Part shown: positions 1 through 64,000 of the stretch, in pieces
Layout of the letters: each line of letters starts with the position of its first letter
Position numbering within the stretch: the stretch's first letter is position 1
The notes under the pieces: model-generated
What the model saw: the letters and a program-made list of their open reading frames with translations, nothing else
Database searches by the model: none
Told to the model about the DNA's origin: nothing
Assembly (NCBI GenBank): GCA_005502925.1
Contig: SCPD01000004.1
Location: forward strand, 248,001-312,000
DNA: 64,000 nucleotides
From: Rhizobiales bacterium Y(2018)
Lineage (GTDB): Bacteria; Pseudomonadota; Alphaproteobacteria; Rhizobiales; Aestuariivirgaceae
Direction: 5' to 3'
Made by a program: the position numbers and the translations under genes

Positions 1-92
1 TCGGCGCCAAAGCCAAGAAACGCTTCGAGGTCATGCGCGATCTCGGCCGCCATTTCGACGAGTTCGTCCGCGTGCCCAGGCCGAAGAAGTGA
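1..92 (+). CDS. 3' end of an unidentified CDS (partial)
   Basis: An open frame runs in from the left edge and stops with TGA at 90-92. Only about 29 C-terminal residues are visible, rich in Lys and Arg and ending FVRVPRPKK. There is no recognisable domain in this fragment and I cannot name the product. It points towards the minus-strand gene ending at 211, so the two are convergent. Confidence 0.5.
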   Translation, partial: GAKAKKRFEVMRDLGRHFDEFVRVPRPKK

Positions 93-210
93 AAAACTCG
101 GGTGGCGCCACAGAACTTTCTTCGTTGAATTGTTGCTGCACCACCCGCCCCCATCCGGCTCCCTGGCCTGAGGCCAGGTCGGCCGTATCAGGCGCCTGAA
201 ATGCGATGGC

Positions 211-549
211 TCAGGGCTGTGGACCCGCCGACACGGTGTATTCAGCCTTGCACGTGCCACACCGATAGACTTCTCGCCGGCCGGTTTGCAATACCGGCGA
301 GGACACTTCATTGACTATCCAGCAATGGGGACAGGTCGGGTCCTTATCTGGCCGATAGGCCGTCAAGCGGGACAAAGCGAGGCGGCAATTTTCGTCTTCC
401 GCTTCCAAGATTTCGATTTTTTTCAAACCCGCGTCGGTCATAGAACGCGCTTGGTGGTGAGCTATCTCCGCCCTTATTTCAACTCTTCGGGCGGTGCGGC
501 TGCTCGCAAGGCTGGCAGCGTGGCGTAGGAGAACGGTGTACAATTTCAT
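211..549 (-). CDS. small zinc-ribbon-like hypothetical protein
   Basis: A 112-residue protein of unknown function. Two CxxC pairs are visible near the C-terminus (Cys73/Cys76 in CPHC and Cys97/Cys100 in CGTC), the usual layout of a small zinc ribbon. The N-terminal two thirds is helical and charged, and may form a coiled coil around residues 25-60. The ATG at 547-549 has only a weak Shine-Dalgarno. It lies downstream of the Hsp20 operon on the same strand, separated by a hairpin at 577-609. Zinc binding is inferred from the cysteines only. Confidence 0.65.
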   Translation of the reverse strand: MKLYTVLLRHAASLASSRTARRVEIRAEIAHHQARSMTDAGLKKIEILEAEDENCRLALSRLTAYRPDKDPTCPHCWIVNEVSSPVLQTGRREVYRCGTCKAEYTVSAGPQP

Positions 550-576
550 CGTGAGATTTCGCTCGAGGAACGACGA

Positions 577-609
577 GCCTGCCGCTGCATGTGGTGCTGG
601 GCGGCAGGC
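577..609 (-). terminator. hairpin between the Hsp20 operon and the zinc-ribbon gene
   Basis: A perfect 9-bp inverted repeat (gcctgccgc at 577-585, gcggcaggc at 601-609) lies just past the stop of the small gene at 642. There is no good T-run on the minus strand, so it may be an attenuating or RNA-stabilising hairpin rather than a full intrinsic terminator. Confidence 0.4.
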
Positions 610-641
610 TCTACCGAGACCTGGGAGGGCGCCCGCCAGAT

Positions 642-968
642 CTAGGATGCGGCGGTCACGTCAGCAGATCGCTGTGTCTGACCCATCTTCGATAGGCGGG
701 CGTTCGATTGCAGCCCTGGCGGGCCTGGTCGTCCAGCTCTGAGCGCGTCCATGATTTCATCGAAAGTCACAGTCGTGCCGGATGGAGCCCTGCGAAGCTC
801 GGGAACGGACTCGACGGCACAGGCATCAGACGCCCATGAAGCCAGAATTGACCGCTTCTCATTGATGGACAGGTCCGGGTGACAAACGACCTCGTTGGGA
901 TGAGTGAAGGCGTCCGCAGGTCGCAAGACGCCGTCAAGATTGAGCTCGCAAGGGATGCGCTTTGCCAT
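642..968 (-). CDS. conserved hypothetical protein encoded behind Hsp20
   Basis: A 108-residue soluble protein starting MAKRIPCELN. The central stretch reading EKRSILASWASDACAVE resembles a short conserved protein often seen in rhizobial stress-gene neighbourhoods; the resemblance is from memory and the function is unknown. I place the start at the ATG preceded by GGGGA six bases upstream; two upstream in-frame ATGs are possible but badly spaced. It follows the Hsp20 stop by 24 bp on the same strand, so it is probably cotranscribed and heat- or stress-induced. No cofactor or membrane signature is seen. Confidence 0.7.
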   Translation of the reverse strand: MAKRIPCELNLDGVLRPADAFTHPNEVVCHPDLSINEKRSILASWASDACAVESVPELRRAPSGTTVTFDEIMDALRAGRPGPPGLQSNARLSKMGQTQRSADVTAAS

Positions 969-992
969 CTTCATTCCCCGCATGGTGACACC

Positions 993-1436
993 TCACGAAA
1001 GACGCTTCTCCGCGCTGCCTCCATTGATGGAGATTTTGCGCGGCTTAGCGGCTTCGGGAACCTCGTTACGGAGGCCTATTTCGAGAATGCCCTTATCATA
1101 GTCGGCGCCCGTAACCTCCACGTGGTCGGCCAAACTGAACTGGCGCTCGAATTCCGTTTCGGTGATGCCCTCATGGAGGTACTGCTTGCCCGATTCGGAA
1201 GTCTTGCGGCCAGCGACTTTCAGGAGGTTTTGCTGAGCCGTAATGGTGATGTCATCGGGCGAAAAGCCCGCGACGGCGAGGCGAATGCAATAATTGGCAT
1301 CATCCTTCCTGATGATGTCGTAGGGCGGGAAATTGCCCTCTTTCTCCAGGCGGCGACTGGCGCCGTTCAGGATGCTTAAGAATGGTTCGAAGCCGATGCT
1401 TGAACGCGAAAAGTTAGTTAGATCGTAGTTGCGCAT
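993..1436 (-). CDS. Hsp20/alpha-crystallin small heat-shock protein
   Basis: A 147-residue ATP-independent holdase chaperone of the IbpA type that would bind unfolding cytoplasmic proteins. The N-terminus MRNYDLTNFSRSSIGFEPF matches class A rhizobial sHsps. The alpha-crystallin domain spans about residues 35-130, and the C-terminal tail carries the PRKISI motif, the I-x-I-type anchor for oligomers. I chose the ATG eight bases after GGAGG; two nearer upstream ATGs overlap or crowd that site. Upstream lie a heat-shock-type promoter (1538-1565) and a leader that looks like a ROSE thermosensor. It heads a two-gene operon. Confidence 0.95.
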   Translation of the reverse strand: MRNYDLTNFSRSSIGFEPFLSILNGASRRLEKEGNFPPYDIIRKDDANYCIRLAVAGFSPDDITITAQQNLLKVAGRKTSESGKQYLHEGITETEFERQFSLADHVEVTGADYDKGILEIGLRNEVPEAAKPRKISINGGSAEKRLS

Positions 1437-1530
1437 AGCCATATCCTCCATTGAGCAACATGGGTACGAGCAGTGCGCCGGACTTCCGCCAGCACCCGCA
1501 CCGGATCTGACACCCCCAAGCGATCCGGCG
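1437..1530 (-). promoter_or_regulatory. candidate ROSE-type RNA thermometer in the hsp20 leader
   Basis: The transcript leader contains a perfect 7-bp stem (ccggatc 1501-1507 with gatccgg 1522-1528). Immediately before the start it has TTGCT, a four-base loop, then GGAGGA. In rhizobial ROSE elements a U(U/C)GCU stretch pairs imperfectly with the Shine-Dalgarno and melts on heating. The proximal hairpin here has that layout. No folding was computed, so this is a pattern call. Confidence 0.5.
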
Positions 1531-1537
1531 GCTTTTG

Positions 1538-1565
1538 ATCTAGTTCGGGCTCGCGAGTCTTCAAG
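1538..1565 (-). promoter_or_regulatory. RpoH (sigma-32)-like promoter for hsp20
   Basis: On the minus strand CTTGAA (1560-1565) is followed after 16 bases by CTAGAT (1538-1543). CTTGAA is the alphaproteobacterial heat-shock -35 sequence; the -10 is a weaker match. It gives a leader of roughly 95 nt before the hsp20 start. Confidence 0.5.
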
Positions 1566-1597
1566 CCCCTCTGCAGAAAAAATTCTGGAGCGAGCGT

Positions 1598-2062
1598 TTA
1601 TGAACTTTGATCTTCTTTGTTTCGGTTGATCCGGGCTTCAACCCAGGCGAAGACGACGAGCAGCAACAGGGCAAGTCCAACGCCCACGGCCACGACCCGC
1701 CAAGCAGCAAAGGCGCAAGCTATTCCCAGCGCCGCCGTGACCCAGACACTTGCGGCCGTAGTCAACCCTTCGATGTGCCGCGCCTGTGGGTCGCGCAGGA
1801 TGGCGCCTGCGCCAATAAAGCCAATCCCGGCCATAACGCCCTGGATCACGCCCTGAACGACCCGGCTCAAGGCATCGGGCTGGTCGGCAAGGCCGTGATA
1901 CTCGATGGTGGCCAATGTTACGACTGCGGCACCCAAGCCGACAAGGCCCAGGGTCCGCATACCCAGCGGCTTGCCTATGAGGTCGCGGTTGAGACCTAAA
2001 CAAACGCCAACCGCCGTCGCCGCGGCTAAACGATAGATCGTATCGAGGAGATGCTCATCCAT
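1598..2062 (-). CDS. MgtC/SapB-family inner-membrane protein
   Basis: A 154-residue membrane protein with about four to five hydrophobic helices. The signature stretch GIGFIGAGAIL, followed by GLTTAASVWVTAALG, is diagnostic of the MgtC/SapB family. Family members influence Mg2+ homeostasis, acid tolerance and F1Fo ATPase activity; this one is the short form, without the C-terminal soluble domain of Salmonella MgtC. It begins 11 bp after the response-regulator gene ending at 2074, so it is probably the third gene of a stress operon read from the EcfG-type promoter at 2921-2945. The specific role here is not known. Confidence 0.88.
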   Translation of the reverse strand: MDEHLLDTIYRLAAATAVGVCLGLNRDLIGKPLGMRTLGLVGLGAAVVTLATIEYHGLADQPDALSRVVQGVIQGVMAGIGFIGAGAILRDPQARHIEGLTTAASVWVTAALGIACAFAAWRVVAVGVGLALLLLVVFAWVEARINRNKEDQSS

Positions 2063-2073
2063 AGTGCTTTTTG

Positions 2074-2493
2074 TTATTCCCCGGGGCCATTCATGGAAGC
2101 CATGAGGCGCTTAATGCGGTCGAGTACCAATTGTTGATCGTAGGGCTTCGCCAGGAGAGGCCCGTCCTCACAGATTTCCGCTGCCACATCGGCTGCCTTC
2201 GCCACGGTGCCCGCCAGCAACATCTGGATTTGGGGATGTTTTTGACGGACGTGGCGTGAGAAGGTAAAGCCGTCCATGTCGCCAGGCAACTGAACCTCCG
2301 AAAGAACAACGTCTATGGGGAGCCCGCTCTCGTCGAGAACGGCAATTGCTTCGGTCGCATTCGAGGCTTCCAGCACGCGATACCCGCATTCACGCAGATA
2401 ATCGCATAGGACCAGCCGCGCCAATATCGACGGTTCCACCACAAGGACAATCGGACGTTTTTCTGCATTCTGAGAGTCAGCGTCATTGATCAT
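2074..2493 (-). CDS. stand-alone response-regulator receiver domain, degenerate active site
   Basis: A 139-residue single-domain CheY-like protein with no output domain. The fold is recognisable (VLVVEPS, then LSEVQLPG, then LLAGT and AKPY), and Thr96 and Lys117 are kept. However, Glu66 occupies the position of the phospho-accepting Asp, and the acidic pair is Glu20-Pro21. It is therefore unlikely to be phosphorylated conventionally and could act as a fixed or mimic-state partner. Its start overlaps the previous receiver gene by 11 bp, implying translational coupling and joint function. Confidence 0.9.
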   Translation of the reverse strand: MINDADSQNAEKRPIVLVVEPSILARLVLCDYLRECGYRVLEASNATEAIAVLDESGLPIDVVLSEVQLPGDMDGFTFSRHVRQKHPQIQMLLAGTVAKAADVAAEICEDGPLLAKPYDQQLVLDRIKRLMASMNGPGE

Positions 2494-2896
2494 TCACGGA
2501 TCCCGTAGAGCTCCCGGTTAAGAGCGTTTCAATTTCGGCTGTTATCCGATCGAGCGAATATGGCTTGGCGATTGGCAGTGGAAAACCTGGAGGGCAGTCT
2601 TCCATTCTGACGTGACCCGATGTTGTCAGCACTAGCGTATGTGCATGATGCGTACGAATGTAATTGGCGAGACCGTAGCCGTCGATTGACCCCGGCATCC
2701 GGATGTCGGTGAAAACCAACGATATCGGGATGCCTGATTTCAGCACTCGGACTGCGTCATCGGCATTCGTGGCTTCATGTACCTCAAATCCCCGGGAGCG
2801 AAGGAAATCGGCCGTATCAATGAGAATGAGAACCTCATCCTCCACCACCAAAAGTCGATGTCTTTGATGGGTGCCTGCCTTTTCAACTGGTATCAT
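2483..2896 (-). CDS. stand-alone response-regulator receiver domain
   Basis: A 137-residue CheY-like receiver without an output domain. All catalytic positions are present: acidic pair Glu19-Asp20 in VVEDE, phospho-acceptor Asp64 in FTDIRMPG, Thr92/Ser93 in the switch region, and Lys111 in AKPY. It heads the run receiver, degenerate receiver, MgtC. No histidine kinase is encoded in the window, so the phosphodonor is unknown. An EcfG-type promoter at 2921-2945 suggests general-stress control; in this class such receivers often modulate the general stress response. Confidence 0.92.
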   Translation of the reverse strand: MIPVEKAGTHQRHRLLVVEDEVLILIDTADFLRSRGFEVHEATNADDAVRVLKSGIPISLVFTDIRMPGSIDGYGLANYIRTHHAHTLVLTTSGHVRMEDCPPGFPLPIAKPYSLDRITAEIETLLTGSSTGSVNDQ

Positions 2897-2920
2897 TGCC
2901 GTCCCTGCCCGATTGCCTAT

Positions 2921-2945
2921 AACTGACGAGGAGCAATTAAGTTCC
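2921..2945 (-). promoter_or_regulatory. EcfG-type general-stress promoter for the receiver/MgtC operon
   Basis: On the minus strand GGAAC (2941-2945) is followed by exactly 16 bases and AGTT (2921-2924). The alphaproteobacterial EcfG consensus is GGAAC-N16/17-CGTT, so it matches except for one -10 base. The downstream genes fit a general-stress regulon. Confidence 0.6.
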
Positions 2946-2975
2946 GGCGAAACTTATATAATCGCCCCGAACGAA

Positions 2976-3005
2976 AATCCGCCCTTGATTTCCCGAGGGC
3001 GGATT
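2976..3005 (-). terminator. terminator hairpin after the CsbD gene
   Basis: A perfect 10-bp inverted repeat (aatccgccct 2976-2985, agggcggatt 2996-3005) with a 10-base loop sits 26 bp past the csbD-like stop. It is followed on the minus strand by TTCGTT. It probably ends the csbD transcript before the receiver promoter. Confidence 0.6.
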
Positions 3006-3031
3006 CTCATCGTCAGCAGTCTTGCATCAAC

Positions 3032-3235
3032 TTACCAGCGCTGTTCGCCGTACCAGGTGTCGATGTCTTTTTTTACCTGGTCCTTCTGGATGCCGTAACG
3101 CTCCTGGATCTTGCCCTCGAGCTGGTCGCGGCGACCGTTGATCACATCAAGGTCATCGTCCGTGAGCTTGCCCCACTTCTCCTTGACCTTGCCCTTGAGC
3201 TGTTTCCAGTTACCTTCGACGCGGTTCCAATCCAT
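3032..3235 (-). CDS. CsbD-family general stress protein
   Basis: A 67-residue hydrophilic protein starting MDWNRVEGNWKQLKGKVKEK, the typical opening of the CsbD family (PF05532), and of normal family length. The molecular role is unknown; members are strongly induced in general stress responses. AGGAG stands nine bases before the ATG. The frame stays open about 115 codons further upstream, but that part has no family similarity and lacks a better start. An EcfG-type promoter lies at 3274-3298 and a hairpin terminator follows at 2976-3005, so it is likely monocistronic. Confidence 0.93.
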   Translation of the reverse strand: MDWNRVEGNWKQLKGKVKEKWGKLTDDDLDVINGRRDQLEGKIQERYGIQKDQVKKDIDTWYGEQRW

Positions 3236-3273
3236 GTAATCTCGCTCCTGTTGAGTGGGATGTCCGAGATTAC

Positions 3274-3298
3274 AACTTCCGAAACCGACCAGCGTTCC
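3274..3298 (-). promoter_or_regulatory. EcfG-type general-stress promoter for the CsbD gene
   Basis: On the minus strand GGAAC (3294-3298), 16 bases, then AGTT (3274-3277). This is the same spacing and the same one-base -10 deviation as the element at 2921-2945, which strengthens both calls. It lies 38 bp before the csbD ATG. Confidence 0.6.
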
Positions 3299-3516
3299 GC
3301 TCATGAGAATTCCAATCCGAAGCCCCGTGGGTGAGCGGAGTGCGGTGCGGATTTTAAGAGGCCCGAGCGAGGCCAGTTTGCCCGCCAAATTGCGAACCAG
3401 ACAGAGGTCGGCGAAGAGTGTACCAAAAGACAGGGCGATCGAGGCAATGGAACTCTTGCGCGCCGAGTGCATTTTTACAACGTCCCTGTCATCGGGACAG
3501 CATCCACATCTCACTA

Positions 3517-3550
3517 AACCCGCCAAGCTTCTGGCGGGTTTTTCTTTTTC
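3517..3550 (+). terminator. intrinsic terminator with no assigned upstream gene
   Basis: A perfect 9-bp stem (aacccgcca 3517-3525, tggcgggtt 3532-3540) with a 6-base loop, followed by a T-rich run to 3550. It is oriented to end plus-strand transcripts, although no plus-strand gene precedes it. A 5-bp hairpin (ctgtc/gacag, 3486-3500) lies just before it. Confidence 0.65.
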
Positions 3551-3613
3551 GGAACTATTGGAAAAGAATACGCTTTTCATCCTGCGTAACCCGTCGTTCC
3601 CTACGGGATGCGT

Positions 3614-3657
3614 GGGCCCGCCGGGGGGACCCGCACCATAGACCCACCGGCGGGCCC
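3614..3657. repeat. 11-bp perfect inverted repeat
   Basis: gggcccgccgg at 3614-3624 is exactly complementary to ccggcgggccc at 3647-3657, with a 22-base loop. It is GC-rich and has no adjoining T-run, so it is a structured intergenic element of unknown role. Confidence 0.6.
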
Positions 3658-3711
3658 TCCAGGACTACACACCTATTCGCCTGATACCGTACTAACTGCG
3701 CCGGATACCCA

Positions 3712-3733
3712 GCCCCGCTCTTTAAAGCGGGGC
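3712..3733. terminator. hairpin downstream of the small gene at 3766
   Basis: gccccgct (3712-3719) pairs perfectly with agcggggc (3726-3733) across a six-base loop. It lies 32 bp past the stop of the minus-strand small gene pair and may end or stabilise that transcript. The T content is poor on the minus strand and better on the plus strand. Confidence 0.45.
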
Positions 3734-3765
3734 CTTGCTCATTTTAGAGCGATGCTCCCTTGGAT

Positions 3766-3942
3766 TTAAGCTCGCGGCGTATCCGCAAGGCTGTCATTCG
3801 ACTCAATAGCTAATGCTTCGGCGTCGAATTTCGCCGCAATATTCAGAAACCCTCGCTTGGCGCTCATCTCAGATAACCCATTCGCCATCGTTCGGGCCTG
3901 CTCGGCCGCTAGCCGGAGTTCGGCGGCTAAGACGGCTGTCAA
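3766..3942 (-). CDS. 58-residue hypothetical protein with TTG start
   Basis: This frame uses TTG at 3940-3942, overlapping the TGA of the preceding gene (3939-3941), which suggests translational coupling. The product is a helical small protein containing LRLAAEQARTMANGL and GFLNIAAKFDAEA. It resembles, from memory, short unnamed rhizobial proteins with an AEQAR...A..FD layout. An ATG at 3886-3888 is the alternative start, giving 40 residues. No metal site, signal peptide or membrane segment is visible. The function is unknown. Confidence 0.5.
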   Translation of the reverse strand: MTAVLAAELRLAAEQARTMANGLSEMSAKRGFLNIAAKFDAEALAIESNDSLADTPRA

Positions 3943-4157
3943 CGGCTTGCATCCTCGGACAGCCCCGTATGAGCGCAGTCGACTAACTTCTGCAAGTCTC
4001 GTTCGCCACCTTCAGCGCACTCGATGATTAATGAACTGATCCGGGCCTTGATGGACAGATGCTCATCGCTGTTCGTGAGGTTGAGCGCAAAAATGACGCG
4101 CTCGTTCGCCAGCATGATTATCTTCATTTCACCGGCTGAAAATTCTACGATCGCCAT
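3939..4157 (-). CDS. small hypothetical protein
   Basis: A 72-residue protein starting MAIVEFSAGEMKIIMLANER and rich in short strand-like segments, with no recognised family. The ATG at 4155-4157 is preceded by GGGAG at six bases. That Shine-Dalgarno lies inside a hairpin in the leader (4161-4190). An upstream in-frame ATG (4247) would add 30 residues without a ribosome site. It overlaps the 58-residue gene behind it, forming a two-gene unit in the stress region. Confidence 0.6.
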   Translation of the reverse strand: MAIVEFSAGEMKIIMLANERVIFALNLTNSDEHLSIKARISSLIIECAEGGERDLQKLVDCAHTGLSEDASR

Positions 4158-4160
4158 GGA

Positions 4161-4190
4161 GCACTCCCGTTTTCCGTCAGGCGGGAGTCT
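4161..4190 (-). promoter_or_regulatory. leader hairpin covering a Shine-Dalgarno
   Basis: actcccg (4163-4169) and cgggagt (4182-4188) form a perfect 7-bp stem directly before the start at 4157. The GGGAG ribosome site is one arm of the stem, so translation could depend on opening the hairpin. Confidence 0.4.
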
Positions 4191-4671
4191 TGTGCTCTCA
4201 GCCGCCAACGCCTGAGGGCGCATGCTGGCGATTGCTCCCCATATCACAGTATTTTGTACTCAACCATCAGCCCCGCCTCCCGAAAGGTTTACTGCATCGC
4301 GCATATTGTAACGAGCGATGAGCGACTCATCCGAACTTCGCGCATCTGCTCCCTGCCCGACGGCTTCGATTTTCCCTGCTTGGGCATCGGGCTCGCATCG
4401 TGCAAATTTTCGTTATTGCAATGGCTTAGGCCGAAGACCCGGAGCCGGAGGGAGCCCTTTTCGCGATCTTCCCTGTATCTTCCCTGTATCTGAGCCCGAG
4501 GGCGGTTCCGGGACAGCATACGGCGCGGCTATCAAACTCACATCTCCTCCTTCCCGCGCGAAGAGCAGGGCTGTCCGGGGAAAGTTGCGCGATGTCTGAG
4601 AAATCGCACGGAAAACAGGATTGGAGACGCGTCTTCTAAAATGAGACTCAGAATTCCCCCCTCGACTTCCC

Positions 4672-4719
4672 CCTTCTCCCGCCTGCGGGAGAAGGTGCCC
4701 GACAGGGCGGATGAGGGTG
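4672..4719 (+). repeat. dispersed palindromic repeat, copy 1
   Basis: It begins with the near-perfect palindrome ccttctcccgcctgcgggag plus aagg (4672-4695), followed by a GGCGGATGAGGG-type tail to 4719. The same unit recurs in reverse orientation at 4809-4855. This kind of sequence is common between genes in Hyphomicrobiales. Confidence 0.7.
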
Positions 4720-4808
4720 CTGGTTCAGTTGATGACATCTCTTCCTGAAAACAACGAGACGAAGCTTCAACACCGCCCACGTTTGCGCTTCTACAGAGGC
4801 TGAGAGAA

Positions 4809-4855
4809 CACCCTCATCCGGCCTTCGGCCACCTTCTCCCGCAGGCGGGAGAAGG
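4809..4855 (-). repeat. dispersed palindromic repeat, copy 2 (inverted)
   Basis: A CCCTCATCCGGCCTTCGGCC tail (4811-4830) is followed by ccttctcccgcaggcgggag plus aagg (4832-4855). It is the mirror copy of 4672-4719 and could pair with it to form a cruciform enclosing about 90 bp. Confidence 0.7.
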
Positions 4856-4965
4856 GGAATGCAGGTGAGGCTTGCGGGGTTCGACGAATTTCCCCGGACA
4901 GCCCTGGCGCGAAGCGGGGGAAGGAGCAGGCGCCACCTTCCCGCAAGGGGGAAGGAAAACAAAAA

Positions 4966-5436
4966 TCATTCATTCTCGAAGATCGTCAGCTTGCCGCAAT
5001 CGCTGTCGGCGACGAAGATCGCCATGATCTCTGCGGGCTCGGTCGGACTCGGATTGGCGACGTAGGTATGCAGTGTGCCCGGCGGCTCGAACCAGCTGCC
5101 GCCCGGACCGAATGTGCCGACGGGATCGCTGTTCAACTGCGACTGCAGCGTGCCTTTGAGCACATAGGCGGTGACCGAGCCGGCATGACGATGGCTCGGC
5201 ACCACGACACCCGGCGGAAATTCGACCAGCGTCGTGGTGATGGATTTGCCCGGCACATGGGGCAGCTTCTCGCAGGAGATCACCTGCTCACGCGCGCGTG
5301 AAGGCGCCGCACTCTCTTCCACGCCTGTGCTCATCGCGATCGGATCATGACGGGAGAGCGCCGCCAGGCCAGCAATGACGATGATGCCGGAAGCCAGCAT
5401 TGCCAGCGCAGCGGGATGGATCGCGCGCCCGGTCAT
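4966..5436 (-). CDS. membrane-anchored or exported cupin-domain protein
   Basis: A 156-residue protein with one hydrophobic N-terminal segment (about residues 8-28), probably an anchor or uncleaved signal, then a single cupin barrel (about 60-145). The metal motif PSHRHAGSVTAYVLKG and the second motif ending PPGTLHTYVA are visible. The likely function is binding a small ligand or metal-dependent turnover in the periplasm; the substrate is unknown. Its ATG overlaps the stop of the AhpD-like gene by four bases, so the two are translated together. Confidence 0.85.
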   Translation of the reverse strand: MTGRAIHPAALAMLASGIIVIAGLAALSRHDPIAMSTGVEESAAPSRAREQVISCEKLPHVPGKSITTTLVEFPPGVVVPSHRHAGSVTAYVLKGTLQSQLNSDPVGTFGPGGSWFEPPGTLHTYVANPSPTEPAEIMAIFVADSDCGKLTIFENE

Positions 5437-5882
5437 CTGGCGGCCTCGGGCGTCGAGCGGAAGCCGATGGCGATGCGGTTGTAGAGATTCATGAGGCCGA
5501 TCACGATGGTGAGATCAGCCAATTCCTTTTCGGTGAACGCGGCCGCCACCGCCGCATAATCGGTATCCGGAATGCCGGTCTCGGCCACACGCGTCACCGT
5601 TTCCGCCCAGGCGAGAGCCGCCTGTTCACGCGCATCGAAAAGCTTGCCGCCTTCGCGCCACGCCGGCACCAGCACCAGCTTCGCTACGTCGAGTCCCTGC
5701 TTCAGCAGGTCGCGCGAATGCATGTCGATGCAATAGGCGCAGCCATTGATCTGCGAGACGCGCAGATTGACGAGATCGATGAGGGGCTTCGGCAGGCCGC
5801 TTTTGGCGACATAGTCGCGCGTGGCCCTGATGGCGGCCATGCCGGCGGGAGCGGCTTTCATATAATCGAGGCGGAGGGTCAT
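5433..5882 (-). CDS. AhpD-like carboxymuconolactone decarboxylase-family protein
   Basis: A 149-residue protein of the CMD/AhpD peroxidase-like fold. The redox motif C48-A-Y-C51-I-D-M-H55 matches the CxxC...H centre of alkylhydroperoxidase AhpD cores. Homologues reduce peroxides or act as thiol-disulfide partners. The start MTLRLDYMKA was chosen because the family begins there; the frame continues upstream only by running into the divergent MocR gene. It overlaps the cupin gene by four bases, forming a two-gene operon facing a MocR regulator, its likely controller. Confidence 0.9.
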   Translation of the reverse strand: MTLRLDYMKAAPAGMAAIRATRDYVAKSGLPKPLIDLVNLRVSQINGCAYCIDMHSRDLLKQGLDVAKLVLVPAWREGGKLFDAREQAALAWAETVTRVAETGIPDTDYAAVAAAFTEKELADLTIVIGLMNLYNRIAIGFRSTPEAAR

Positions 5883-5953
5883 GAGTGTTTGTCCTGAGAG
5901 CTTTGGTGTCGAGCTTGAGATGCGCTCTGGCAGGGCCAATAAAAAGCACCAAG

Positions 5954-5977
5954 AATGGCATAAACTGCTGTACCATT
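5954..5977. promoter_or_regulatory. candidate operator between the AhpD-like and MocR genes
   Basis: aatgg (5954-5958) and ccatt (5973-5977) form an inverted repeat separated by 14 bases, just six bases before the MocR start. MocR/PdxR-type regulators usually bind repeated sites in such divergent regions. Assignment is by position only. Confidence 0.3.
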
Positions 5978-5982
5978 CGGCC

Positions 5983-7392
5983 ATGACCGATCCTTTCCTT
6001 CTAAAGCTCGACCGGAGCAGCGGCACGCCGCTCACCCGCCAGATCCGGGATGGCATCGCGCTCGCCATCGGCGAGGGCCGGCTCAAGCCCGGCGCGCGCC
6101 TGCCGTCCTGGCGCGACCTCGCCGCCCAGCTCGGTGTGGCGCGCGGCACGGTCAGAACCGCTTATGACGGCCTCGTCGATGCGCAGCTCATCGTCACCTC
6201 GGGCTCGGCCGGAACCCATGTCGCCGACTACCTGCCGGTCAAACCACCGGCCGAGAAAATCGAACCAACGAAGCGGTTCCCCGGAATGTTCGACCACTTC
6301 TCCGCCGCGCCTTTGCCTTTTCAGATGGGTGTGCCGGCGCAGGACGAGTTCCCGTTCAAGCTGTGGTCGCGCCTGATGGCGCGGGCGGCGCGCGAGACCG
6401 CCATCCTGCCCGCGAGCTATCCCGATCCCAAGGGTGAGCCGGAGCTGCGCCAGGAGATCGCCGCTTATCTCAGCCTAGCGCGCGGCATCCGGGCGGCGCC
6501 GGCGCAGGTCTTCATCACCAATGGCTTCTCCGGCGGATTGGGCTTCGTGCTGCGCGCGCTGGCGCTCGAGGGCAAGACCGTGTGGATGGAAGAGCCCGGC
6601 TATCCGCTGTCGCGCCAGGCGTTGGAATTGGCCGGCGCCACCATCGTGCCGGTGCGCACCGATCAGGAGGGCCTCATCGTCGAAGACGGCATCCGTCAGG
6701 CGCCCGATGCGCAGGCGGCTTTGGTGACTCCCGACCAGCAGGCGCCGCTCGGCATGACCTTGTCGCTGGCGCGAAGGCGCGCTTTACTCGACTGGGCGAT
6801 GCGCGCGAAAGCCTGGATCATCGAAGACGATTATCTGAGCGAGCTGCAGCTGAAAGGCCGCGCCACGCCGGCCCTCGCTGCCGTCGATCAGGCCGGACGC
6901 GTCATCCATATCGGCACCTTCAGCAAGACGATCAGTCCGGCTTTGCGCCTGGGCTTCATCGTGGCGCCGGCCGAGCTCAGTTCGCATTTCAACGACGTCG
7001 CATCGGCACTGTCGCCGGCGCCCGCGCCGCAGATCCAGCGCGCGGTCACCCTCTTCATGCGCGAGGGTCACTATATGCGCCATCTGCGCCGCATGAAGCG
7101 GCTCTATGCCGCCCGCCGCGATGTTCTGCGCGCCGCAATCAAAGGCGCGCTCGGCGGCACCGAAGCGATGGCGGGGTTGGGTCTTCTGCTGCACCTGCCG
7201 GAAGGCACCGACGACCGGCGCATCGCCCGCGAGGCATTGACGCTGGGCATAAGTCCGAACGCTCTATCGACCTGGTACAAGGAACCACGCCCGAGCGATA
7301 CCGGCCTTGTGCTCAGCGTGACCAACCTGCCGGAGAAAAAACGGCTCGCTTCCGCCCTTGCCGACCTCGAGAATCTGATCCGGCACGGATAG
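5983..7392 (+). CDS. MocR/PdxR-type GntR regulator with aminotransferase domain
   Basis: A 469-residue fusion of an N-terminal GntR winged helix (about 1-75) to a fold-type I aminotransferase-like domain (about 110-465). The PLP-lysine context HIGTFSKTISPALRLGF is intact. MocR proteins sense PLP or a PLP-amino acid adduct to control transcription. I start at MTDPFLLKL, the usual N-terminus; the upstream extension overlaps the divergent gene. Divergence from the AhpD/cupin pair suggests it regulates that pair, itself, or vitamin B6 or amine metabolism. Confidence 0.93.
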   Translation: MTDPFLLKLDRSSGTPLTRQIRDGIALAIGEGRLKPGARLPSWRDLAAQLGVARGTVRTAYDGLVDAQLIVTSGSAGTHVADYLPVKPPAEKIEPTKRFPGMFDHFSAAPLPFQMGVPAQDEFPFKLWSRLMARAARETAILPASYPDPKGEPELRQEIAAYLSLARGIRAAPAQVFITNGFSGGLGFVLRALALEGKTVWMEEPGYPLSRQALELAGATIVPVRTDQEGLIVEDGIRQAPDAQAALVTPDQQAPLGMTLSLARRRALLDWAMRAKAWIIEDDYLSELQLKGRATPALAAVDQAGRVIHIGTFSKTISPALRLGFIVAPAELSSHFNDVASALSPAPAPQIQRAVTLFMREGHYMRHLRRMKRLYAARRDVLRAAIKGALGGTEAMAGLGLLLHLPEGTDDRRIAREALTLGISPNALSTWYKEPRPSDTGLVLSVTNLPEKKRLASALADLENLIRHG

Positions 7393-7395
7393 ACA

Positions 7396-8610
7396 TCAGT
7401 CCGGCAGCAATTCATGCGGCCGTTCGTGCACTTTCTTGTCATGGAGCGTGAAAGCGTAATCGGCGATGCGCGCCGCCGCTTCCTCGATCAGCGCATCGGC
7501 GGCGCCCAGATTGACCCGCAGATAGCCCTGGGCGCTGGCGCCGAAATCATCGGCGGGCACGACCGCCACGCGCTTCTCATTCACCAGTCCCATCGCGAAC
7601 TCATAGGCAGGAAGCCCGGAGCCGCTGACATCGAGCATCACGAACATGCCACCCTCAGGCCACAGCGGCACGATACCCGGGACATTCATGAGCCGGTCGC
7701 AGAACAACTGCCGCCGGCGCGCATAGGCCTCCTTGAGCTCGGGCATGCCGTCGGGCTGTGTTTCGAGCGCCACGACCGCGGCATCCTGGATGAAGGTCGG
7801 AATGCCGAAGGTGACCCAGGTACTGACTCTCTCGGCTTGCCGGGCGAGCGCCAAAGGCGCCACCATCCAACCGAGCCGCCAGCCCGCCATCGCATGCGAT
7901 TTGGAAAGACTGCCGATGGTGACGGTGCGATCGGCGATGTCGGCCAGGCTGCCGGCCGAGAAATGATGTCCTTCATAGACGATGCCGGCATAGACCTCAT
8001 CGGACACGAGCCAGAGATCATGCTTCCTGCAGATGTCGCCGATCCGGCGCAGCTCATCTTGGCGGTAGACGGCGCCGGTCGGATTGTTAGGCGTGGCGAG
8101 AAAGATCGCTCTGGTGCGCGCCGTCACCGCGGCGGCGATGGCGTCGACCTGCGGATGAAAGTCTTGTGCGGCCGGACTGGCGACGGTGACCATGCGGGCA
8201 CCGGCCAAGCCGAGCGTGCCCGGATAAGTCGAATAAAGCGGCTCAGGCACGATGACTTCATCACCCGGATCGAGAAGGCACATGGCGGCGATGAGCAGCG
8301 CATTCTGCGCGCCCACCGTGACGATGACCTGCTCCGCCGCGATCTCGCGGCCGATCAGCCTGCTCTGCTGGCGCGCGATGGCGGCGCGCAAAGGGTCATC
8401 GCCGGCGGGCGCGGTATAAAAGGTGCGCCCGCGCGCCAGACTGTCGGTGACAGCATCGACGGCCGCCTTGGGGCTGGCGAAATCGCTGTCGCCCACCGTC
8501 AGGACGATAACCTCCTCACCCTTTGCCATCATCTCCTCGGCGACGCCGTGAATGTCCCATGACGATCGCCCTGACGGGCTGGCCGGCCGTATCCGCGACG
8601 CAAAACGCAT
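7396..8610 (-). CDS. class I/II PLP-dependent aminotransferase
   Basis: A 404-residue cytosolic aminotransferase of the aspartate aminotransferase fold. Motifs seen are TVGDSDFASP near the N-terminus, the NNPTGAVY loop, DEVYAGIVY, and the PLP lysine in GSLSKSHAMAGWRLGW. This set fits aspartate/arginine:pyruvate-type transaminases; the substrate is not determinable. AGGAG precedes the chosen ATG by ten bases. It ends three bases after the MocR stop (convergent) and starts 35 bp after the acyl-CoA dehydrogenase gene, probably one operon. Confidence 0.93.
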   Translation of the reverse strand: MRFASRIRPASPSGRSSWDIHGVAEEMMAKGEEVIVLTVGDSDFASPKAAVDAVTDSLARGRTFYTAPAGDDPLRAAIARQQSRLIGREIAAEQVIVTVGAQNALLIAAMCLLDPGDEVIVPEPLYSTYPGTLGLAGARMVTVASPAAQDFHPQVDAIAAAVTARTRAIFLATPNNPTGAVYRQDELRRIGDICRKHDLWLVSDEVYAGIVYEGHHFSAGSLADIADRTVTIGSLSKSHAMAGWRLGWMVAPLALARQAERVSTWVTFGIPTFIQDAAVVALETQPDGMPELKEAYARRRQLFCDRLMNVPGIVPLWPEGGMFVMLDVSGSGLPAYEFAMGLVNEKRVAVVPADDFGASAQGYLRVNLGAADALIEEAAARIADYAFTLHDKKVHERPHELLPD

Positions 8611-8645
8611 TATGGTGCTGCTCCTATTATCCGGACAGAGTCCGT

Positions 8646-9848
8646 CTAGTTCCATTTCCAGAAATCGATGCCCTCTTTGCCGAGCGCGCGGGCGATCAGC
8701 ATGCGATGCACCTCCGAGGCGCCATCGATGAGGCGGGCGGCGCGGGCATAGCGATAGATCCAGTCGAGCACCGTGTCCTTGGAATAGCCTTTGGCGCCCA
8801 GGAGCTGAATGCCGGTATCTGCCGCCTTGTGCAAGGTGTCGGCCGCGTGGATCTTCGCCATCGAGATGGCGCTCTGCGCCTTGTCGCCCTTGTCGAGCGC
8901 CCAGGCGGCCTTCATGGTGAGAAGGCGGCCGACCTCGATATCCTTGGCGACGTCGCCCAGCATCATCTGCACCGATTCATGCTCGGCGAGTTTGGTGCCG
9001 AAGGCCTGGCGCTCCGCCACATGCGCCTGCGCGATCTCGAGGCATCTCTTGGCGAGGCCGAGCCAGCGCATGCAATGAGTGAGACGCGCCGGCCCCAGGC
9101 GCAATTGCGTGAATTTGAGTCCATCGCCTTCCTCGAGCAGCCGATTCTCCATCGGAATCTCGAGCCCGTCGAAATCGAGCTCGCAGACACCGCCATGCTC
9201 CTGCGGGCCCATGATGTCGATGCGCCGGACGATGCGCCAACCCGGATCATCGCCGTGAAAGAGGAAGGCCGAGAGGCCACGCCGCGCATCATCCGATGTC
9301 CGCGCGATGAGAATGAAATGCCGCGCCGCCGCGGCGCCCGATATGAACCATTTGCGGCCGCGGATCACATAACGATCATTCTTCCTTTCGGCGCGCGTCA
9401 GCATCATGCCGCCCGGATCCGAACCCGAGCCCGGCGCCGGCTCCGTCATGGCGAACGAAGACCGGATCTTTCCGTCGATGATCGGCTGCAGCCATTTGTC
9501 TTTGAGCGCGTCAGTGGCCAGCACCTTGTTGAGCACGCTCATATTGCCGTCATCGGGCGCGGCGCAGTTGAGCGCCGCCGGCCCGAAGATCGAATGGTTC
9601 GCCTCCTCGTAAAGCGCCGCCCAGCCGATGACCGGCAGGCCGAGCCCACCCCGCTCTTTCGGCATCTGCGGCGCCCACAGCCCGGCGGCCTTCGCCTTGG
9701 CGCGCAGCTCGTCCAGCCTGTCGAGCCGGATATTCTCATACGCGTCATAGACGTCGGGACGGGTTTCGAGTGGCAGGACCTCGGCGCGGATGAAATCGCG
9801 GGCCCGGCGCCTGAGGCTCTCAATATCGGGGGGAAGGGTGAAATCCAT
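8646..9848 (-). CDS. acyl-CoA dehydrogenase
   Basis: A roughly 400-residue FAD enzyme oxidising an acyl-CoA to its enoyl-CoA. The domain order is standard: N-terminal helical domain, middle beta domain (FAMTEPAPGSGSDP, then WFISGAAAARHFILIART), and C-terminal helices with QLLGAKGYSKDTVLDWIYR and a final ARLIDGASEVHRM. It resembles the ACAD10/11-like clade. I take MDFTLPPDIE as the start; an in-frame GTG at 9878 would add ten residues. It faces the PuuD-like gene divergently and precedes the aminotransferase gene. Confidence 0.93.
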   Translation of the reverse strand: MDFTLPPDIESLRRRARDFIRAEVLPLETRPDVYDAYENIRLDRLDELRAKAKAAGLWAPQMPKERGGLGLPVIGWAALYEEANHSIFGPAALNCAAPDDGNMSVLNKVLATDALKDKWLQPIIDGKIRSSFAMTEPAPGSGSDPGGMMLTRAERKNDRYVIRGRKWFISGAAAARHFILIARTSDDARRGLSAFLFHGDDPGWRIVRRIDIMGPQEHGGVCELDFDGLEIPMENRLLEEGDGLKFTQLRLGPARLTHCMRWLGLAKRCLEIAQAHVAERQAFGTKLAEHESVQMMLGDVAKDIEVGRLLTMKAAWALDKGDKAQSAISMAKIHAADTLHKAADTGIQLLGAKGYSKDTVLDWIYRYARAARLIDGASEVHRMLIARALGKEGIDFWKWN

Positions 9849-9895
9849 GGGGTTGGCAAGGTGCCATGGATTTGCCACGCATTCTAGAGTATCAA

Positions 9896-10684
9896 ATGGC
9901 CACCATGATCAGACACCCCCTCGTCGGCCTGCCCTCCGACACCTATGAAAACAGCCACCTCCTTTTCCATTCCCTCGGCGACAAATATGTGCGCGCCGTC
10001 TCTGACGTGGCGCAATGCCTGCCGGTGATGATCCCGGCCATTGCCGAGGCGATGGACCTTTCGGCCCTGCTCGATCATTTCGACGGTATCCTGATGACGG
10101 GCGCCATCTCCAATGTGCATCCGCCGCATTATGGCTCGACGCCGACCGCCGATCACGAGCCCTATGACCATCACCGCGACCAGCTCACCTTGAAGCTGAT
10201 CCGCGCCGTGCTCGACCGCGGCATGCCGCTCTTCTGCATCTGCCGCGGCTTCCAGGAGCTCAATGTGGTCATGGGCGGCACGCTCGAGACCGAGGTGCAG
10301 CGCGGTGAAGGCCGGCTCGATCATCGCTCGCGCAAAGTCGAGGACATGGACGTCAAATATGGCCCGGTGCATCCGATCGCCATCACGCCGGGCGGCGTGC
10401 TGGAAGGCATGCTCGGCAAGAGTGAGACCCTGGTGAACAGCCTGCACCGCCAGGCGATCGCCAAGGTGGCGCCCGGCCTCAATGTCGAGGCGCGCGCCCC
10501 CGATGGCATCATCGAGGCCGTGTCGGTGAAGGGCGCCAAGGCTTTCGCCTTCGGGGCACAGTGGCATCCCGAATACAAGGCGGCCAACAATCCGGACTCG
10601 GTGAAGCTGTTCAAGGCCTTCGGGGACGCCGTCCGCCTCCACGCGGCACGCCGCGTGAACGACAAGCTGGCGCGCGCGAGTTAA
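9896..10684 (+). CDS. PuuD-like gamma-glutamyl amide hydrolase (peptidase C26)
   Basis: A 262-residue class-I glutamine amidotransferase-like hydrolase. The nucleophile elbow is FCICRGFQE (Cys116) and the catalytic His lies in QWHPEYKA near the C-terminus. PuuD-type enzymes cleave gamma-glutamyl amides such as gamma-glutamyl-GABA, releasing glutamate. The start at 9896 is preferred over 9866 because of overlap with the divergent dehydrogenase start. It could supply the hydrolytic step for the glutamylation genes at 19.6-33 kb, though it lies about 9 kb away; that link is inference. Confidence 0.9.
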   Translation: MATMIRHPLVGLPSDTYENSHLLFHSLGDKYVRAVSDVAQCLPVMIPAIAEAMDLSALLDHFDGILMTGAISNVHPPHYGSTPTADHEPYDHHRDQLTLKLIRAVLDRGMPLFCICRGFQELNVVMGGTLETEVQRGEGRLDHRSRKVEDMDVKYGPVHPIAITPGGVLEGMLGKSETLVNSLHRQAIAKVAPGLNVEARAPDGIIEAVSVKGAKAFAFGAQWHPEYKAANNPDSVKLFKAFGDAVRLHAARRVNDKLARAS

Positions 10685-10690
10685 GCACCT

Positions 10691-10803
10691 CCCCTCACCC
10701 TGAGGTGCGAGCAAAGCGAGCCTCGAAGGGTTTGCTTCAGCACTCTCGCTTTCTCTTGAAGGATGCTTCGAGGGCCGCTTCGCGGCCACCTCAGCATGAG
10801 GGC
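10691..10803. repeat. long dyad repeat between convergent genes
   Basis: The left arm (CCCTCACCCTGAGGTGCGAG onwards, with CCTCGAAGG) and right arm (GCTTCGAGG, CCGCTTCGCGG, CCACCTCA, TGAGGG) are imperfectly complementary over about 40 bases each. It is a familiar alphaproteobacterial intergenic repeat type and may act as a bidirectional terminator for the convergent genes ending at 10684 and 10816. Confidence 0.65.
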
Positions 10804-10815
10804 AGATGACACGAG

Positions 10816-11373
10816 CTAAACCTCGCTGGTGAAATCCACCGCCGGCCCACGCGAATAATCCGAGAAGCGCACATTCATGCCACCTTCGATCGGCGAGCAG
10901 GCCATCGGGCCGATGAGCGCCGTATCCGCGCCAGGCATTGTGCAGAGCCGCAAGGTGCGGAAACCCTTCTCCGTCTTGTATTGCACGCAGACCGCGTCAC
11001 CTTTGCGCGTCAGGCGCAGACGGACGGACTCCCCGACATCGACCTCGCGGGCGATCGCCCAGTCGGAAAAAGCGCCTTGCGTATGGACCGAGCTCAGCGC
11101 CGCATGGCCATGGGCGAATTCTACGCCGGCCTTGAGCCACTGGTCGGCGCTGATCCGCAACATGAGTCCGGCCTGGTCATATTGCGCCTTGTAGCCTGCC
11201 GCGAAGACGACCTCGGCAGAGAAATCGCCCGTGACGGTCTCGTGATAATAATGCCCGTTGTCATTGCGCCAGCCATTGAAGGTTCGCTGCCAGAAATCGG
11301 TCTTGTCGCCGGTGACGAAGGAAAGGTCCTTGCCGTCCACCCGCCATTGCGCGGGTTCGTTGAGCCATTGCAT
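10816..11373 (-). CDS. DUF1349 concanavalin-like protein
   Basis: A 185-residue soluble protein of the DUF1349/YesU type, a beta-sandwich of the concanavalin fold. Typical features are WQRTFNGWRNDNGHYY near residue 30, YDQAGLMLRISADQWLKAGVE mid-way, and a closing acidic GPMACSPIEGG-like segment. The fold suggests carbohydrate or small-ligand binding, but no activity is established for the family. It starts ten bp after the haloacid dehalogenase stop on the same strand, so the two probably share a transcript. Confidence 0.85.
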   Translation of the reverse strand: MQWLNEPAQWRVDGKDLSFVTGDKTDFWQRTFNGWRNDNGHYYHETVTGDFSAEVVFAAGYKAQYDQAGLMLRISADQWLKAGVEFAHGHAALSSVHTQGAFSDWAIAREVDVGESVRLRLTRKGDAVCVQYKTEKGFRTLRLCTMPGADTALIGPMACSPIEGGMNVRFSDYSRGPAVDFTSEV

Positions 11374-11383
11374 AAGGTAACTC

Positions 11384-12061
11384 CTATAGAAATGCCGGCA
11401 GCTCGGTGAGCGATTTCACGAGGCGGGCGGGCTTGCCCGGGATCTTGTCAGGGGGCAGACCGAAACGGTCGATGCGGACCACCTGGAAGCCGAATTGCGC
11501 CGCCGCCTGCGCATCCCATGTATTGGCCGAGACGAAACAGATGGCGGGCGCGTCATGGATGACGAATTTCTGCATCGCCAGGCGATAGACGCGCCGGCTC
11601 GGCTTGTAGATGCCGACATCCTCGACCGACAGGACCTCATCGAGGAGCTTGTCGATGCCGGCCGAGCGCACCGCCGCATCGAGCATCGACGGGCTGCCAT
11701 TGGACAGGATGGCGGTGCGCATATTGCGTGATTTGAGGGCGCCGAGTGCTTCCTTGGCGTCGGGATAGGCGTCGAGCTTGAGATAAAGCGCCAGGAGCTC
11801 GTCCTTGAGCCCCGGCTCGTCGATGCCGTGAAAGGCCAGCGCATAATCGAGCGCGTCACCCGTCACATGCCAGAAATCGGCATGGACGCCCATCAAGCTC
11901 CGGAGCCAGGAATATTCGAGCTGCTTCTGCCGCCAGAGCTGCGACAAGGCGTCGGCCTTCTCGCCGATCTCGGCGGCGAGCTTCTGCACCGGCGAATGCA
12001 CGTCGAACAGTGTGCCATAGGCGTCGAAGACGCAGGCCCGGATGCCCTCCAGTTTCGCCAT
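11384..12061 (-). CDS. (S)-2-haloacid dehalogenase, HAD type II
   Basis: A 225-residue cytosolic HAD hydrolase. The nucleophile is Asp13 in [19 protein letters not shown] supplies the second-motif Ser, KPSRRVYR the Lys and Tyr, and [12 protein letters not shown] the Ser-Asn-Asp set typical of L-2-haloacid dehalogenases rather than phosphatases. It would hydrolyse L-2-haloalkanoates to D-2-hydroxyacids. It is transcribed away from the nitrile hydratase genes, with 60 bp between the two starts, and leads the DUF1349 gene. The natural substrate is uncertain; many genomic homologues have no haloacid context. Confidence 0.9.
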
Positions 12062-12121
12062 TATGACCGCTTCTCTCCCCGCTGCCCGAGGCCTATGCTA
12101 GCCGCCTCGGAGAGAAACACA

Positions 12122-12766
12122 ATGCCGCACGACCATGATCACGACCACGCCCATGGCGACGACCATCATCACGGGTCCGAGCTTTCCCCCATCGCGCTCC
12201 GGGTGAAGGCATTGGAATCCCTCCTCGTCGAGAAGGGCTATGTCGAGCCGGAAGCTCTCGATACGCTGATCGAGACCTATGAGACCAAGATCGGCCCGCG
12301 CAACGGCGCCCGTGTCGTCGCCAAAGCCTGGAGCGATCCCAAATACAAGGCTTGGCTGCTCGACGACGCGACGGCGGCGATCGCCTCGCTCGGTTATACC
12401 GGCCGCCAGGGCGAGCATATGGTGACAGTCGAGAATACGCCCGAGACGCACAATCTCGTCGTCTGCACTTTGTGCTCCTGCTATCCATGGTCGGTCCTGG
12501 GCCTGCCGCCCGTCTGGTACAAGGCGCCGCCCTATCGCTCGCGCGCCGTCATCGATCCGCGCGGCGTGCTTACTGAATTCGGCCTGATGCTGCCCGACGA
12601 CACCGCCATCAGCGTGTGGGATTCGACCGCCGAGATCCGTTATCTGGTGCTGCCGATGCGGCCTCAAGGCACTGAAGGCTGGAGCGAAGAGAAGCTCAGC
12701 CAGTTGGTGACGCGCGATTCGATGATCGGCACCGGCATCGCTCTGGCGCCGGGAGCCCTTTTATGA
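12122..12766 (+). CDS. nthA: cobalt-type nitrile hydratase alpha subunit
   Basis: A 214-residue alpha subunit of nitrile hydratase, which hydrates nitriles to amides as an alpha-beta heteromer. The metal claw motif is V-C115-T-L-C118-S-C120; Thr at position 116 marks the cobalt type (iron enzymes have Ser). The N-terminus is unusually His-rich, with about nine His in residues 3-17, perhaps a metal-collecting tail. The beta gene follows with a four-base ATGA overlap. Thiocyanate hydrolase gamma is related but usually has separate partners. Confidence 0.95.
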
Positions 12767-13422
12767 ACGGTCCGCAGGATTTGGGCGGCCAGATGGGTTT
12801 CGGCCCGGTGGCACCCGAAACGAACGAGCCGCTTTTCCATGCCGACTGGGAGAGCCGGGCGCTGGCGCTCACCCTCGCCATGGGCGCCACGCGGGAATGG
12901 AACATCGACAAATCGCGCCATGCGCGCGAGAGCCTGCCGCCCGCCAAATATCTCTCCATGAGCTATTACGAAATCTGGATCTCGGGGCTGATCGAGCTGA
13001 TGGTCGGGCAAGGCCTCGTCACCCGCGAGGAAGCCGCCTCGGGCAAACTGGCCGTTCCACCCAAGCCGGTGGCGGGCAAGCTTCTCGCCAAGGATGTGGC
13101 GGCGGTCCTCGCCAAGGGCGGCCCGACCTCGCGCACCGCCATCACGGCGCCACGCTTCAAGCCGGGCGATAAAGTCCGCACACGGAACATACATCCGACC
13201 GGCCATACCCGCCTGCCGCGTTATCTGCGCGGCCATACGGGCGAGATCGTCCGGCTGCATGGCGCCCATGTTTTTCCCGACACCAACGCGCATGGCAAGG
13301 GCGAGAATCCGACAGCGCTCTACACGGTGAAATTCCCGGCCCGCGACATATGGGGCGAAGCACGCCATCCGCGCGACACGGTGGCCGCCGATCTCTGGGA
13401 GCCCTATCTTGAGCCCGCCTGA
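12763..13422 (+). CDS. nthB: nitrile hydratase beta subunit
   Basis: A 219-residue beta subunit starting [16 protein letters not shown], the hallmark N-terminus. The SH3-like C-terminal domain shows [23 protein letters not shown] and the closing [14 protein letters not shown]. It caps the alpha-subunit metal site and forms the substrate channel. It overlaps nthA by four bases and the accessory gene by 14 bases, so the three are tightly coupled. Length and order match the usual beta chain. Confidence 0.96.
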
Positions 13423-13708
13423 CGATCCGGTCTTCAACGAGCCGTGGGAGGCGCAAGCCTTCGCCATGGCGGTGAGCCTCGAGGCGAAAGGCCTCTTCAC
13501 CTGGACCGAATGGGCCGAAGCGCTCGGCCGCGAGATCAAGGCGCAAGGCGAGCGCAGCTATTATGAATGCTGGCTCGCCGCCTTGGAGAGACTCGTCGAG
13601 GAGAAACGCCTGATGAGTGCCGCAGAGCGCCTCACCCGCATCAATGAATGGGACCGCGCCGCCAAGGCGACGCCGCACGGACAGCCGATCGAGCTCGATC
13701 GTTCTTAA
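13409..13708 (+). CDS. nitrile hydratase accessory (activator) protein
   Basis: A 99-residue protein resembling the N-terminal half of the beta subunit (FNEPWEAQAFAMAVSLEAKG, then SYYECWLAALERLVEEK). This is the pattern of nitrile hydratase activators such as P14K/NhlE, which insert cobalt by swapping subunits. It uses TTG at 13409-13411 inside the beta gene, a 14-bp overlap. No amidase gene follows in the window, which is unusual for nitrile hydratase operons. Confidence 0.92.
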   Translation: MSPPDDPVFNEPWEAQAFAMAVSLEAKGLFTWTEWAEALGREIKAQGERSYYECWLAALERLVEEKRLMSAAERLTRINEWDRAAKATPHGQPIELDRS

Positions 13709-13869
13709 CCTTTGCCGCGCCCATGATGGACGAGCCAGTCGATATGGCCGCGGGCGACGCCGATATCGGCCAGCATGGCGTCATCGGCGCCGCGCAGGCG
13801 GCGTGTGGCGCACCAGCTGTCGATCGCCCCCGACATGCGGCGCAAAGCGGCAAACGCCTGGATGATCAT
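13705..13869 (-). CDS. DUF1127-domain small protein
   Basis: A 54-residue basic protein whose C-terminal part (LRGADDAMLADIGVARGHI) is the DUF1127/YjiS motif. In alphaproteobacteria such proteins bind RNA or influence phosphate and carbon metabolism and RNA turnover. GGAGG stands nine bases before the ATG at 13867-13869. It is convergent with, and overlaps by four bases, the nitrile hydratase accessory gene, and is divergent from the LysR gene, a frequent arrangement suggesting LysR control. Confidence 0.85.
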   Translation of the reverse strand: MIIQAFAALRRMSGAIDSWCATRRLRGADDAMLADIGVARGHIDWLVHHGRGKG

Positions 13870-13969
13870 GACACGGCACCTCCAAAATTCCTCGTCTGAT
13901 CCCACACCCGGGCAGTTGATCTGTCCAACAAGTAGTTGAAATATGCGCCATGAGGGATACTCATCGGCC

Positions 13970-14821
13970 ATGGACATCGACCTCCTGAAAAGCTTCATCG
14001 CCATTTGTGAGACGGGCAGCTTCACCCAGGCCGCCCGCCAGGTCGGGCGCACCCAATCGGCGGTGAGCCTGCAAGTCAGGCGCCTGGAGGACCTGCTGGG
14101 CCGCCCGCTGCTGCTGCGCTCGAGCGCCAGCGTTGAGCTCACCGAACATGGTGAGCTGTTTCTGGGCTACGCCAAGGACATCATGGCGTCCTATAATGGC
14201 GCACTCGCCGCCTTCAACCGTGGTTCCGTCGAAGGCGTCGTGGTGTTGGGCCTGTCGGAGGATTATGCGCCGCGCATCCTTTCCGAGGTGCTGCGGAGCT
14301 TCATCGAGCTCTATCCGCTCGCTACCGTCGATCTGGTGCTGGAGGACTCGAAGCTCCTGGTGAAGAAGCTCGCCGAAGGCGCCGTCGACCTCGCTTTCAT
14401 CACCGAGGGCGAAGGCCCGGTACGCGGCGGCCCCATCGCCTTCCGCGACCAGATCGTCTGGGTGGCGCCACGCGACGGCAATCTCCAGGAGCGCGAACCG
14501 ATACCGATCGCGATACGCAACGAGGACGACAGTTATACCCGCTTCATGGTCTCATCGCTCCAGGCGATGAAGCGCCGCTATCGCACCGCCGTCATCAGCC
14601 GCAGCATCACGGGCCTCCGCGCCGCGGTCGCGGGCGGCCTCGCGCTGAGCGCCATGGTGCGCAGCAGCGTCACCTCCGACATGCGCGAATTGACAGCGGC
14701 GGAAGGCTTTCCGCCGCTCGCCGAGTTCAACATCCGGCTGGAGCGCGCCCATGGGCGCAAGAGCGCCATCATCGACAGGCTGGAGGCGCATCTGATGACG
14801 CGCTTCTCCGAAGAACGCTGA
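13970..14821 (+). CDS. LysR-family transcriptional regulator
   Basis: A 283-residue LysR protein. The winged HTH (residues 1-60) reads LLKSFIAICETGSFTQAARQ, then a linker helix and a periplasmic-binding-protein-like effector domain (about 85-280). Start MDIDLLKS was chosen as the standard LysR N-terminus. It is divergent from the DUF1127 gene across about 100 bp; this class of LysR is frequently found beside DUF1127 genes in rhizobia. It converges with the CcdA gene, leaving no spacer. The effector is unknown. Confidence 0.92.
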   Translation: MDIDLLKSFIAICETGSFTQAARQVGRTQSAVSLQVRRLEDLLGRPLLLRSSASVELTEHGELFLGYAKDIMASYNGALAAFNRGSVEGVVVLGLSEDYAPRILSEVLRSFIELYPLATVDLVLEDSKLLVKKLAEGAVDLAFITEGEGPVRGGPIAFRDQIVWVAPRDGNLQEREPIPIAIRNEDDSYTRFMVSSLQAMKRRYRTAVISRSITGLRAAVAGGLALSAMVRSSVTSDMRELTAAEGFPPLAEFNIRLERAHGRKSAIIDRLEAHLMTRFSEER

Positions 14822-15556
14822 TCAGCCGATCTTCGAGAAGATCGGGAAAGTTTCGAGCAGCCAATAGGCGAAATTCTGATGGAGGCCGGTGAGGAAGGCG
14901 ATGCCGGCCAGGATGAGCAGCACGCCCATCGCTTTCTCGACCATGTTGAGATGTTTGGCGAAGCGCTTGAAGAAGCCGAGGAACTTGCCGACCGCGACCG
15001 CCGCGAGCAGGAAGGGCACGCCAAGGCCCGCCGAATAGACGGCGAGCAGGAAGGCGCCCTGCCCGACACTGTCCTCGCTCGCCGCCACCGCCAGGATGGT
15101 GGCGAGCACCGGCCCGATACAGGGCGTCCAGCCGAACGCGAAAGCGAGTCCCACCGCATAGGCGCCGAGGAGCCCGGCGGGCCGCGCCTCCTGCTGGTAG
15201 CGCTTCTCGCGGTTGATGAAGGCGAAACGGAAGACGCCGAGGAAATGCAGGCCCATCAGGATGATGACGACCCCGGCGAGCTGGGCGAGCAGCGGCAGAT
15301 GCTCACGCAGGAATTGTCCGGCGACCGAAGCGGTGGCGCCGAGCAGTACGAAGACGGTCGAGAAGCCGAGCACGAAGGCGAGCGACGCGAAAAGCGTGCG
15401 CCGGCGCGAGATCGCCTGATTCTCGGTCAGGTCGTCCAGCGAGGCGCCGGTGATGAAGCACAGATAAGGCGGCACCAGCGGCAGGACGCAAGGGCTGAGA
15501 AAGCTCAGGAGCCCGCCAAAAAACGCCGTCAGAATGGAAAACACGTCAAAGAGCCT
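14822..15556 (-). CDS. ccdA: CcdA-type thiol-disulfide transmembrane transporter
   Basis: A roughly 244-residue inner-membrane protein with six predicted helices. The two redox cysteines lie in LSFLSPCVLPLVPPYL near the N-terminus and FGWTPCIGPVLATILA mid-protein, the CcdA/DsbD-core signature. It carries reducing equivalents from thioredoxin to periplasmic thiols for cytochrome c maturation. I place the start at the GTG with GAGG nine bases upstream; a TTG at 15607 would add 17 atypical residues. It is divergent from the Zur-controlled metal operon. Confidence 0.92.
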   Translation of the reverse strand, partial: RLFDVFSILTAFFGGLLSFLSPCVLPLVPPYLCFITGASLDDLTENQAISRRRTLFASLAFVLGFSTVFVLLGATASVAGQFLREHLPLLAQLAGVVIILMGLHFLGVFRFAFINREKRYQQEARPAGLLGAYAVGLAFAFGWTPCIGPVLATILAVAASEDSVGQGAFLLAVYSAGLGVPFLLAAVAVGKFLGFFKRFAKHLNMVEKAMGVLLILAGIAFLTGLHQNFAYWLLETFPIFSKIG

Positions 15557-15644
15557 CGCGACAACCGCCTCGCTTCTTCCCTTGGCGGGTTGGATCGAAA
15601 GGCACAACTCACGAAAGGCCGCAGGCCCTTCAACAAGCTGTCAC

Positions 15645-15684
15645 TTGACAAGGATCGATCTATGTTATGTTATAATATAACATA
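15645..15684 (+). promoter_or_regulatory. Zur box overlapping the znuA promoter
   Basis: A perfect 19-bp palindrome, tatgttataatataacata (15666-15684, centre at 15675), matches the alphaproteobacterial Zur operator style. A -35-like TTGACA is at 15645-15650, and the palindrome covers the -10 region (tgttat 15668-15673), so Zur with zinc would block RNA polymerase. The ribosome site GAGGAG follows directly. Confidence 0.85.
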
Positions 15685-15697
15685 GAGGAGAAGAGTG

Positions 15698-16648
15698 ATG
15701 CCCGCGACCGCCCGTTTTGCCTTAGCCTGCCTGTTCGCCACCGCCTTCAGCACCGCCGGCCTTGCCGCCCCCAAAGTGGTGGCGACCATCAAGCCGATCC
15801 ATTCCATCGCCGCCAATGTCATGGCCGGCGTGGGCGAGCCCCACTTGCTGCTCGATGCCGCGGTGTCCGAGCACACCGCCCAGCTCACCCCGTCCCAGGT
15901 CCGCGCCATGCAGAATGCCGACCTGATCGTGGCGGTGGGCGAGAATCTCGAGGCCTTCCTGCATAAGGCGCTGGAGAATCCCGAGATCGGCCAGAAGAAG
16001 GTTTTCGAGGCGGGCGAGGCGCCTGGCGTCAAGACGCTCCCTGCCCGCGATGGCGGCCTGTGGGAGCCGCATTCCCATGAAAGCGAAAGCGAGGAGGCTC
16101 ACGCGGAAGAAGGTCACGATCATGATCACGGCGGCCATGATCCGCATATCTGGATGGACCCCGAGAATGCCAAGGCAATTGCCAATGAGCTCGCCAAGAC
16201 ACTCGGCGGTCTCGACAGCGCCAATGCCGTCAAATATCAAGAGAACGCCGCCAAATTCGCGAGCAGTCTCGACGCGCTCTCGGCTGAGATCAAAACCGAG
16301 ATCGCGCCGGTTCAGGACAAACGATACATCGTCTTCCACGACGCCTATCAATATTTCGAAACGCGTTTCGGCATGAATCCGGCCGGCAGCGTCACCGTCA
16401 ATCCGGAAGTGACGCCGGGCGCCAAGCGCCTGAAAGAAATTCACGACCGCATCGCCGAGACGAAGGCCGTCTGTGTCTTCGCGGAACCGCAATTCGAGCC
16501 GAAATATGTGGAGACCGTCATCGAAGGCACCAAGGCCAAGACCGCGGTGCTCGACGGCCTGGGCGCGCAGGAACCCAAAGGCCCTGACGCTTATGCCGCT
16601 ATGATGCGCCGCTTCGTCAGCTCGCTCACCGGTTGCCTGAAGGGATAA
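15698..16648 (+). CDS. znuA: ZnuA-like zinc-binding periplasmic protein
   Basis: A 316-residue cluster 9 (A-I) solute-binding protein for Zn2+. A signal peptide covers about residues 1-24. The metal His in SEHTAQLTPSQV, the His in FHDAYQYFETRFG and the AEPQF segment are visible, plus the acidic His-rich loop (about 115-148) of zinc-type members. It has GAGGAG seven bases before the ATG and a Zur box upstream. No znuB or znuC is adjacent; instead DUF1007 and a Ni/Co-type permease follow, so it may work with an ABC pair encoded elsewhere. Confidence 0.92.
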   Translation: MPATARFALACLFATAFSTAGLAAPKVVATIKPIHSIAANVMAGVGEPHLLLDAAVSEHTAQLTPSQVRAMQNADLIVAVGENLEAFLHKALENPEIGQKKVFEAGEAPGVKTLPARDGGLWEPHSHESESEEAHAEEGHDHDHGGHDPHIWMDPENAKAIANELAKTLGGLDSANAVKYQENAAKFASSLDALSAEIKTEIAPVQDKRYIVFHDAYQYFETRFGMNPAGSVTVNPEVTPGAKRLKEIHDRIAETKAVCVFAEPQFEPKYVETVIEGTKAKTAVLDGLGAQEPKGPDAYAAMMRRFVSSLTGCLKG

Positions 16649-16725
16649 CGCAGCCGTAACTTCACTTTTCCGCCGCATTCCCCCATCATCCCTCACTCCT
16701 CCAGTGATTTGGGACAGGTTCGGGA

Positions 16726-17391
16726 ATGCGGCGCGGTATTCTTTTCGGAGCGGCAATGTCGGCCATGGCCTTGAGCGGCGCCGCGCCCGCTTTCGCCCAT
16801 CCCCATGTCTGGATCGTCATGCGCTCCGACGTCGTCTTCAACGACAAGGGTGAGGTGAGCGGCATCGCGGTGGAATGGACTTTCGATGACGGTTACGCGC
16901 AGATGGCGCTCGACGGCCTCGACACCAATGGCGACGGCGTCTACAGCCAGGACGAGCTCGAGCCCTTGACGAAGGAAAATCTGAGCTCGCTCAAGGACTA
17001 CAATTATTTCGTCGTGCCGCGCGTGAACGGCAAGGTCGTCCCGATCGGCGAGCCGGTCGAGCCCGGCCAGATCTACAGCAGCGGCAAGCTCGAGCTGCAT
17101 TTCACCGTGCCGCTCGCAACACCGGTCGACCCGCATAAGGTGGAATTCCACTACAAGGTCTATGACCCGGAATTCTACATCGCCTTCGACTATGTCGAGC
17201 AGGATCCGGTCGGCGTCATCGGCACGTTGCCGGCCGATTGCCGGCTCAAGGTCGAGCCCGTCGTCTCCGACCAGCAGCTCAACCAGACGCGCGAAATGCT
17301 CTCCAGCAAAGGCACCGACTGGAAGCCGCCGGAGGACGAGGATTTCGGCGGCATGTTCGCGCAGCCGGCCTTGATCATCTGCGGCCAATGA
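16726..17391 (+). CDS. DUF1007-family periplasmic protein
   Basis: A 221-residue exported protein with a signal peptide ending near AFAHPHVW. The mature N-terminus HPHVW is typical of DUF1007, as is the EF-hand-like loop DTNGDGVYSQDE (about 66-77). Family members nearly always pair with an RcnA/NicO-type permease, and their His and acidic residues suggest metal delivery. Its stop overlaps the permease ATG (ATGA), so the two are coupled. It lies 77 bp after znuA and is probably part of the same zinc-regulated unit. Confidence 0.88.
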   Translation: MRRGILFGAAMSAMALSGAAPAFAHPHVWIVMRSDVVFNDKGEVSGIAVEWTFDDGYAQMALDGLDTNGDGVYSQDELEPLTKENLSSLKDYNYFVVPRVNGKVVPIGEPVEPGQIYSSGKLELHFTVPLATPVDPHKVEFHYKVYDPEFYIAFDYVEQDPVGVIGTLPADCRLKVEPVVSDQQLNQTREMLSSKGTDWKPPEDEDFGGMFAQPALIICGQ

Positions 17392-18491
17392 CCCTGATCG
17401 CCCGGCTTCTCGTTCTCTTCCTGCTGGCCTGTGTCGCCAGTCCCGGCTTCCTCACCGTGCCCCTTCACGCCCAGGAGCAGCCGAGTGAGACGGCGCCCAA
17501 GATCGACAAGCGCAAGCTCCTGGTCCAGCCGCGCAATGCCGACGGCACCGTCGACATGCCCTCCTTCTGGAGCGATCCGGTTCTGTGGGTCATCGAGCAG
17601 CAGCGCAGCTTTTATGGCGCCATGTCGCAGTCGCTGCGCCAGATGAAGGCGCAATCCTCGCTGCTACCCGCCTATACGTTGATGCTGTTGAGCTTCGGCT
17701 ATGGCATCTTTCATGCCGCGGGGCCGGGCCATGGCAAGGCGGTGATCTCCGCCTGGCTGCTCGCCACCGAGAATGAACTGCGCCGCGGCATCCTGATCGC
17801 CTTCATGAGCGCGCTTATCCAGGCTTTGACCGCCATCGTGGTGATCAGCGCATTGCTGCTGCTGGTAACCGCGGTGGGCTCGACCGCGCGCGATGTCGCC
17901 GGTTTCCTCGAAAGCGCCAGCTATGGGCTGATCGCGCTGATGGGCGCCTATCTGATCTGGTCGGCCTTCCGCCCACATGCCCATGCGCATGCGCCTGAAC
18001 CAGCCCATGCGCACGCGCATTATCGTCATCACGATCATGCACATCATCATGCTCACGGTCATCACCACGATCATGATCACCATCATCATGATCATGGGCC
18101 GGATTGCGGTTGCGGCCACTCGCATGTGCCACAAGCGAGCGAGGTCAAGGGCGACTGGTCGCTGACCAGGGCCCTCTCGCTGTCCTTCGCGGTCGGCATA
18201 AGGCCCTGCACCGGGGCACTCCTGGTGCTGATCGCGGCCTATCCGATGGGCCTCTATTGGGCCGGCGTCACCTCGACCCTCGTGATGGCGCTCGGCACGG
18301 CGATCACCGTCTCGGTCATCGCGGCCATCGCCGTCTATTCCAAGAAGCTCGCGCTGCGGCTCGCCAGCAAGGAGTCTGCATGGCTGGAGCATGCGGCTTT
18401 CGGGCTCCGGATCATCGGCGGCCTTGTGATTTTGGGGCTCGGCGGCCTGCTCTTCTGGGGCTCGCTCTATTCCACCAATATGATGATGTAA
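17388..18491 (+). CDS. NicO/RcnA-type nickel-cobalt (or zinc) permease
   Basis: A 367-residue inner-membrane transporter with a cleavable or N-terminal hydrophobic segment (1-28) and about six further helices. Family motifs are HAAGPGHGK (109-117) and GIRPCTGA (270-277). Between helices lies a strikingly His-rich loop (about 197-246), with more than 25 His and a CGCGHSH end, that would bind divalent metal. It is coupled to DUF1007 upstream and sits behind a Zur box, so zinc is a plausible substrate, although the family was defined on Ni/Co. Confidence 0.9.
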   Translation: MTLIARLLVLFLLACVASPGFLTVPLHAQEQPSETAPKIDKRKLLVQPRNADGTVDMPSFWSDPVLWVIEQQRSFYGAMSQSLRQMKAQSSLLPAYTLMLLSFGYGIFHAAGPGHGKAVISAWLLATENELRRGILIAFMSALIQALTAIVVISALLLLVTAVGSTARDVAGFLESASYGLIALMGAYLIWSAFRPHAHAHAPEPAHAHAHYRHHDHAHHHAHGHHHDHDHHHHDHGPDCGCGHSHVPQASEVKGDWSLTRALSLSFAVGIRPCTGALLVLIAAYPMGLYWAGVTSTLVMALGTAITVSVIAAIAVYSKKLALRLASKESAWLEHAAFGLRIIGGLVILGLGGLLFWGSLYSTNMMM

Positions 18492-18496
18492 GTTCA

Positions 18497-18931
18497 ATGC
18501 TCACCCGGCGCGTATTCCTCACTTTCATCGTTATGGCCGCCACCGCGTCCAAAGCCCTGGCGCATTCCTTCAAGATCGGCGAGATCGCCATCGGCCATGT
18601 CTGGGGCCTGCCGTCGGAAACACGCGAGACCCAGGTCTTCGTGCCCCTGTCCAATCGCGGGAAGGAAACAGACGCACTCGTCGGGGCGCGCTCAGTCATC
18701 TGCTCGATGATCGAGCTGCGCCAGAACAACCGCTATGATGATCCGCCGCTCACTTCGGTCGCAGCCGACTCCGGCAAGCCCGTGGCGATGCGCAAAGGCG
18801 CCCGCCACCTCCGCCTCATCGGCCTCACCAAGCCGCTCAAGGTGGGTGACCGCTTCGACATGATCCTCGATTTCGAGAAAGCCGGCGAGATCACCGTCGA
18901 GGTGATCGTCGAGGACGGCTCGGGGCATTGA
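18497..18931 (+). CDS. PCu(A)C-like periplasmic protein with degenerate copper site
   Basis: A 144-residue exported protein with a signal peptide to about residue 22. The ending HLRLIGLTKPLKVGDRFDMI then LDFEKAGEITVEVIVE is clearly the PCu(A)C chaperone fold. The usual Met and His copper ligands (VEIHEM and HLMLMGL in family members) are mostly replaced here (CSMIELR and HLRLIGL), so copper binding is doubtful. It follows the permease by five bp and is presumably the fourth gene of the Zur-controlled operon. Confidence 0.8.
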   Translation: MLTRRVFLTFIVMAATASKALAHSFKIGEIAIGHVWGLPSETRETQVFVPLSNRGKETDALVGARSVICSMIELRQNNRYDDPPLTSVAADSGKPVAMRKGARHLRLIGLTKPLKVGDRFDMILDFEKAGEITVEVIVEDGSGH

Positions 18932-18932
18932 T

Positions 18933-19538
18933 CTAGGGCGCCTTGCTCTCCGCGATCGTCCATGACCCGAACAGGTCGTTGGTCACGAAATGGATCCAGA
19001 TGGTGCTGTCGGCGCGCCGGATGACATAGGTCGAGGTCGGATCGTTATAGATGTCGCCGAGCCCCAGGATCATGCCGACCTTCACATCATCGCCGAGTGG
19101 ATCGGAGGCCGCCGTCGGGATGCGCCCTGCGGTGACCTTCACGCCGCCCGCCTCGGCGACGCGATTTTCGATATAGTTGCGCACCGCGACGCTGGAATAG
19201 GTCTTGCCTTCCGCGCCATTGAGGCCGCCCATGAAGATGCGGCCTTCGACGGGCTCGAATTTGGCGCCCGTCCAGAACGGGAAGCGTCCCTGCTCGAGCG
19301 TCTGCTCGCCGCCCGTGGGCGCGACGCCGTCGGGCCGTACGAAATAGGGAAAGGCGCCGAGATCGGCGCTCGACACCGCGACCTTGCTCACATCGAAGTT
19401 GCCTGCCGGCGCGCCGGCCGCCTCGACGACCGCCGTCTTGCTCTCGCTTGATGATTTCGCACTTTTGTCGGATTCCTCACCACAGCCCACCAGGACCACA
19501 GCGAAAAGCGCCACGCTCAGGCCTTTTGCGAAATGCAT
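18933..19538 (-). CDS. hypothetical lipoprotein
   Basis: A 201-residue lipoprotein: the N-terminal signal ends in the lipobox VLVGC (Cys19), followed by a Ser/Lys-rich linker to about residue 40. The globular part contains FPYFVRPDG, RFPFWTG and a terminal VTNDLFGSWTIAESK. It resembles, from memory, the non-OmpA part of some OmpA-family lipoproteins, but no peptidoglycan-binding domain is present. It converges with the PCu(A)C-like gene with one base between stops. The function is unknown. Confidence 0.8.
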   Translation of the reverse strand: MHFAKGLSVALFAVVLVGCGEESDKSAKSSSESKTAVVEAAGAPAGNFDVSKVAVSSADLGAFPYFVRPDGVAPTGGEQTLEQGRFPFWTGAKFEPVEGRIFMGGLNGAEGKTYSSVAVRNYIENRVAEAGGVKVTAGRIPTAASDPLGDDVKVGMILGLGDIYNDPTSTYVIRRADSTIWIHFVTNDLFGSWTIAESKAP

Positions 19539-19623
19539 GAAGATCCCCCGGAACGTAAAAGTCCTGCCGCCGAAACGGCAGAACTGATTGGTGTCGATGA
19601 CAGGTGAATGACGGACGGACGCC

Positions 19624-20784
19624 TCAGAGATCCCCGGTCACGCATTTCTTCGCGAGCGCCTTATATTGCTTCTCGCTGAACTGGATCGGATTGCCGCCGG
19701 CGGAGGGATCCTTGATCGCCATCTTCGCTACCTCATCGAGGCGCTTGGTGTCGATGCCGATATCGGCGAGCTTGTGCGGGATGCCGACTTCCTTGCGCAG
19801 CGCCAGGATCCATTTCAGGAATCCATTGAAGCCGCCCTTGATGCCGAGATACGCCGCGGCGCGCTCGATGTCCTTCTCGATCTTCTTGCGGTTGGCCTTC
19901 AGCACGTAGGGCATAACGATGCCGTTGAGGAGCCCGTGATGCGCGTCATAGAGGCCGCCGAAAGGATGCGACAGAGCATGAATGGCGCCGAGGCCTCGCT
20001 GGAACGCCGTGGCGCCCATCGACGAGGCGACCAGCATATTGCCGCGCGCATCGATATCCGCCCCCTTCTTCACCGCCTTGGCGAGGTTTTCCTTGATGAG
20101 CAGCATGCCTTCCAGCGCCACGCCCTTGGCGAGCGGGTGATAGAAAGGCGCGCAATAGGATTCGAGGCAATGGGCTAGCGCATCCATGCCGGTCGCCGCG
20201 GTGAGCTTGGGCGGCAGGCCGACCGAAAGCTCGGGGTCGAGCAGCGCCACTTTCGGCATGATCGCCGGATGGAAGATGATCTTCTTTTCATGCGTCTCGG
20301 GATGGGTGACGACGCCGGCGCGGCCGACTTCCGAGCCGGTGCCGGCGGTGGTCGGCACCGCGATGATCGGCACGATCTTGGCTGAGTCGGCCCTGGTCCA
20401 CCAGTCGCCGATATCTTCCAGATCGAAGACCGAGATCTTTTGGCCGTGCATCAGCGCGATGAGCTTGCCGATATCGAGGCCGGAACCACCGCCGAAGGCA
20501 ATGACGCCGTCATGCTTGCCGGCCTTGAACGCCTTGATGCCGGCCTGGAGATTGGCCTCGACCGGATTGGGACGGACATCCGAGAACAAGGCGACGCCGA
20601 GGCCCGCTTTCTTGAGATCAGCGAGGATCGCCGCCACCATCGGCATCTGGGCGAGGCCCGGATCGGTGACGAAGAGCGGCCGCTTGATGCCGTTGGCCTG
20701 GCACAATTCGGCCAGCTCCTTGACGCGGCCGGCGCCGAATTTGATCGCGGTGGGGAAGTTGAGATTGCGATTTGGAATGGTCAT
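19624..20784 (-). CDS. iron-containing alcohol dehydrogenase
   Basis: A 386-residue group III NAD(P)-dependent alcohol dehydrogenase. The nucleotide site GGGSGLDIGK and the metal ligands in GMDALAHCLES and ALSHPFGGLYDAHHG are seen. It oxidises primary alcohols to aldehydes or the reverse; the substrate is unknown. Six bases separate its start from the aldehyde dehydrogenase stop, and the run glutamine synthetase, aldehyde dehydrogenase, alcohol dehydrogenase is one operon. In the proposed pathway it would oxidise the hydroxyl of a glutamylated amino alcohol. Confidence 0.95.
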   Translation of the reverse strand: MTIPNRNLNFPTAIKFGAGRVKELAELCQANGIKRPLFVTDPGLAQMPMVAAILADLKKAGLGVALFSDVRPNPVEANLQAGIKAFKAGKHDGVIAFGGGSGLDIGKLIALMHGQKISVFDLEDIGDWWTRADSAKIVPIIAVPTTAGTGSEVGRAGVVTHPETHEKKIIFHPAIMPKVALLDPELSVGLPPKLTAATGMDALAHCLESYCAPFYHPLAKGVALEGMLLIKENLAKAVKKGADIDARGNMLVASSMGATAFQRGLGAIHALSHPFGGLYDAHHGLLNGIVMPYVLKANRKKIEKDIERAAAYLGIKGGFNGFLKWILALRKEVGIPHKLADIGIDTKRLDEVAKMAIKDPSAGGNPIQFSEKQYKALAKKCVTGDL

Positions 20785-20790
20785 GGGATG

Positions 20791-22185
20791 TCACTTCGTT
20801 CTGGTTCTGAGGTGATAGCTCTTGGGCCGGGTCAGCGCTTCGTAGCCGACCGCGGACAGCGTGGCGCCGCGGCCCGTATCCTTGACGCCGGTCCAGGTCA
20901 AGGCCGGGTCGAGATAGTCGCAGCGGTTCATGAGCACCGTGCCGGTGGCGATTTCATCGCCGATGCGCTCGGCGGCATCGGCATCCTCGGTCCACACCGC
21001 GGCGGTGAGGCCGTAGGGCGAATCGTTCATCAGCCCGATCGCTTCCTCATCGTCGCTCACCTTCATGATGCCGACGACCGGCCCGAAGCTTTCCTCCGTC
21101 ATCACCGACATCTGGTGATTGACCGAGGTCAGCACTTGCGGCGCCATATAGGCCGAGCCCTTGCGGTCACGCGCGAAGTTCTTGGGATCGATATGCGCCT
21201 TGGCGCCGGAACGGACAGCGGAGGCGATCTGCTTGCGCACGAAATCGGCGGCGTCCGGCTTGACCATCGGGCCAAGTGTTGTCGCCTCGTCGAGCGGCGA
21301 GCCCAACACATATTTCCTGGTCAGGTCGACGAAGCCGTCGATGAAATCACCCCAGACCTTCTTATGCACATAGATGCGCTCGATGCCGCAGCAGCTCTGC
21401 CCGGAATTGAAGAAGGCGCCGTCGACCAGGTTCTCGATCGCATGCGCCATATTGGCATCGGGGCGCACATAGGCCGGATCCTTGCCGCCGAGCTCGAGCC
21501 CGACATTGATGAAGCGCCCGGCTGCCGCCTTCTCCATCGCCTTGCCGCCGGCGACCGAGCCGGTGAAGCAGACCATATTGGCGTGGCCGCCCGAAATGAT
21601 CGCCGCCGTCTGGTCATGCGACAGCACCAGATTCTGGAAGACGTTCTTAGGGACCCCCGCCGCCTTGCAGGCCTTGGCGAAACGCTCGCCGACCAGGATC
21701 GTCTGCGCCGCGTGCTTGAGGACGACCGCATTGCCCGCCATCAGCGCCGGGATGATCGAATTCACCGCGGTGAGATAGGGATAGTTCCACGGCGCGATGG
21801 TGAACACGACGCCCAAGGGCTCGCGCCTGATGTAGCGCAAGAAGCCATCCTTGGGCTCAGGCTTGATGTCGCTGAGCGAACGTTCGGCGATCGCGATCAT
21901 GTAACGCGCCCGCTCCTCGAAGCCGCGCAATTCGCCGGCACCATAACGGATCGGCCGTCCCATCTGCCAGGCGAGCTCCGGCACGATGGCATCCTTCATC
22001 GCCAGCATGGCGTCGACGACGGCGGAACAGTACTTCGCCCGCTCCGCCAAAGGCAGGCGTTTCCACTTGTCCTGCGCCGCATGGGCCGCCGCGAAGGCCG
22101 CCTCGATTTCCTTTTTCTTCGCCACCGCCCGCTCGGCATAGACCGAGCCGTCGACCGGCGATACGCATCTGATCTTCTCTGCCAC
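20791..22185 (-). CDS. NAD(P)-dependent aldehyde dehydrogenase (PuuC-like role)
   Basis: A 464-residue aldehyde dehydrogenase. Motifs are TIAPWNYPYLTAVNSIIPAL, the general base Glu in LELGGKDPAYV, and the nucleophile in NSGQSCCGIERI. It oxidises an aldehyde to the carboxylate. The protein is slightly shorter than the usual 480-500 at the N-terminus, starting MAEKIRCVSPVDGSVY. Placement between the PuuA-like synthetase and the Fe-alcohol dehydrogenase argues for oxidation of a gamma-glutamyl aminoaldehyde. Confidence 0.95.
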   Translation of the reverse strand: MAEKIRCVSPVDGSVYAERAVAKKKEIEAAFAAAHAAQDKWKRLPLAERAKYCSAVVDAMLAMKDAIVPELAWQMGRPIRYGAGELRGFEERARYMIAIAERSLSDIKPEPKDGFLRYIRREPLGVVFTIAPWNYPYLTAVNSIIPALMAGNAVVLKHAAQTILVGERFAKACKAAGVPKNVFQNLVLSHDQTAAIISGGHANMVCFTGSVAGGKAMEKAAAGRFINVGLELGGKDPAYVRPDANMAHAIENLVDGAFFNSGQSCCGIERIYVHKKVWGDFIDGFVDLTRKYVLGSPLDEATTLGPMVKPDAADFVRKQIASAVRSGAKAHIDPKNFARDRKGSAYMAPQVLTSVNHQMSVMTEESFGPVVGIMKVSDDEEAIGLMNDSPYGLTAAVWTEDADAAERIGDEIATGTVLMNRCDYLDPALTWTGVKDTGRGATLSAVGYEALTRPKSYHLRTRTK

Positions 22186-22197
22186 TCTTTCTTCCTC

Positions 22198-23574
22198 TCA
22201 ATATTGCTCGAAGCCGCGCTTCAATTCCCAGTCGGTGATGCGCCGGTCATATTCGAACTGCTCCCACTTGGCGGTATGCACATAGTGATCGATCACGTCG
22301 TCGCCGAAGGCGCCGCGCAGCAGCTTCGAATTGTCGAGAAGCTCGGTCGCCTCGCGCAAGGTCTTAGGGATTTCGCGCAGCTTCTTCGATGTGTCATAGG
22401 CATCGCCCGCGAAGGCAGGCTCGAGCGCCATCTTCTTCTCGATGCCGTCGAGGCCGGCGGCGAGCAGCGCCGCAAAAGCGAGATAGGGATTGAGATCGGC
22501 GCCGCCGACCCGGCATTCGACGCGGATCGCCTTGGTGTCGGCGCCGCACAGGCGGTAGCCGGCGGTGCGGTTGTCAAAACTCCAGATCGCCCGCGTCGGC
22601 GCGAAGGTGCCGGCCATGAAGCGTTTATAGGAGTTGATATAGGGTGCCAGGAAATAGGTGATCTCGCCGGCATGGGCGAGCTGGCCCGCCAGATAGTGTT
22701 TCATCATGACCGACATGCCGTGATCGCCCTTGGCATCATGGAACATCGAGCTCTTGCCGTCGGCCGTCCACAGGCTCTGATGGATGTGGGAGGAGTTGCC
22801 GGCGAGCCCGTAATTCCATTTGGCCATAAAGCTGATGGCCTTGCCGAGCCCCCAGGCGATCTCCTTGCAGCCGTTTTTCATGATCACATGCCGGTCGGCC
22901 ATGTCGAGGGCCTCGGCATATTTGACGTTGATCTCTTCCTGGCCCGGGCCCCATTCGCCCTTCGAGTTTTCAACCGGGATGCCGGCGCCCGCGAGACCAT
23001 TGCGGATGGCGCGCATCACACCTTCTTCCTTGGTCGTCTGCAGGACGTGATAGTCCTCGATATAATAGCCCGCCGTCTTGAGATTGGCGTAAGCCTTGTC
23101 ATGGGCGCTCTGATAAGACTCGTCGAACAGGAAGAATTCGAGCTCCGAGGCCATATAGGCTTTCATCTTCATCTTGCTGAGACGTTCGAGCTGCTTCTTG
23201 AGGATATTGCGCGGCGCATGCGGCAAGGGCGAATGATCGTGATGGTCGAGCACGTCGCAGATCACCAGCGCCGTCTTGTCGAGCCAGGGCGTCACCCGCA
23301 TGGTCGCCAGATCCGGCTTGATGACGAAATCGCCATAACCCTTCTGCCAGCTCGCCACCTTGTAGCCGGGCACCGGTTCCATATCGATGTCGTCGGCGAG
23401 GAGATAGTTGCAGCCATGCGTCTCCTCATAGGCACCGTCGACGAAGAATTGTGCATGGAAGCGCTTGCCGATCAGCCGCCCCTGCATGTCGGGAAATGCC
23501 GCGACGACCGTATCGATTGTGCCGGCCGCAACTTCTTTCTTGAGCTGGGCGAGCGTCAGCATGCCTTGAATCAT
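22198..23574 (-). CDS. glutamine synthetase-like gamma-glutamyl-amine ligase (PuuA family)
   Basis: A 458-residue glutamine-synthetase-fold ligase. The catalytic Glu in MASELEFFLF, ATP/metal His in NSSHIHQSLW, and the RAIWSFDNRTAGYR arginine flap are present; the adenylylation tyrosine loop of true GlnA is absent. PuuA-type enzymes join glutamate to amines using ATP. It heads the operon with the aldehyde and alcohol dehydrogenases and follows an ethanolamine-type permease gene, which makes ethanolamine or a related amino alcohol a candidate acceptor (inference). Confidence 0.93.
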   Translation of the reverse strand: MIQGMLTLAQLKKEVAAGTIDTVVAAFPDMQGRLIGKRFHAQFFVDGAYEETHGCNYLLADDIDMEPVPGYKVASWQKGYGDFVIKPDLATMRVTPWLDKTALVICDVLDHHDHSPLPHAPRNILKKQLERLSKMKMKAYMASELEFFLFDESYQSAHDKAYANLKTAGYYIEDYHVLQTTKEEGVMRAIRNGLAGAGIPVENSKGEWGPGQEEINVKYAEALDMADRHVIMKNGCKEIAWGLGKAISFMAKWNYGLAGNSSHIHQSLWTADGKSSMFHDAKGDHGMSVMMKHYLAGQLAHAGEITYFLAPYINSYKRFMAGTFAPTRAIWSFDNRTAGYRLCGADTKAIRVECRVGGADLNPYLAFAALLAAGLDGIEKKMALEPAFAGDAYDTSKKLREIPKTLREATELLDNSKLLRGAFGDDVIDHYVHTAKWEQFEYDRRITDWELKRGFEQY

Positions 23575-23609
23575 CTGTTTCTCTTTCTCGAAGGGAAAAC
23601 CAAAAGAAA

Positions 23610-23635
23610 GCGGCGCGGGAACTCTCCCGCGCCGC
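23610..23635 (-). terminator. intrinsic terminator of the permease gene
   Basis: A perfect 11-bp stem (gcggcgcggga 23610-23620, tcccgcgccgc 23625-23635) with a four-base loop. On the minus strand it is followed by a T-rich run complementary to 23601-23609. It lies just past the permease stop at 23647, separating it from the glutamine synthetase operon. Confidence 0.88.
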
Positions 23636-23646
23636 CGTCGTCGTTC

Positions 23647-25290
23647 TTATGCCTTGGCGCGATGCTCCATCGCGAACTCCTCCTCGGGCGAGAGGATGAG
23701 CTTATGACGGCCGACCAAAGCAAAATAGATGATCGCCAGGACGAACCACACGCCGACCCAGATGACCCCCTTGAAGAAGAAGGGATCCCAGAGCTGGTAA
23801 TAGAGCGTGACCAGCCCGATGATGATCGTCGCCACCGCTCCCGGAATGCCGAGCGGGCTGCGATAAGGCCGTTCGATATGCGGCTGGTTCTTCCTCAGCA
23901 GGATGAAGGACACGGCCTGCAATATGTAGGAGAACATGGCGCCGAACACCGCCATGTTGAGCAGCACCACACCGATGGCCGAGCCGGCATTTTCGCCGAG
24001 CGAGTACCAGATCACCAGCATGATCGCGAGGCCGACCAGCGCGCCGACGATCATCGCCACATAGGGGGTCTTGAAGCGCTCATGCGTCAGCGACAGTCCC
24101 GATGGGAAATAGCCGGCACGCGACAGCGAATAGACCTGCCGGCCCATCGCGAACACGATCGTGTGGAAGCTGGCGATGAGGCCGACCAGCGCGATCAGGC
24201 CCAACGCCTTGGCGCCCCAGCCGCCGAAGATCGCCCGGAAACCGTCGAGCAACGGCTCACCCGATGTTCCGAGCTTGTGCGCGCCAACCCCGATGACCGA
24301 GGGATTGAGCAGCACGATCATGAAGGCCGAGATGACCAGCGTCAGCATGCCGAGCAGGATGCCCTTCGGCATGTCACGCTTGGGATCGACCGATTCTTCC
24401 GCCGCCAGCGGCAACTGCTCGATCGCCAGGAACAGCCACACGGCGAATGGCAGCGTCGCCAGCACGCCGGAGAAGCCGAAGGGGAACATAGGACCGTTGC
24501 CCTCGGCAAGCTCATTCGAGGTTTTCGCCACGGCCTGGAGATCGGCCGGCAGCGTACCGTACTGGGCCGCTGTCAGCGTGATATCCGTGGCATCCGCGGC
24601 AGCCCCCGTCACCAGCGCGGCAATATCCGCGGGCAGTGTCGCCACCGCCGCCTTCAAGGCGTCGAGCGGAACCGTGGCGCTCTGGACGTCGCTGGCGATA
24701 TTGAGGGCCCAGCGGTTGAAGTCCATGTTTGGAATGGCGCTGATCCAGAAGAAGATGAGCACCGCCAGCGAAAGCAGCGTGACGATGAGCGTCACGCGGA
24801 AAGACAGCGCCACGCCAAAGATGTTGAGGGCAAGGAACACAAGATAGGTGGCGACCCACCATATCGGCTGCATCGACGGGCTCGTCTCGAAGATGCCGGT
24901 CAGATAGGAGCCGATGAAGAAGGCGATGACGGCGGGCGTCACCACATATTCGACATTCTCGCACAGGCCGGTGATGAAGCCGCCCCAGGGGCCCATGGCG
25001 GTACGGCCGAAGGAATAGGCTGCCCCCGTATGCGGCAGCGCCGGTGACATCTCGGCGATGCTGAAGACGAGGCCGATATACATGATGGCGATAATGATGC
25101 CCGCCACAAGCATGCCGCCCCACCCACCGACGGAGAAGCCAAGATTCCAGCCGGAGAAGTGTCCGGAGATCACGGCGCCGACACCCAGCGCCCACAGCGA
25201 CCAGATCCCCGCATAACGCTGGAGATGTCGCTTCTCGAAATAACCGGCATCAGCTTTCGTATAGCTGACGCCGCCACTGTCTTGAGACAT
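23647..25290 (-). CDS. APC-family permease, ethanolamine-permease type, with extra loop
   Basis: A 547-residue inner-membrane permease with about 12 helices. The opening WALGVGAVISGHFSGWNLG is the signature of the ethanolamine permease branch of the amino acid-polyamine-organocation family. An inserted hydrophilic, Ala-rich segment (about residues 198-266) lies between the sixth and seventh helices; typical members of 450-490 residues lack it. GGAGG stands five bases before the chosen ATG. Upstream of its start lies the formylglutamate-hydrolase-like gene, 34 bp away, so both probably share a promoter facing RpiR. Confidence 0.92.
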   Translation of the reverse strand: MSQDSGGVSYTKADAGYFEKRHLQRYAGIWSLWALGVGAVISGHFSGWNLGFSVGGWGGMLVAGIIIAIMYIGLVFSIAEMSPALPHTGAAYSFGRTAMGPWGGFITGLCENVEYVVTPAVIAFFIGSYLTGIFETSPSMQPIWWVATYLVFLALNIFGVALSFRVTLIVTLLSLAVLIFFWISAIPNMDFNRWALNIASDVQSATVPLDALKAAVATLPADIAALVTGAAADATDITLTAAQYGTLPADLQAVAKTSNELAEGNGPMFPFGFSGVLATLPFAVWLFLAIEQLPLAAEESVDPKRDMPKGILLGMLTLVISAFMIVLLNPSVIGVGAHKLGTSGEPLLDGFRAIFGGWGAKALGLIALVGLIASFHTIVFAMGRQVYSLSRAGYFPSGLSLTHERFKTPYVAMIVGALVGLAIMLVIWYSLGENAGSAIGVVLLNMAVFGAMFSYILQAVSFILLRKNQPHIERPYRSPLGIPGAVATIIIGLVTLYYQLWDPFFFKGVIWVGVWFVLAIIYFALVGRHKLILSPEEEFAMEHRAKA

Positions 25291-25324
25291 GAATCCCTCC
25301 AAATGAGTGTTCAGGCACGTTTCC

Positions 25325-26104
25325 TCACGAGGCTACGCGCCGGGCTTGCGTCACCGGCAGCGCACCCAAAACCTCGCTCAGGCGTTTCGCCCATTGTTCT
25401 TGTCCCGCCGACCGGGCGATCAGGTCATTGCGGATTTCGAGCATCGCATAGGGCAGCCCTCTGGGCGCCGCATGCAGATTGAGTGTATGGCAGACGCCGT
25501 CCTTGGGACCGTAAGGCTCGTTGCGCCTGACCACGATGTCCCGGGCGCCGCCGAAGGCGGCAAGAAGATCATCGGCAAGACGCGCATCATGGTCGTGCAG
25601 GATGCCGAGATCGAGAGTCCGTCGCACCCCTTTATAGACAGGGGTGAAGCTGTGAATGGTGACGAAGAGCGAGGTCATGCCCCGCGCCGCACGCTCGTCG
25701 AGGAGCCGCGCCGCCCGGTCGTGAAAGGGCCGGTAGATCTCGCTTATGCGCGCCAGACGGTCCTCGGCACTGAGCTTCTCATTGCCCGGAACACGCGTCG
25801 TCTCGCTCATCTTTGGCATCGCATCGGGCGATTCGGGCGGCCTGTTGCAGTCATAAACGAGCCGCGAATAGCGCTGCAGCAGCAACGGCGCGTCGAGTGC
25901 GTCGGCAAGCCCGCGCGCCATCGCCTCCGCGCCGATATCCCAGGCGATGTGGCGCGTGAGATCCTCAGGCGAAAGCCCCATATCGCCGAGCGCTCGCGGG
26001 ATCACCTTGCCGGCATGCTCGCACACCAGCATAACGGGCGACTGCCCGTTCTCATTCACCACAATGACCGGATCGCCCTCATCGGGTCGAAGCAACCCAC
26101 CCAT
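25325..26104 (-). CDS. N-formylglutamate amidohydrolase family protein
   Basis: A 259-residue metal-dependent hydrolase of the HutG-type FGase family (PF05013). Seen are MLVCEHAGKVIP, AWDIGAEAMARGLAD, LVYDCNRPP, and VTIHSFTPVYKG. Known members deformylate N-formylglutamate. With no histidine-degradation genes nearby except a distant HutD, I infer it may hydrolyse another N-substituted glutamate, possibly the gamma-glutamyl product of the neighbouring pathway. It starts the operon with the permease and is divergent from the RpiR regulator. Confidence 0.9.
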   Translation of the reverse strand: MGGLLRPDEGDPVIVVNENGQSPVMLVCEHAGKVIPRALGDMGLSPEDLTRHIAWDIGAEAMARGLADALDAPLLLQRYSRLVYDCNRPPESPDAMPKMSETTRVPGNEKLSAEDRLARISEIYRPFHDRAARLLDERAARGMTSLFVTIHSFTPVYKGVRRTLDLGILHDHDARLADDLLAAFGGARDIVVRRNEPYGPKDGVCHTLNLHAAPRGLPYAMLEIRNDLIARSAGQEQWAKRLSEVLGALPVTQARRVAS

Positions 26105-26132
26105 GGAGAAATCTTCTCTCCCTCATCCCACC

Positions 26133-26149
26133 TGGAAACAATCATTTCA
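26133..26149. promoter_or_regulatory. candidate RpiR operator
   Basis: TGGAA (26133-26137), seven bases, then TTTCA (26145-26149) forms an imperfect inverted repeat of the TGRAA-N7-TTYCA kind often bound by RpiR regulators. It sits in the divergent region between the hydrolase and rpiR-type genes. Confidence 0.4.
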
Positions 26150-26188
26150 GAATCGCCAGCGCCTGTCAAATTCGTTACAAGAGCGGGC

Positions 26189-27067
26189 ATGACGACCCGC
26201 AAGACGACCGCCCAGCCCGAAACCGTCGCCGAACGCATCCGGCTCGGCACGCCCAAACTGACCCCTGCCGAGCACAAGCTCGCTCATGCGCTGCTCACCA
26301 ATTATCCGGTGGCGGGGCTCTCCAGCATCACTGAATTCGCCAAGTCGGCCCGCGTGTCGACGCCGACGGCGCTCCGCCTCGCCAAGAAGCTCGGTTTCGC
26401 CGGCTTTCCCGGCTTCCAGGCCGCCTTACGCGGCGAGGTCAAGGCGCAATTGCAGGACCCGATCGCGCGCCATCAGCGCTGGTCGAAGGACGCGCCCGAC
26501 ACCCATGTGCTCAACCGCTTCGCCGCGGCGGTGATGGAGAATCTGCGCGGCTCGCTGAAACTCGTCGATCACCGCAGCTTCGACCGCATCGCCGATCTGA
26601 TCGCCGATCTGGGCCACGCGGTGCATATCGTCGGCGGGCGCATCACCCGGCCGCTCGCCGAATATTTCCACACCCATCTGCATATGATCCGGCCGGGCGT
26701 GACCTTGGTGCCGGGCCAGCCCGCCGCCTGGCCGCAATATCTCCTCAACATGAAGCGCGGCGACGTGCTCATCGCCTTCGACGTGCGCCGCTACGATCCC
26801 CGGCTCACCGAATTCGCCAACCTCGCGCAGGAGCGCAAGGTCCGAATCGTCTTGTTCACCGACCAATGGATGTCGCCCATAGCCGGCGTCGCCGCACATG
26901 CCTTCCCCTTGCGCATCGACGCCCCCTCGGGCTGGGATTCGAACGTCGCGACACTTTTCATGATCGAAGCGCTCATCGCCGACATCGTCGACCGCCGCTG
27001 GCCCGAGACCGAGGAGCGTATCCGCGAATTGGAAGGGATCACCGGACGCTTACGCCGCAATTCATGA
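26189..27067 (+). CDS. RpiR/MurR-family transcriptional regulator
   Basis: A 292-residue regulator with an N-terminal HTH_6 domain (about 15-90, LSSITEFAKSARVSTPTALR) and a C-terminal SIS domain (about 130-270) that would bind a phosphorylated or carboxylated ligand. The ATG at 26189 gives the standard length. It is divergent from the hydrolase/permease operon and 83 bp before the GMC oxidoreductase, so it probably controls both flanks. The effector is unknown. Confidence 0.93.
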   Translation: MTTRKTTAQPETVAERIRLGTPKLTPAEHKLAHALLTNYPVAGLSSITEFAKSARVSTPTALRLAKKLGFAGFPGFQAALRGEVKAQLQDPIARHQRWSKDAPDTHVLNRFAAAVMENLRGSLKLVDHRSFDRIADLIADLGHAVHIVGGRITRPLAEYFHTHLHMIRPGVTLVPGQPAAWPQYLLNMKRGDVLIAFDVRRYDPRLTEFANLAQERKVRIVLFTDQWMSPIAGVAAHAFPLRIDAPSGWDSNVATLFMIEALIADIVDRRWPETEERIRELEGITGRLRRNS

Positions 27068-27150
27068 CGTATTGCGCAACGCCCGCCGCTATGCGATCCA
27101 CTAGCCTCAAGAAGAGCGCGCACGGATAAGCGCCTAAAAGGGGAAATCTA

Positions 27151-28806
27151 ATGGAGTCGTTCGACTTCATCATCATCGGGTCGGGCTCGGCCGGATCGGC
27201 CATGGCCTATCGCCTGTCGGAAGACGGCCGGAACAGCGTGCTGGTGCTCGAATATGGCGGCACCGACATAGGCCCGCTGATCCAGATGCCGTCGGCATTG
27301 TCCTATCCGATGAACATGCAGACCTATGACTGGGGTTTTGTCGCCGAGCCCGAGCCGGCTTTGGGCGGGCGCCGCCTAGTGACGCCGCGCGGCAAGGTGA
27401 TCGGCGGCTCCTCCTCCATCAACGGCATGGTCTATGTGCGCGGCCACGCGCGCGATTTCGACGCCTGGGAGGCGATGGGGGCCAAGGGCTGGGGCTTCCG
27501 CCATGTGCTGCCCTATTATAAGCGGCTGGAGACGTCGCATGGCGGCGAGGACGGCTGGCGCGGCGCTGACGGGCCGCTGCATGTGACGCGTGGGGCACGC
27601 AAGAATCCGCTCTATCAGGCTTTCGTCGAGGCAGGCCGCCAGGCCGGCTACCCCGTCACCGAGGACTATAATGGCCGCCAGCAGGAAGGCTTCGGCGCCA
27701 TGGAGCGCACCGTCTGGCAGGGCCGGCGCTGGTCGGCCGCCAATGCTTATTTGCGCCCCGCCCTCAAGCGGTCAAATGTCAAGCTCGTCACCCGCGCTTT
27801 CGTGCGCCGCCTCGTGATCGACGGCAAACGCGCCACCGGCGTCGAATATGAGCGCGGCGGCGAGATTCTCCAGGCGCAAGCGCGCCGCGAGGTGATCCTG
27901 GCGGCGAGCTCGATCAACTCGCCCAAGCTTCTGCAAATCTCCGGCATCGGCGACCCGGCGCATCTCCAGTCGATCGGCGTTTCACCGGTCCATGCATTGC
28001 CGGGTGTCGGACAGAATCTGCAGGACCATCTCGAAGTCTATTTCCAGCTGGAATCGCTGAAACCCGTCTCGCTGCTGCCAAGCCTCAATCTGTTCTCGAA
28101 GGGCCTGATCGGGCTTGAGTGGCTGCTCTTCAAGACCGGCCTCGGCGCCACCAATCATTTCGAAAGCTGCGGCTTCATCCGCTCAGGCGCCGGCGTCGAA
28201 TATCCCGACATCGAATATCACTTCCTCCCGATCGCCATCCGGTATGACGGCAAGGCCGCCGCCAAGGGCCATTCCTTCCAGGTCCATGTCGGGCCGATGC
28301 GCTCGAAATCGCGCGGCTTCGTGAAGGCGAAGTCGGGCGAGCCCCGCGAAGCGCCGACCATCAAATTCAATTACATGTCGCATCCCGACGACTGGACGGA
28401 ATTCCGCGCCGCCATGCGCCTGACCCGCGAGATCTTCGAGCAGGACGCGCTCAAGCCCTATAAGGGCCGCGAGATCCAGCCGGGTGCGCATCTCCAGAGC
28501 GACGACGAGCTCGACGGCTTCATCCGCGAGCATTGCGAAAGCGCTTTCCACCCCTGCGGCACCTGCCGCATGGGCGACACCTCAGATCCGCAAGCCGTGG
28601 TCGATCCCGAATGCCGCGTCATCGGCATCGACAATCTGCGCGTCGCCGATTCATCGATCATGCCGCAGATCGCCAACGGCAATCTCAACGCACCCTCGAT
28701 CATGATCGGTGAAAAGGCCTCCGATCACATCCTCGGCCGCACGCCCCTGCCCGCCTCCAACCAGGAGCCGTGGATCAATCCAAATTGGAAGACGAGCCAG
28801 CGGTAA
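27151..28806 (+). CDS. GMC-family FAD oxidoreductase (choline dehydrogenase-like)
   Basis: A 551-residue GMC oxidoreductase. The dinucleotide-binding motif [16 protein letters not shown] is at the N-terminus; the two GMC signatures (around [15 protein letters not shown] and the [16 protein letters not shown] stretch) and the C-terminal His region ([25 protein letters not shown]) are intact. BetA relatives oxidise alcohols such as choline to aldehydes. A purine-rich site AAAGGGGA precedes the ATG. Behind RpiR and opposite the ethanolamine-type permease, it is a second candidate for oxidising an amino alcohol. Confidence 0.95.
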
Positions 28807-28809
28807 AGT

Positions 28810-29667
28810 TTACTTCACCCCCGCCTGCCGCCTCGCCTCATCGAGATAGATATCGCGCAGCTTGCGCACCACCGGGCCGGGTTGGCCGCCGCCGATGCGT
28901 TTGCCGTCGATGTCGACGATCGGCAGCACGAAATTGGAGGCGCTGGTGAGGAAGGCCTCGTCCGCCGCATAGGCTTCTTCCGGCGTGAACAGGCGCTCCT
29001 CGATGACCACACCTTCTTCCTTCGCCATGCGGAACAGCGAGCGGCGCGTGCAGCCGGCGAGGATGCTGTTCGACAAGGGCCGCGTGATCACCTTGCCGTC
29101 CTTGACGATATAAGCGTTGGACGACGTGCCTTCGGTGACCTTGCCGTCTTCGACCATCCAGCCTTCGAAGGCGCCTTGTTCATAAGCGCGCTGCTTGCCG
29201 AGCACCGGCGCCAGCAGCATCACCGATTTGATGTCGCGCCGCGCCCAACGGATATCCGGAATGGTGACGACCTTGACGCCCGCCGGCGCATTGGGATTCT
29301 CGAGCAGCTTCTGCACCTGGGTGAAGCCGATGAGCGTCGACTTCGCTTCCTTGGGGAACTTGAAGTCGCGGTCGGCGCTCCCGCGCGTCACCTGGATATA
29401 GATGATGCCTTCATCGAGCTTGTTGCGCTTGATGAGCTCCTCATGCATCTGGCGCAGTTCCGCCTTGCTGCACGGCCACGCCATGCTGATCTCGTTCAGC
29501 GACCGCTCCAGCCGTTCGGCATGCGGCTCATAATCGACAAGCTTGCCGTTGATCACGGCGGTCACTTCATAAATGCCGTCGGCGAACAGGAAGCCGCGAT
29601 CGAAAATTGAGACTTTCCCTTCATTTTCAGGGACATAGCTTCCATTCACATAGACGATACGGCTCAT
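28810..29667 (-). CDS. D-amino acid aminotransferase (class IV)
   Basis: A 285-residue fold-type IV PLP enzyme. The start MSRIVYVNGSYVPE and FDRGFLFADGIYEV are typical of Dat. The PLP Lys lies in WARRDIKSV and the cofactor-binding EGTSSNAYIV follows. It interconverts D-alanine and D-glutamate with their keto acids, although branched-chain or aminodeoxychorismate-lyase relatives cannot be fully excluded. It is convergent with the GMC gene (three bases between stops) and divergent from the class III aminotransferase. Confidence 0.92.
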   Translation of the reverse strand: MSRIVYVNGSYVPENEGKVSIFDRGFLFADGIYEVTAVINGKLVDYEPHAERLERSLNEISMAWPCSKAELRQMHEELIKRNKLDEGIIYIQVTRGSADRDFKFPKEAKSTLIGFTQVQKLLENPNAPAGVKVVTIPDIRWARRDIKSVMLLAPVLGKQRAYEQGAFEGWMVEDGKVTEGTSSNAYIVKDGKVITRPLSNSILAGCTRRSLFRMAKEEGVVIEERLFTPEEAYAADEAFLTSASNFVLPIVDIDGKRIGGGQPGPVVRKLRDIYLDEARRQAGVK

Positions 29668-29724
29668 TGGGATTCCCTTCGTGGCGGTGACGCGTTGTCA
29701 AACCAGATTCTGGAGGAGAAATCC

Positions 29725-31146
29725 ATGGGGGTTGTGTTCGCCCCCTGGGCCCGGCTAGGTAAGTGCCCCGGACTAACAACTTTAAAGGATATCATGGCCT
29801 CCCGGATCACGGACGCCTCGATCGAGGCGATGCTGACGCGTGAAAAAGCTCATTTTCTCCAGCGCAACCCGAAATCCAGGACCTTGGCCGAAGACTCCTC
29901 CAAACATTGGCTGCGCGGCGTGCCGATGCATTGGATGGCCGATTGGGAAACGCCCTTTCCGCTTTTCATCGAAAGGGCTTCGGGCGTCGATCTGACCGAT
30001 GCCGACGGCAACAGCTACATCGATTTCTGCCTCGGCGACACCGGCGCCATGTTCGGCCACAGCCCCAAGGCGCTGGCCGAAACCTTGCGGAGTGCGAGCT
30101 TCGACGGCTTCACCACCATGCTGCCCTCGCCCGACGCAGCGGTCGTCGGACGTCTTCTCTCCGAACGCTTCGGCCTGCCGATGTGGCAGGTGACGGCGAC
30201 GGCATCCGACGCCAATCGCGCGGTGTTGCGCTGGTGCCGCGCTATCACCGGACGCAAGAAGATCCTCGTCTTCAACGGCTGCTATCACGGCGCCGTGGAC
30301 GAAACCTTCGTCACCCTCGCAGACGGCAAGGAAGTCGCCGATCCGGCCCTGATCGGCGAGCCGCGCGACATCACGCAATTCACCAAGGTCGTCGAGTTCA
30401 ACGATATTTCTGCCCTCGAGGCGGCATTGGCGCCAGGCGACGTCGCCTGCGTGCTGGCCGAACCCTTGATGACCAATATCGGCATGGTGCTGCCCGATGA
30501 GGGCTTCCATGACGCGCTGCGCCAGATCACAAGGCGCACCGGCACGCTGCTCGTGATGGACGAGACCCATTGCATGTCGTCAGGCCCCGGCGGCTATTCC
30601 GGCGCTCACGGGCTCGCGCCCGACGCCATCGTGCTCGGCAAGCCGATCGCCGGCGGCGTGCCTGCGGCGATCTATGGTTTCTCTGAAGAAACCGCCAAAC
30701 GCATCAGGAAATATCTCGAACATCGCGAGCCGGGCCGTTCCGGGATCGGCACCACACTTTCAGGCTCGAAGCTGCAAATGGCGCTCATGCGCACCATGCT
30801 CGAGACCTATTTCACCCGGGAGGCTTTCGCCCCTTTGATCGAGCTCGCCAGAAGGCTCGAAAAAGGTATCGCGAATGTCATCATCAAATATGGGGCACCG
30901 TGGCATGTCGTGCGCGTCGGCGCGCGTGTTGAATTCATGTGCAGCCCGGACCGTCCGCGCAATGGCGGCGAAGCTGGCCGCATCATTCACCGCCCGATCG
31001 ACATGGCCATTCACCATTACCTTCTGAACCGCGGCGTGGTGATCACGCCGTTCCATAATATGATGTTGATATGCCCCGCGACGACGCGAGTGCATGTCGA
31101 GAGCCTTATCGATGGCCTCGACCACTGCCTTGCCGAGCTCGTCTGA
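29725..31146 (+). CDS. class III PLP aminotransferase (GSA/omega-transaminase type)
   Basis: A PLP aminotransferase of fold type I, class III. It shows GCYHGAVDETFV, the MDETHCMSSGPGG box and the PLP lysine in DAIVLGKPIAGGVPAA. It is related to glutamate-1-semialdehyde aminomutases, but here is more likely a transaminase for an omega-amino or D-amino acid. The start is ambiguous: ATG 29725 has a near-perfect GGAGGAG six bases upstream (473 residues), while ATG 29794 has AAGGA at five (450 residues, family-like start). It is followed 19 bp later by the second glutamine synthetase. Confidence 0.92.
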   Translation: MGVVFAPWARLGKCPGLTTLKDIMASRITDASIEAMLTREKAHFLQRNPKSRTLAEDSSKHWLRGVPMHWMADWETPFPLFIERASGVDLTDADGNSYIDFCLGDTGAMFGHSPKALAETLRSASFDGFTTMLPSPDAAVVGRLLSERFGLPMWQVTATASDANRAVLRWCRAITGRKKILVFNGCYHGAVDETFVTLADGKEVADPALIGEPRDITQFTKVVEFNDISALEAALAPGDVACVLAEPLMTNIGMVLPDEGFHDALRQITRRTGTLLVMDETHCMSSGPGGYSGAHGLAPDAIVLGKPIAGGVPAAIYGFSEETAKRIRKYLEHREPGRSGIGTTLSGSKLQMALMRTMLETYFTREAFAPLIELARRLEKGIANVIIKYGAPWHVVRVGARVEFMCSPDRPRNGGEAGRIIHRPIDMAIHHYLLNRGVVITPFHNMMLICPATTRVHVESLIDGLDHCLAELV

Positions 31147-31165
31147 GGGATGGAGTCCTTTTATC

Positions 31166-32542
31166 ATGACCGTCATCACCCCGCAGCGCCAGAGTGAAGC
31201 TCAGGCCTTTCTCGACGCCAATCCGGGTATCGAAAGTTTTCATCTGATCTGGACCGATCTGTGCGGCATCCAGCGCGGCAAGATCCTGCGCCGCGACGAA
31301 TTGGTGCCCGGCTGGCGCGACGGCCGCTTCCTGCCGATCTCGGCGCTCGTCCTCGACGCCACCGGCCAGGATGTTCCCGAAACCGGCCTCGTCTTCGACG
31401 AAGGCGACCGCGACCTGCTGCTGTGGCCCATTCCCGGCAGCATGACGACCATTCCCTGGGCGTCGCAGCCGGCGGCGCAATATATCGCCGCCGCGCATGA
31501 TCTCGACGGCGTTCCCCATTACGCCGATCCGCGTAATACGCTCGAAAAGATCGTCGGCCGCTTCGCCGAGTTCAACATGACGCCGGTCGGCGCCGTCGAG
31601 GTCGAGTTCTTCCTGATGGACCGCGAGGCGGCCTTCGCCGGCACACCCAGGGCACCCAAGTCCCTCACCAACGGCGCCCGCCCGCAGCACTACCAAGCCT
31701 ATCACCTGCAGGATCTCGACGATTTCGCGCCCTTCTTCCAGGACCTCTATGCCTATGCCGACATCCAGGGCCTGCCGGCCAAGACGCTGATCTCGGAATA
31801 TGCGCCGGGCCAGATGGAGATCGTGCTGCGCCACCGGGCCGATGTGCTGAAAGCCTGCGATGAAGGCATCATGCTGAAGCGGCTGATCAAGGCGGCCGCC
31901 GACAAGCATGGCCTCGTCGCGACCTTCATGGCCAAGCCTTATTCCGAATGGACGGGCTCGGGCATGCATATCCATGTCAGTCTGGCGGACGAGGCCGGCA
32001 AGAATCTCTTCGCCGCCGCGGACCCGACCGAGAACCAACTGCTGCTCAACGCGCTGGGCGGCCTCAAGGCGTCGATGGCCGAATCCATGCTGATCTTCGC
32101 ACCCAACGCCAATTCCTATCGCCGCTTCCGCCGCAACTCCTATGCGCCGGTCTCGGCAAGCTGGGGCATCAACAACCGCACCGTCTCGCTGCGCATCCCG
32201 GCGGGAGCGCCGGAGACCTGCCATATCGAGCATCGCCCGGCGGGAGCCGACGCCAATCCCTATCTGGTGATGGCGTCCATCCTCGCCGGCATGCATTACG
32301 GCATCCAGGAGAAGCTCGATCCGGGCGCCCCCGTCACCGGCAATGGCTATGAGAAGCGCGCCAAATACATCCCCGGCAACTGGTTCGAGGCGATCGATGC
32401 CTTCTGGCGCGCCTCGATCCTCAAGGATTATTTCGGCAAGGACTTCGTCGACACCTTCTGCACGCTGAAGGAGGTCGAGGCCGACCGTTTCTTCGCCGAG
32501 CCGACGGCGCGCGATTACGAGTGGTATCTGCGGACGATTTGA
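31166..32542 (+). CDS. second glutamine synthetase-like ligase
   Basis: A 458-residue GS-fold ligase, clearly different from the one at 22198-23574. Key sites are AVEVEFFLM, SGMHIHVSLAD and the RTVSLRIPAG arginine region; the true-GlnA adenylylation loop is absent. Like other type I-related paralogues it probably glutamylates an amine other than ammonia. It is cotranscribed with the class III aminotransferase, pairing amine glutamylation with transamination. The substrate is unknown. Confidence 0.92.
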   Translation: MTVITPQRQSEAQAFLDANPGIESFHLIWTDLCGIQRGKILRRDELVPGWRDGRFLPISALVLDATGQDVPETGLVFDEGDRDLLLWPIPGSMTTIPWASQPAAQYIAAAHDLDGVPHYADPRNTLEKIVGRFAEFNMTPVGAVEVEFFLMDREAAFAGTPRAPKSLTNGARPQHYQAYHLQDLDDFAPFFQDLYAYADIQGLPAKTLISEYAPGQMEIVLRHRADVLKACDEGIMLKRLIKAAADKHGLVATFMAKPYSEWTGSGMHIHVSLADEAGKNLFAAADPTENQLLLNALGGLKASMAESMLIFAPNANSYRRFRRNSYAPVSASWGINNRTVSLRIPAGAPETCHIEHRPAGADANPYLVMASILAGMHYGIQEKLDPGAPVTGNGYEKRAKYIPGNWFEAIDAFWRASILKDYFGKDFVDTFCTLKEVEADRFFAEPTARDYEWYLRTI

Positions 32543-32582
32543 TTATCTTATGGGTCAGTGACCTCATTCAGGGAGCTGACCC

Positions 32583-33743
32583 ATGACCGCCATCATTGGC
32601 TGGGCGCATTCGAAATTCGGCAAGCTCGAAGCCGAGACGCTCGAAAGCCTGATCGTCGGTGCCGCGACGGAAGCGATCGCCGATGCAGGCCTGGCGCCTG
32701 CCGATATCGACGCCATCTATGTCGGCAATTTCGGCGGCTTCGAGAAGCAGTCCTTCCCGGCCTCCTTTGCGCTCAACGCATCGCCCGCTTTGCGCTTCAA
32801 GCCGGCGACGCGGGTGGAGAATGCCTGCGCCACCGGCTCCGCCGCCATCCACGTCGCCCACACCTCCATCGCCGCGCGCGCCGCCCGTTTCGTGCTGGTG
32901 GTGGGCGCTGAGAAGATGACGACAGCACCGGGCGACCAGATCGGCGACATCCTGCTCAATGCCTCCTACCGCGCCGAGGAAGGCGACACGCCGGGCGGCT
33001 TCGCCGGCATCTTCGGGCGCATCGCCGAGCTCTATTTCCAGCGGCATGGCGATCAGTCGGAGGCGCTCGCCCGCATCGCCGCCAAGAATCACAAGAACGG
33101 CGTCGCCAATCCTTATGCGCAGTTGCGCAAAGAATTGTCGGTCGAGTTCTGCAATACCGTGTCGGACAAGAACCCGATCGTCGCCGGCCCGTTGCGGCGC
33201 ACCGACTGCTCGCTGGTGTCGGACGGCGCCGCGGCCATCGTGATGTGCGACACGGAGACCGCCTTGCGTTTCCCCAAAGCGGTGCATCTGCGCGGCCTCG
33301 CCCATGTCCAGGACTATCTGCCGATGTCGGCGCGCGATATCGTCAACTTCGAAGGCTGCGAAGTCGCCTGGAAAAAAGCCCATGAACGCGCCGGCACGAG
33401 CCTCTCGGATCTTTCCTTCGTCGAGACCCATGACTGCTTCACCATCGCCGAGCTGCTCGAATATGAGGCGATGGGCCTGGCGCCACGTGGCCAGGGCGCC
33501 CGCGCCATTGCTGAGGGCTGGACCGAGAAGGACGGCAAATTGCCGGTCAATCCATCAGGCGGCCTCAAATCCAAGGGTCATCCGATCGGTGCCACGGGCG
33601 TATCGATGCATGTGATGGCGGCCCTGCAGCTCGAAGGCAAGGCCGAGGGCATGCAGGTCAAGGACGCGAAGCTCGCTGGGATTTTCAACATGGGCGGCGC
33701 CGCGGTCGCCAATTATGTTTCGATCCTGGAGCGGTTGCGGTAA
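32583..33743 (+). CDS. thiolase-family acetyl-CoA acetyltransferase (SCP-x-like)
   Basis: A 386-residue thiolase-fold protein. The nucleophilic Cys lies in VENACATGSAAIH, the second site in VETHDCFTIAE, and the C-terminal motif in KGHPIGATGVSMH. It belongs to the SCP2/lipid-transfer thiolase branch that cleaves or forms beta-ketoacyl-CoA. Its ATG lies 40 bp after the glutamine synthetase stop, likely the same operon. Paired intergenic hairpins follow at 33753-33800. Confidence 0.93.
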   Translation: MTAIIGWAHSKFGKLEAETLESLIVGAATEAIADAGLAPADIDAIYVGNFGGFEKQSFPASFALNASPALRFKPATRVENACATGSAAIHVAHTSIAARAARFVLVVGAEKMTTAPGDQIGDILLNASYRAEEGDTPGGFAGIFGRIAELYFQRHGDQSEALARIAAKNHKNGVANPYAQLRKELSVEFCNTVSDKNPIVAGPLRRTDCSLVSDGAAAIVMCDTETALRFPKAVHLRGLAHVQDYLPMSARDIVNFEGCEVAWKKAHERAGTSLSDLSFVETHDCFTIAELLEYEAMGLAPRGQGARAIAEGWTEKDGKLPVNPSGGLKSKGHPIGATGVSMHVMAALQLEGKAEGMQVKDAKLAGIFNMGGAAVANYVSILERLR

Positions 33744-33752
33744 ATTCCCTCG

Positions 33753-33800
33753 CCCCGCATGAGCGGGGAAAATGGGGAAACCCATTGCGCCAGCAATGGG
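33753..33800. repeat. paired hairpins between thiolase and NhaD genes
   Basis: Two perfect stems stand side by side: ccccgc/gcgggg (33753-33768, ATGA loop) and cccattgc/gcaatggg (33781-33800, gcca loop). They may terminate the thiolase transcript or belong to a dispersed intergenic repeat. Confidence 0.6.
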
Positions 33801-33825
33801 GAGGATGAGGGCCTTGAAGACAGCT

Positions 33826-35268
33826 ATGTTTTACGCACGGTCGGCATCGGCTCAACCCAAAGAACGCCGCACGCTCCCTCTCTTGACACTCCTCGCCGTC
33901 CTCTTCTGGCCAAGCCAAGCCCAGGCTGCGGAGCTGAACGGCGCCGAGCTGATCCTGCCCTGGGCCATCCCCTTTGTCGGCATTCTCCTGTCAATCGCGC
34001 TGCTTCCCCTCCTCGCTCATCATTTCTGGGAGCATCACCAAGGCAAGATCGCCGCTTTCTGGGCGGCGCTCATCATCCTTCCGCTCTTTGCGCTGTTCGA
34101 TTCGGGCACGGCGATCGCCTCGATCGGCCATGCGATCATCCTGGAATATATCCCCTTCATCCTGCTGCTGCTGGCGCTCTTCACTGTCGCCGGCGGCGTC
34201 GTGCTGCGCGGCAATCTGCATGGCTCGCCCGCCGTCAATACAGGGCTTCTCGCCATCGGCTCCGCACTGGCGAGCTTCACCGGCACCACGGGAGCCGCCA
34301 TGGTGATGATCCGCCCGTTGCTGCGCGCCAATGACGACCGCAAGCGCAACGCCCATGTCGTCATCTTCTTCATCTTCCTGGTCGCCAATATCGGCGGCTC
34401 GCTCACGCCCCTCGGCGACCCGCCGCTGTTCTTAGGGTTTCTGCGCGGCGTCGACTTCTTCTGGACCACCGAGCATCTTCTACCCGAGACGCTGTTCCTG
34501 GTCGCCGTTCTCCTCGTGCTGTTTTTCATCCTAGACAGCGTCATCTATCGCCAGGACGGCCATTCGAAGCCCGACCCGACGCCCGACGACGAGCCGCTAC
34601 GCATGTCGGGCGGCCTCAACATCATCCTGCTCGGCGTCATCATCGGTGCCATCCTGCTCAGCGCCTCGACCTCGCTCGGCACCGTCCACATCATGGGCGT
34701 CGACGCCGAGATCGAGAACATCCTGCGCGATATCGTAATGGTCGCCGTGACCCTCGTCTCGCTCGCAGTGACGCCCAAGGCCGACCGCGAGGCCAATGCC
34801 TTTTCCTGGGAGCCGATCAAGGAAGTGGCGAAGCTCTTCGCCGGTATCTTCATCACCATCATCCCCGTTCTCGCCATGCTGAAGGCGGGCGAGAACGGCA
34901 TCTTCGCGCCGCTCGTGGCGCTGGTGACGGGAGCCGACGGCGTGGCCAATCCGGTCGCCTATTTCTGGCTGACCGGCATGCTCTCGGCCTTCCTCGACAA
35001 TGCCCCGACCTATCTGGTGTTCTTCGAGCTGGCGGGCGGTGATCCGCAATCGCTCATGACCGAAGGCGCCTTGACCTTGACCGCGATCTCGGCCGGCGCC
35101 GTCTTCATGGGCGCCCTCACCTATATCGGCAACGCGCCCAATTTCATGGTCTATTCGATCGCGCGGCGCGCCGGCGTCCGGATGCCGGGCTTCTTCGGCT
35201 ACATGTTGTGGTCGATGGCGATCCTGCTGCCGCTCTTCGCGGTGCTGACCTTCGTCTTCTACATGTAA
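33826..35268 (+). CDS. nhaD: NhaD-type sodium/proton antiporter
   Basis: A roughly 480-residue inner-membrane antiporter of the ion transporter superfamily with 12-13 predicted helices. The NIGGSLTPLGDPPLFLGFLRG stretch is the NhaD signature, and a signal-like segment precedes the first helix. It would expel Na+ or Li+ in exchange for protons. The start is uncertain: I prefer ATG 33826 because earlier in-frame ATGs (33772-33805) fall in or just after the intergenic hairpins. It is convergent with the YqhA-like gene. Confidence 0.92.
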   Translation: MFYARSASAQPKERRTLPLLTLLAVLFWPSQAQAAELNGAELILPWAIPFVGILLSIALLPLLAHHFWEHHQGKIAAFWAALIILPLFALFDSGTAIASIGHAIILEYIPFILLLLALFTVAGGVVLRGNLHGSPAVNTGLLAIGSALASFTGTTGAAMVMIRPLLRANDDRKRNAHVVIFFIFLVANIGGSLTPLGDPPLFLGFLRGVDFFWTTEHLLPETLFLVAVLLVLFFILDSVIYRQDGHSKPDPTPDDEPLRMSGGLNIILLGVIIGAILLSASTSLGTVHIMGVDAEIENILRDIVMVAVTLVSLAVTPKADREANAFSWEPIKEVAKLFAGIFITIIPVLAMLKAGENGIFAPLVALVTGADGVANPVAYFWLTGMLSAFLDNAPTYLVFFELAGGDPQSLMTEGALTLTAISAGAVFMGALTYIGNAPNFMVYSIARRAGVRMPGFFGYMLWSMAILLPLFAVLTFVFYM

Positions 35269-35280
35269 CGGGAATGCGCC

Positions 35281-35790
35281 TTACTCGTCTGTCTTCTTGG
35301 TGCCCGTCATCACCTTGTCGATGATGGCGAGGAAGATCGCCGAGACGACGAACGCCATGTGCACAATGGTCAGCCACATGATCTGATCGGACGTATATTT
35401 CGCCGAGTTGAGGAACACCTGGAGCAGATGGATGGAGGAGATGGCGACGATCGTCGAGGCGACCTTCACCTTGAGCGAGCCGGCATCGATCTTGCCCAGC
35501 CAATGCACTTCGCCGTCGGCATTGTCGAAGCGGCTGACGAAGTTCTCATAGCCCGAGATGATCACCATGACGACGAGGCTCGCGACCAGTGCGGCGTCGA
35601 TGAGGCCCAGCATCTTGAGGATCGTGTCGGTGTCCTCGAGCACCATGACCACGCTGACGAATTCGACGAGTTTCTTGGCGAAGGAGAAGGCATAGATGGC
35701 GAGCGCCACCGCGAGCCCCAGATAGAACACCACGAGCAGCCAGCGCGATGCCAGGATGATCGATTCGATGAAATGTTCGATGGATTTCAT
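35281..35790 (-). CDS. YqhA/UPF0114-family membrane protein
   Basis: A 169-residue inner-membrane protein with about four helices, starting MKSIEHFIESIILASRWLLV, the usual YqhA (TIGR00645) opening, with VHWLGKIDAGSLKVKVASTI in the middle. The family has no established function. The length is normal. It lies between the convergent NhaD gene and the divergent proline-racemase-type gene and appears to be transcribed alone. Confidence 0.92.
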   Translation of the reverse strand: MKSIEHFIESIILASRWLLVVFYLGLAVALAIYAFSFAKKLVEFVSVVMVLEDTDTILKMLGLIDAALVASLVVMVIISGYENFVSRFDNADGEVHWLGKIDAGSLKVKVASTIVAISSIHLLQVFLNSAKYTSDQIMWLTIVHMAFVVSAIFLAIIDKVMTGTKKTDE

Positions 35791-35856
35791 GGGGCCCTTC
35801 CGTTGTCTTCGAGGTTCTCATAACCTATCAAATTGGGCAATCAAGAGGCAGAAATC

Positions 35857-36885
35857 ATGCGGAGCCGCAAGGCGATCCAGATCGTCGGCTGCCATGCCGA
35901 GGGCGAGGTCGGCGACGTCATTGTGGGCGGTGTGGCGCCGCCGCCCGGCGCCACTTTATGGGACCAGTCGCGCTTCATCGCCAGCGACGGCTCTTTGCGC
36001 AATTTCGTGCTGAACGAGCCCCGGGGCGGCGTTTTCCGTCATGTCAACCTGCTGGTTCCGCCGAAGAATCCGCAAGCCCAGATGGGTTTCATCATCATGG
36101 AGCCCGAGGACACCCCGCCGATGTCGGGCTCGAACTGCATCTGCGTCGCGACGGTGCTGCTCGATACCGGCATTCTGCCGATGCAGGAGCCGGAAACCGA
36201 TCTCGTGCTCGAGGCGCCGGCGGGCCTCATCCATATCCGCGCCTCATGCCGCGATGGCAAGGCCGAGCGCATCAGCCTGCGCAACGTACCTTCCTTCGCT
36301 GACAAGCTCGGCGTGCAGCTTGACGTGCCGGGTGTCGGCACCGTCACCGTCGATATCGCTTTTGGCGGCGACAGTTTCGTCATCGCACGGGCCAAAGACT
36401 TCGGCTTCGCGATGAAACCAGAAGAAGCGCGCGACATCGCCGTAATGGGCCGCAAGCTCGTCACCGCTGCCAATGAGCAGCTGGGCTTCCGCCATCCGGT
36501 GCTGACCGGCTGGGATCATATCTCCTTCTGCTTCATGACGGGCGAGCTCGAAAAGATCGACGGCGAGCTCTCCAGCCGCAATTCCTGTGTCGTCAATCCA
36601 GGCAAGCTCGACCGCTCGCCGACCGGCACCGGCTGCTCGGCGCTGATGGCGGTGCTGCACGCCAAAGGCCTGCTCAGGAAAGGCGAGCGTTTCATCGGCC
36701 GCTCGATCATCGAGTCGCGCTTCGACGGCCGCATCGAGGAAGAGACTGAGATTGCCGGGCGCAAGGCCATCATCCCCTCGATTGCCGGACGCGCCTGGAT
36801 CACCGGCACATCGACCTTGCTGCTCGATCCCGACGATCCCTGGCCTGCGGGCTACAAGATCGCCGACACCTGGCCGAAGCTCTAG
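35857..36885 (+). CDS. proline racemase-superfamily protein with altered catalytic pair
   Basis: A 342-residue cytosolic protein of the proline racemase/hydroxyproline epimerase superfamily, of normal length. The family N-terminus [18 protein letters not shown] is intact. The first catalytic Cys (in MCGH-type motifs) is Ser90 in PMSGSN, and the second (in DRSPCGTG-type motifs) is Thr256 in DRSPTGTGC. Racemases and epimerases need Cys/Cys, and dehydratases Cys/Thr. The activity is therefore uncertain; a hydroxyproline-type epimerase or dehydratase acting with Ser is possible. It is convergent with a LysR gene. Confidence 0.9.
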
Positions 36886-36888
36886 AGG

Positions 36889-36928
36889 GCTTCCCGCCAA
36901 AGTTGTTCGACTTTGGCGATAAGGAAGC
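36889..36928. terminator. bidirectional hairpin between convergent genes
   Basis: A perfect 9-bp stem (cgccaaagt 36895-36903, actttggcg 36910-36918) is extended by an outer gcttcc/ggaagc pair (36889-36894, 36923-36928). It lies between the stops at 36885 and 36952 and could end transcripts from both sides. Confidence 0.65.
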
Positions 36929-36951
36929 GCTCCAGATTATTTCGAGCCCTA

Positions 36952-37851
36952 TCACGCCGTATAGGCCGGCAACCGCGCCGCCAGCGCGTCGACGGCAGCG
37001 CGGATCTTCAACGGCAGATGGGGTGTGGCGAGCCACAGCACGTGGCAATCATAGGGAAACTCGGCCTCGTCTTGCAGAACCTGCTTGAGCGCGCCTGAAC
37101 GCAATTCTTCACGCACCAGCCAGCTCGGCAGCCAGGCGAGCCCCATGCCGGCGGCCGCGGCATCAGCGATCGCGGCCATGTCGTCGAGCCGGAAGCGGCT
37201 CTGCGGCGTGATTTCCGCCGGAGCTTCCCCGGCGCGCGGAAACAGCCAGGAGCGGACGCGGCCGCCGCGGCCATAGAGGATGGCAGCGTGCTGGTGGATA
37301 TCCGCGATCTGCCGCGGCTCGCCATGCTGCGCGATATAGGCGGGCGCGGCGCAGACGATCATAAGCTGGCGCGCCACGCGGCGGGTGATCACGCCCGCCT
37401 CGTCCTTGAGATCGCCGGTCCTGATCGCAAGGTCGAAATGGCCGTCGGCCAGATCGATTAACGGATCACCCAAGGAGAGATCGAGCTCGAGCGCCGGATG
37501 CTGGCGCGCGAAATCGAAGAGGACCGGCGCCGCGCAGTAGCGGCCATAAAGGGCTGGCAAGGCGACGCGCAGACGGCCGCGCGGCTCCCTGAACTGATCG
37601 GCGGCGAGCGCGTCGGCGGCATCGGCTTCGGCCAGAATGAGCCGGCAGCGCTCATAATAAGCGTGGCCGAATTCGGTCAGGCTCTGCCGGCGCGTGGTGC
37701 GGTTGAGGAGCCGCACGCCGAGGCGCGTTTCGAGGAAGCGCACATGTTTGCCGACCATCGGGGCCGACAGATCGAGGGCCGCGGCGGCGGCCGCGAAGGA
37801 GCCGAGGTCGACGGCCTTGACGAAGACTTCCATGCTGGCGAGGCGATCCAT
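36952..37851 (-). CDS. LysR-family regulator divergent from a quinone oxidoreductase
   Basis: A 299-residue LysR protein: HTH at 1-60 (MEVFVKAVDLGSFAAAAAAL, then APMVGKHVRFLE) and an effector domain (about 90-295) reading LRVALPALYGRYCAAPVL. Start MDRLASME is the standard N-terminus of the CrgA-like group that represses or activates adjacent oxidoreductases. It is divergent, with 104 bp between, from the quinone-oxidoreductase gene, its probable target. Confidence 0.93.
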   Translation of the reverse strand: MDRLASMEVFVKAVDLGSFAAAAAALDLSAPMVGKHVRFLETRLGVRLLNRTTRRQSLTEFGHAYYERCRLILAEADAADALAADQFREPRGRLRVALPALYGRYCAAPVLFDFARQHPALELDLSLGDPLIDLADGHFDLAIRTGDLKDEAGVITRRVARQLMIVCAAPAYIAQHGEPRQIADIHQHAAILYGRGGRVRSWLFPRAGEAPAEITPQSRFRLDDMAAIADAAAAGMGLAWLPSWLVREELRSGALKQVLQDEAEFPYDCHVLWLATPHLPLKIRAAVDALAARLPAYTA

Positions 37852-37955
37852 TTCAAAACCAATAGTTTCTACTGTTGTGCCTGAACGGCCATTTATCGCC
37901 ATTACGGTCGTCGGCATAGCTCATTCAGCACGATCAGTTCGGAATGAGGCATTCA

Positions 37956-38945
37956 ATGGCACGAAGCATTCGGTTTCATGAGACAGGCGGACCCGAGGTC
38001 CTGTGTATCGAGGACATTGCTGTTCCGTCGCCGGGGCCGGGTGAAATCCATATCCAAGTCAAGGCTTTGGGACTGAACCGGGCCGAGGCGCTGATGCGCC
38101 GGGGCACCTATATCGAGACGCCGGTTCTGCCTTCGGGCCTTGGCCTCGAGGCGGCGGGGCTCGTCGAGGCGCTGGGCGACGGCGTCACGGGATTTGCCAT
38201 CGGCGATGCCGTTAGTGTCCTGCCGCCCATCTCGATGGCGCGCTGGCCGGTCCATGGCGAGCTCGTCCGCTTTCCGGCCGAATTTGTCGTCAAGCATCCG
38301 CCGGGCTTGAGCTTCGAGCAGGCGGCGGCGAGCTGGATGCAGTATCTCACCGCCTATGGCGCGCTGATCGACATCGCGAAGCTGAGTGCCGATGACATCG
38401 TCATCATCACCGCCGCCTCGAGCAGCGTCGGTCTCGCCGCGATCGAGATCGCCAGGCAGATGGGCGCGACCGTGATCGCGGTCACGCGAACCTCACGCAA
38501 GAAGGCCAAACTCCTTGCCGAAGGCGTCCATCATGTCGTGGCCTCAGGCGAAGAGGATCTCCGCGAACGGTTGCGGCAGATCACCGGTGCGCGAGGTGCG
38601 CGCGTCGTGTTTGATCCGATCGGCGGTCCTATATTCGAGCCGTTGACGGCGGCGATGGCGCCGGGCGGCATCCTCATCGAATATGGCGGGCTGAGCCCCC
38701 AGCCCACGCCCTTTCCGCTCTTCGCCGTGCTGAGCAAGCGCCTGACGCTGCGCGGCTATCTCGTCCACGAGGTCATCGCCGATGAGGCCCGGCGTGACGC
38801 CGCGAAGGCGTTCATCCTTGATGGCCTCGCGACCGGCACGCTCCGGCCCGTGATCGCCAAGGTGTTTCCGTTCGAGGAGATCGTCGCCGCGCATCGCTAT
38901 CTCGAATCGAACGAGCAGTTCGGCAAGATCGTCGTCACGCTCTGA
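37956..38945 (+). CDS. zinc-independent MDR alcohol dehydrogenase/quinone oxidoreductase
   Basis: A 329-residue medium-chain dehydrogenase of the quinone oxidoreductase group. The N-terminal GroES-like domain contains ALGLNRAEALMRRGTY and the nucleotide-binding fold contains IITAASSSVGLAAIEIARQ. Zinc ligands are missing, as in QOR-type members. It likely reduces quinones or enones with NADPH. It is divergent from a LysR gene that probably regulates it, and ends before a hairpin terminator at 38958-38980. Confidence 0.93.
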   Translation: MARSIRFHETGGPEVLCIEDIAVPSPGPGEIHIQVKALGLNRAEALMRRGTYIETPVLPSGLGLEAAGLVEALGDGVTGFAIGDAVSVLPPISMARWPVHGELVRFPAEFVVKHPPGLSFEQAAASWMQYLTAYGALIDIAKLSADDIVIITAASSSVGLAAIEIARQMGATVIAVTRTSRKKAKLLAEGVHHVVASGEEDLRERLRQITGARGARVVFDPIGGPIFEPLTAAMAPGGILIEYGGLSPQPTPFPLFAVLSKRLTLRGYLVHEVIADEARRDAAKAFILDGLATGTLRPVIAKVFPFEEIVAAHRYLESNEQFGKIVVTL

Positions 38946-38957
38946 TCAAAAGTGAAA

Positions 38958-38980
38958 CTCCCGGAGTTTCTGACCGGGAG
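38958..38980. terminator. terminator hairpin between convergent genes
   Basis: ctcccgg (38958-38964) pairs with ccgggag (38974-38980) across a nine-base loop, between the oxidoreductase stop (38945) and the GlsB-type stop (38996). It is suitable for terminating either transcript. Confidence 0.65.
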
Positions 38981-38995
38981 CTTCATTCGACCTGC

Positions 38996-39241
38996 TCAGG
39001 CGCGTTTGATGAGCCGCAGTATGACGAGCAGGATGATGGCGCCGATCGTGGCCGAGATGATCGCACCGACGATGTCGCCGCCGAGCGAGATGCCGAGCCG
39101 CGGAAACAGCCAGCTCGCGATGACTGAGCCCACGATGCCGACGATGATGTCGCCGACGAGACCGAAGCCCCCGCCCTTGACGATCTGGCCGGCCAGCCAG
39201 CCGGCGACGAGGCCGATCAGGATCGCAATGATAATGCTCAT
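38996..39241 (-). CDS. GlsB/YeaQ/YmgE-family membrane protein
   Basis: An 81-residue, very hydrophobic Gly-rich protein with three predicted helices (MSIIIAILIGLVAGWLAGQI, then GDIIVGIVGSVIASWLF, then IGAIILLVILRL). This is the transglycosylase-associated protein family, usually stress-induced, with no biochemical role established. GGAGG is five bases before the ATG; the longer frame upstream lacks a site. It is transcribed alone. Confidence 0.92.
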   Translation of the reverse strand: MSIIIAILIGLVAGWLAGQIVKGGGFGLVGDIIVGIVGSVIASWLFPRLGISLGGDIVGAIISATIGAIILLVILRLIKRA

Positions 39242-39330
39242 ATAGCCCTCCGGGTTGCCTACATCGGCGAGCCTATCAGAATTGCCACCCTCCACCAGGG
39301 CCGAGCGAAGGTTTTACCCTGTCATCTTGG

Positions 39331-40071
39331 TCATGCATTGGCGCCACCATCGACCAGGAACGAAGCCCCGGTGACCTGGCGCGCGCCGTCGCTCGCCAGA
39401 TAGGCGACGGCCGCCGCGACATCGCTCGCCGCGCCATAATGGCCGAGCGCGGTGAGGCGGCATTGCTCGTCGGAACTTTCGCCGTCGGAAGGGTTCATGT
39501 CGGTTTCAGTTGAGCCCGGCTGGACGAGATTGACCGTGATGCCGCGCGGTCCCAGATCGCGCGCCAGTCCCTTGGTGAAGCCGATGAGAGCCGATTTGCT
39601 CATCGCATAAAGGGTGACACCCGGATGCGCCACGCGCTCCGCGAGATTGCTGCCGATCGAGATGATGCGCCCACCCTGGCTCATGTGGCGCGAGGCCTCC
39701 TGCGCCGCGACGAAGGCGGCCCGCGCATGGATCGCCATGGTGCGGTCGAATTCCTCGAGGCTCATCGCCTCGAAGGGGCCATAGGGAAACACACCGGCAT
39801 TGTTGACCAGGATATCTAGGCGGCCGAGCCCTTGCACCGTTTGGGCGACGGCGCGGCGTACCGCTTGCGGATCGGCGCTGTCGGCTTCGATGGCGAGGCC
39901 CTTGCGGCCCTGGGCCTCGATCTCGGCGATGACGCCGGCCGCGGCGGTTGCTCCCTTCGTATAGGTGATGGCGACATCCGCCCCTTCCGCCGCCAGGCGT
40001 TTCGCTATGGCCGCGCCGATGCCGCGGCTGGCGCCAGTGACGAGGGCCGTTCTTCCGGACAGGTTGTTCAT
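39331..40071 (-). CDS. short-chain dehydrogenase/reductase (3-oxoacyl-ACP reductase-like)
   Basis: A 246-residue classical SDR. The NAD(P) motif TGASRGIGAAIAKRL (residues 12-26), the NNAG motif (LVNNAGVFPYG), the catalytic Tyr-Lys in YAMSKSALIGFTKGLA and the C-terminal GASFLVDGGA are intact. It reduces a ketone or oxidises an alcohol; the substrate is unknown. GGAGAG precedes the ATG. It is divergent from a TetR gene across 83 bp containing two near-identical 12-bp operator-like repeats, so it is probably TetR-repressed. Confidence 0.94.
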   Translation of the reverse strand: MNNLSGRTALVTGASRGIGAAIAKRLAAEGADVAITYTKGATAAAGVIAEIEAQGRKGLAIEADSADPQAVRRAVAQTVQGLGRLDILVNNAGVFPYGPFEAMSLEEFDRTMAIHARAAFVAAQEASRHMSQGGRIISIGSNLAERVAHPGVTLYAMSKSALIGFTKGLARDLGPRGITVNLVQPGSTETDMNPSDGESSDEQCRLTALGHYGAASDVAAAVAYLASDGARQVTGASFLVDGGANA

Positions 40072-40088
40072 GGAACTCTCCATTTATG

Positions 40089-40155
40089 TACTGATAGGTA
40101 AATATATCTGGAGGCCTTGCGCCGATCCGTCAAGGGAATTATTTACTGATTGGTA
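40089..40155. promoter_or_regulatory. pair of TetR operator-like repeats
   Basis: TACTGATAGGTA (40089-40100) and TACTGATTGGTA (40144-40155) are direct repeats differing at one base. Each is a partial palindrome of the TAC...GTA kind. One overlaps the SDR start region and the other the TetR ATG, so a single regulator could repress both genes. Confidence 0.65.
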
Positions 40156-40799
40156 TGAAAAAGGATCGCCCCCCGGTGGAGCGCGGCCGGCCGCGCAATT
40201 TCGACCGCACCTTAGCCTTGCGCCGGGCGATGGAGGTTTTCTGGGAGCGCGGCTACGAGGGCACCTCGCTCTCCGACCTGACCGAGGCCATGGGCATCGA
40301 GCGGCCGAGCCTCTACGCGGCCTTCGGGTGCAAGGAGGCGCTCTTTCGCGAGGCGGTCGACCTCTACAATGAGATCGAGGGCGTGCCGGCCCAGCGCGTC
40401 CTCGAGACCGCGCTGACGGCCCGCCAGGCGATCGAGACGATGCTGCGCGATTATGCGGCGACCTATACGCAGGTGGGCAAGCCGCCGGGCTGCATGATCG
40501 TGCTGGCGGCGCTTCTCGGCACGCCCCAGAACAAGGATGTGCGCGATCACCTCGCTCGGCACCGCCGCGAATCACGCCTCGCCCTCAAGGCCCGCATTGT
40601 CCGCGGCATGGCGGAAGGCGACGTGCCCCAGACGGCCGATGCCGAGCGCGTCGGTGGCTTTTACGCCACTTTGCTCGAAGGCCTGTCGATCCAGGCGCGC
40701 GACGGCGCCTCCCGCCTGGACCTCGAAGCGATTATCGACGGGGCCATGACCGCCTGGGATCCGCTGGTGGCTTGCGGAAAAACCTTACCCAGGCGATAA
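40155..40799 (+). CDS. TetR-family repressor
   Basis: A 214-residue TetR regulator. The HTH (about 15-60) reads AMEVFWERGYEGTSLSDLTEAMGIERPSLYAAFG, the form typical of AcrR/NemR-like proteins controlling short-chain dehydrogenases. The C-terminal ligand domain (70-205) contains PPGCMIVLAAL. It is divergent from the SDR gene; its ATG lies within the second operator-like repeat, implying autoregulation. The ligand is unknown, perhaps a reactive aldehyde or quinone. Confidence 0.94.
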   Translation: MKKDRPPVERGRPRNFDRTLALRRAMEVFWERGYEGTSLSDLTEAMGIERPSLYAAFGCKEALFREAVDLYNEIEGVPAQRVLETALTARQAIETMLRDYAATYTQVGKPPGCMIVLAALLGTPQNKDVRDHLARHRRESRLALKARIVRGMAEGDVPQTADAERVGGFYATLLEGLSIQARDGASRLDLEAIIDGAMTAWDPLVACGKTLPRR

Positions 40800-40914
40800 C
40801 GAGAAAGTGAAACCCGCGGCGTTGCCATTCTAGGTTGGCCTCGCTAGCGGAAAGGGCGCCGGCCCACCGGGTAAGAGGCATGGTTGGCGGTCAACCAACG
40901 GATAAGGGGATTCC

Positions 40915-41313
40915 ATGGACTTCATGTTTCTTTCGCGCTTCGCGCCGCAGCTTTTGAGTGTGCTGCGCATCATCACCGCTTTGCTTTTCTTCGCCCACGG
41001 CTCGGCTAAATATTTCGGTTTTCCGGCCGTCGAAGGGATGTACGGTATACCGGTCGGGTCGCCCGGCGGCATCGCCGGCATCCTGGAGATCGTCGGCGGC
41101 ATCCTGCTCGCCATCGGCCTATTCAGCCGCCTCACCGCCTTCATCCTGTCGGGCCTGATGGCGGTCGCCTATTTCATGGTGCACGCGCCGCAGAACTTCC
41201 ACCCCATCCTCAATGGCGGTGAGCCGGCCATCCTGTTCAGCTTCGTGTTCCTCTATATCGCCGCCGCGGGCCCCGGCCCCTGGAGCGTCGATGCGAGCCG
41301 CGGCAAGGCCTGA
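40915..41313 (+). CDS. DoxX-family membrane protein
   Basis: A 132-residue inner-membrane protein with four predicted helices, starting MDFMFLSRFAPQLLSVLRI and containing FFAHGSAKYFGFP and GIAGILEIVGGILLAIGLFSR, the DoxX core. The family takes part in thiol or quinone-linked redox protection in some species. AAGGGGA lies five bases before the ATG. A strong intrinsic terminator follows (41337-41364), so it is a single-gene unit. Confidence 0.92.
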   Translation: MDFMFLSRFAPQLLSVLRIITALLFFAHGSAKYFGFPAVEGMYGIPVGSPGGIAGILEIVGGILLAIGLFSRLTAFILSGLMAVAYFMVHAPQNFHPILNGGEPAILFSFVFLYIAAAGPGPWSVDASRGKA

Positions 41314-41336
41314 GCCTTTCCCTGATCGAAACGAGA

Positions 41337-41364
41337 GGCCCACTCGCAAGAGTGGGCCTTTTTT
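41337..41364 (+). terminator. intrinsic terminator of the DoxX gene
   Basis: A perfect 9-bp stem (ggcccactc 41337-41345, gagtgggcc 41350-41358) with GCAA loop and six T (41359-41364), a textbook rho-independent terminator. Confidence 0.95.
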
Positions 41365-41454
41365 CTTAATTCTTACGTACCGGGCAGATTGACCCTGGCG
41401 CGGATCATGCTTCCCCCATAAGCTTCATGACATGGAGTTTACGGAGGAACATCC

Positions 41455-43086
41455 ATGTCCCTTGCCCGCCTGATCGCCTGGGCGCCGGTATTCATTCTTC
41501 TGCTGGTGGCGGCGCCCTTGGCGCACGCCGCGGAGAATGAGCAGGTCGCCGCCGAGATCCGCAAGATCATCGACAATGGCGAGCCTTTGATGGGCGACCA
41601 GCAGTCGGATGACCGCATCGTCGAGGTCTATGTCTTCTATGCCGACGATCGCGACTACAAGCCGCTCTGGGTGCGCGATTCAGGTCCGAAGGCGAAGGCC
41701 CATGATATCCTTATGGCGATCAAGGGCGCGGCCGATATGGGGCTCGATCCCGTTGCCTACCGCGTCGGCGAGATCGAACAGAAGCTGGAGACGGCAAAGA
41801 CGCCGCGTGAGCTGGCCGAGCTCGAATTCCTGTTGACCCGCGCTTTCCTCGATTTCGGCCGCGACATCAATCGCGGCATTGTCGAGCCGCAGGCGGCCGG
41901 CAAGGAAAACGCCATCACCTCCAAGCAGATGGGCGCGCTGACCCTGATCGACGGCGCCGAGCGCGCCGACAACGTCGCCGACTATGTGCGCTCGCTCGAG
42001 CCGCAGACGCCCGAATATCAGCGCCTTAAGACGGCGCTCGCCGCCTATCGCGAGATCGAGGTGAAGGGCGGCTTCCCGGCGATCGGCAAGGGTGCGGCCC
42101 TCAAGCCGGGCATGAATGACAAACGCATCCCCGCCATCCGCAAATATCTCATCCTCACTGGCGATCTTCCCGAAGGCGCCAACAAGGATAGCGATCTCTA
42201 CGATGCCGACCTCGTCGCCGCGGTGAAATGGTTCCAGTATCGTCACGGCCTGACCGAAGACGGCATCATGGCGCAGACGACCTTCGAGGCGATGAATGTC
42301 CCGGTCGCCGACCGCATCCAGCAGCTCGAGCTCAATATGGAGCGCCGGCGCTGGATGGATGACGATCTCGGCAAGATCTACATCCTGGTCAACATCGCCG
42401 ACCAGGAGCTGAAGGTCGTGAAGGATGGCAAGACCGTGCACACGGCGCGCGTCGTGGTCGGCAAGCCCTTCACCCGCACGCCCGTCTTCTCCGAGAAGAT
42501 GAAATACATCGTTCTCAATCCCTATTGGAACGTGCCGCCCAATATCGCCAACAACGAATATCTGCCCAAGCTCCGGCGCAATCCGGGCGTGCTCAAGCGC
42601 GAGCGCATCCGCGTCTTCGCCGGCAATGGCGACGGCGGCAAGGAGGTCGATCCCTTCAGCGTGAACTGGTCGTCGATCAACCGCATGCCCTATTCGCTGC
42701 GCCAGGATTCGGGCGCGAAGAACGCGCTGGGGCGGGTGAAGTTCATGTTCCCCAACCGCTTCAATGTCTATCTGCACGATACGCCGTCGAAGAGCCTGTT
42801 CGAGCGCGATCTGCGTGTCTTCAGCCATGGTTGCGTGCGCGTGCAGAACCCGCTCGACCTCGCCGAGTTGCTGCTCGCTGATCAAGGCTGGTCGCGGGCC
42901 CGCATCGACGCCCAGATCGCCCAGGGCGGACAGCGCATCATCAATCTGAAGACGCAGGTGCCGGTGCATGTCACCTACATGACCGCCTGGGCCAACAAGG
43001 ACGGCTCGATCCATTTCCGCCGCGACGTCTATAAGCGCGACGAGCAACTGGCGCGTGTGCTCGCCGGGGCGGAAGCTGGCGGCTGA
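41455..43086 (+). CDS. YcbB-like L,D-transpeptidase
   Basis: A 543-residue periplasmic enzyme making 3-3 cross-links in peptidoglycan. A signal peptide (about 1-26, ending AHAAEN), an N-terminal helical scaffold, a peptidoglycan-binding domain (about 220-285, YDADLVAAVKWFQYRHGLTEDG) and the catalytic L,D-TPase domain (about 310-480) with HDTPSKSLF and the SHGCVRV nucleophile motif are in the usual order. GGAGGAAC precedes the ATG. It is normal in length for the YcbB/LdtD class. Confidence 0.95.
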   Translation: MSLARLIAWAPVFILLLVAAPLAHAAENEQVAAEIRKIIDNGEPLMGDQQSDDRIVEVYVFYADDRDYKPLWVRDSGPKAKAHDILMAIKGAADMGLDPVAYRVGEIEQKLETAKTPRELAELEFLLTRAFLDFGRDINRGIVEPQAAGKENAITSKQMGALTLIDGAERADNVADYVRSLEPQTPEYQRLKTALAAYREIEVKGGFPAIGKGAALKPGMNDKRIPAIRKYLILTGDLPEGANKDSDLYDADLVAAVKWFQYRHGLTEDGIMAQTTFEAMNVPVADRIQQLELNMERRRWMDDDLGKIYILVNIADQELKVVKDGKTVHTARVVVGKPFTRTPVFSEKMKYIVLNPYWNVPPNIANNEYLPKLRRNPGVLKRERIRVFAGNGDGGKEVDPFSVNWSSINRMPYSLRQDSGAKNALGRVKFMFPNRFNVYLHDTPSKSLFERDLRVFSHGCVRVQNPLDLAELLLADQGWSRARIDAQIAQGGQRIINLKTQVPVHVTYMTAWANKDGSIHFRRDVYKRDEQLARVLAGAEAGG

Positions 43087-43130
43087 TTGCGTCAACGCCT
43101 CGCTCGGCGGCACGGATCCTGGCCATCGAC

Positions 43131-43159
43131 GTTACACCGTCATCACAGCGTAGTGTAAC
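43131..43159. promoter_or_regulatory. operator-like inverted repeat upstream of an alpha/beta hydrolase
   Basis: GTTACAC (43131-43137) and GTGTAAC (43153-43159) are perfectly complementary with 15 bases between. A related GTTGTAAC lies at 43163-43170. The element is about 95 bp before the hydrolase ATG and looks like a binding site for a dimeric regulator. Confidence 0.45.
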
Positions 43160-43252
43160 CTCGTTGTAACGCAACGCTTGCTTGCGTTCCGCCCCAGGCA
43201 CGATCAAGATCGGTTCCCGGCACGATCCAGCAACAGTTCAAGGAGAGTCCCC

Positions 43253-43942
43253 ATGCCCAAACAAACCAGCATCATCCTCGTGCATGGCTTTTGGGGCGGC
43301 GCCGCCCATTGGAGCAAGGTCATCGTGGCCCTGGCGCGCAAGGGCCACAACTCCGTCATGGCCGTCGAGAATCCTCTGACCTCGCTCGCCGACGACGCTG
43401 AACGCACACGCAAGATGATCGCCCAACAGAAGCAGCCGGTGATCCTGGTCGGCCACTCCTATGGCGGCGCCGTCATCACCGAGGCCGGCGACCAGCCCAA
43501 TGTGGCGGGCCTCGTCTTCATCGCCGCTTTCGCTCCCGATGCCGGCGAAAGCCCGGGCGCCATCACCGCCAAGAATCCGCCGAAGGCCGCCGCCAATCTC
43601 GAGCCCGACAGCGACGGTTATCTGTGGATCAAGCGCGACAAGTTCCATGAGAGCTTCTGCCAGGATCTCACCCCCGATGAGGCGCTGGTGATGGCGGCGA
43701 CCCAGAAGGCGCCGCTCGCCAGCACCTTCGGCGAGAACATCTCCAAGCCGGCCTGGAAGAAGAAGCCGTCCTGGTATCAGATCTCGAGCGAGGACCACAT
43801 GATCGCGCCCGACAATCAGAAAATGATGTCGGGCCGCCTGGGCGCCAGGAAGGTCATCACGCTGAAGGCGAGCCATGCCTCGCTCGCTTCGCAGCCCGAC
43901 GCGGTGGTGGCGCTCATCGAAGAGGCCGTCGCGGCGTCCTGA
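43253..43942 (+). CDS. alpha/beta-hydrolase (esterase-like)
   Basis: A 229-residue soluble alpha/beta hydrolase of the salicylate-esterase-like or RsbQ-like small group. The oxyanion motif HGFWGGAAHW (residues 11-20), nucleophile elbow GHSYGG and a late His in KASHASLASQ are visible. AGGAGAG precedes the ATG. It would hydrolyse an ester; the substrate is unknown. It is convergent with the GST gene, with two bases between stops, and its upstream inverted repeat suggests specific control. Confidence 0.9.
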   Translation: MPKQTSIILVHGFWGGAAHWSKVIVALARKGHNSVMAVENPLTSLADDAERTRKMIAQQKQPVILVGHSYGGAVITEAGDQPNVAGLVFIAAFAPDAGESPGAITAKNPPKAAANLEPDSDGYLWIKRDKFHESFCQDLTPDEALVMAATQKAPLASTFGENISKPAWKKKPSWYQISSEDHMIAPDNQKMMSGRLGARKVITLKASHASLASQPDAVVALIEEAVAAS

Positions 43943-43944
43943 CC

Positions 43945-44571
43945 TCAGACAGGGTCGCGCGGGATCGTGGCCTGCATTGAGGGGCGTTCGGCGAAGGCCG
44001 CATACCAAGTGGCGAGCCGCGAATGTTTTTCCCGCCAGGGCCGGTGGGCGAAACGGAAATCGAGATAGCCGAGTGCGCAGCCGACGGCGATCTGGCCGAT
44101 GGTCAATGGCCCCGCCAGCGCCTCGATCTTCTCATCGAGTCGAGCTACCGCGGCATCGACCTTGGTCAGTTGTCCTTGCACCCAACCGTCCCATTGCCGC
44201 TCTGGCGGCCGCATCGCCATCTCATAACGCGACAGCAAGGCGGCATCGACCAGTCCGTCGCCCAAAGCCTGCAGAGTGAGCGCCTGCCAACGCGTCCTGG
44301 GTTCAGCCGGAAACAGATTGAGGCCAGGCGCCTGCGCATCGAGATATTCGCAGATGACCCGGCTGTCGAAGAGGTAATCGCTCTCGGACGTGATCGCCGC
44401 CGGGATCTTGGCGAGCGGATTGGCGATGGCGATGCGCTCGTCGCGTTTCACCGGATGCGCGGCGCTCGGCAGCTTCTCGATTTGGTCGGCGAGGCCAAGC
44501 TCGAGCGCGGTGACCATGACCTTGCGCACATAGGCGGAGGTCGGGGCGTAAAAGAGCTTGAGCATGGTCAC
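43945..44571 (-). CDS. glutathione S-transferase family protein
   Basis: A 208-residue GST: thioredoxin-like domain (1-80, KLFYAPTSAYVRKV, then NPLAKIPAAI and FDSRVICEYLD) and helical domain (90-200) containing LTIGQIAVGCALGYLDFR. The putative catalytic Ser or Tyr lies in APTSAYVRK. The frame starts with GTG at 44569-44571, overlapping the TGA of the GlcG-type gene (GTGA); ATG 44565 is an alternative two codons later. It is likely translationally coupled. Confidence 0.93.
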   Translation of the reverse strand: MTMLKLFYAPTSAYVRKVMVTALELGLADQIEKLPSAAHPVKRDERIAIANPLAKIPAAITSESDYLFDSRVICEYLDAQAPGLNLFPAEPRTRWQALTLQALGDGLVDAALLSRYEMAMRPPERQWDGWVQGQLTKVDAAVARLDEKIEALAGPLTIGQIAVGCALGYLDFRFAHRPWREKHSRLATWYAAFAERPSMQATIPRDPV

Positions 44572-44990
44572 GGCACCTGGTCCTCGGCGCCGATGGCGGC
44601 GAGCCCGGCGCGCGCCACTTCGACATCCTGGGCGCCGGTGCCGGAACCCACACCGATCGCGCCGACGCAGAAGCCGTCGATGATGATCGGCAGGCCGCCT
44701 TCGAGATTGGTGAGCCGGCCGCCAGCCGCGATGGCGAGCTTGATCTCGTTCTTGGGATCGAGCCTCGAGGTCGGCTGGCGGTGCGAGGCGGCGGTGATCG
44801 CTTTCGACCGCGACGTCTCGATCGACAGCAGCTTGGCGCCGTCCATGCGCAGGAAGGCCAGAATATTACTGCCCTCATCGACCACGGTGATGTTCTGCGG
44901 CACGCCGAGCTCATTCGCCTTGGCGACCGCTCCCAGGAGCGCCTTGAGCGCGCCCTCATGTGTCAGCTTCAGCGCCGGTTTGGTCGTCAT
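44568..44990 (-). CDS. GlcG/HbpS-family protein
   Basis: A 140-residue protein of the GlcG/HbpS (PF03928) family: ALKALLGAVAKANELG, VVDEGSNILAFLRMDGA and GLPIIIDGFCVGAIGVGSGT are characteristic. Some members bind haem, and others lie in glycolate or diol operons without a known activity. AAGGAG lies ten bases before the ATG at 44988-44990. It overlaps the GST gene by four bases, forming a two-gene operon divergent from hutD. Confidence 0.9.
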   Translation of the reverse strand: MTTKPALKLTHEGALKALLGAVAKANELGVPQNITVVDEGSNILAFLRMDGAKLLSIETSRSKAITAASHRQPTSRLDPKNEIKLAIAAGGRLTNLEGGLPIIIDGFCVGAIGVGSGTGAQDVEVARAGLAAIGAEDQVP

Positions 44991-45131
44991 CTGCTTGTCG
45001 CTCCTTGCCTTTTGGGCATGACGATGGATCACGCGGGGCTGGCGATAAATAACTTTTCCGCTTCCGTCTGGATCGGAAAATCCTATTCATGGCGTCGCTC
45101 GCTTCAGCGCTCTATCGTCTAAGGTAAGAGA

Positions 45132-45755
45132 ATGACCGACCAGACGAAGCTGCGGCGGCTCCGCGCCGAGGACTATGTGACGAAGCCCTGGAAGAATGGC
45201 CAGGGCGTCACGCGTGATGTGATTCTGTGGCCGGCTTCGGATGAATTCGATATCCGTGTCAGCCTCGCCGACATCCCACCTGTCAGCGTCTTCTCGTCGT
45301 TCCCCGGCATCACCCGTCACATCACGCGCCTGTCGGGTGACGCCATGACGCTCACTTTCGCCGACGGCCAGGTCGAGCACCTGGCCCTTATGACACCGGT
45401 GACTTTCGACAGTGGCAAAGCTCCCTCTTGCGGGGCCTCGGGCGCCGATACCCGCGTCCTCAATGTCATGACCCGGGAAACCGTTTGGCGCTCATCGGTG
45501 ACGCCGTTGACGGAAGGCCGGCACCAGGTCGCGCCACCGCAGGGTGGCGTGCTCCTGCTCTTTGCCGCCGCCGGTTCCTGGATGGTCGAGAGCGTCCGCT
45601 GCACCCCGGGCGAGACCTTGCTGGCCATGGGGGGACCGGCCGGGATCGACCTGACCGGCGCCCCGGGCGCCAAGGCCCTTCTGGCCCGGCTGGAGCCTAC
45701 CGCCCAAGGCAAAGACGGGGCCTTTGGTTTTTTTGAAGCAATCGGCAGGAATTAA
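45132..45755 (+). CDS. hutD: HutD/Ves-family cupin-like protein
   Basis: A 207-residue protein of the HutD/Ves family (two-domain cupin fold), seen in LRAEDYVTKPWKNGQGVTRDVIL and SLADIPPVSVFSSFPGITRHI. HutD is tied to histidine utilisation, possibly binding formylglutamate as a governor; no other hut gene is present here. It lies 64 bp before the flavin monooxygenase and probably starts or precedes that cluster. Its role there is unknown. Confidence 0.9.
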   Translation: MTDQTKLRRLRAEDYVTKPWKNGQGVTRDVILWPASDEFDIRVSLADIPPVSVFSSFPGITRHITRLSGDAMTLTFADGQVEHLALMTPVTFDSGKAPSCGASGADTRVLNVMTRETVWRSSVTPLTEGRHQVAPPQGGVLLLFAAAGSWMVESVRCTPGETLLAMGGPAGIDLTGAPGAKALLARLEPTAQGKDGAFGFFEAIGRN

Positions 45756-45819
45756 TTATTTTCGCTATCCAACGTCCTCTCCTAGGCTTCCCGCATCCTC
45801 AAGAAACAGCGTGAAGACA

Positions 45820-47271
45820 ATGATCAGAACAGGTGAGCAATATCGGGAAGGCATCCGTGACGGACGCGAGGTCTGGGTCGACGGAGAGCGCGTCAAGGAT
45901 GTGACCAAACATCCGGCGATGAAGCCGATCATCGACATCCGCGCCCGCATGTATGACATGCAGCATGACAACAGCCATGCCGACACCCTCACCTATAGCG
46001 ACGCGGCGGGCACCCACTCGATCTTCAACCGCCTGCCCAAGGAACAGCAGGACTGGCACGACAAGTGGAAGGCGGTCGACACCGTCATCTCCGATATCAG
46101 CGGCGTCGTCACCCGCGTCGGCGACGAGACGGTCGGCGAGATGTGGTCGCTCTATGACGGCCAGGACGTTCTCAACGAAATCGATTCGCAATTCTCCGAG
46201 AACATCACCCGCCATATCCAGGGCGTGATCGAGACCGACGTCTTCCACGTCTCGGCCAATACCGATCCCAAGGGAGACCGCTCCAAGCCACCGCAGGATC
46301 AGGATCCCGACATGATGGTCCATGTCGTCAAGGAGACCGACAAGGGCATCATCGTTCGCGGCGCCAAATATGAGACGGCCGCCGGTTATGCCGACCAGGC
46401 CTTCCTCAAGCCGACGGTCGGCGCCTGGACCAATGAGAAGCTGTCGAACTACGCGGTGGGCGGCATCGTCAAGATGGGCGCGCCCGGCGTGAAGATGATC
46501 GCCCGCTCGGGCTTCGCCGGCAAAGGCAGCAAGGAAGACTACCCGCTCGCCAACAAATATGACGAAGTCGACTTCCTGATGGTCCTCGACAATGTCCTCA
46601 TTCCCTGGGAGGACATCTTCTTCTATCGCCACACGCGCGCCGCCGCCTATATCCGCGGCACGCTGCATCGCTATTCGGCCTTCCCCTACACGCTGCGTCT
46701 TCTCTACGTCGCCGACATGATGATCGGCGCGGCTTTGTGGAACGCCAAGCAGACCGGCCTCGACAAATTGCAGGCGGTGCGCGAGAAGCTCGCCGATCTC
46801 GTCTGCTACCGCGAAGGCATCAACGCCCATCTCACCGCCTCGATCGCTCTGGCGCAGAAGAGCCCGGGCGGCCTCCTGATGCCGCATCAGTCGATCCTCT
46901 ATGCCGGCCGCATCCATGCCTGCGCCAATCTCCCGCAGATGATGCATATCGCGCGCGAATTGTGCGGCGGCCAGATCTGCGTCACGCCGAGCGCCGCCGC
47001 TTTCGGCAATGGCGAGTCGAAGGACTGGCTGGCGAAATTCTACAGCCTTAACGATGCCTGGCAGGCGGAGGACCGCCGCAAGCTTTTGGCCTTCGCCCGC
47101 GATCTGCTGAACTCGGACTACGCCAATCATCGGCTGACTTTCGTCCAGTTCGCCCAGGCCCCGCATTTCAACCATCTGGCCGCGACCTACAACGCCTTCG
47201 ACTTCTCGGGCCCTCTCGATTTCGTGCGCAAATCGGCCGGCCTGTCGGACCGGGTCAACGGTTCGCTCTGA
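45820..47271 (+). CDS. HpaB-type FADH2-dependent monooxygenase
   Basis: A 483-residue protein of the 4-hydroxyphenylacetate 3-hydroxylase (HpaB) family, which uses reduced FAD supplied by a separate reductase to hydroxylate aromatic rings. Acyl-CoA-dehydrogenase-like domains are evident: YDMQHDNSHADTLTY near residue 45, HVVKETDKGIIVRGAKYETAAG mid-way, and DNVLIPWEDIFFYRH. No cysteine cluster as in 4-hydroxybutyryl-CoA dehydratase is seen. The fusion gene at 53098-54270 is the obvious reductase partner. The substrate is unknown. Confidence 0.92.
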   Translation: MIRTGEQYREGIRDGREVWVDGERVKDVTKHPAMKPIIDIRARMYDMQHDNSHADTLTYSDAAGTHSIFNRLPKEQQDWHDKWKAVDTVISDISGVVTRVGDETVGEMWSLYDGQDVLNEIDSQFSENITRHIQGVIETDVFHVSANTDPKGDRSKPPQDQDPDMMVHVVKETDKGIIVRGAKYETAAGYADQAFLKPTVGAWTNEKLSNYAVGGIVKMGAPGVKMIARSGFAGKGSKEDYPLANKYDEVDFLMVLDNVLIPWEDIFFYRHTRAAAYIRGTLHRYSAFPYTLRLLYVADMMIGAALWNAKQTGLDKLQAVREKLADLVCYREGINAHLTASIALAQKSPGGLLMPHQSILYAGRIHACANLPQMMHIARELCGGQICVTPSAAAFGNGESKDWLAKFYSLNDAWQAEDRRKLLAFARDLLNSDYANHRLTFVQFAQAPHFNHLAATYNAFDFSGPLDFVRKSAGLSDRVNGSL

Positions 47272-47283
47272 CGGTCCAAGGTC

Positions 47284-48465
47284 ATGACGCCGCGGACATC
47301 GGCCGACATCCTGAAGGAGCTCGTCGGCTTCGCCTCGGTCAGCGCCAATTCGAACCTCGATATCATTGCGTATATCGAGGCGCGGTTGGCGCCCCTTGGC
47401 ATTGCATCGCGGCGCATTCCCGACAGAACGGGCATGAAAGCCTCCCTGCTGGCGACGATCGGTCCCGCCGATCGTGCCGGCATTGTGTTGTCGGCCCATA
47501 CCGATGTGGTGCCGGCCACCGAGCCCAGCTGGTCGAGCCCGCCCTTCACCGCGTCTATTCGCGACGGGCGTCTCTATGGCCGTGGCGCCTGCGACATGAA
47601 AGGTTTCATCGCCGCGATCCTGGCGCAGCTCGCTGCGTTGCGCGAGGGCGCAACCGAAACGCCGGTCCATCTCGCTTTTTCCTATGATGAGGAAGTCGGC
47701 TGCCGCGGCGCGCCCGATCTCGTCGCCGAAGTGGCGGGCCTCAAGGCGAAGCCCGCCCTCTGCATCGTCGGCGAGCCGACCTCGCTTACGGTCGCGACCG
47801 CGCATAAGGGCAAGGTCGCCTATCGCATCACGGTCACCGGCCGGACCGGCCATTCGGCCCTGCCGCATCGCGCCGCCAATGCCGTTCTTCCCGGCGCGCG
47901 CATCGCCACACTCCTCGGCGATCTGGCGACGGAAACTGAGCGATCGGCCAAACGCGACGACGCCTTCGACCCGCCCTATACGACGATCCATGTCGGCTCG
48001 CTGCATGGCGGCTCCGCCCTCAATCTGGTGCCTGACCGCGCCGTGCTCGAATATGAAATCCGCAATATTCCTGACAACGACATTCCCGCACTCTTGAAAC
48101 GCATCGAGGCCGGCATCGCCGCGGAGCGCGAGACACTGCGCCGATCGGCACCCGAGGCCGACATCCTCGTCGAAGAGATCGCCGCCTATCCGCAGCTCGC
48201 GACACCTGCCGGCCACCCGGCCATCGCCGCCGTCGCCGCGCTGGCCAATACAGATGCAAAGCCAAGGACAGTCAGCTTCGGTACCGAAGCCGGACTTTAC
48301 GCGCAAGCCGGAATTCCGACCGTGATCTGCGGACCGGGCGACATGACCCGCGCCCACAAGGCCGATGAATGGATCGGCCTCGATGAGCTCACCGCCACCG
48401 ACCGGATGCTGGAGCGCCTCGCGGCAAAGCTCAGGCGACCGGCAGCGACATGGATGACGACATGA
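47284..48465 (+). CDS. acetylornithine deacetylase-like M20 amidohydrolase
   Basis: A 393-residue M20 metallohydrolase of the ArgE type. The zinc ligands and catalytic motifs are SAHTDVVPA, GRGACDMKG, YDEEVGCRG, GEPTS and FGTEAG, with the dimerisation domain between about 175 and 285. It removes an N-acyl group from an amino acid-like substrate. It lies 12 bp after the monooxygenase and overlaps the next gene by four bases, so it is probably a pathway enzyme cleaving an N-acyl intermediate, not housekeeping arginine synthesis (inference). Confidence 0.93.
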   Translation: MTPRTSADILKELVGFASVSANSNLDIIAYIEARLAPLGIASRRIPDRTGMKASLLATIGPADRAGIVLSAHTDVVPATEPSWSSPPFTASIRDGRLYGRGACDMKGFIAAILAQLAALREGATETPVHLAFSYDEEVGCRGAPDLVAEVAGLKAKPALCIVGEPTSLTVATAHKGKVAYRITVTGRTGHSALPHRAANAVLPGARIATLLGDLATETERSAKRDDAFDPPYTTIHVGSLHGGSALNLVPDRAVLEYEIRNIPDNDIPALLKRIEAGIAAERETLRRSAPEADILVEEIAAYPQLATPAGHPAIAAVAALANTDAKPRTVSFGTEAGLYAQAGIPTVICGPGDMTRAHKADEWIGLDELTATDRMLERLAAKLRRPAATWMTT

Positions 48466-49460
48466 CCTCGATACCGAAAACCATGCGCGGCGTGATCGCC
48501 AGGGAGAAGGGCGGGCCTGACGTATTATCGCTCGAAACTTTCCCGGTGCCCGAGCCCAAGCCCGGCGAAGTACTGATCAAGGTCGTTTATGCCGGTGTCT
48601 GCCGTCCCGATATCATGCAGCGCCGCGGCGTGTTTTCACCGCCGCCGGGCGCTTCCGACATATTGGGCCTCGAAGTGGCGGGCACCGTCGTCGCCTGCGG
48701 CTCGGAAGTGAAGGATCTCGCCGTCGGCAACCGTGTCGCGGCTTTGCTGTCGGGTGGCGGCTATGCCCAATATGCGGTGGCCGATGCGCGCTGCTGCCTC
48801 AAGCTGCCGGGCTTCCTGGCCGAGCGCGACTGCGCCGCTTTGCCGGAAGCCCTGTTCACCATCTGGCACAATCTGTTCGAGCTCGGCCGGCTCTCCTGCG
48901 GCGAGGCGGTGCTCATCCATGGCGGCGCCAGCGGCAATGGCACCATCGCCGTCCAGCTCGCTTATGCCATTGGCGCGACCGTCTTCGCCACCGCCGGCAC
49001 CAAGGAGAAAGCGGCGCTTCTGCACAAGCTCGGCTGCGCCCATCCGATCGTCTACCGCAATCAGGATTTCGTTTCGGTGATCGGTGAGGCGCGTGGCGCG
49101 CGCGGCGTCGATGTCGTGCTCGACATCATCGGCGGCTCTTACATGCCGCGCAATCTCGAAGCCTTGGGCCCGGGCGGTCGCCATGTGAGCGTGGCTTTCA
49201 TGGAGAGCGCCAATATCACGCTCGATTTCACCGTCGTCATGCGCAAGAGCCTGACGCTCACCTCTTCGACACTGCGCCCCAAGCCCGCCGACGAAAAAGC
49301 CCGCCTCAAACGGGCGCTCGAACGCCATGTCTGGCCGTTCGTCGAGGCCGGCCGCGTGCGTCCGATAATTCATGCCGAATTGCCGCTCGCCGAAGCGGCC
49401 GAAGCGCATCGCATCCTCGAGGCCTCCGAACAGGCCGGCAAGGTTGTGCTGCGCTGCTGA
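48462..49460 (+). CDS. quinone oxidoreductase-like MDR protein
   Basis: A 332-residue zinc-less medium-chain dehydrogenase: MRGVIAREKGGPDVLSLETF, YAGVCRPDIMQRRGVF and the NADPH fold VLIHGGASGNGTIAVQLAYA. It resembles TP53I3/QorA-type enzymes that reduce quinones or enones. ATGA overlap with the deacylase couples the two. A role in reducing a ring-hydroxylation product such as a quinone or enone is plausible but unproved. Confidence 0.92.
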   Translation: MTSIPKTMRGVIAREKGGPDVLSLETFPVPEPKPGEVLIKVVYAGVCRPDIMQRRGVFSPPPGASDILGLEVAGTVVACGSEVKDLAVGNRVAALLSGGGYAQYAVADARCCLKLPGFLAERDCAALPEALFTIWHNLFELGRLSCGEAVLIHGGASGNGTIAVQLAYAIGATVFATAGTKEKAALLHKLGCAHPIVYRNQDFVSVIGEARGARGVDVVLDIIGGSYMPRNLEALGPGGRHVSVAFMESANITLDFTVVMRKSLTLTSSTLRPKPADEKARLKRALERHVWPFVEAGRVRPIIHAELPLAEAAEAHRILEASEQAGKVVLRC

Positions 49461-49506
49461 CGACTTACGATACCGCTTTCAACTCTTTCAAAGATGAGGA
49501 AACCCC

Positions 49507-49926
49507 ATGACCCACAAGCGCATTCGTCCCTTCAACACCAAGCAGACCTATCCTGAGCAGAAGCTCGACAACGACCTCTCGCAAGGCGTCGTAGCGCGCG
49601 GCACGATGGTGTTCCTGCGCGGCCAGGTGGCGCAGGATCTCGACACACGCGCCAGCCTGCATGTCGGCGATGCCGGACTGCAGACGCGCAAGACGATGGA
49701 AAACATCAAGCTGCTGCTGGAGGAAGCCGGCAGCGAGCTGTCGCATATCTGCCGGATCGTCGTCTATCTGACCGACATCCGCTATCGCGAGGCCGTCTAT
49801 CGCGAGATGGGCGTGTGGCTCAAAGGCGTCTTCCCCTGCTCGACCGGCCTCGTGGTGCCGGCGCTGGCGCGCCCCGAATGGGTGGTCGAGATCGAAGTGA
49901 CCGCCGTCATCCCCGACAAGGCCTGA
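49507..49926 (+). CDS. RidA-family imine/enamine deaminase
   Basis: A 139-residue YjgF/YER057c/UK114 protein, slightly longer than housekeeping RidA. The trimer-cleft features SQGVVARGTMVFLRGQVAQD, ENIKLLLEEAG and the closing RPEWVVEIEVTAVIP are seen. RidA proteins hydrolyse reactive enamines or imines, and several, such as RutC, serve in catabolic operons. GAGGA is six bases before the ATG. It belongs to the run deacylase, oxidoreductase, RidA, DUF1028. Confidence 0.93.
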   Translation: MTHKRIRPFNTKQTYPEQKLDNDLSQGVVARGTMVFLRGQVAQDLDTRASLHVGDAGLQTRKTMENIKLLLEEAGSELSHICRIVVYLTDIRYREAVYREMGVWLKGVFPCSTGLVVPALARPEWVVEIEVTAVIPDKA

Positions 49927-49936
49927 GGCCAAGCTT

Positions 49937-50614
49937 ATGACCTTCTCGATCTCCGCCCGCTGCCGGCGCACCGGCATGTTCGGCATCGCGGTCTCCTCCT
50001 CGAGCCCCTGTGTCGCGGCGCGCTGCGCCCATGCCCGCGCCGGCGTCGGCGTTGTCGCCACCCAGAACATCACCGACCCGACGCTCGGCCCCAAGGGTCT
50101 CGATCTCATGGCGTCCGGCCTCTCGGCGCCGGCAGCGTTGGTGAAGCTCAAGGCCACGGCGCCCCATCTCGACTATCGCCAGCTGGCGCTGGTCGACCGC
50201 CAGGGCGGCACCGCGTCCTTCTCCGGGGGAAAGACGCTCGGCACCCACCGCATCAAAGAAGCTCCCGATGTCGTGGCGGCCGGCAATCTGCTGAAGGATC
50301 CGCAGGTGCCCGACCAGATGGTCAAGGCCTTCATGACCGATGAGCAGGCCCTACTCGGCGACCGGCTCATCGCCGCCATGCAGGCGGCCCTGGCCGCGGG
50401 CGGTGAGGAAGGGCCGGTCCATTCGGTCGGCATGCTCCTGGTGCGCGACGTCGCCTGGCCGGTGGCGGATCTGCGTGTCGACTGGCACGAGACCGACCCG
50501 ATCGGCGAGCTGGCGAGCCTCTGGATGCTGTGGAAGCCGCAAATGGACGCCTATGTGACCCGCGCCCTCAACCCTTCGACCGCCCCGTCCTACGGGGTTC
50601 CCGGCGACAAATAG
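49937..50614 (+). CDS. DUF1028 family protein
   Basis: A 225-residue member of DUF1028 (predicted Ntn-hydrolase-like fold), starting MTFSISARCRRTGMFGIAVS with ATQNITDPTLGPKGLDLM and the nearly invariant GGKTLG-type loop. No activity has been established in the family, but it often lies beside amino-acid or amide catabolism genes. It is ten bp after RidA and clearly cotranscribed, so an amidohydrolase role on the pathway intermediate is a fair guess. Confidence 0.9.
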   Translation: MTFSISARCRRTGMFGIAVSSSSPCVAARCAHARAGVGVVATQNITDPTLGPKGLDLMASGLSAPAALVKLKATAPHLDYRQLALVDRQGGTASFSGGKTLGTHRIKEAPDVVAAGNLLKDPQVPDQMVKAFMTDEQALLGDRLIAAMQAALAAGGEEGPVHSVGMLLVRDVAWPVADLRVDWHETDPIGELASLWMLWKPQMDAYVTRALNPSTAPSYGVPGDK

Positions 50615-50668
50615 AGGCCCCATGTGATACGCATTGAACCGGCCTTCAAAGGTGACATAAACTCGTAT

Positions 50669-50680
50669 CTCCTGCAGGAG
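50669..50680. promoter_or_regulatory. perfect 12-bp palindrome before the LysR gene
   Basis: ctcctgcaggag is a perfect palindrome flanked by CGTAT on the left (50664-50668) and ATACG on the right (50684-50688), so the dyad is extended but off-centre by three bases. Its right arm doubles as the AGGAGG ribosome site of the 8-codon frame at 50688. An autoregulatory operator is possible. Confidence 0.4.
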
Positions 50681-50687
50681 GAAATAC

Positions 50688-50714
50688 GTGTTCAAGTTCG
50701 GTCGAATATGGTGA
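50688..50714 (+). CDS. 8-codon leader frame upstream of LysR
   Basis: GTG at 50688 follows an AGGAGG site by six bases and encodes MFKFGRIW before TGA at 50712-50714. It overlaps the out-of-frame LysR ATG at 50708. LysR itself has no good ribosome site, so this short frame may deliver ribosomes to it by termination-reinitiation. It is too short to be confident that it is translated. Confidence 0.35.
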   Translation: MFKFGRIW

Positions 50715-51667
50715 CCAAGGCCGATCCGTCGCGATCGCCGTTACGCTTCACATTGCGGCAACTGCTTTATTTCGTCGCCGCCGGCGAAACCAAGAGCGTC
50801 AAGCTCGCCGCCGAAAGGCTCAATATCTCGCAGCCTTCGATCTCGACCGCCATCGCCCAGATCGAAGCCGAGTTCGATATCCAGCTCTTCGTACGCCATC
50901 ACGCGCAAGGCCTGTCGCTCACCCCGGCGGGCGTGCGTTTCCTGCAGGCGGCCAAGACCTTGCTCGATCAGGCCGAGGAACTGCACAATGTCGCCGACGA
51001 AGTGGCGGGTTCGGTCAGCGGCCCCTTGAACATCGGCTCCTTCCGTACCTATGCGCCCTTGATCATCTCGGAAGTCTGCAAGGGTTTCCTCGATCAGTTT
51101 CCGCGCGTGAAGCTGCATGTCTCGGAGGGTGATGAGGCCTCCCTCGTCGCCAAATTGCGCCGGGCCGAGATCAGCATCGCCGTCACTTATTCGCAGAACA
51201 TCCCCGACGACATCGATTTCGAGCCGCTGGCGCAATTGCCGACCTATGCGCTGCTGCCCGCCGATCACCCGCTGGTGGCCAAGGCGCCGATCCCTTTGAG
51301 CGACCTCGTCGAGCTCCCCTTCATCCTGCTCGATCTGCCCTTGAGCCGCGAATATTTCATGTCGCTTTTCCTGCGCGAGAATCTGGCGCCCAACATCCTC
51401 ACCCGGACCGAATATCCCGAAGCCATCCGCAGCTATGTGGCGAGCGGCTTCGGCTATTCGCTGGCGACCGCCCGGCCGCGCAACAAGGCGGCGCTCAACG
51501 GCAAGCCGCTCGCTTACGTGCCGCTCGCCGGCAACTATCCGCCCATGGTGCTCGGCCTCGCGACGCTGAAAGGCCTGCGCAAGACCAGCATCACCCAGGC
51601 TTTCGAGGCCCATTGCCGCCAGGTGATCTCGACCAACCAGATGCCCGGCATGGCGCCGCTCGACTGA
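50708..51667 (+). CDS. LysR-family regulator of the monooxygenase cluster
   Basis: A 319-residue LysR protein. HTH at about 15-75 (FTLRQLLYFVAAGETKSVKLAAERL, then SQPSISTAIAQIE) and effector domain about 105-310. The latter is closely similar throughout to the C-terminal domain of the fused flavin reductase (for example GSFRTYAP versus GAFHTFGP, and ASGFGYSLAT versus AGGFGYSLLS), implying related ligands. I start at MVTKADPS; upstream in-frame codons lack a better site. It lies within the cluster on the same strand and is probably its activator. Confidence 0.93.
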   Translation: MVTKADPSRSPLRFTLRQLLYFVAAGETKSVKLAAERLNISQPSISTAIAQIEAEFDIQLFVRHHAQGLSLTPAGVRFLQAAKTLLDQAEELHNVADEVAGSVSGPLNIGSFRTYAPLIISEVCKGFLDQFPRVKLHVSEGDEASLVAKLRRAEISIAVTYSQNIPDDIDFEPLAQLPTYALLPADHPLVAKAPIPLSDLVELPFILLDLPLSREYFMSLFLRENLAPNILTRTEYPEAIRSYVASGFGYSLATARPRNKAALNGKPLAYVPLAGNYPPMVLGLATLKGLRKTSITQAFEAHCRQVISTNQMPGMAPLD

Positions 51668-51704
51668 ACCCCAACCATCCCGCGTGATCGCAAGGAGTGC
51701 TCGG

Positions 51705-52160
51705 ATGACCCAAACTTTCAGGGCCCTGATCGTCAATGGCGCCAATACCAATCTCTATGGCGTCGACCCGAGTGGAGTCTACGGCTCCAAGACCTTGGCC
51801 GATATCGAAGCCGGCTGCCGCGCGGTCGCCAAGACGATGGGTCTGGAGCTCGATTTCCGCCAGTCGAATTATGAAGGCCAGCTGATCGACTGGATCCATG
51901 CCGCGCGCCAGACCGAAGATGGCATCATCATCAATGCCGGCAGCCTCACTTACACCTCGATCGGGCTGCTCGACGCGCTGTCGGCTTTCGCCAAGCCGGT
52001 CATCGAAGTGCATATGACCAATATCTACAAGCGCGAGCCGTTCCGGCATCATTCCTTCATCTCCAAGGCGGCAACGGGAATCATTGCCGGCTTAGGCCCC
52101 AACGGCTACGAATTCGCCGTCATGGCCATGTCTCGGCTGCTGAAGGGAGAAAAGAACTGA
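51705..52160 (+). CDS. type II dehydroquinase-like protein lacking catalytic Arg and His
   Basis: A 151-residue protein of the type II 3-dehydroquinate dehydratase (AroQ) fold and length. EVHMTNIYKREPFRHHSFIS and the Tyr in SGVYG are kept. The loop that normally reads NGPNLNxLGxREP is NGANTNLYGVDPS, so the catalytic Arg is Asp21; the INPxxxTHTS motif is INAGSLTYTS, so the catalytic His is Tyr84. It probably does not make 3-dehydroshikimate and may act on another cyclic substrate of the cluster. AAGGAG precedes the ATG, and its stop overlaps the next ATG. Confidence 0.9.
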   Translation: MTQTFRALIVNGANTNLYGVDPSGVYGSKTLADIEAGCRAVAKTMGLELDFRQSNYEGQLIDWIHAARQTEDGIIINAGSLTYTSIGLLDALSAFAKPVIEVHMTNIYKREPFRHHSFISKAATGIIAGLGPNGYEFAVMAMSRLLKGEKN

Positions 52161-53095
52161 TGAACGGCGAAGCCCTGGTTTTCTACAGCCCGACCGACGA
52201 TCCGACCGCCTGGCGGGACGCGCTCAAAACCGAGCTTCCCGATCTCGACTTCCGCGTGAGCTCCGAGCCCGGCAACAACTCGGAAGTCCGCTATGCGCTC
52301 GTCTGGAAACCGCCGACGGGGTTCTTCGCGCCCTATCCGAATATCAAGCTGGTGACCAATCTCGGCGCCGGTGTCGATGAGATCGTCGGCCGCAACGACC
52401 TGCCCGACGTGCCCATCTGCCGCCTGTCCGATCAGGGCATGGTGCAGCTGATGACGAGCTACGTGCTCTTTGCCGTACTGCGTTACGCCCGCGACATGCA
52501 GGAGTTCGAGCGCTCCACAAAACGCGGCAAATGGGAATTCATCCATCCGCGCCCGCTCGCCGAGATCAAGGTCGGCGTCCTGGGTCTGGGCGACCTCGGC
52601 GCGGCGGCGGCCATCGCCTTGGCCAATCTCGGCTTCGCCGTCTCAGGCTGGAGCCGCTCGCAGAAGCAGCTCGCCAATGTGAACTGCGTGTCGGGAGCGG
52701 ACGCGCTGGACGGCTTCCTCGCCGCCAATGAAATCCTGGTGAGCCTGTTGCCGCTGACCGAGGAGACGCGCGGCATTCTCGACAAGCGGCGCCTCGCCTT
52801 GCTGCCGAAGGGCGCCAAGTTCATCAACGTGTCGCGTGGCCAGATCGCCGATGAGGACGCCCTCATCGAAGCCTTGCGCAGCCGCCACATCGCCGAGGCG
52901 ACGCTCGACGTCTTCCACAAGGAGCCGCTGCCGGAAGGCCACCCGCTCTGGGCGCTCGACAATATCCTGATCACGCCGCATCTCGCCAGCAACACCACGC
53001 CCCGCATCGCCGCGCGCGATGTCGCCGAAAGCATAAGGCGCATCCGCCGTGGCGAGGAACCGCTGCACCGCGTCGACCCGAAGCGAGGATATTGA
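52160..53095 (+). CDS. D-2-hydroxyacid dehydrogenase (GhrA-like glyoxylate/hydroxypyruvate reductase)
   Basis: A 311-residue NAD(P)-dependent 2-hydroxyacid dehydrogenase. Visible are the Rossmann motif VGVLGLGDLGAAAAIALA, the arginine region NVSRGQIADEDAL, and the Glu/His pair in LDVFHKEPLPEGHPLW then ITPHLASN. GhrA reduces glyoxylate and hydroxypyruvate. It overlaps the dehydroquinase-like gene by one base (TGATG). It would reduce a two- or three-carbon keto acid released by the pathway. It is convergent with the fusion gene, with two bases between. Confidence 0.93.
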   Translation: MNGEALVFYSPTDDPTAWRDALKTELPDLDFRVSSEPGNNSEVRYALVWKPPTGFFAPYPNIKLVTNLGAGVDEIVGRNDLPDVPICRLSDQGMVQLMTSYVLFAVLRYARDMQEFERSTKRGKWEFIHPRPLAEIKVGVLGLGDLGAAAAIALANLGFAVSGWSRSQKQLANVNCVSGADALDGFLAANEILVSLLPLTEETRGILDKRRLALLPKGAKFINVSRGQIADEDALIEALRSRHIAEATLDVFHKEPLPEGHPLWALDNILITPHLASNTTPRIAARDVAESIRRIRRGEEPLHRVDPKRGY

Positions 53096-53097
53096 GC

Positions 53098-54270
53098 TTA
53101 AACGCCGAACAATCCTCGGCACTCCGCCGCAAAAGCTTCAGCCCCGGCGCCAAGCGTTGCGCCGGCACGCCGCGCCAGCACCACCTGGCTCGGCCGCGTC
53201 GCATCCGACAAGGGCCGCGTCACCAGCGCATTGCCGTCATAGGACATGGTGGCCGCGGGTTTCGTCGAGAGAAGGCTGTAACCGAAGCCGCCGGCGACGA
53301 GGCCGCGCGCCATTTCGAAGGAGGCGGTGCGGAAACGGATATGGGGCGTCAGCCCGCGTTCGCTGAACAGCGACAGGAAATATTCGCCACTCGGCGGCGG
53401 TTCGAGCAGGATCAAGGGCTCGTTCGCCAGCGCCGCCAGCGACAGGGTGCTCTCTTTCGCCAGCGGATGGTTCTCGGCCAGGAGCACATAGGGCTGCAAC
53501 TCGGTGAGCAATTCGGCCTCGATCTGGTCACCGAGATTGAAATCATACATCAGCGCCAGATCGACATCGCCGGCTTTGATCGCCTCGAGCACCCGCCGAT
53601 GGTCACCCTCGACCAGCTTCAGATCGATCTGCCGGCCCTTGGCGGCGAGCCTTCTCAGCACCTGCGGCACCACATGCGGACCGAAAGTGTGAAAGGCCCC
53701 GAGCCTAACCGATTCCACGCTCTGCGCCTCCTGGGCACGCCCATTGTCGATGCGCGACGGCGTGCCATAGGCGCGGTTGGCATAGATCAAGGGTGAGCCG
53801 CGATCGAGCGCGAAGATCTCCTCGACGCTGCCGATGATCACATGATGCGTGCCGATCTTCTGGGCCGACAGGATCCGGCAATCGAAAGCGGCCAGCGCAT
53901 CGACGACGCGCGGCGCACCCGTCGCGAGCGTTGTCCAGCTGGTGCAGGAAAATTTGTTGCCGTCCGCCGTCTTGTAACGCCCGGCGAAACAGTCGGAGAT
54001 GAAGGACTGGTCGTCGCGCAGCACATTCACGCAGAAGATGCCATTGTCGATGATCGCCCGCGCCGCCGGGCTCATGTGATGTACGCAGACGAGCAGTGTC
54101 GGGCGCGATGTGTCGGCCGAGACTGACGCCATTGCCGAGACCGTCACGCCGTGGCGGCCGGCGGCTCCTTCGGTGGTGACGACATTGACCGTGCAGGCGG
54201 CAAGACCCATGCCATTGAGAAAGCGCTGCCGGAGCGCCGGATCAGGCATCGTGTCTGGGGCTTCAGCCAT
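53098..54270 (-). CDS. flavin reductase fused to a LysR substrate-binding domain
   Basis: A 390-residue two-domain protein. Residues about 11-172 are a HpaC/RutF-type flavin reductase (VTVSAMASVSADTSRPTLLV, FCVNVLRDDQ, HVIIGSVEEIF), which would supply FADH2 to the HpaB-type enzyme. Residues about 186-386 are a LysR effector domain (LGAFHTFGPHVVPQVLRRL and GLVAGGFGYSLLS), with no HTH anywhere. GGAGGAG precedes the ATG at 54268-54270. A C-terminal effector domain recalls the MarR-like domain of the A. baumannii hydroxyphenylacetate reductase, where substrate stimulates activity; the same logic here is inference. Confidence 0.9.
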   Translation of the reverse strand: MAEAPDTMPDPALRQRFLNGMGLAACTVNVVTTEGAAGRHGVTVSAMASVSADTSRPTLLVCVHHMSPAARAIIDNGIFCVNVLRDDQSFISDCFAGRYKTADGNKFSCTSWTTLATGAPRVVDALAAFDCRILSAQKIGTHHVIIGSVEEIFALDRGSPLIYANRAYGTPSRIDNGRAQEAQSVESVRLGAFHTFGPHVVPQVLRRLAAKGRQIDLKLVEGDHRRVLEAIKAGDVDLALMYDFNLGDQIEAELLTELQPYVLLAENHPLAKESTLSLAALANEPLILLEPPPSGEYFLSLFSERGLTPHIRFRTASFEMARGLVAGGFGYSLLSTKPAATMSYDGNALVTRPLSDATRPSQVVLARRAGATLGAGAEAFAAECRGLFGV

Positions 54271-54284
54271 GGAATCTCTCCTCC

Positions 54285-55403
54285 TCAAGCCGGCAGGATG
54301 ACGGCCTCATCGAGCGGCACCGACAAAGCGATCTCCGAGCCGAGCGGCGCCTGGTCGATGGCCGCGGCGCCTTTGGTGCGAAGCTCGACCAGGCCGATGC
54401 CCGGCACATTGACGCGGGTCTGGGTATGCGTGCCCTGATAGATATGCGCGGCGACATTGCCCTTCACGATATTGGCGCCGTTGTGCCGCGGACCGGCAAT
54501 CTCGATATGCTCGGGCCGGATGAATATGTGGACCATCTGGCCGTCTTTCAGCTCTAGGCGGGCCGGCTGCCGGCCGTTCAGGCTGATCTCCGGGCAGACC
54601 TCGAAGCGGAAGTCCTGTCCACTCTTCTGGCAGCGCGCTTTGGGAAGCGCATTGATCTCGCCGATGAAGGACGCGACGAAGCCATTGGCGGGCTGGGTAT
54701 AGAGCTCGATCGGCGCCGAGACCTGCTGCACCTCGCCCCGGCTCATGACCACCACACGATCCGACAGGCTGAGCGCCTCGCCCTGGTCATGGGTCACGAA
54801 GATTGTGGTGAGGCCGGTCTTCTGATGCAGCTCTTTCAGCTCCACCTGCATCTGCAGGCGCAGATTTTTGTCGAGCGCCGAAAGCGGCTCGTCGAGCAGC
54901 AGCACTTTCGGCCGGATGACGATGGCGCGCGCCAGAGCGATGCGCTGCTGCTGGCCGCCGGAAAGCTGGCGCACCCGCCGCCCCTCCATGCCGGAGAGCT
55001 TCATCATGTCGAGGGCGCGTTCGACCTCCGCCTTGATCTCCTTGGCCGGCAATTTGCGCATGCGCAGGCCGAAGGCGATGTTGTCGAAAACGTTCATATG
55101 CGGGAAGAGCGCATAGCTTTGGAACACCATGCCGGTCTCGCGCATGAAGGGCGGCACGTCCGAGATATCCTTACCGTCGATACGGATGGCGCCGGATGTC
55201 TGCGTCTCGAAGCCTGCCACCATGTTGAGCAGCGTGGTCTTGCCGCAGCCTGACGGGCCCAGGAGCGTCATGAACTCGCCCTTGCGGATATTGAGCGAGA
55301 CCTTGTGGACGGCGGTGACATTGGCGAAGGTCTTGGTCACCTCGACGATGTCGACCGAATGACCGCTGTTGTTCGTGTTCATGCTGTTCGGACCACCTGT
55401 CAT
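54285..55403 (-). CDS. ABC transporter ATP-binding protein (PotA-like)
   Basis: A 372-residue ABC ATPase of the polyamine/iron (CUT1-like) type. Walker A is GPSGCGKTT, Q-loop VFQSYALFPHM, signature LSGGQQQRIALARA, Walker B VLLLDEPLSALD, and a C-terminal TOBE domain (about 285-370). It energises import by the two permeases. Its ATG overlaps the preceding permease stop (TGATG); an ATG seven codons later (55382) is an alternative. It is last in the binding protein, permease, permease, ATPase order. Confidence 0.94.
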   Translation of the reverse strand: MTGGPNSMNTNNSGHSVDIVEVTKTFANVTAVHKVSLNIRKGEFMTLLGPSGCGKTTLLNMVAGFETQTSGAIRIDGKDISDVPPFMRETGMVFQSYALFPHMNVFDNIAFGLRMRKLPAKEIKAEVERALDMMKLSGMEGRRVRQLSGGQQQRIALARAIVIRPKVLLLDEPLSALDKNLRLQMQVELKELHQKTGLTTIFVTHDQGEALSLSDRVVVMSRGEVQQVSAPIELYTQPANGFVASFIGEINALPKARCQKSGQDFRFEVCPEISLNGRQPARLELKDGQMVHIFIRPEHIEIAGPRHNGANIVKGNVAAHIYQGTHTQTRVNVPGIGLVELRTKGAAAIDQAPLGSEIALSVPLDEAVILPA

Positions 55404-56197
55404 CAGTGTGAATCTATCGCGAGGATCTTGCGCAGGCCGAGGAAGTGATTGGCCGCCATCAGGATGAGCATGGTGGCGATGATGAGCAGCGCCGAGACCG
55501 CGGCGACTGTCGGATCGGTGTATTCGCGGATATAGTTGTACATGGCGACCGGCAGCGTCTGGGTGCGGCTGGCCGTGACATAAAGCGAGGCCGAGAATTC
55601 GGTGAGCGACAGGATCGACGCCACCAGCCAGCCGCCCGCCATGCCCGGTATGATCAACGGAACGGTGATGCGGCTCAGCACCATGAACGGCGAGGCGCCG
55701 AGATTGGCGGCCGAACGCTCGAAATTGGGATCGATATTGAGCAGGCTCACATAGACGGCACGGGCGACGAAGGGCAGCACCAGCACGACATGCGTCATGA
55801 TGATGATGGTGAGCGTCTGGTTGAGGTTCAGATGCGCGCCGAGCAGCAGAAAGCCGAAACCGGTGGTGAAATGCGGGATGATCAACGGCGACGACAGAAT
55901 GCCTTCGAGCAGGTTCTTGCCCGGGAAGACATACCGCACGACCAGGAAGGCGAAGGAGGTGCCGATGACGAGCGCCAGGGTCGACGAGATCAAAGCGACG
56001 ATGAGGCCGGTGCGGAAGGCGCCGCGGAAATCGGGATAGGTGAGCGCCTTCTCGTACCAGCGCAGCGAGAAGCCATTGGGCGGGAAGGACAGGATCTCGC
56101 CCGGATTGAACGACGTCATCACCACGACGATCGCCGGGATCGTCATATAGAACAGGATGCAGCTGACGATCACCCAGAACAGCGTTTGTCTCCACAT
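55403..56197 (-). CDS. ABC transporter permease (PotC-like)
   Basis: A 264-residue inner-membrane permease with six predicted helices and the EAA-type coupling loop around NLGASPFMVLSRITVPLIIPG. Together with the next gene it forms the heterodimeric channel of a Pot-type importer. It starts 16 bp after the first permease and overlaps the ATPase gene. The substrate class (polyamine, opine or other cationic or carboxylated amine) cannot be read from sequence. Confidence 0.93.
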   Translation of the reverse strand: MWRQTLFWVIVSCILFYMTIPAIVVVMTSFNPGEILSFPPNGFSLRWYEKALTYPDFRGAFRTGLIVALISSTLALVIGTSFAFLVVRYVFPGKNLLEGILSSPLIIPHFTTGFGFLLLGAHLNLNQTLTIIIMTHVVLVLPFVARAVYVSLLNIDPNFERSAANLGASPFMVLSRITVPLIIPGMAGGWLVASILSLTEFSASLYVTASRTQTLPVAMYNYIREYTDPTVAAVSALLIIATMLILMAANHFLGLRKILAIDSH

Positions 56198-56213
56198 GCT
56201 CTTCAGGGCTCCA

Positions 56214-57068
56214 TCAGTGTATCGCCGTTTGCCGCTCGAGGCGGTTGGCGATGAGTTTCATGAGCGCCAGGCTGGCAAAGGCGCTGATCAATGCGATCAC
56301 GCTGAGCGTCGCGGCGAAGGGGAAGTTGAGGGCCGAAAAGCCCTGCAGATAGATGGCATTGGAGATCATCAGCACCTTGCCGCCGCCGATGAGCTGCGGC
56401 GTGGCGAAGGCGCTCATCGTCCAGGCAAAGATCACGATGAAACCCGAAATGATGCCCGGCATGGTGAGCGGAATGACGACCCGTGTGATGACGGTCCAGG
56501 GACGCGCGCCCAGATTGGCGGCGGCTTTTTCATAATCGGTGTTGATATGGCTGATGGCGGTGGCGAGGATGATGATCATCACCGGCATGGCGAACTGGAC
56601 GAGTGCGATGACCACGCCCGCACGGGTATACATGAAGGTGACCGGCTCGGAGATGACGCCGATATCCAGGAGCATCGTGTTGAGGAAGCCATTGGTGCCG
56701 AGCACCAACATCCAGGCATAGGTACGCACGATCTCACCGGTGAAGAGCGGCGTGATCGACAGGAGGATGAGCAGCGTCCGGACCCATTCGACCTTGGTGC
56801 GCACCAGCGCGAAGGCGATCGGATAGGACAGGATCAGCGTGAAGAAGGCGGTGGCGAGGCTGAGGACGAAGGTATTGATGACCGCCTTGAAATAGACTGG
56901 CCGGTAGATGCGGGCGAAATTGTCGAGCGTGAAGCCGCCGACATCGAGCGAACCCGGGATGAATTCACGGAGGCTGTATTGCAGGATCTCGGCCAGCGCC
57001 GCGAGGAAGATCACCGCGACGAGAATGGCGGGGACCAGGAAGGGGATGAGGAACGGGCGCTTGGACAT
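56214..57068 (-). CDS. ABC transporter permease (PotB-like)
   Basis: A 284-residue inner-membrane permease with six predicted helices, starting MSKRPFLIPFLVPAILVAVI, with the coupling loop AAANLGARPWTVITRVVIPLTMPG. The upstream frame (to 57146) is hydrophilic and atypical, so I do not include it. It lies 50 bp after the first of two solute-binding-protein genes. Confidence 0.93.
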   Translation of the reverse strand: MSKRPFLIPFLVPAILVAVIFLAALAEILQYSLREFIPGSLDVGGFTLDNFARIYRPVYFKAVINTFVLSLATAFFTLILSYPIAFALVRTKVEWVRTLLILLSITPLFTGEIVRTYAWMLVLGTNGFLNTMLLDIGVISEPVTFMYTRAGVVIALVQFAMPVMIIILATAISHINTDYEKAAANLGARPWTVITRVVIPLTMPGIISGFIVIFAWTMSAFATPQLIGGGKVLMISNAIYLQGFSALNFPFAATLSVIALISAFASLALMKLIANRLERQTAIH

Positions 57069-57118
57069 GGCAAAAATGAAAGGGCTGGCCCGCTTTGGAC
57101 GGGCCAGCCGATGTCCGC

Positions 57119-58144
57119 TTATTGCATCATATTCTCGGTGAACCAAGCCTTCCAGGTCGGAAGCAGCTTGGCCTGCACTTCATCAGGCGTGACGATCGCC
57201 TGGGTCGACCACTGCTCAGGCGTGGTGAAGATGCCGGGCAGCTTGGCGAGCTCAGGAGAGACCTTCGCGTCCTTGTTCATCGGCGAGCATTTGTGGAAGT
57301 CGCAGATTTCCTGCTGCACGACCGGATCGAGCGCCACATTGATGAATTCCTGCGCCGCATCGAGCTTCTTGGTGCCCTTGTTGATGCCCAGCGCGCCGAT
57401 GCCGACGACCGCGCCCTCCTTCGGAATCTCGATGGTGATCGGCACGCCGTTCTGGATCAGGTGATAGGCATTGATCGACAGCATGATCTGCACCGGCGTC
57501 TCGCCCGTCTTGAGCAGATCCTGGCTGGTCGCGTCCGACTGGTAGAAGGCCTTGATATTGGGCTTGAGCTTTTCGAGCAGCGGGACGCCCTTTTCCCAGG
57601 TCGCGGCGTCGCCGCCGGCGAGGATCGACGAGGCGACGATGATGTGGCTCGGATCGAAGTCGGGCATCGACAGCTTGCCGGCGACGGCATCCGACCACAG
57701 ATCGTTCCACGAGGTGATGCGGAAGTCCTTGGGCATCAGATCGGTGCGGAACACCGGGCTGTAGACATAAGAATAGACGCCGACCTCATAGTCGCCGCGA
57801 TCCGCCGCCGGATAGAGATTGGCGAAATTGGAGAGCTTGCTCTTGTCGAGTTTCTCGAACAGGCCGTCGGACTGATAGAGATAGCCGACATGGCTGGTCG
57901 TGTAGACCACATCCGATTCGGGATTGTCCTTGGCGACTTTCGCCTTGGCGAGACGGTCGAGCGTGCCGCCGGTGATGAACTCGACTTCCATGCCGGTGCG
58001 CTTGGTGAACTCCTTGGCGATGATGGCGGCGCCGTCCTTCCAGTTGCCGCCCCAGACACTGACGATGAGCTTTTCCTGCGCCGAAGCGGCGGTGCTGGCG
58101 AGAGCGATGGCGAGCGCGCCAAGGGCTATCATAAGCTTCTTCAT
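57119..58144 (-). CDS. periplasmic solute-binding protein, copy 1
   Basis: A 341-residue PotD/extracellular family 1-type binding protein with a signal peptide (1-22, ending ASAQ). The mature part begins EKLIVSVWGGNWKDG, and QNGVPITIEIPKEGAVVGI is the hinge region. It is near-identical in length and very similar throughout to the next gene upstream (58369-59394). It delivers ligand to the PotBCA-like complex. The His/Cys pair in CDFHKCSPMNKD near residue 285 is shared by both copies. Confidence 0.94.
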   Translation of the reverse strand: MKKLMIALGALAIALASTAASAQEKLIVSVWGGNWKDGAAIIAKEFTKRTGMEVEFITGGTLDRLAKAKVAKDNPESDVVYTTSHVGYLYQSDGLFEKLDKSKLSNFANLYPAADRGDYEVGVYSYVYSPVFRTDLMPKDFRITSWNDLWSDAVAGKLSMPDFDPSHIIVASSILAGGDAATWEKGVPLLEKLKPNIKAFYQSDATSQDLLKTGETPVQIMLSINAYHLIQNGVPITIEIPKEGAVVGIGALGINKGTKKLDAAQEFINVALDPVVQQEICDFHKCSPMNKDAKVSPELAKLPGIFTTPEQWSTQAIVTPDEVQAKLLPTWKAWFTENMMQ

Positions 58145-58368
58145 CTAGTCATTTCTCCCTGTTTTCATTGAATTATTCGTATTTTGACCTCGCGTAGCGA
58201 CAATGCGCTGGCAGGACAGGGACAATCTTACGGACAGGACTAAATCAGAAAATTATTATTTTCTGTGCGCTTGCTTCCAATGTTCCTAAGTAGAGGCAAG
58301 TGTCGCCCAAAAATGAAGCGCCAGGACGTCGCCGTCCCGGCGCGGATGAAAATGCCGAGTGACGCTGA
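58145..58368. other. spacer between the binding-protein copies with remnant of the amidohydrolase 3' end
   Basis: It holds no gene. The stretch ttattattttc (58253-58263), then 15 bases and aatgttcctaag, aligns without gaps to the sequence around the amidohydrolase stop (59454-59464, 15 bases, then gatgttccgaag). The spacer is thus the mark of a tandem duplication that included the end of the amidohydrolase gene. Confidence 0.65.
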
Positions 58369-59394
58369 TTACTGCATCATGTTCTCGGTGAACCAGGCCT
58401 TCCAGGTTGGCAGCAGCTTGGCGCGGATCTCATCAGGCGTGATGATCGCCTGCGTCGACCATTGCTCCGGCGTCGTAAAGATGCCGGGCAGCTTGGCGAG
58501 CTCCGCATCGATCTTCGCGTCCTTGTGCATCGGCGAGCATTTGTGGAAATTGCACAGCTGGCGCTGGATCTCCGGATCGAGCGCGACATTGATGAATTCC
58601 TGCGCCTTGTCGAGCTTCTTGGTGCCGGCATTGATGCCGAGCACATCGATGCCGACGACCGCACCTTCCTTCGGAATGGCAATCGTGACCGGCACGCCGT
58701 TCTGGATCAGGTGATAAGCGTTGATCGACAACATCACCTGCACCGGTGTTTCGCCGGTCTTGAGCAGGTCCTGGCTGGTCGCATCCGACTGATAGAAGGC
58801 TTTCACGCCGGGCTTCAGCTTCTCGAGAAGCGGAATGCCGACTTCCCAGTTCGCCGCCGTGCCGCCAGCCAGCACCGCCGAGGCAATGATGATGTGGCTC
58901 GGGTCGAAATCGGGCAGCGACAGCTTGCCCCCGACCTCCGGCGACCACAGATCGTTCCACGAGGTGAGCTTGAAGTCCTTGGGCATCAGGTCGGCGCGAT
59001 AGACCGGGCTGTAGACGTAAGAGTAAACGCCGACTTCATAATCGCCGCGATCGGCGGCCTGGACCAGGCCGGCGTAGTTGGCGATCTTGGCTTTGTCGAG
59101 CTTCTCGAACAAACCGTCGGCCTGATAGAGGAAGCCGACCTGGCTGGTGGTGAAGACCACGTCCGATTCCGGACTATCCTTGGCGACCTTGGCCTTGGCG
59201 AGCCGGTCGAGCGTGCCGCCGGTAATAAACTCAACCTCCATCCCGGTGCGCTTGGTGAATTCCTTGGCGATGATGCCGGCGCCTTCCTTCCAGTTGCCGC
59301 CCCAGATGCTGACGACCAGCTTCTCCTGCGCCGATGCCGCCGTGCTGGCGAGCGCGAGGGTCATCGCGCCGAGCACACCCCAGATCCTTTTCAT
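58369..59394 (-). CDS. periplasmic solute-binding protein, copy 2
   Basis: A 341-residue paralogue of the 57119-58144 protein, matching along the whole length, with a signal peptide to ASAQ and a mature start EKLVVSIWGGNWKEG. Differences cluster in surface positions and a few segments such as NYAGLVQAADRG versus NFANLYPAADRG, so ligand preference could have shifted slightly. It follows the amidohydrolase gene by 62 bp on the same strand. It probably serves the same transporter. Confidence 0.94.
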   Translation of the reverse strand: MKRIWGVLGAMTLALASTAASAQEKLVVSIWGGNWKEGAGIIAKEFTKRTGMEVEFITGGTLDRLAKAKVAKDSPESDVVFTTSQVGFLYQADGLFEKLDKAKIANYAGLVQAADRGDYEVGVYSYVYSPVYRADLMPKDFKLTSWNDLWSPEVGGKLSLPDFDPSHIIIASAVLAGGTAANWEVGIPLLEKLKPGVKAFYQSDATSQDLLKTGETPVQVMLSINAYHLIQNGVPVTIAIPKEGAVVGIDVLGINAGTKKLDKAQEFINVALDPEIQRQLCNFHKCSPMHKDAKIDAELAKLPGIFTTPEQWSTQAIITPDEIRAKLLPTWKAWFTENMMQ

Positions 59395-59456
59395 TGGGCT
59401 TTCCTCCGTGTTGGTGACGGCCCAAGTCTGTCCCTAACGGCAGGCAGAGAAAGTTA

Positions 59457-60926
59457 TTATTTTCCGTTGATCTGGTTTCGATGTTCCGAAGCAGTCGGCA
59501 AAGTCAGCGGCGCCAGCTCCACCAGCTTGCGCCGGCGCGGATCGTTCTCGCTGATCCGCGCCAGTGCGAAACGCTGCGCCTCGGCAAGCGCTTGGGCGGC
59601 CGCGTCATAATCGAGATGAACCGGGCGCCCCTTCTCCACCACGCGATCGCCATCGACATAGACGGCCTCGATGGCGCGCTCCGCCGCGCAATGAAGGAGA
59701 TTGCGCAACGGATCATAGACCGGCTGCATGGCGGGATGCTGGAGATCGACGATGACGAAATCCGCTTTCGCCTTGGCGGTCACGCGGCCGATATCGTCGC
59801 GCCCCAGCGCCTTGGCGCCGGCGAGCGTCGCCATGTCGAACACGTCGCCCGTCGCGACATCGGCGAAACTCTTGCCCGCGATGCGCCCGCAGATCAGCGC
59901 TTGCCGCATCTCCTCGATCATATTGTAGGGATAGCTGTCGGTGCCGAGCGCCACATTGACGCCCTGGCGGCGATAGGCGCCGATCGATTCCAGCACCATG
60001 CCGCTTCTGGCGAAGGTGACCGGGCAATGGGCGACATTGGTGCGATATTCGGCAAGGAGATCGACATCGCGCCGCGTCCGCTGGCGCGTCCAGCTGTGGC
60101 TGTCGATGAAGATGCAATGGCCAATGATGAGATTATCGGCGAGCAGATCGAGCTCTTCGAGATATTGCACGGCGGTGAGTCCGGTGCGGCGTAAAAGCTC
60201 CTCGTGCTCGGTCATGGTCTGCGCCGCATGGACGGTGATCGGCACACCCCGCGAGCGTGCCGCCTGCATCGCGTCCTGAAGCAGCTCAGCCGAGCAGGTC
60301 TCGATCTGGGACGGCGAGACCACACCGCCGAGCCGGCCCGACGGATGGGCGCGTGCCTCATCGACGACGGCGAGCGCGCGGGTGAAGGCTTCGCGGCCAC
60401 GGGCCTTGTCCCAGTGGAAATCGAGACGGTGGCTCACCTCGACATGCCATTGCGCCTCGCGGAAGCCCGGCGCCACATAGGCGCGCGCCCCGCTCTTGGC
60501 CAAAGTCGGCAGCCATGTCTCATGCGGCCCGGCAATGTCGACCAGCGTCGTGACGCCGCTGCGCAGGAGATCGCCCAGCATCACTGTCAGCGACGCCTCG
60601 ACCGCCTCCGAGCTGATTTCGATCAGGTTCGAATATTCATAAAGCGCATTGCCCCAGAGCGCCGGTGTGCCCATGTCGTTGAAGATGCCCTTGGCGACCG
60701 GCTCCTCGCCCGAATGGCAATGAACATTGACGAAGCCCGGCATAACCATCTTGCCGCGCCCGGAAATCTCCGTCTCGAAAGCGCCCTCATAACGCCCGCC
60801 GACCTGAATGAAGCCGGTTCGATCGAAGGCGACATCGCCATCGGACAGATAGGCATGGGCCTTTCGCGTGGCATCAAAAGCGACGACGCGCTCGGCATTG
60901 CGGATGACAGTGATGTGGCTAGTCAT
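59457..60926 (-). CDS. amidohydrolase/deaminase of the TRZ/ATZ-SsnA type
   Basis: A 489-residue metal-dependent hydrolase of the amidohydrolase superfamily. Metal ligands are H69-x-H71 in FVNVHCHSGEE, the His in ITVHAAQTM, the His in IIGHCIFID and the Asp in ALGTDSYPYN; an N-terminal beta segment and C-terminal strand complete the urease-like fold. Members deaminate or dechlorinate N-heterocycles (guanine, cytosine, triazines). It overlaps the Aap-type permease gene by eight bases, tying hydrolysis to uptake. The substrate is unknown but probably N-heterocyclic. Confidence 0.93.
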   Translation of the reverse strand: MTSHITVIRNAERVVAFDATRKAHAYLSDGDVAFDRTGFIQVGGRYEGAFETEISGRGKMVMPGFVNVHCHSGEEPVAKGIFNDMGTPALWGNALYEYSNLIEISSEAVEASLTVMLGDLLRSGVTTLVDIAGPHETWLPTLAKSGARAYVAPGFREAQWHVEVSHRLDFHWDKARGREAFTRALAVVDEARAHPSGRLGGVVSPSQIETCSAELLQDAMQAARSRGVPITVHAAQTMTEHEELLRRTGLTAVQYLEELDLLADNLIIGHCIFIDSHSWTRQRTRRDVDLLAEYRTNVAHCPVTFARSGMVLESIGAYRRQGVNVALGTDSYPYNMIEEMRQALICGRIAGKSFADVATGDVFDMATLAGAKALGRDDIGRVTAKAKADFVIVDLQHPAMQPVYDPLRNLLHCAAERAIEAVYVDGDRVVEKGRPVHLDYDAAAQALAEAQRFALARISENDPRRRKLVELAPLTLPTASEHRNQINGK

Positions 60927-62001
60927 GCGTGGTCCTGTAATAGCGCTCGAGGAAGCGGCTATAGGCGCCCATCAGGGCGCTGAAGGTGAAATAGACAAAG
61001 GCAGCGAAGAGATAGCCTTCCAGCACCGCAATGCCCTGCCAGTCAGGATCGCGCAAGGCCGAGCGCACCGTATCGAGGAAGTCGAGAAGTCCGATGATCG
61101 TGACCAGCGTCGTGTCCTGGAAGAAGCCGATGAACAGCGAGACGAGCGGCGGGATCACCTTCTTCAGGGCCTGCGGCAGCACGATCTTGCGCATGATAAG
61201 CCAGTAATGCAGCCCCAGCGCATTGCCGGCCTCGATCTGCCCCTTGGGGACCGCCTGCAGGCCGCCGCGCACGATCTCGGCGATGTAGGCGGCGGCGAAC
61301 AGGATGATCGCCACCTGGGCGCGCAGCAATTTGTCGATCGTGACGCCTTCCGGCATGAACAGCGGCAGCATCACCGTCGCCAGGAACAGGAGGCTGATCA
61401 ACGGCACGCCGCGCACGATCTCGATGAAGCTGATGGCGAGCACACGGATGGCCGGCAGGTCCGACTGGCGCGCCAGCGCGAGGGCGATGCCGAGCGGCAT
61501 TGCCGCGGCGAGGCCGATGAAGGACAGCATGAAGGACAGCGGCAGGCCGCCCCACTTGGAGCTCGGCACGGCGCTGAGGCCCAACACACCGCCGGCCATC
61601 AGAATGTAGAGCGCCGGAATCAGCACGACGAGCCAGGCGAGGAGCAGTCCTCGGCTCCACAAGCGCGGCACCATCGAGACGAGCGCGGCGCCGAGGAACA
61701 AGAGCAAGGCGGCGAAGGGACGCCACTGCTCTTCGTAAGGATAGAAGCCGAAGATCATGTAGCGGAGCTTCGCACCGAGGAATGGCCAGCAGGCCCCGCT
61801 CCCCACTTTGCAATCAGCCGGCGTACCCGTGAATACGGCGTCGATCAACAGCCAGCCGATGGCGATCTTGGCCAGAAGAGCGAGCGCCAGCACGCAGAAC
61901 ATGGTGATGAGCGCATTGCCCGGTGTTCCAAACAGATTCTTGATCCATGGCCGCGCCCGCCGTGGCGGGCCAAGAGGGACGGACAGCTGAAGCTCGGCCA
62001 T
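60919..62001 (-). CDS. aapM: polar amino acid ABC transporter permease (AapM-like)
   Basis: A 360-residue inner-membrane permease of the HisM/AapM type with an N-terminal extension of two helices before the core domain. The coupling loop AGNALGLHYWLIMRKIVLPQAL is visible, as is GVPLISLLFLATVMLPLF. It pairs with the AapQ-like gene one base upstream. AapJQMP importers take up a broad range of amino acids; this copy may be dedicated to the cluster substrate or its product. Confidence 0.92.
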   Translation of the reverse strand: MAELQLSVPLGPPRRARPWIKNLFGTPGNALITMFCVLALALLAKIAIGWLLIDAVFTGTPADCKVGSGACWPFLGAKLRYMIFGFYPYEEQWRPFAALLLFLGAALVSMVPRLWSRGLLLAWLVVLIPALYILMAGGVLGLSAVPSSKWGGLPLSFMLSFIGLAAAMPLGIALALARQSDLPAIRVLAISFIEIVRGVPLISLLFLATVMLPLFMPEGVTIDKLLRAQVAIILFAAAYIAEIVRGGLQAVPKGQIEAGNALGLHYWLIMRKIVLPQALKKVIPPLVSLFIGFFQDTTLVTIIGLLDFLDTVRSALRDPDWQGIAVLEGYLFAAFVYFTFSALMGAYSRFLERYYRTTHD

Positions 62002-62002
62002 C

Positions 62003-63151
62003 TCAGCGCTCCGTCAGCGCGACGCGCCCATTGTACCAGTTCATGAAGAGCGAGATCGCAACCGAAAGCCCGAGATAGACTGCCATGAAGATGGCGATGG
62101 TCTCAATCGCCTGGCCGGTCTGGTTCATCACGGTGTTGGAGACCATCACCAGGTCGGGATAGCCGATGGCGATGGCGAGCGAGCTGTTCTTGAACACGGT
62201 GAGATAGATATTGGTGAGCGGCGGCACCATCAGCCGCAAAGCCTGCGGCAGGATGACGAGGCGCATCACGCGGCCGCGTTGCAGCCCGAGCGCCGCGGCC
62301 GCTTCCCATTGGCCCTTGTTGATCGCCTGGATGCCGGCGCGGACGATCTCGGCGACGCTCGCCGAGACGCTGAGCGAAAGCCCCACCAGCAAGGCAACGA
62401 ATTCCGGCCTGATATGCAGACCACCAGTGATCCTGAAGCGCCCGGCTTCGGGAACTTCCCACGTGATGGCGACGCCGCCCAGAAGCACCAGTGCCAGCAC
62501 CGGCCCGACAAGGGCAAAGAACGCGACCAGGCCGCCATGGTTCGGCTGTCCGGTTTCGACACGACGGTGCAAAGCGGTGCGGCGGATGAAGAAGGCGGCG
62601 ATGATGCCGAGAATAACGGCCCAACGCAGGAATACGGCGCCCTTCTCGAAAGTGAGGGATGGCAGCACGAGGCCGCTATTGGAGAGATAGACATGCGGCG
62701 CGAGTTCGAGCGCCTCCTTCACCGGCGGCAGCGCCACCAGAAGGATGGCGTACCAGAGGAACAGATAGAGCAGCAGCGGCACGTTGCGCAGCGCTTCCAC
62801 ATAAGAGAGCATCAGGCGTTGCAGCAGCGGGTTGCGCGACATGCGCCCGATGCCGACGAGGAGCCCGATGATCGTTCCGAGGATCGCCGCCAACAGAGAG
62901 ACTTTGACCGTATTGGCGATGCCGACCAGCAGTGCCCGGCCGATCGTATCCGTCTCCTGATAGGGAATGGTTGTTTCGCTGATGATGAAACCGGCTTGGC
63001 GATCGAGATAGCCGAAGCCGGTGGCGATATTCTGCTTGGCGAGATTGTCGCTGACGGTCGCGAACATCAGCCAGCCGGCGATGAGGACGATCCCCACCGC
63101 GCAGAACTGGTAGAACCAGGCGCGGAACCGTTTGTCGTAGAACAGGGTCAT
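62003..63151 (-). CDS. aapQ: polar amino acid ABC transporter permease (AapQ-like)
   Basis: A 382-residue inner-membrane permease. The core domain carries EALRNVPLLLYLFLWY and the coupling loop AALGLQRGRVMRLVILPQAL; the length and the large segment between helices fit AapQ. It lies 46 bp after the binding-protein stop and directly before aapM. No ATPase (aapP) follows, because the amidohydrolase takes that place, so the ATPase must be encoded elsewhere. Confidence 0.92.
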   Translation of the reverse strand: MTLFYDKRFRAWFYQFCAVGIVLIAGWLMFATVSDNLAKQNIATGFGYLDRQAGFIISETTIPYQETDTIGRALLVGIANTVKVSLLAAILGTIIGLLVGIGRMSRNPLLQRLMLSYVEALRNVPLLLYLFLWYAILLVALPPVKEALELAPHVYLSNSGLVLPSLTFEKGAVFLRWAVILGIIAAFFIRRTALHRRVETGQPNHGGLVAFFALVGPVLALVLLGGVAITWEVPEAGRFRITGGLHIRPEFVALLVGLSLSVSASVAEIVRAGIQAINKGQWEAAAALGLQRGRVMRLVILPQALRLMVPPLTNIYLTVFKNSSLAIAIGYPDLVMVSNTVMNQTGQAIETIAIFMAVYLGLSVAISLFMNWYNGRVALTER

Positions 63152-63197
63152 GCGGCAAGGGGCTCGCGCCCCTTATGAGCGCGGCGCGAGCCTCATC

Positions 63198-64000
63198 TCA
63201 GCGGATCGGCGGCGCGTAGAGAAGGCCGCCCGCATTCCATTGCGTATTGGGTCCGCGCGTCATGCCGAGGCGGGTGCCCTGGCCCATATTGCGCTCGAAC
63301 ACCTCGCCATAATTGCCGACGGACTTGATGATGTTGTAGCCCCACTTCTTGTCGAGGCCGAGCATCGGGCCGAGCTCGTCGGTGACGCCCAGCATGCGCT
63401 GGATTTCCGGATCCTCGCTCTTGAGCTTCTCATCGACATTGGCCTGGGTGATGCCCTTCTCCTCGGCGGCCATCAGCATCCATACCGACCACGAGACGAT
63501 GTCGCGCCAGGCGGAATCATTCTGCCGCACGGCCGGCGCCAGCGGTTCCTTCGAGATGGTCTCCGGCAAAAGGATGTAATCGTCGGGATTATTGGCGACG
63601 GCGCGGATCGAAGCCAGATCGGAACGGTCCGAGGAAATCGCCTGGCAGCGGCCGCCAAAGAAGGCGGCGCGGTTCTCGTCCGGGCTTTCGAACACGACGA
63701 GCTCGAACTTGGCGCCGAGAGTGCGGAAGAAATCGCTCAGGTTCTGCGCTGTGGTGGTGCCGGGCAGCGTGCAGATCGCCGCATCCTGCAGTTCCTTGGC
63801 GCTCGCGACGCCGAGGCTCTTCGCCACCATGAGGCCCTGGCCGTCGTAGAAGACGGTCGGCCCGAAATCGAGGCCGAGCGAGGCCTCGCGCGTATAAGTG
63901 AGCGTCGTCTGGCGCGACAGCACGTCGACCTCGCCCGACTGCACCGCCTGGAACCGCGTATTGATATTGGTCGGGACGAAATCGACCTTGTCACCATCGC
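63198..64000 (-). CDS. aapJ: amino acid ABC transporter binding protein (AapJ-like), N-terminus outside the window
   Basis: The C-terminal 266 or so residues of a family 3 solute-binding protein. INTRFQAVQSGEVDVLSRQTT, the FYDGQGLMV segment and the ending GPNTQWNAGGLLYAPPIR are typical of AapJ. The frame runs off the right edge, so signal peptide and start are not seen. It is first in the order aapJ, aapQ, aapM, amidohydrolase. Confidence 0.93.
   Translation of the reverse strand, partial: DGDKVDFVPTNINTRFQAVQSGEVDVLSRQTTLTYTREASLGLDFGPTVFYDGQGLMVAKSLGVASAKELQDAAICTLPGTTTAQNLSDFFRTLGAKFELVVFESPDENRAAFFGGRCQAISSDRSDLASIRAVANNPDDYILLPETISKEPLAPAVRQNDSAWRDIVSWSVWMLMAAEEKGITQANVDEKLKSEDPEIQRMLGVTDELGPMLGLDKKWGYNIIKSVGNYGEVFERNMGQGTRLGMTRGPNTQWNAGGLLYAPPIR

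Follow-up and report, generated by a model that had tools for sequence, protein, structure and literature searches.

Gene organisation of the locus

On the minus strand of the window (the whole stretch of 64,000 nucleotides that was analysed, taken from the genome designated here G000), two neighbouring ORFs for binding proteins of 341 residues each were identified. Copy A (58369..59394) lies next to the gene of an amidohydrolase (AH), and copy B (57119..58144) lies next to the permease genes of an importer. Both exceeded the gathering cut-off of 27 for the Pfam family SBP_bac_8, with 97.3 bits for A and 107 bits for B. The ORFs beyond B, also on the minus strand, were those for a PotB-like permease (56214..57068), a PotC-like permease (55403..56197) and the transporter ATPase (54285..55403), the latter being named from its translation. 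The listed ORF of the PotB-like permease begins at 57146, but the start of this gene was placed at the ATG that opens MSKRPFL, and that of the ATPase was similarly placed inside a listed ORF of 636 residues. The counterpart ORF of the ATPase in genome G002 consists of 380 residues.

A hairpin of 11 pairs with a T-rich tail was found at the 3’ side of both copies on the minus strand, one being a terminator-like element between A and B (58318..58343) and the other separating B from the first permease gene (57083..57109), with folding z values of -3.8 and -3.3. Terminator-like sites in the region 57000-59700 numbered four, compared to 2.0 expected, and a scan for promoter-like sites returned two, compared to 0.8 expected.

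The AH gene (59457..60926, minus strand) was found to be the last of a cassette with the order GntR-aapJ-aapQ-aapM-AH. This comprises two amino-acid-type permeases (aapM, 60919..62001, overlapping the start of AH by 8 nt; aapQ, 62003..63151) and a binding protein (aapJ, 63198..64000, named from its translation and continuing beyond the end of the window), all on the minus strand, with a GntR/FCD regulator beyond aapJ on the opposite strand; the labels aapM, aapQ and aapJ are those we presume to apply to these genes. AH passed the cut-off of Pfam Amidohydro_1 (131.1 bits against 25), but remained below the curated cut-off of the chlorohydrolase family PRK06151 (354.5 bits against 416). Comparable cassettes of aap genes with AH occur on rhizobial plasmids (seven records), where AH is 64-74% identical to that of this locus and is 476-484 residues long, compared to 489 here. 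In both of the annotated records among these seven, AH follows ABC permease genes, as it does here, and in one of the two a GntR gene is situated upstream. Unlike the present locus, neither of these two records has a pair resembling A and B directly after AH.

Duplication and divergence of the binding protein genes

A and B were found to be 82.1% identical at the amino acid level and 82.4% at the nucleotide level over their 341 residues, in agreement with a preliminary description of the locus in which they were held to be alike along their whole length. In the tree, A and B formed a single group (support 100/99), as did A alone (100/99). The adjacent pair was present in three of the 40 genomes searched (G000 itself, G002 and G003), and 17 of the 18 loci of a wider scan possessed one binding protein copy and no AH. 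The tandem duplication proposed in that description is borne out by this grouping and by the single-copy loci. The eighteenth locus of the wider scan (L013) coincides with the G003 locus by its coordinates. In G002 the cassette has been lost apart from relics and both copies are kept, with copy A carrying a frameshift; either this genome can do without copy A or its assembly contains an error.

Between A and B of G000, dN was 0.113 and dS 0.60. The ratio dN/dS ranged from 0.035 to 0.114 in six A-A and B-B pairs and from 0.147 to 0.218 in nine A-B pairs, indicating that the copies are constrained and that protein change between copies is greater than that between orthologues, the comparison of synonymous and non-synonymous changes having been suggested beforehand as a check. 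With possible gene conversion in mind, identity between A and B within each genome was followed in windows of 30 codons, and it ranged from 0.72 to 0.96. Thirty fixed differences between the copies were identified, many of them conservative. The derived state was assigned to A at 10 of these (and less surely at a further 4) and to B at 3 (with a further 1), while 12 were unclear.

Candidate ligand pocket positions

PotD and PotF have the same fold and domain family as A and B, PotD being among the solved relatives (TM 0.72-0.75), and serve an importer for which PotB- and PotC-like permeases are also present here. A and B nevertheless fall far below the curated cut-off of the PotD equivalogue PRK09501 (85.2 and 80.1 bits against 582). 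Equivalent positions were assigned by sequence alignment at approximately 25% identity, and their states were compared over 36 rows. At site 250, which corresponds in the alignment to PotD D257, A carries Asp and so do 30 of the 36 rows, with Gly found only in B and loci L014-L016. The counterpart of PotD E36, site 37, is acidic in both copies (Glu in A, Asp in B). E36 and D257 belong to four acidic contacts of spermidine in PotD (PMC11414716, in excerpt). The counterpart of PotF F88, site 85, has His in B, and Gln there is confined to A and the Ancylobacter locus L018. The position of PotD W255 is occupied by Gly248 in all 36 rows, with no aromatic residue, which leaves room for a ligand other than a polyamine.

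Fixed differences between A and B were found at two of the 12 positions equivalent to PotD contacts, which is no more than expected by chance (p 0.25-0.29). Inclusion of the PotF pocket position, which was picked after the differences were known, raised this to three of 13 (p 0.08). These chance-level counts make the pocket differences poorer evidence that the ligands differ. That A and B bind different ligands of one transporter, as suggested in the preliminary description, is possible.

A comparable arrangement is that of argT and hisJ of Escherichia coli, which arose by tandem duplication. As here, two similar binding protein genes lie in one cluster with one permease complex (argT-hisJQMP), and the adjacent homologous genes beside one permease and ATPase set correspond to the layout at this locus. 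ArgT and HisJ are 70% identical and share one permease complex, with separate promoters and different ligand preferences (PMC6640053, in excerpt). A and B belong to a different binding protein family, and it is for argT-hisJQMP that ligands and controls are established; the excerpted text of PMC6640053 does not mention a copied end of an enzyme gene, unlike what is described below for A and B. The copies of this locus also arose by duplication, according to their grouping and the stretch shared by their upstream regions, which is an ordinary kind of event. The locus itself was not found in the literature among the matches listed.

It is quite possible that the duplication was merely retained for dosage or redundancy, with both copies binding the same ligand and their differences being drift. 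The chance-level number of differences at contact-equivalent positions, the conservative nature of many of the fixed differences, dN/dS values well under 1 and the frameshift of copy A in G002 are all consistent with this. However, the duplication is not recent (dS about 0.6), in G000 and G003 both copies retain open reading frames under constraint, and derived sites were more numerous in A than in B.

Shared stretch and limits of the duplication unit

The spacer between A and B contains a second copy (58254..58299, minus strand) of a stretch that also forms the final AH codons, from TTG-CCG to the stop codon (59455..59501, minus strand). Positions 58247-58293 and 59448-59494 match without gaps over 47 nt at 74% identity, with an offset of 1201. 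The offset between the two 341-residue ORFs is 1250, and the 49 nt by which it is larger are accompanied by a leader of A that is shorter in G000 and G003: the distance from the shared stretch to the ATG is 97 nt before A in these genomes, compared to 145 nt before A in G002 and 142-146 nt before B. When the 300 nt upstream of A were locally aligned with the A-B spacer, none of 1000 dinucleotide shuffles was as good in any of the three genomes (Gumbel p of about 2e-5, 7e-7 and 8e-7). Chance similarity of the spacers was thereby ruled out, and the gapless alignment of the spacer to the AH stop region, noted previously, was upheld. The pattern of the stretch gave exactly two hits each in G000, G002 and G003, and none in G001 and G004.

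This match breaks off abruptly near the last conserved AH codons. To the left of it, no convincing match was obtained (27, 523 and 759 of 1000 shuffles reached it in G000, G002 and G003), nor was similarity seen after the stop codons of A and B (reached by 23, 121 and 24 of 500 shuffles). The block covers approximately the last 13-14 AH codons and part of the leader, which supports the earlier proposal that the duplication unit took in the 3’ end of AH, with the qualification that only the first few of these codons are conserved AH and most encode a non-conserved tail. Conserved AH ends at residue 477 (LAPLTLP) and is followed by a tail of 12 residues (TASEHRNQINGK). In all eight homologues aligned (eight more distant ones being left out unaligned), the protein stops 2-7 residues past the conserved Leu-Pro, and the tail that is read from the shared stretch here is absent. 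This tail may originally have been flanking sequence of the binding protein gene into which AH reads.

That the stretch is a promoter or operator of the binding protein gene kept by selection, with AH just reading into it, is somewhat unlikely; this proposal concerns the stretch only and is compatible with either reading of the copies. It would account for the ending of the AH homologues before the stretch, and the version belonging to B contains a near-palindrome and a sigma-70-like match (TTGGAA-17-AATAAT, 9/12). The stretch also precedes A in G002 despite the absence of AH, and the remaining leader is less similar, aligning no better than shuffles (58/100; score of -12 compared to a shuffle maximum of 12). 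However, the identity of the stretch between A and B (26, 28 and 27 of 36) is close to the values at four-fold sites in the coding sequences (0.75, 0.72 and 0.73), as expected from one shared event, so that a functional promoter is unnecessary to explain the similarity. The stretch also has no notable RNA fold (z of -0.87 and 0.80), and the similarity extends by a few bases into TTGCC, the conserved codons at the end of AH.

A further argument against this proposal is that copy A in G002 is preceded by a relic, 89 nt long, of the sequence between GntR and aapJ, indicating that AH was formerly there and was lost. The relic scored 41 with G000 and 36 with G003, compared to maxima of 31 and 30 from 500 mononucleotide shuffles, and both outer flanks in G002 match those of G000. 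The suggestion that G002 represents the state before arrival of the cassette was dropped owing to the relic and flanks, which indicate that the cassette was once present in G002 and then lost, making it older than the split of G002. The cassette is probably also older than the A/B duplication.

Proposed origin and roles of the two copies

The binding protein gene of a Pot-type ABC importer was duplicated in tandem in the common ancestor of three species in the genus, as a unit whose left edge seems to lie in the last codons of the upstream AH gene and whose right edge would be at about the binding protein stop codon. In the resulting layout A stands directly behind AH at the cassette end, and B heads the importer operon, with a terminator-like hairpin separating it from A. 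Most likely, one binding protein would thus be placed under each of two controls. Judging from the layout, both may feed one importer, and some divergence of ligand preference like that of argT and hisJ may have occurred between them. Taken as a whole, the reading of a tandem duplication with A behind AH, B with the importer, two controls and possible ligand divergence has about an even chance of being correct. The locus is a naturally occurring and well-delimited instance of binding protein duplication beside a single importer, and it illustrates how the last codons of one gene can be copied together with the leader of the following gene, or can be derived from it. Both states of site 250 are found among single-copy relatives, which makes it testable whether regulation or ligand preference diverged first.

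An unlikely alternative is that the duplication allowed a catabolic cassette that had newly joined the locus to capture its own copy of the binding protein of the neighbouring importer. A would then have become the final gene in the cassette operon, and its acidic pocket would fit a compound with an amine group on which AH acts. B would have stayed with the older importer, and the decay of A in one relative would have accompanied the loss of the cassette there.

A joining of A and B from separate older families is highly improbable: A has Q85, A92, D250 and V251 in common with L018, B has H85, G250 and A251 in common with L014-L016, and the grouping of B with L014-L016 stands in the AU test at p 0.058 (its groups having been named after the pocket states were known), but this origin, raised earlier as a possible refutation, is disfavoured by the grouping of A with B, by the rejection of A with L018 and L034 (p 0.0001), by the duplication of the shared stretch itself and by a dS in G000 of 0.60 between A and B, compared to 0.93-1.17 between B and L014-L016.

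Organization of the locus

The locus was found to be encoded on the minus strand, beginning in the order of transcription with an aapJ-like binding protein gene that extends past the window end, followed by two amino-acid-type permeases (62003-63151 and 60919-62001), an amidohydrolase (59457-60926) and two binding proteins of 341 residues, A (58369-59394) and B (57119-58144). These are followed by two Pot-type permeases (56214-57068, with an inferred start, and 55403-56197), with the ATPase of the importer located downstream of them. The aapJ-like gene, the two amino-acid-type permeases and the amidohydrolase form a GntR-linked cassette, the aap labels used here being putative. A and B share 82% identity, with a gap of 62 nt separating the amidohydrolase from A. 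The ORFs and the spacer match were found at the positions reported in the preliminary description.

Duplication of the binding protein gene

The tandem duplication proposed for A and B was borne out by a tree of 36 proteins, in which they grouped together (support 100/99) with proteins of Aminobacter, Pseudaminobacter and Ancylobacter as neighbours. In this genome the two copies have diverged by a dS of 0.60 and a dN of 0.113. As this dS exceeds that between this genome (G000) and its relative G002 for either copy (A-A 0.51, B-B 0.34), the duplication predates the split of the two species. In constrained-tree tests, grouping of A with loci L018 and L034 was rejected (p 0.0001), while grouping of B with L014-L016 was not (p 0.058). 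A and B show thirty fixed residue differences, of which ten (and four less sure) were derived in A and three (and one less sure) in B, with twelve unclear. In the same tree L017, labelled as a Bordetella parapertussis MAG, clustered with betaproteobacterial MAGs from the environment, so its label may be wrong.

Matches at E <= 1e-40 were identified in three of 40 genomes (own included), each with two adjacent copies. In a search of 397 genomes from the order that scored no more than five candidates in each, 13 had a match at E <= 1e-60 and only G000 had an adjacent pair; the two matches of G366 were on different contigs. Loci L034-L046 each had one match within the approximately 4 kb examined. 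A scan of genome contigs gave 18 loci, of which 17 were single copy with no amidohydrolase in the stretch examined; the remaining locus, L013, possesses both the pair and the amidohydrolase and coincides in length and coordinates with the contig of relative G003. At L014 and L018 the single copy follows a gene read from its translation as a 2-hydroxyacid dehydrogenase.

The stretch shared before A and B

The spacer before B aligned without gaps to the region of the amidohydrolase stop codon (58247-58293 against 59448-59494, 74%). When the A-B spacer was compared with the 300 nt upstream of A, the scores were 36 (G000), 39 (G002) and 40 (G003), and none of 1000 dinucleotide shuffles per genome reached them, confirming that the reported match exceeds chance. 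Left flanks without the shared stretch gave scores reached by 27, 523 and 759 of 1000 shuffles, respectively; together these results indicate a sharp left edge of similarity at approximately TTGCC, the Leu-Pro codons closing the conserved part of the amidohydrolase. Each of these three genomes contains two occurrences of the pattern GGAACAT-N14..20-AAAATAATA, one preceding A and one preceding B; the pattern was absent from G001 and G004. The right edge of the duplication unit was not visible, with A-B alignment of the leader beyond the shared stretch being no better than shuffles.

The shared stretch might be a promoter, as two sigma-70-like sites were found against 0.8 expected, one of which lies within B's copy in the orientation of the gene, but its conservation does not require such a role. 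A near-palindrome, AGAAAATTATTATTTTCT (58247-58264), is located before B and is a possible operator; it is poorly kept before A and in G002.

Amidohydrolase homologues were identified in 28 plasmid records, 13 of them at 60-80% identity, of which seven were used. These seven and that of G281 (8/8 aligned) end 2-7 residues past the conserved Leu-Pro, which reads Leu-Ala in one, while the amidohydrolases of the window and G003 continue for 12 residues, this tail being inside the shared stretch. Among 24 matches at E <= 1e-100 in 297 genomes, none but the amidohydrolase of the window extended beyond residue 483 of 489. The homologues suggest that the tail may have originated as leader rather than as part of the amidohydrolase. 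The earlier proposal that the duplication carried along the amidohydrolase end is supported, with one qualification: A-B similarity reaches its conserved codons, but only by a few bases, and the eight aligned homologues do not have the tail.

Loss of the cassette and proposed expression

No amidohydrolase was found in G002 at E <= 1e-50. Before A of this genome (L031) are a relic of the amidohydrolase tail, which would read ALEHQNQMNGK followed by a stop, and an 89-nt remnant of the intergenic region between GntR and aapJ (scores of 41 with G000 and 36 with G003; maxima of 500 mononucleotide shuffles, 31 and 30). As both outer flanks also match G000, G002 is concluded to have lost the GntR-aapJQM-amidohydrolase cassette, which was thus in place before G002 split off. 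Judging from the few conserved amidohydrolase codons within the A-B similarity, the cassette is likely to have arrived before the duplication as well. Copy A of G002 is frameshifted in its signal peptide, and is therefore either dispensable there or affected by an assembly error. ATTGTATACAATAATG-like stretches upstream of plasmid amidohydrolase genes (L078, ~2501; L082, ~2398) resemble a GTACATTATTGTAC stretch before the aapJ-like gene of the window, and these are a possible GntR operator.

A strong hairpin with a T-rich tail was identified in the A-B spacer (58318-58343, fold z -3.8), with a second between B and the permease (fold z -3.3); a consensus scan found only four terminator-like sites against 2.0 expected. 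The layout suggests separate control of the two copies, in which case A would be transcribed as part of the GntR-linked cassette and B along with the importer genes. The nearest known case is argT-hisJQMP, described as two binding protein genes (70% identical) in one cluster, serving one permease complex with different ligands and promoters (PMC6640053). The A-B locus resembles it in layout and duplication, and A and B may likewise dock on one permease and differ in ligand.

Predicted structure and pocket sites

Structures were predicted with mean pLDDT values of 91.7 (A) and 90.3 (B). The top-ranked PDB match of B was 4edp (TM 0.80), with TM values of 0.72-0.75 against PotD. Profile alignment placed sites 37 and 250 at PotD E36 and D257, described as two of four acidic spermidine-binding residues (PMC11414716; also PMC4096761). 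At site 250, Asp is present in 30 of the 36 rows, those of A included, and Gly in B and L014-L016. At site 37, A carries Glu and B carries Asp, an exchange that also distinguishes PotD (E36) from PotF (D39). Site 85 (Gln in A, His in B) aligned to PotF F88, reported to point into the pocket and to be among several residues exchanged in variants whose affinity for spermidine was altered (PMC8666671). A and B differ at two of 12 PotD-contact equivalents, as expected by chance for 30 changes in 341 residues (p 0.25-0.29), and at three of 13 with site 85 added (p 0.08). As the position of PotD W255 is Gly in both, a polyamine ligand is not implied.

Adjoining genes

The ORF at 53098-54288 (minus strand) encodes a protein in which a flavin-reductase domain is fused to the substrate-binding domain of LysR regulators. 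No LysR helix-turn-helix domain was detected in this protein, which is possibly a ligand-sensing reductase. A catabolic block adjoins the importer (45132-53095), encoding HutD, an HpaB-type monooxygenase, an M20 peptidase, DUF1028, a LysR regulator, a class II dehydroquinase-type protein and a 2-hydroxyacid dehydrogenase. Similar dehydrogenase, HutD, HpaB and LysR proteins (names read from translations) are encoded near the single-copy gene of Ancylobacter L018.
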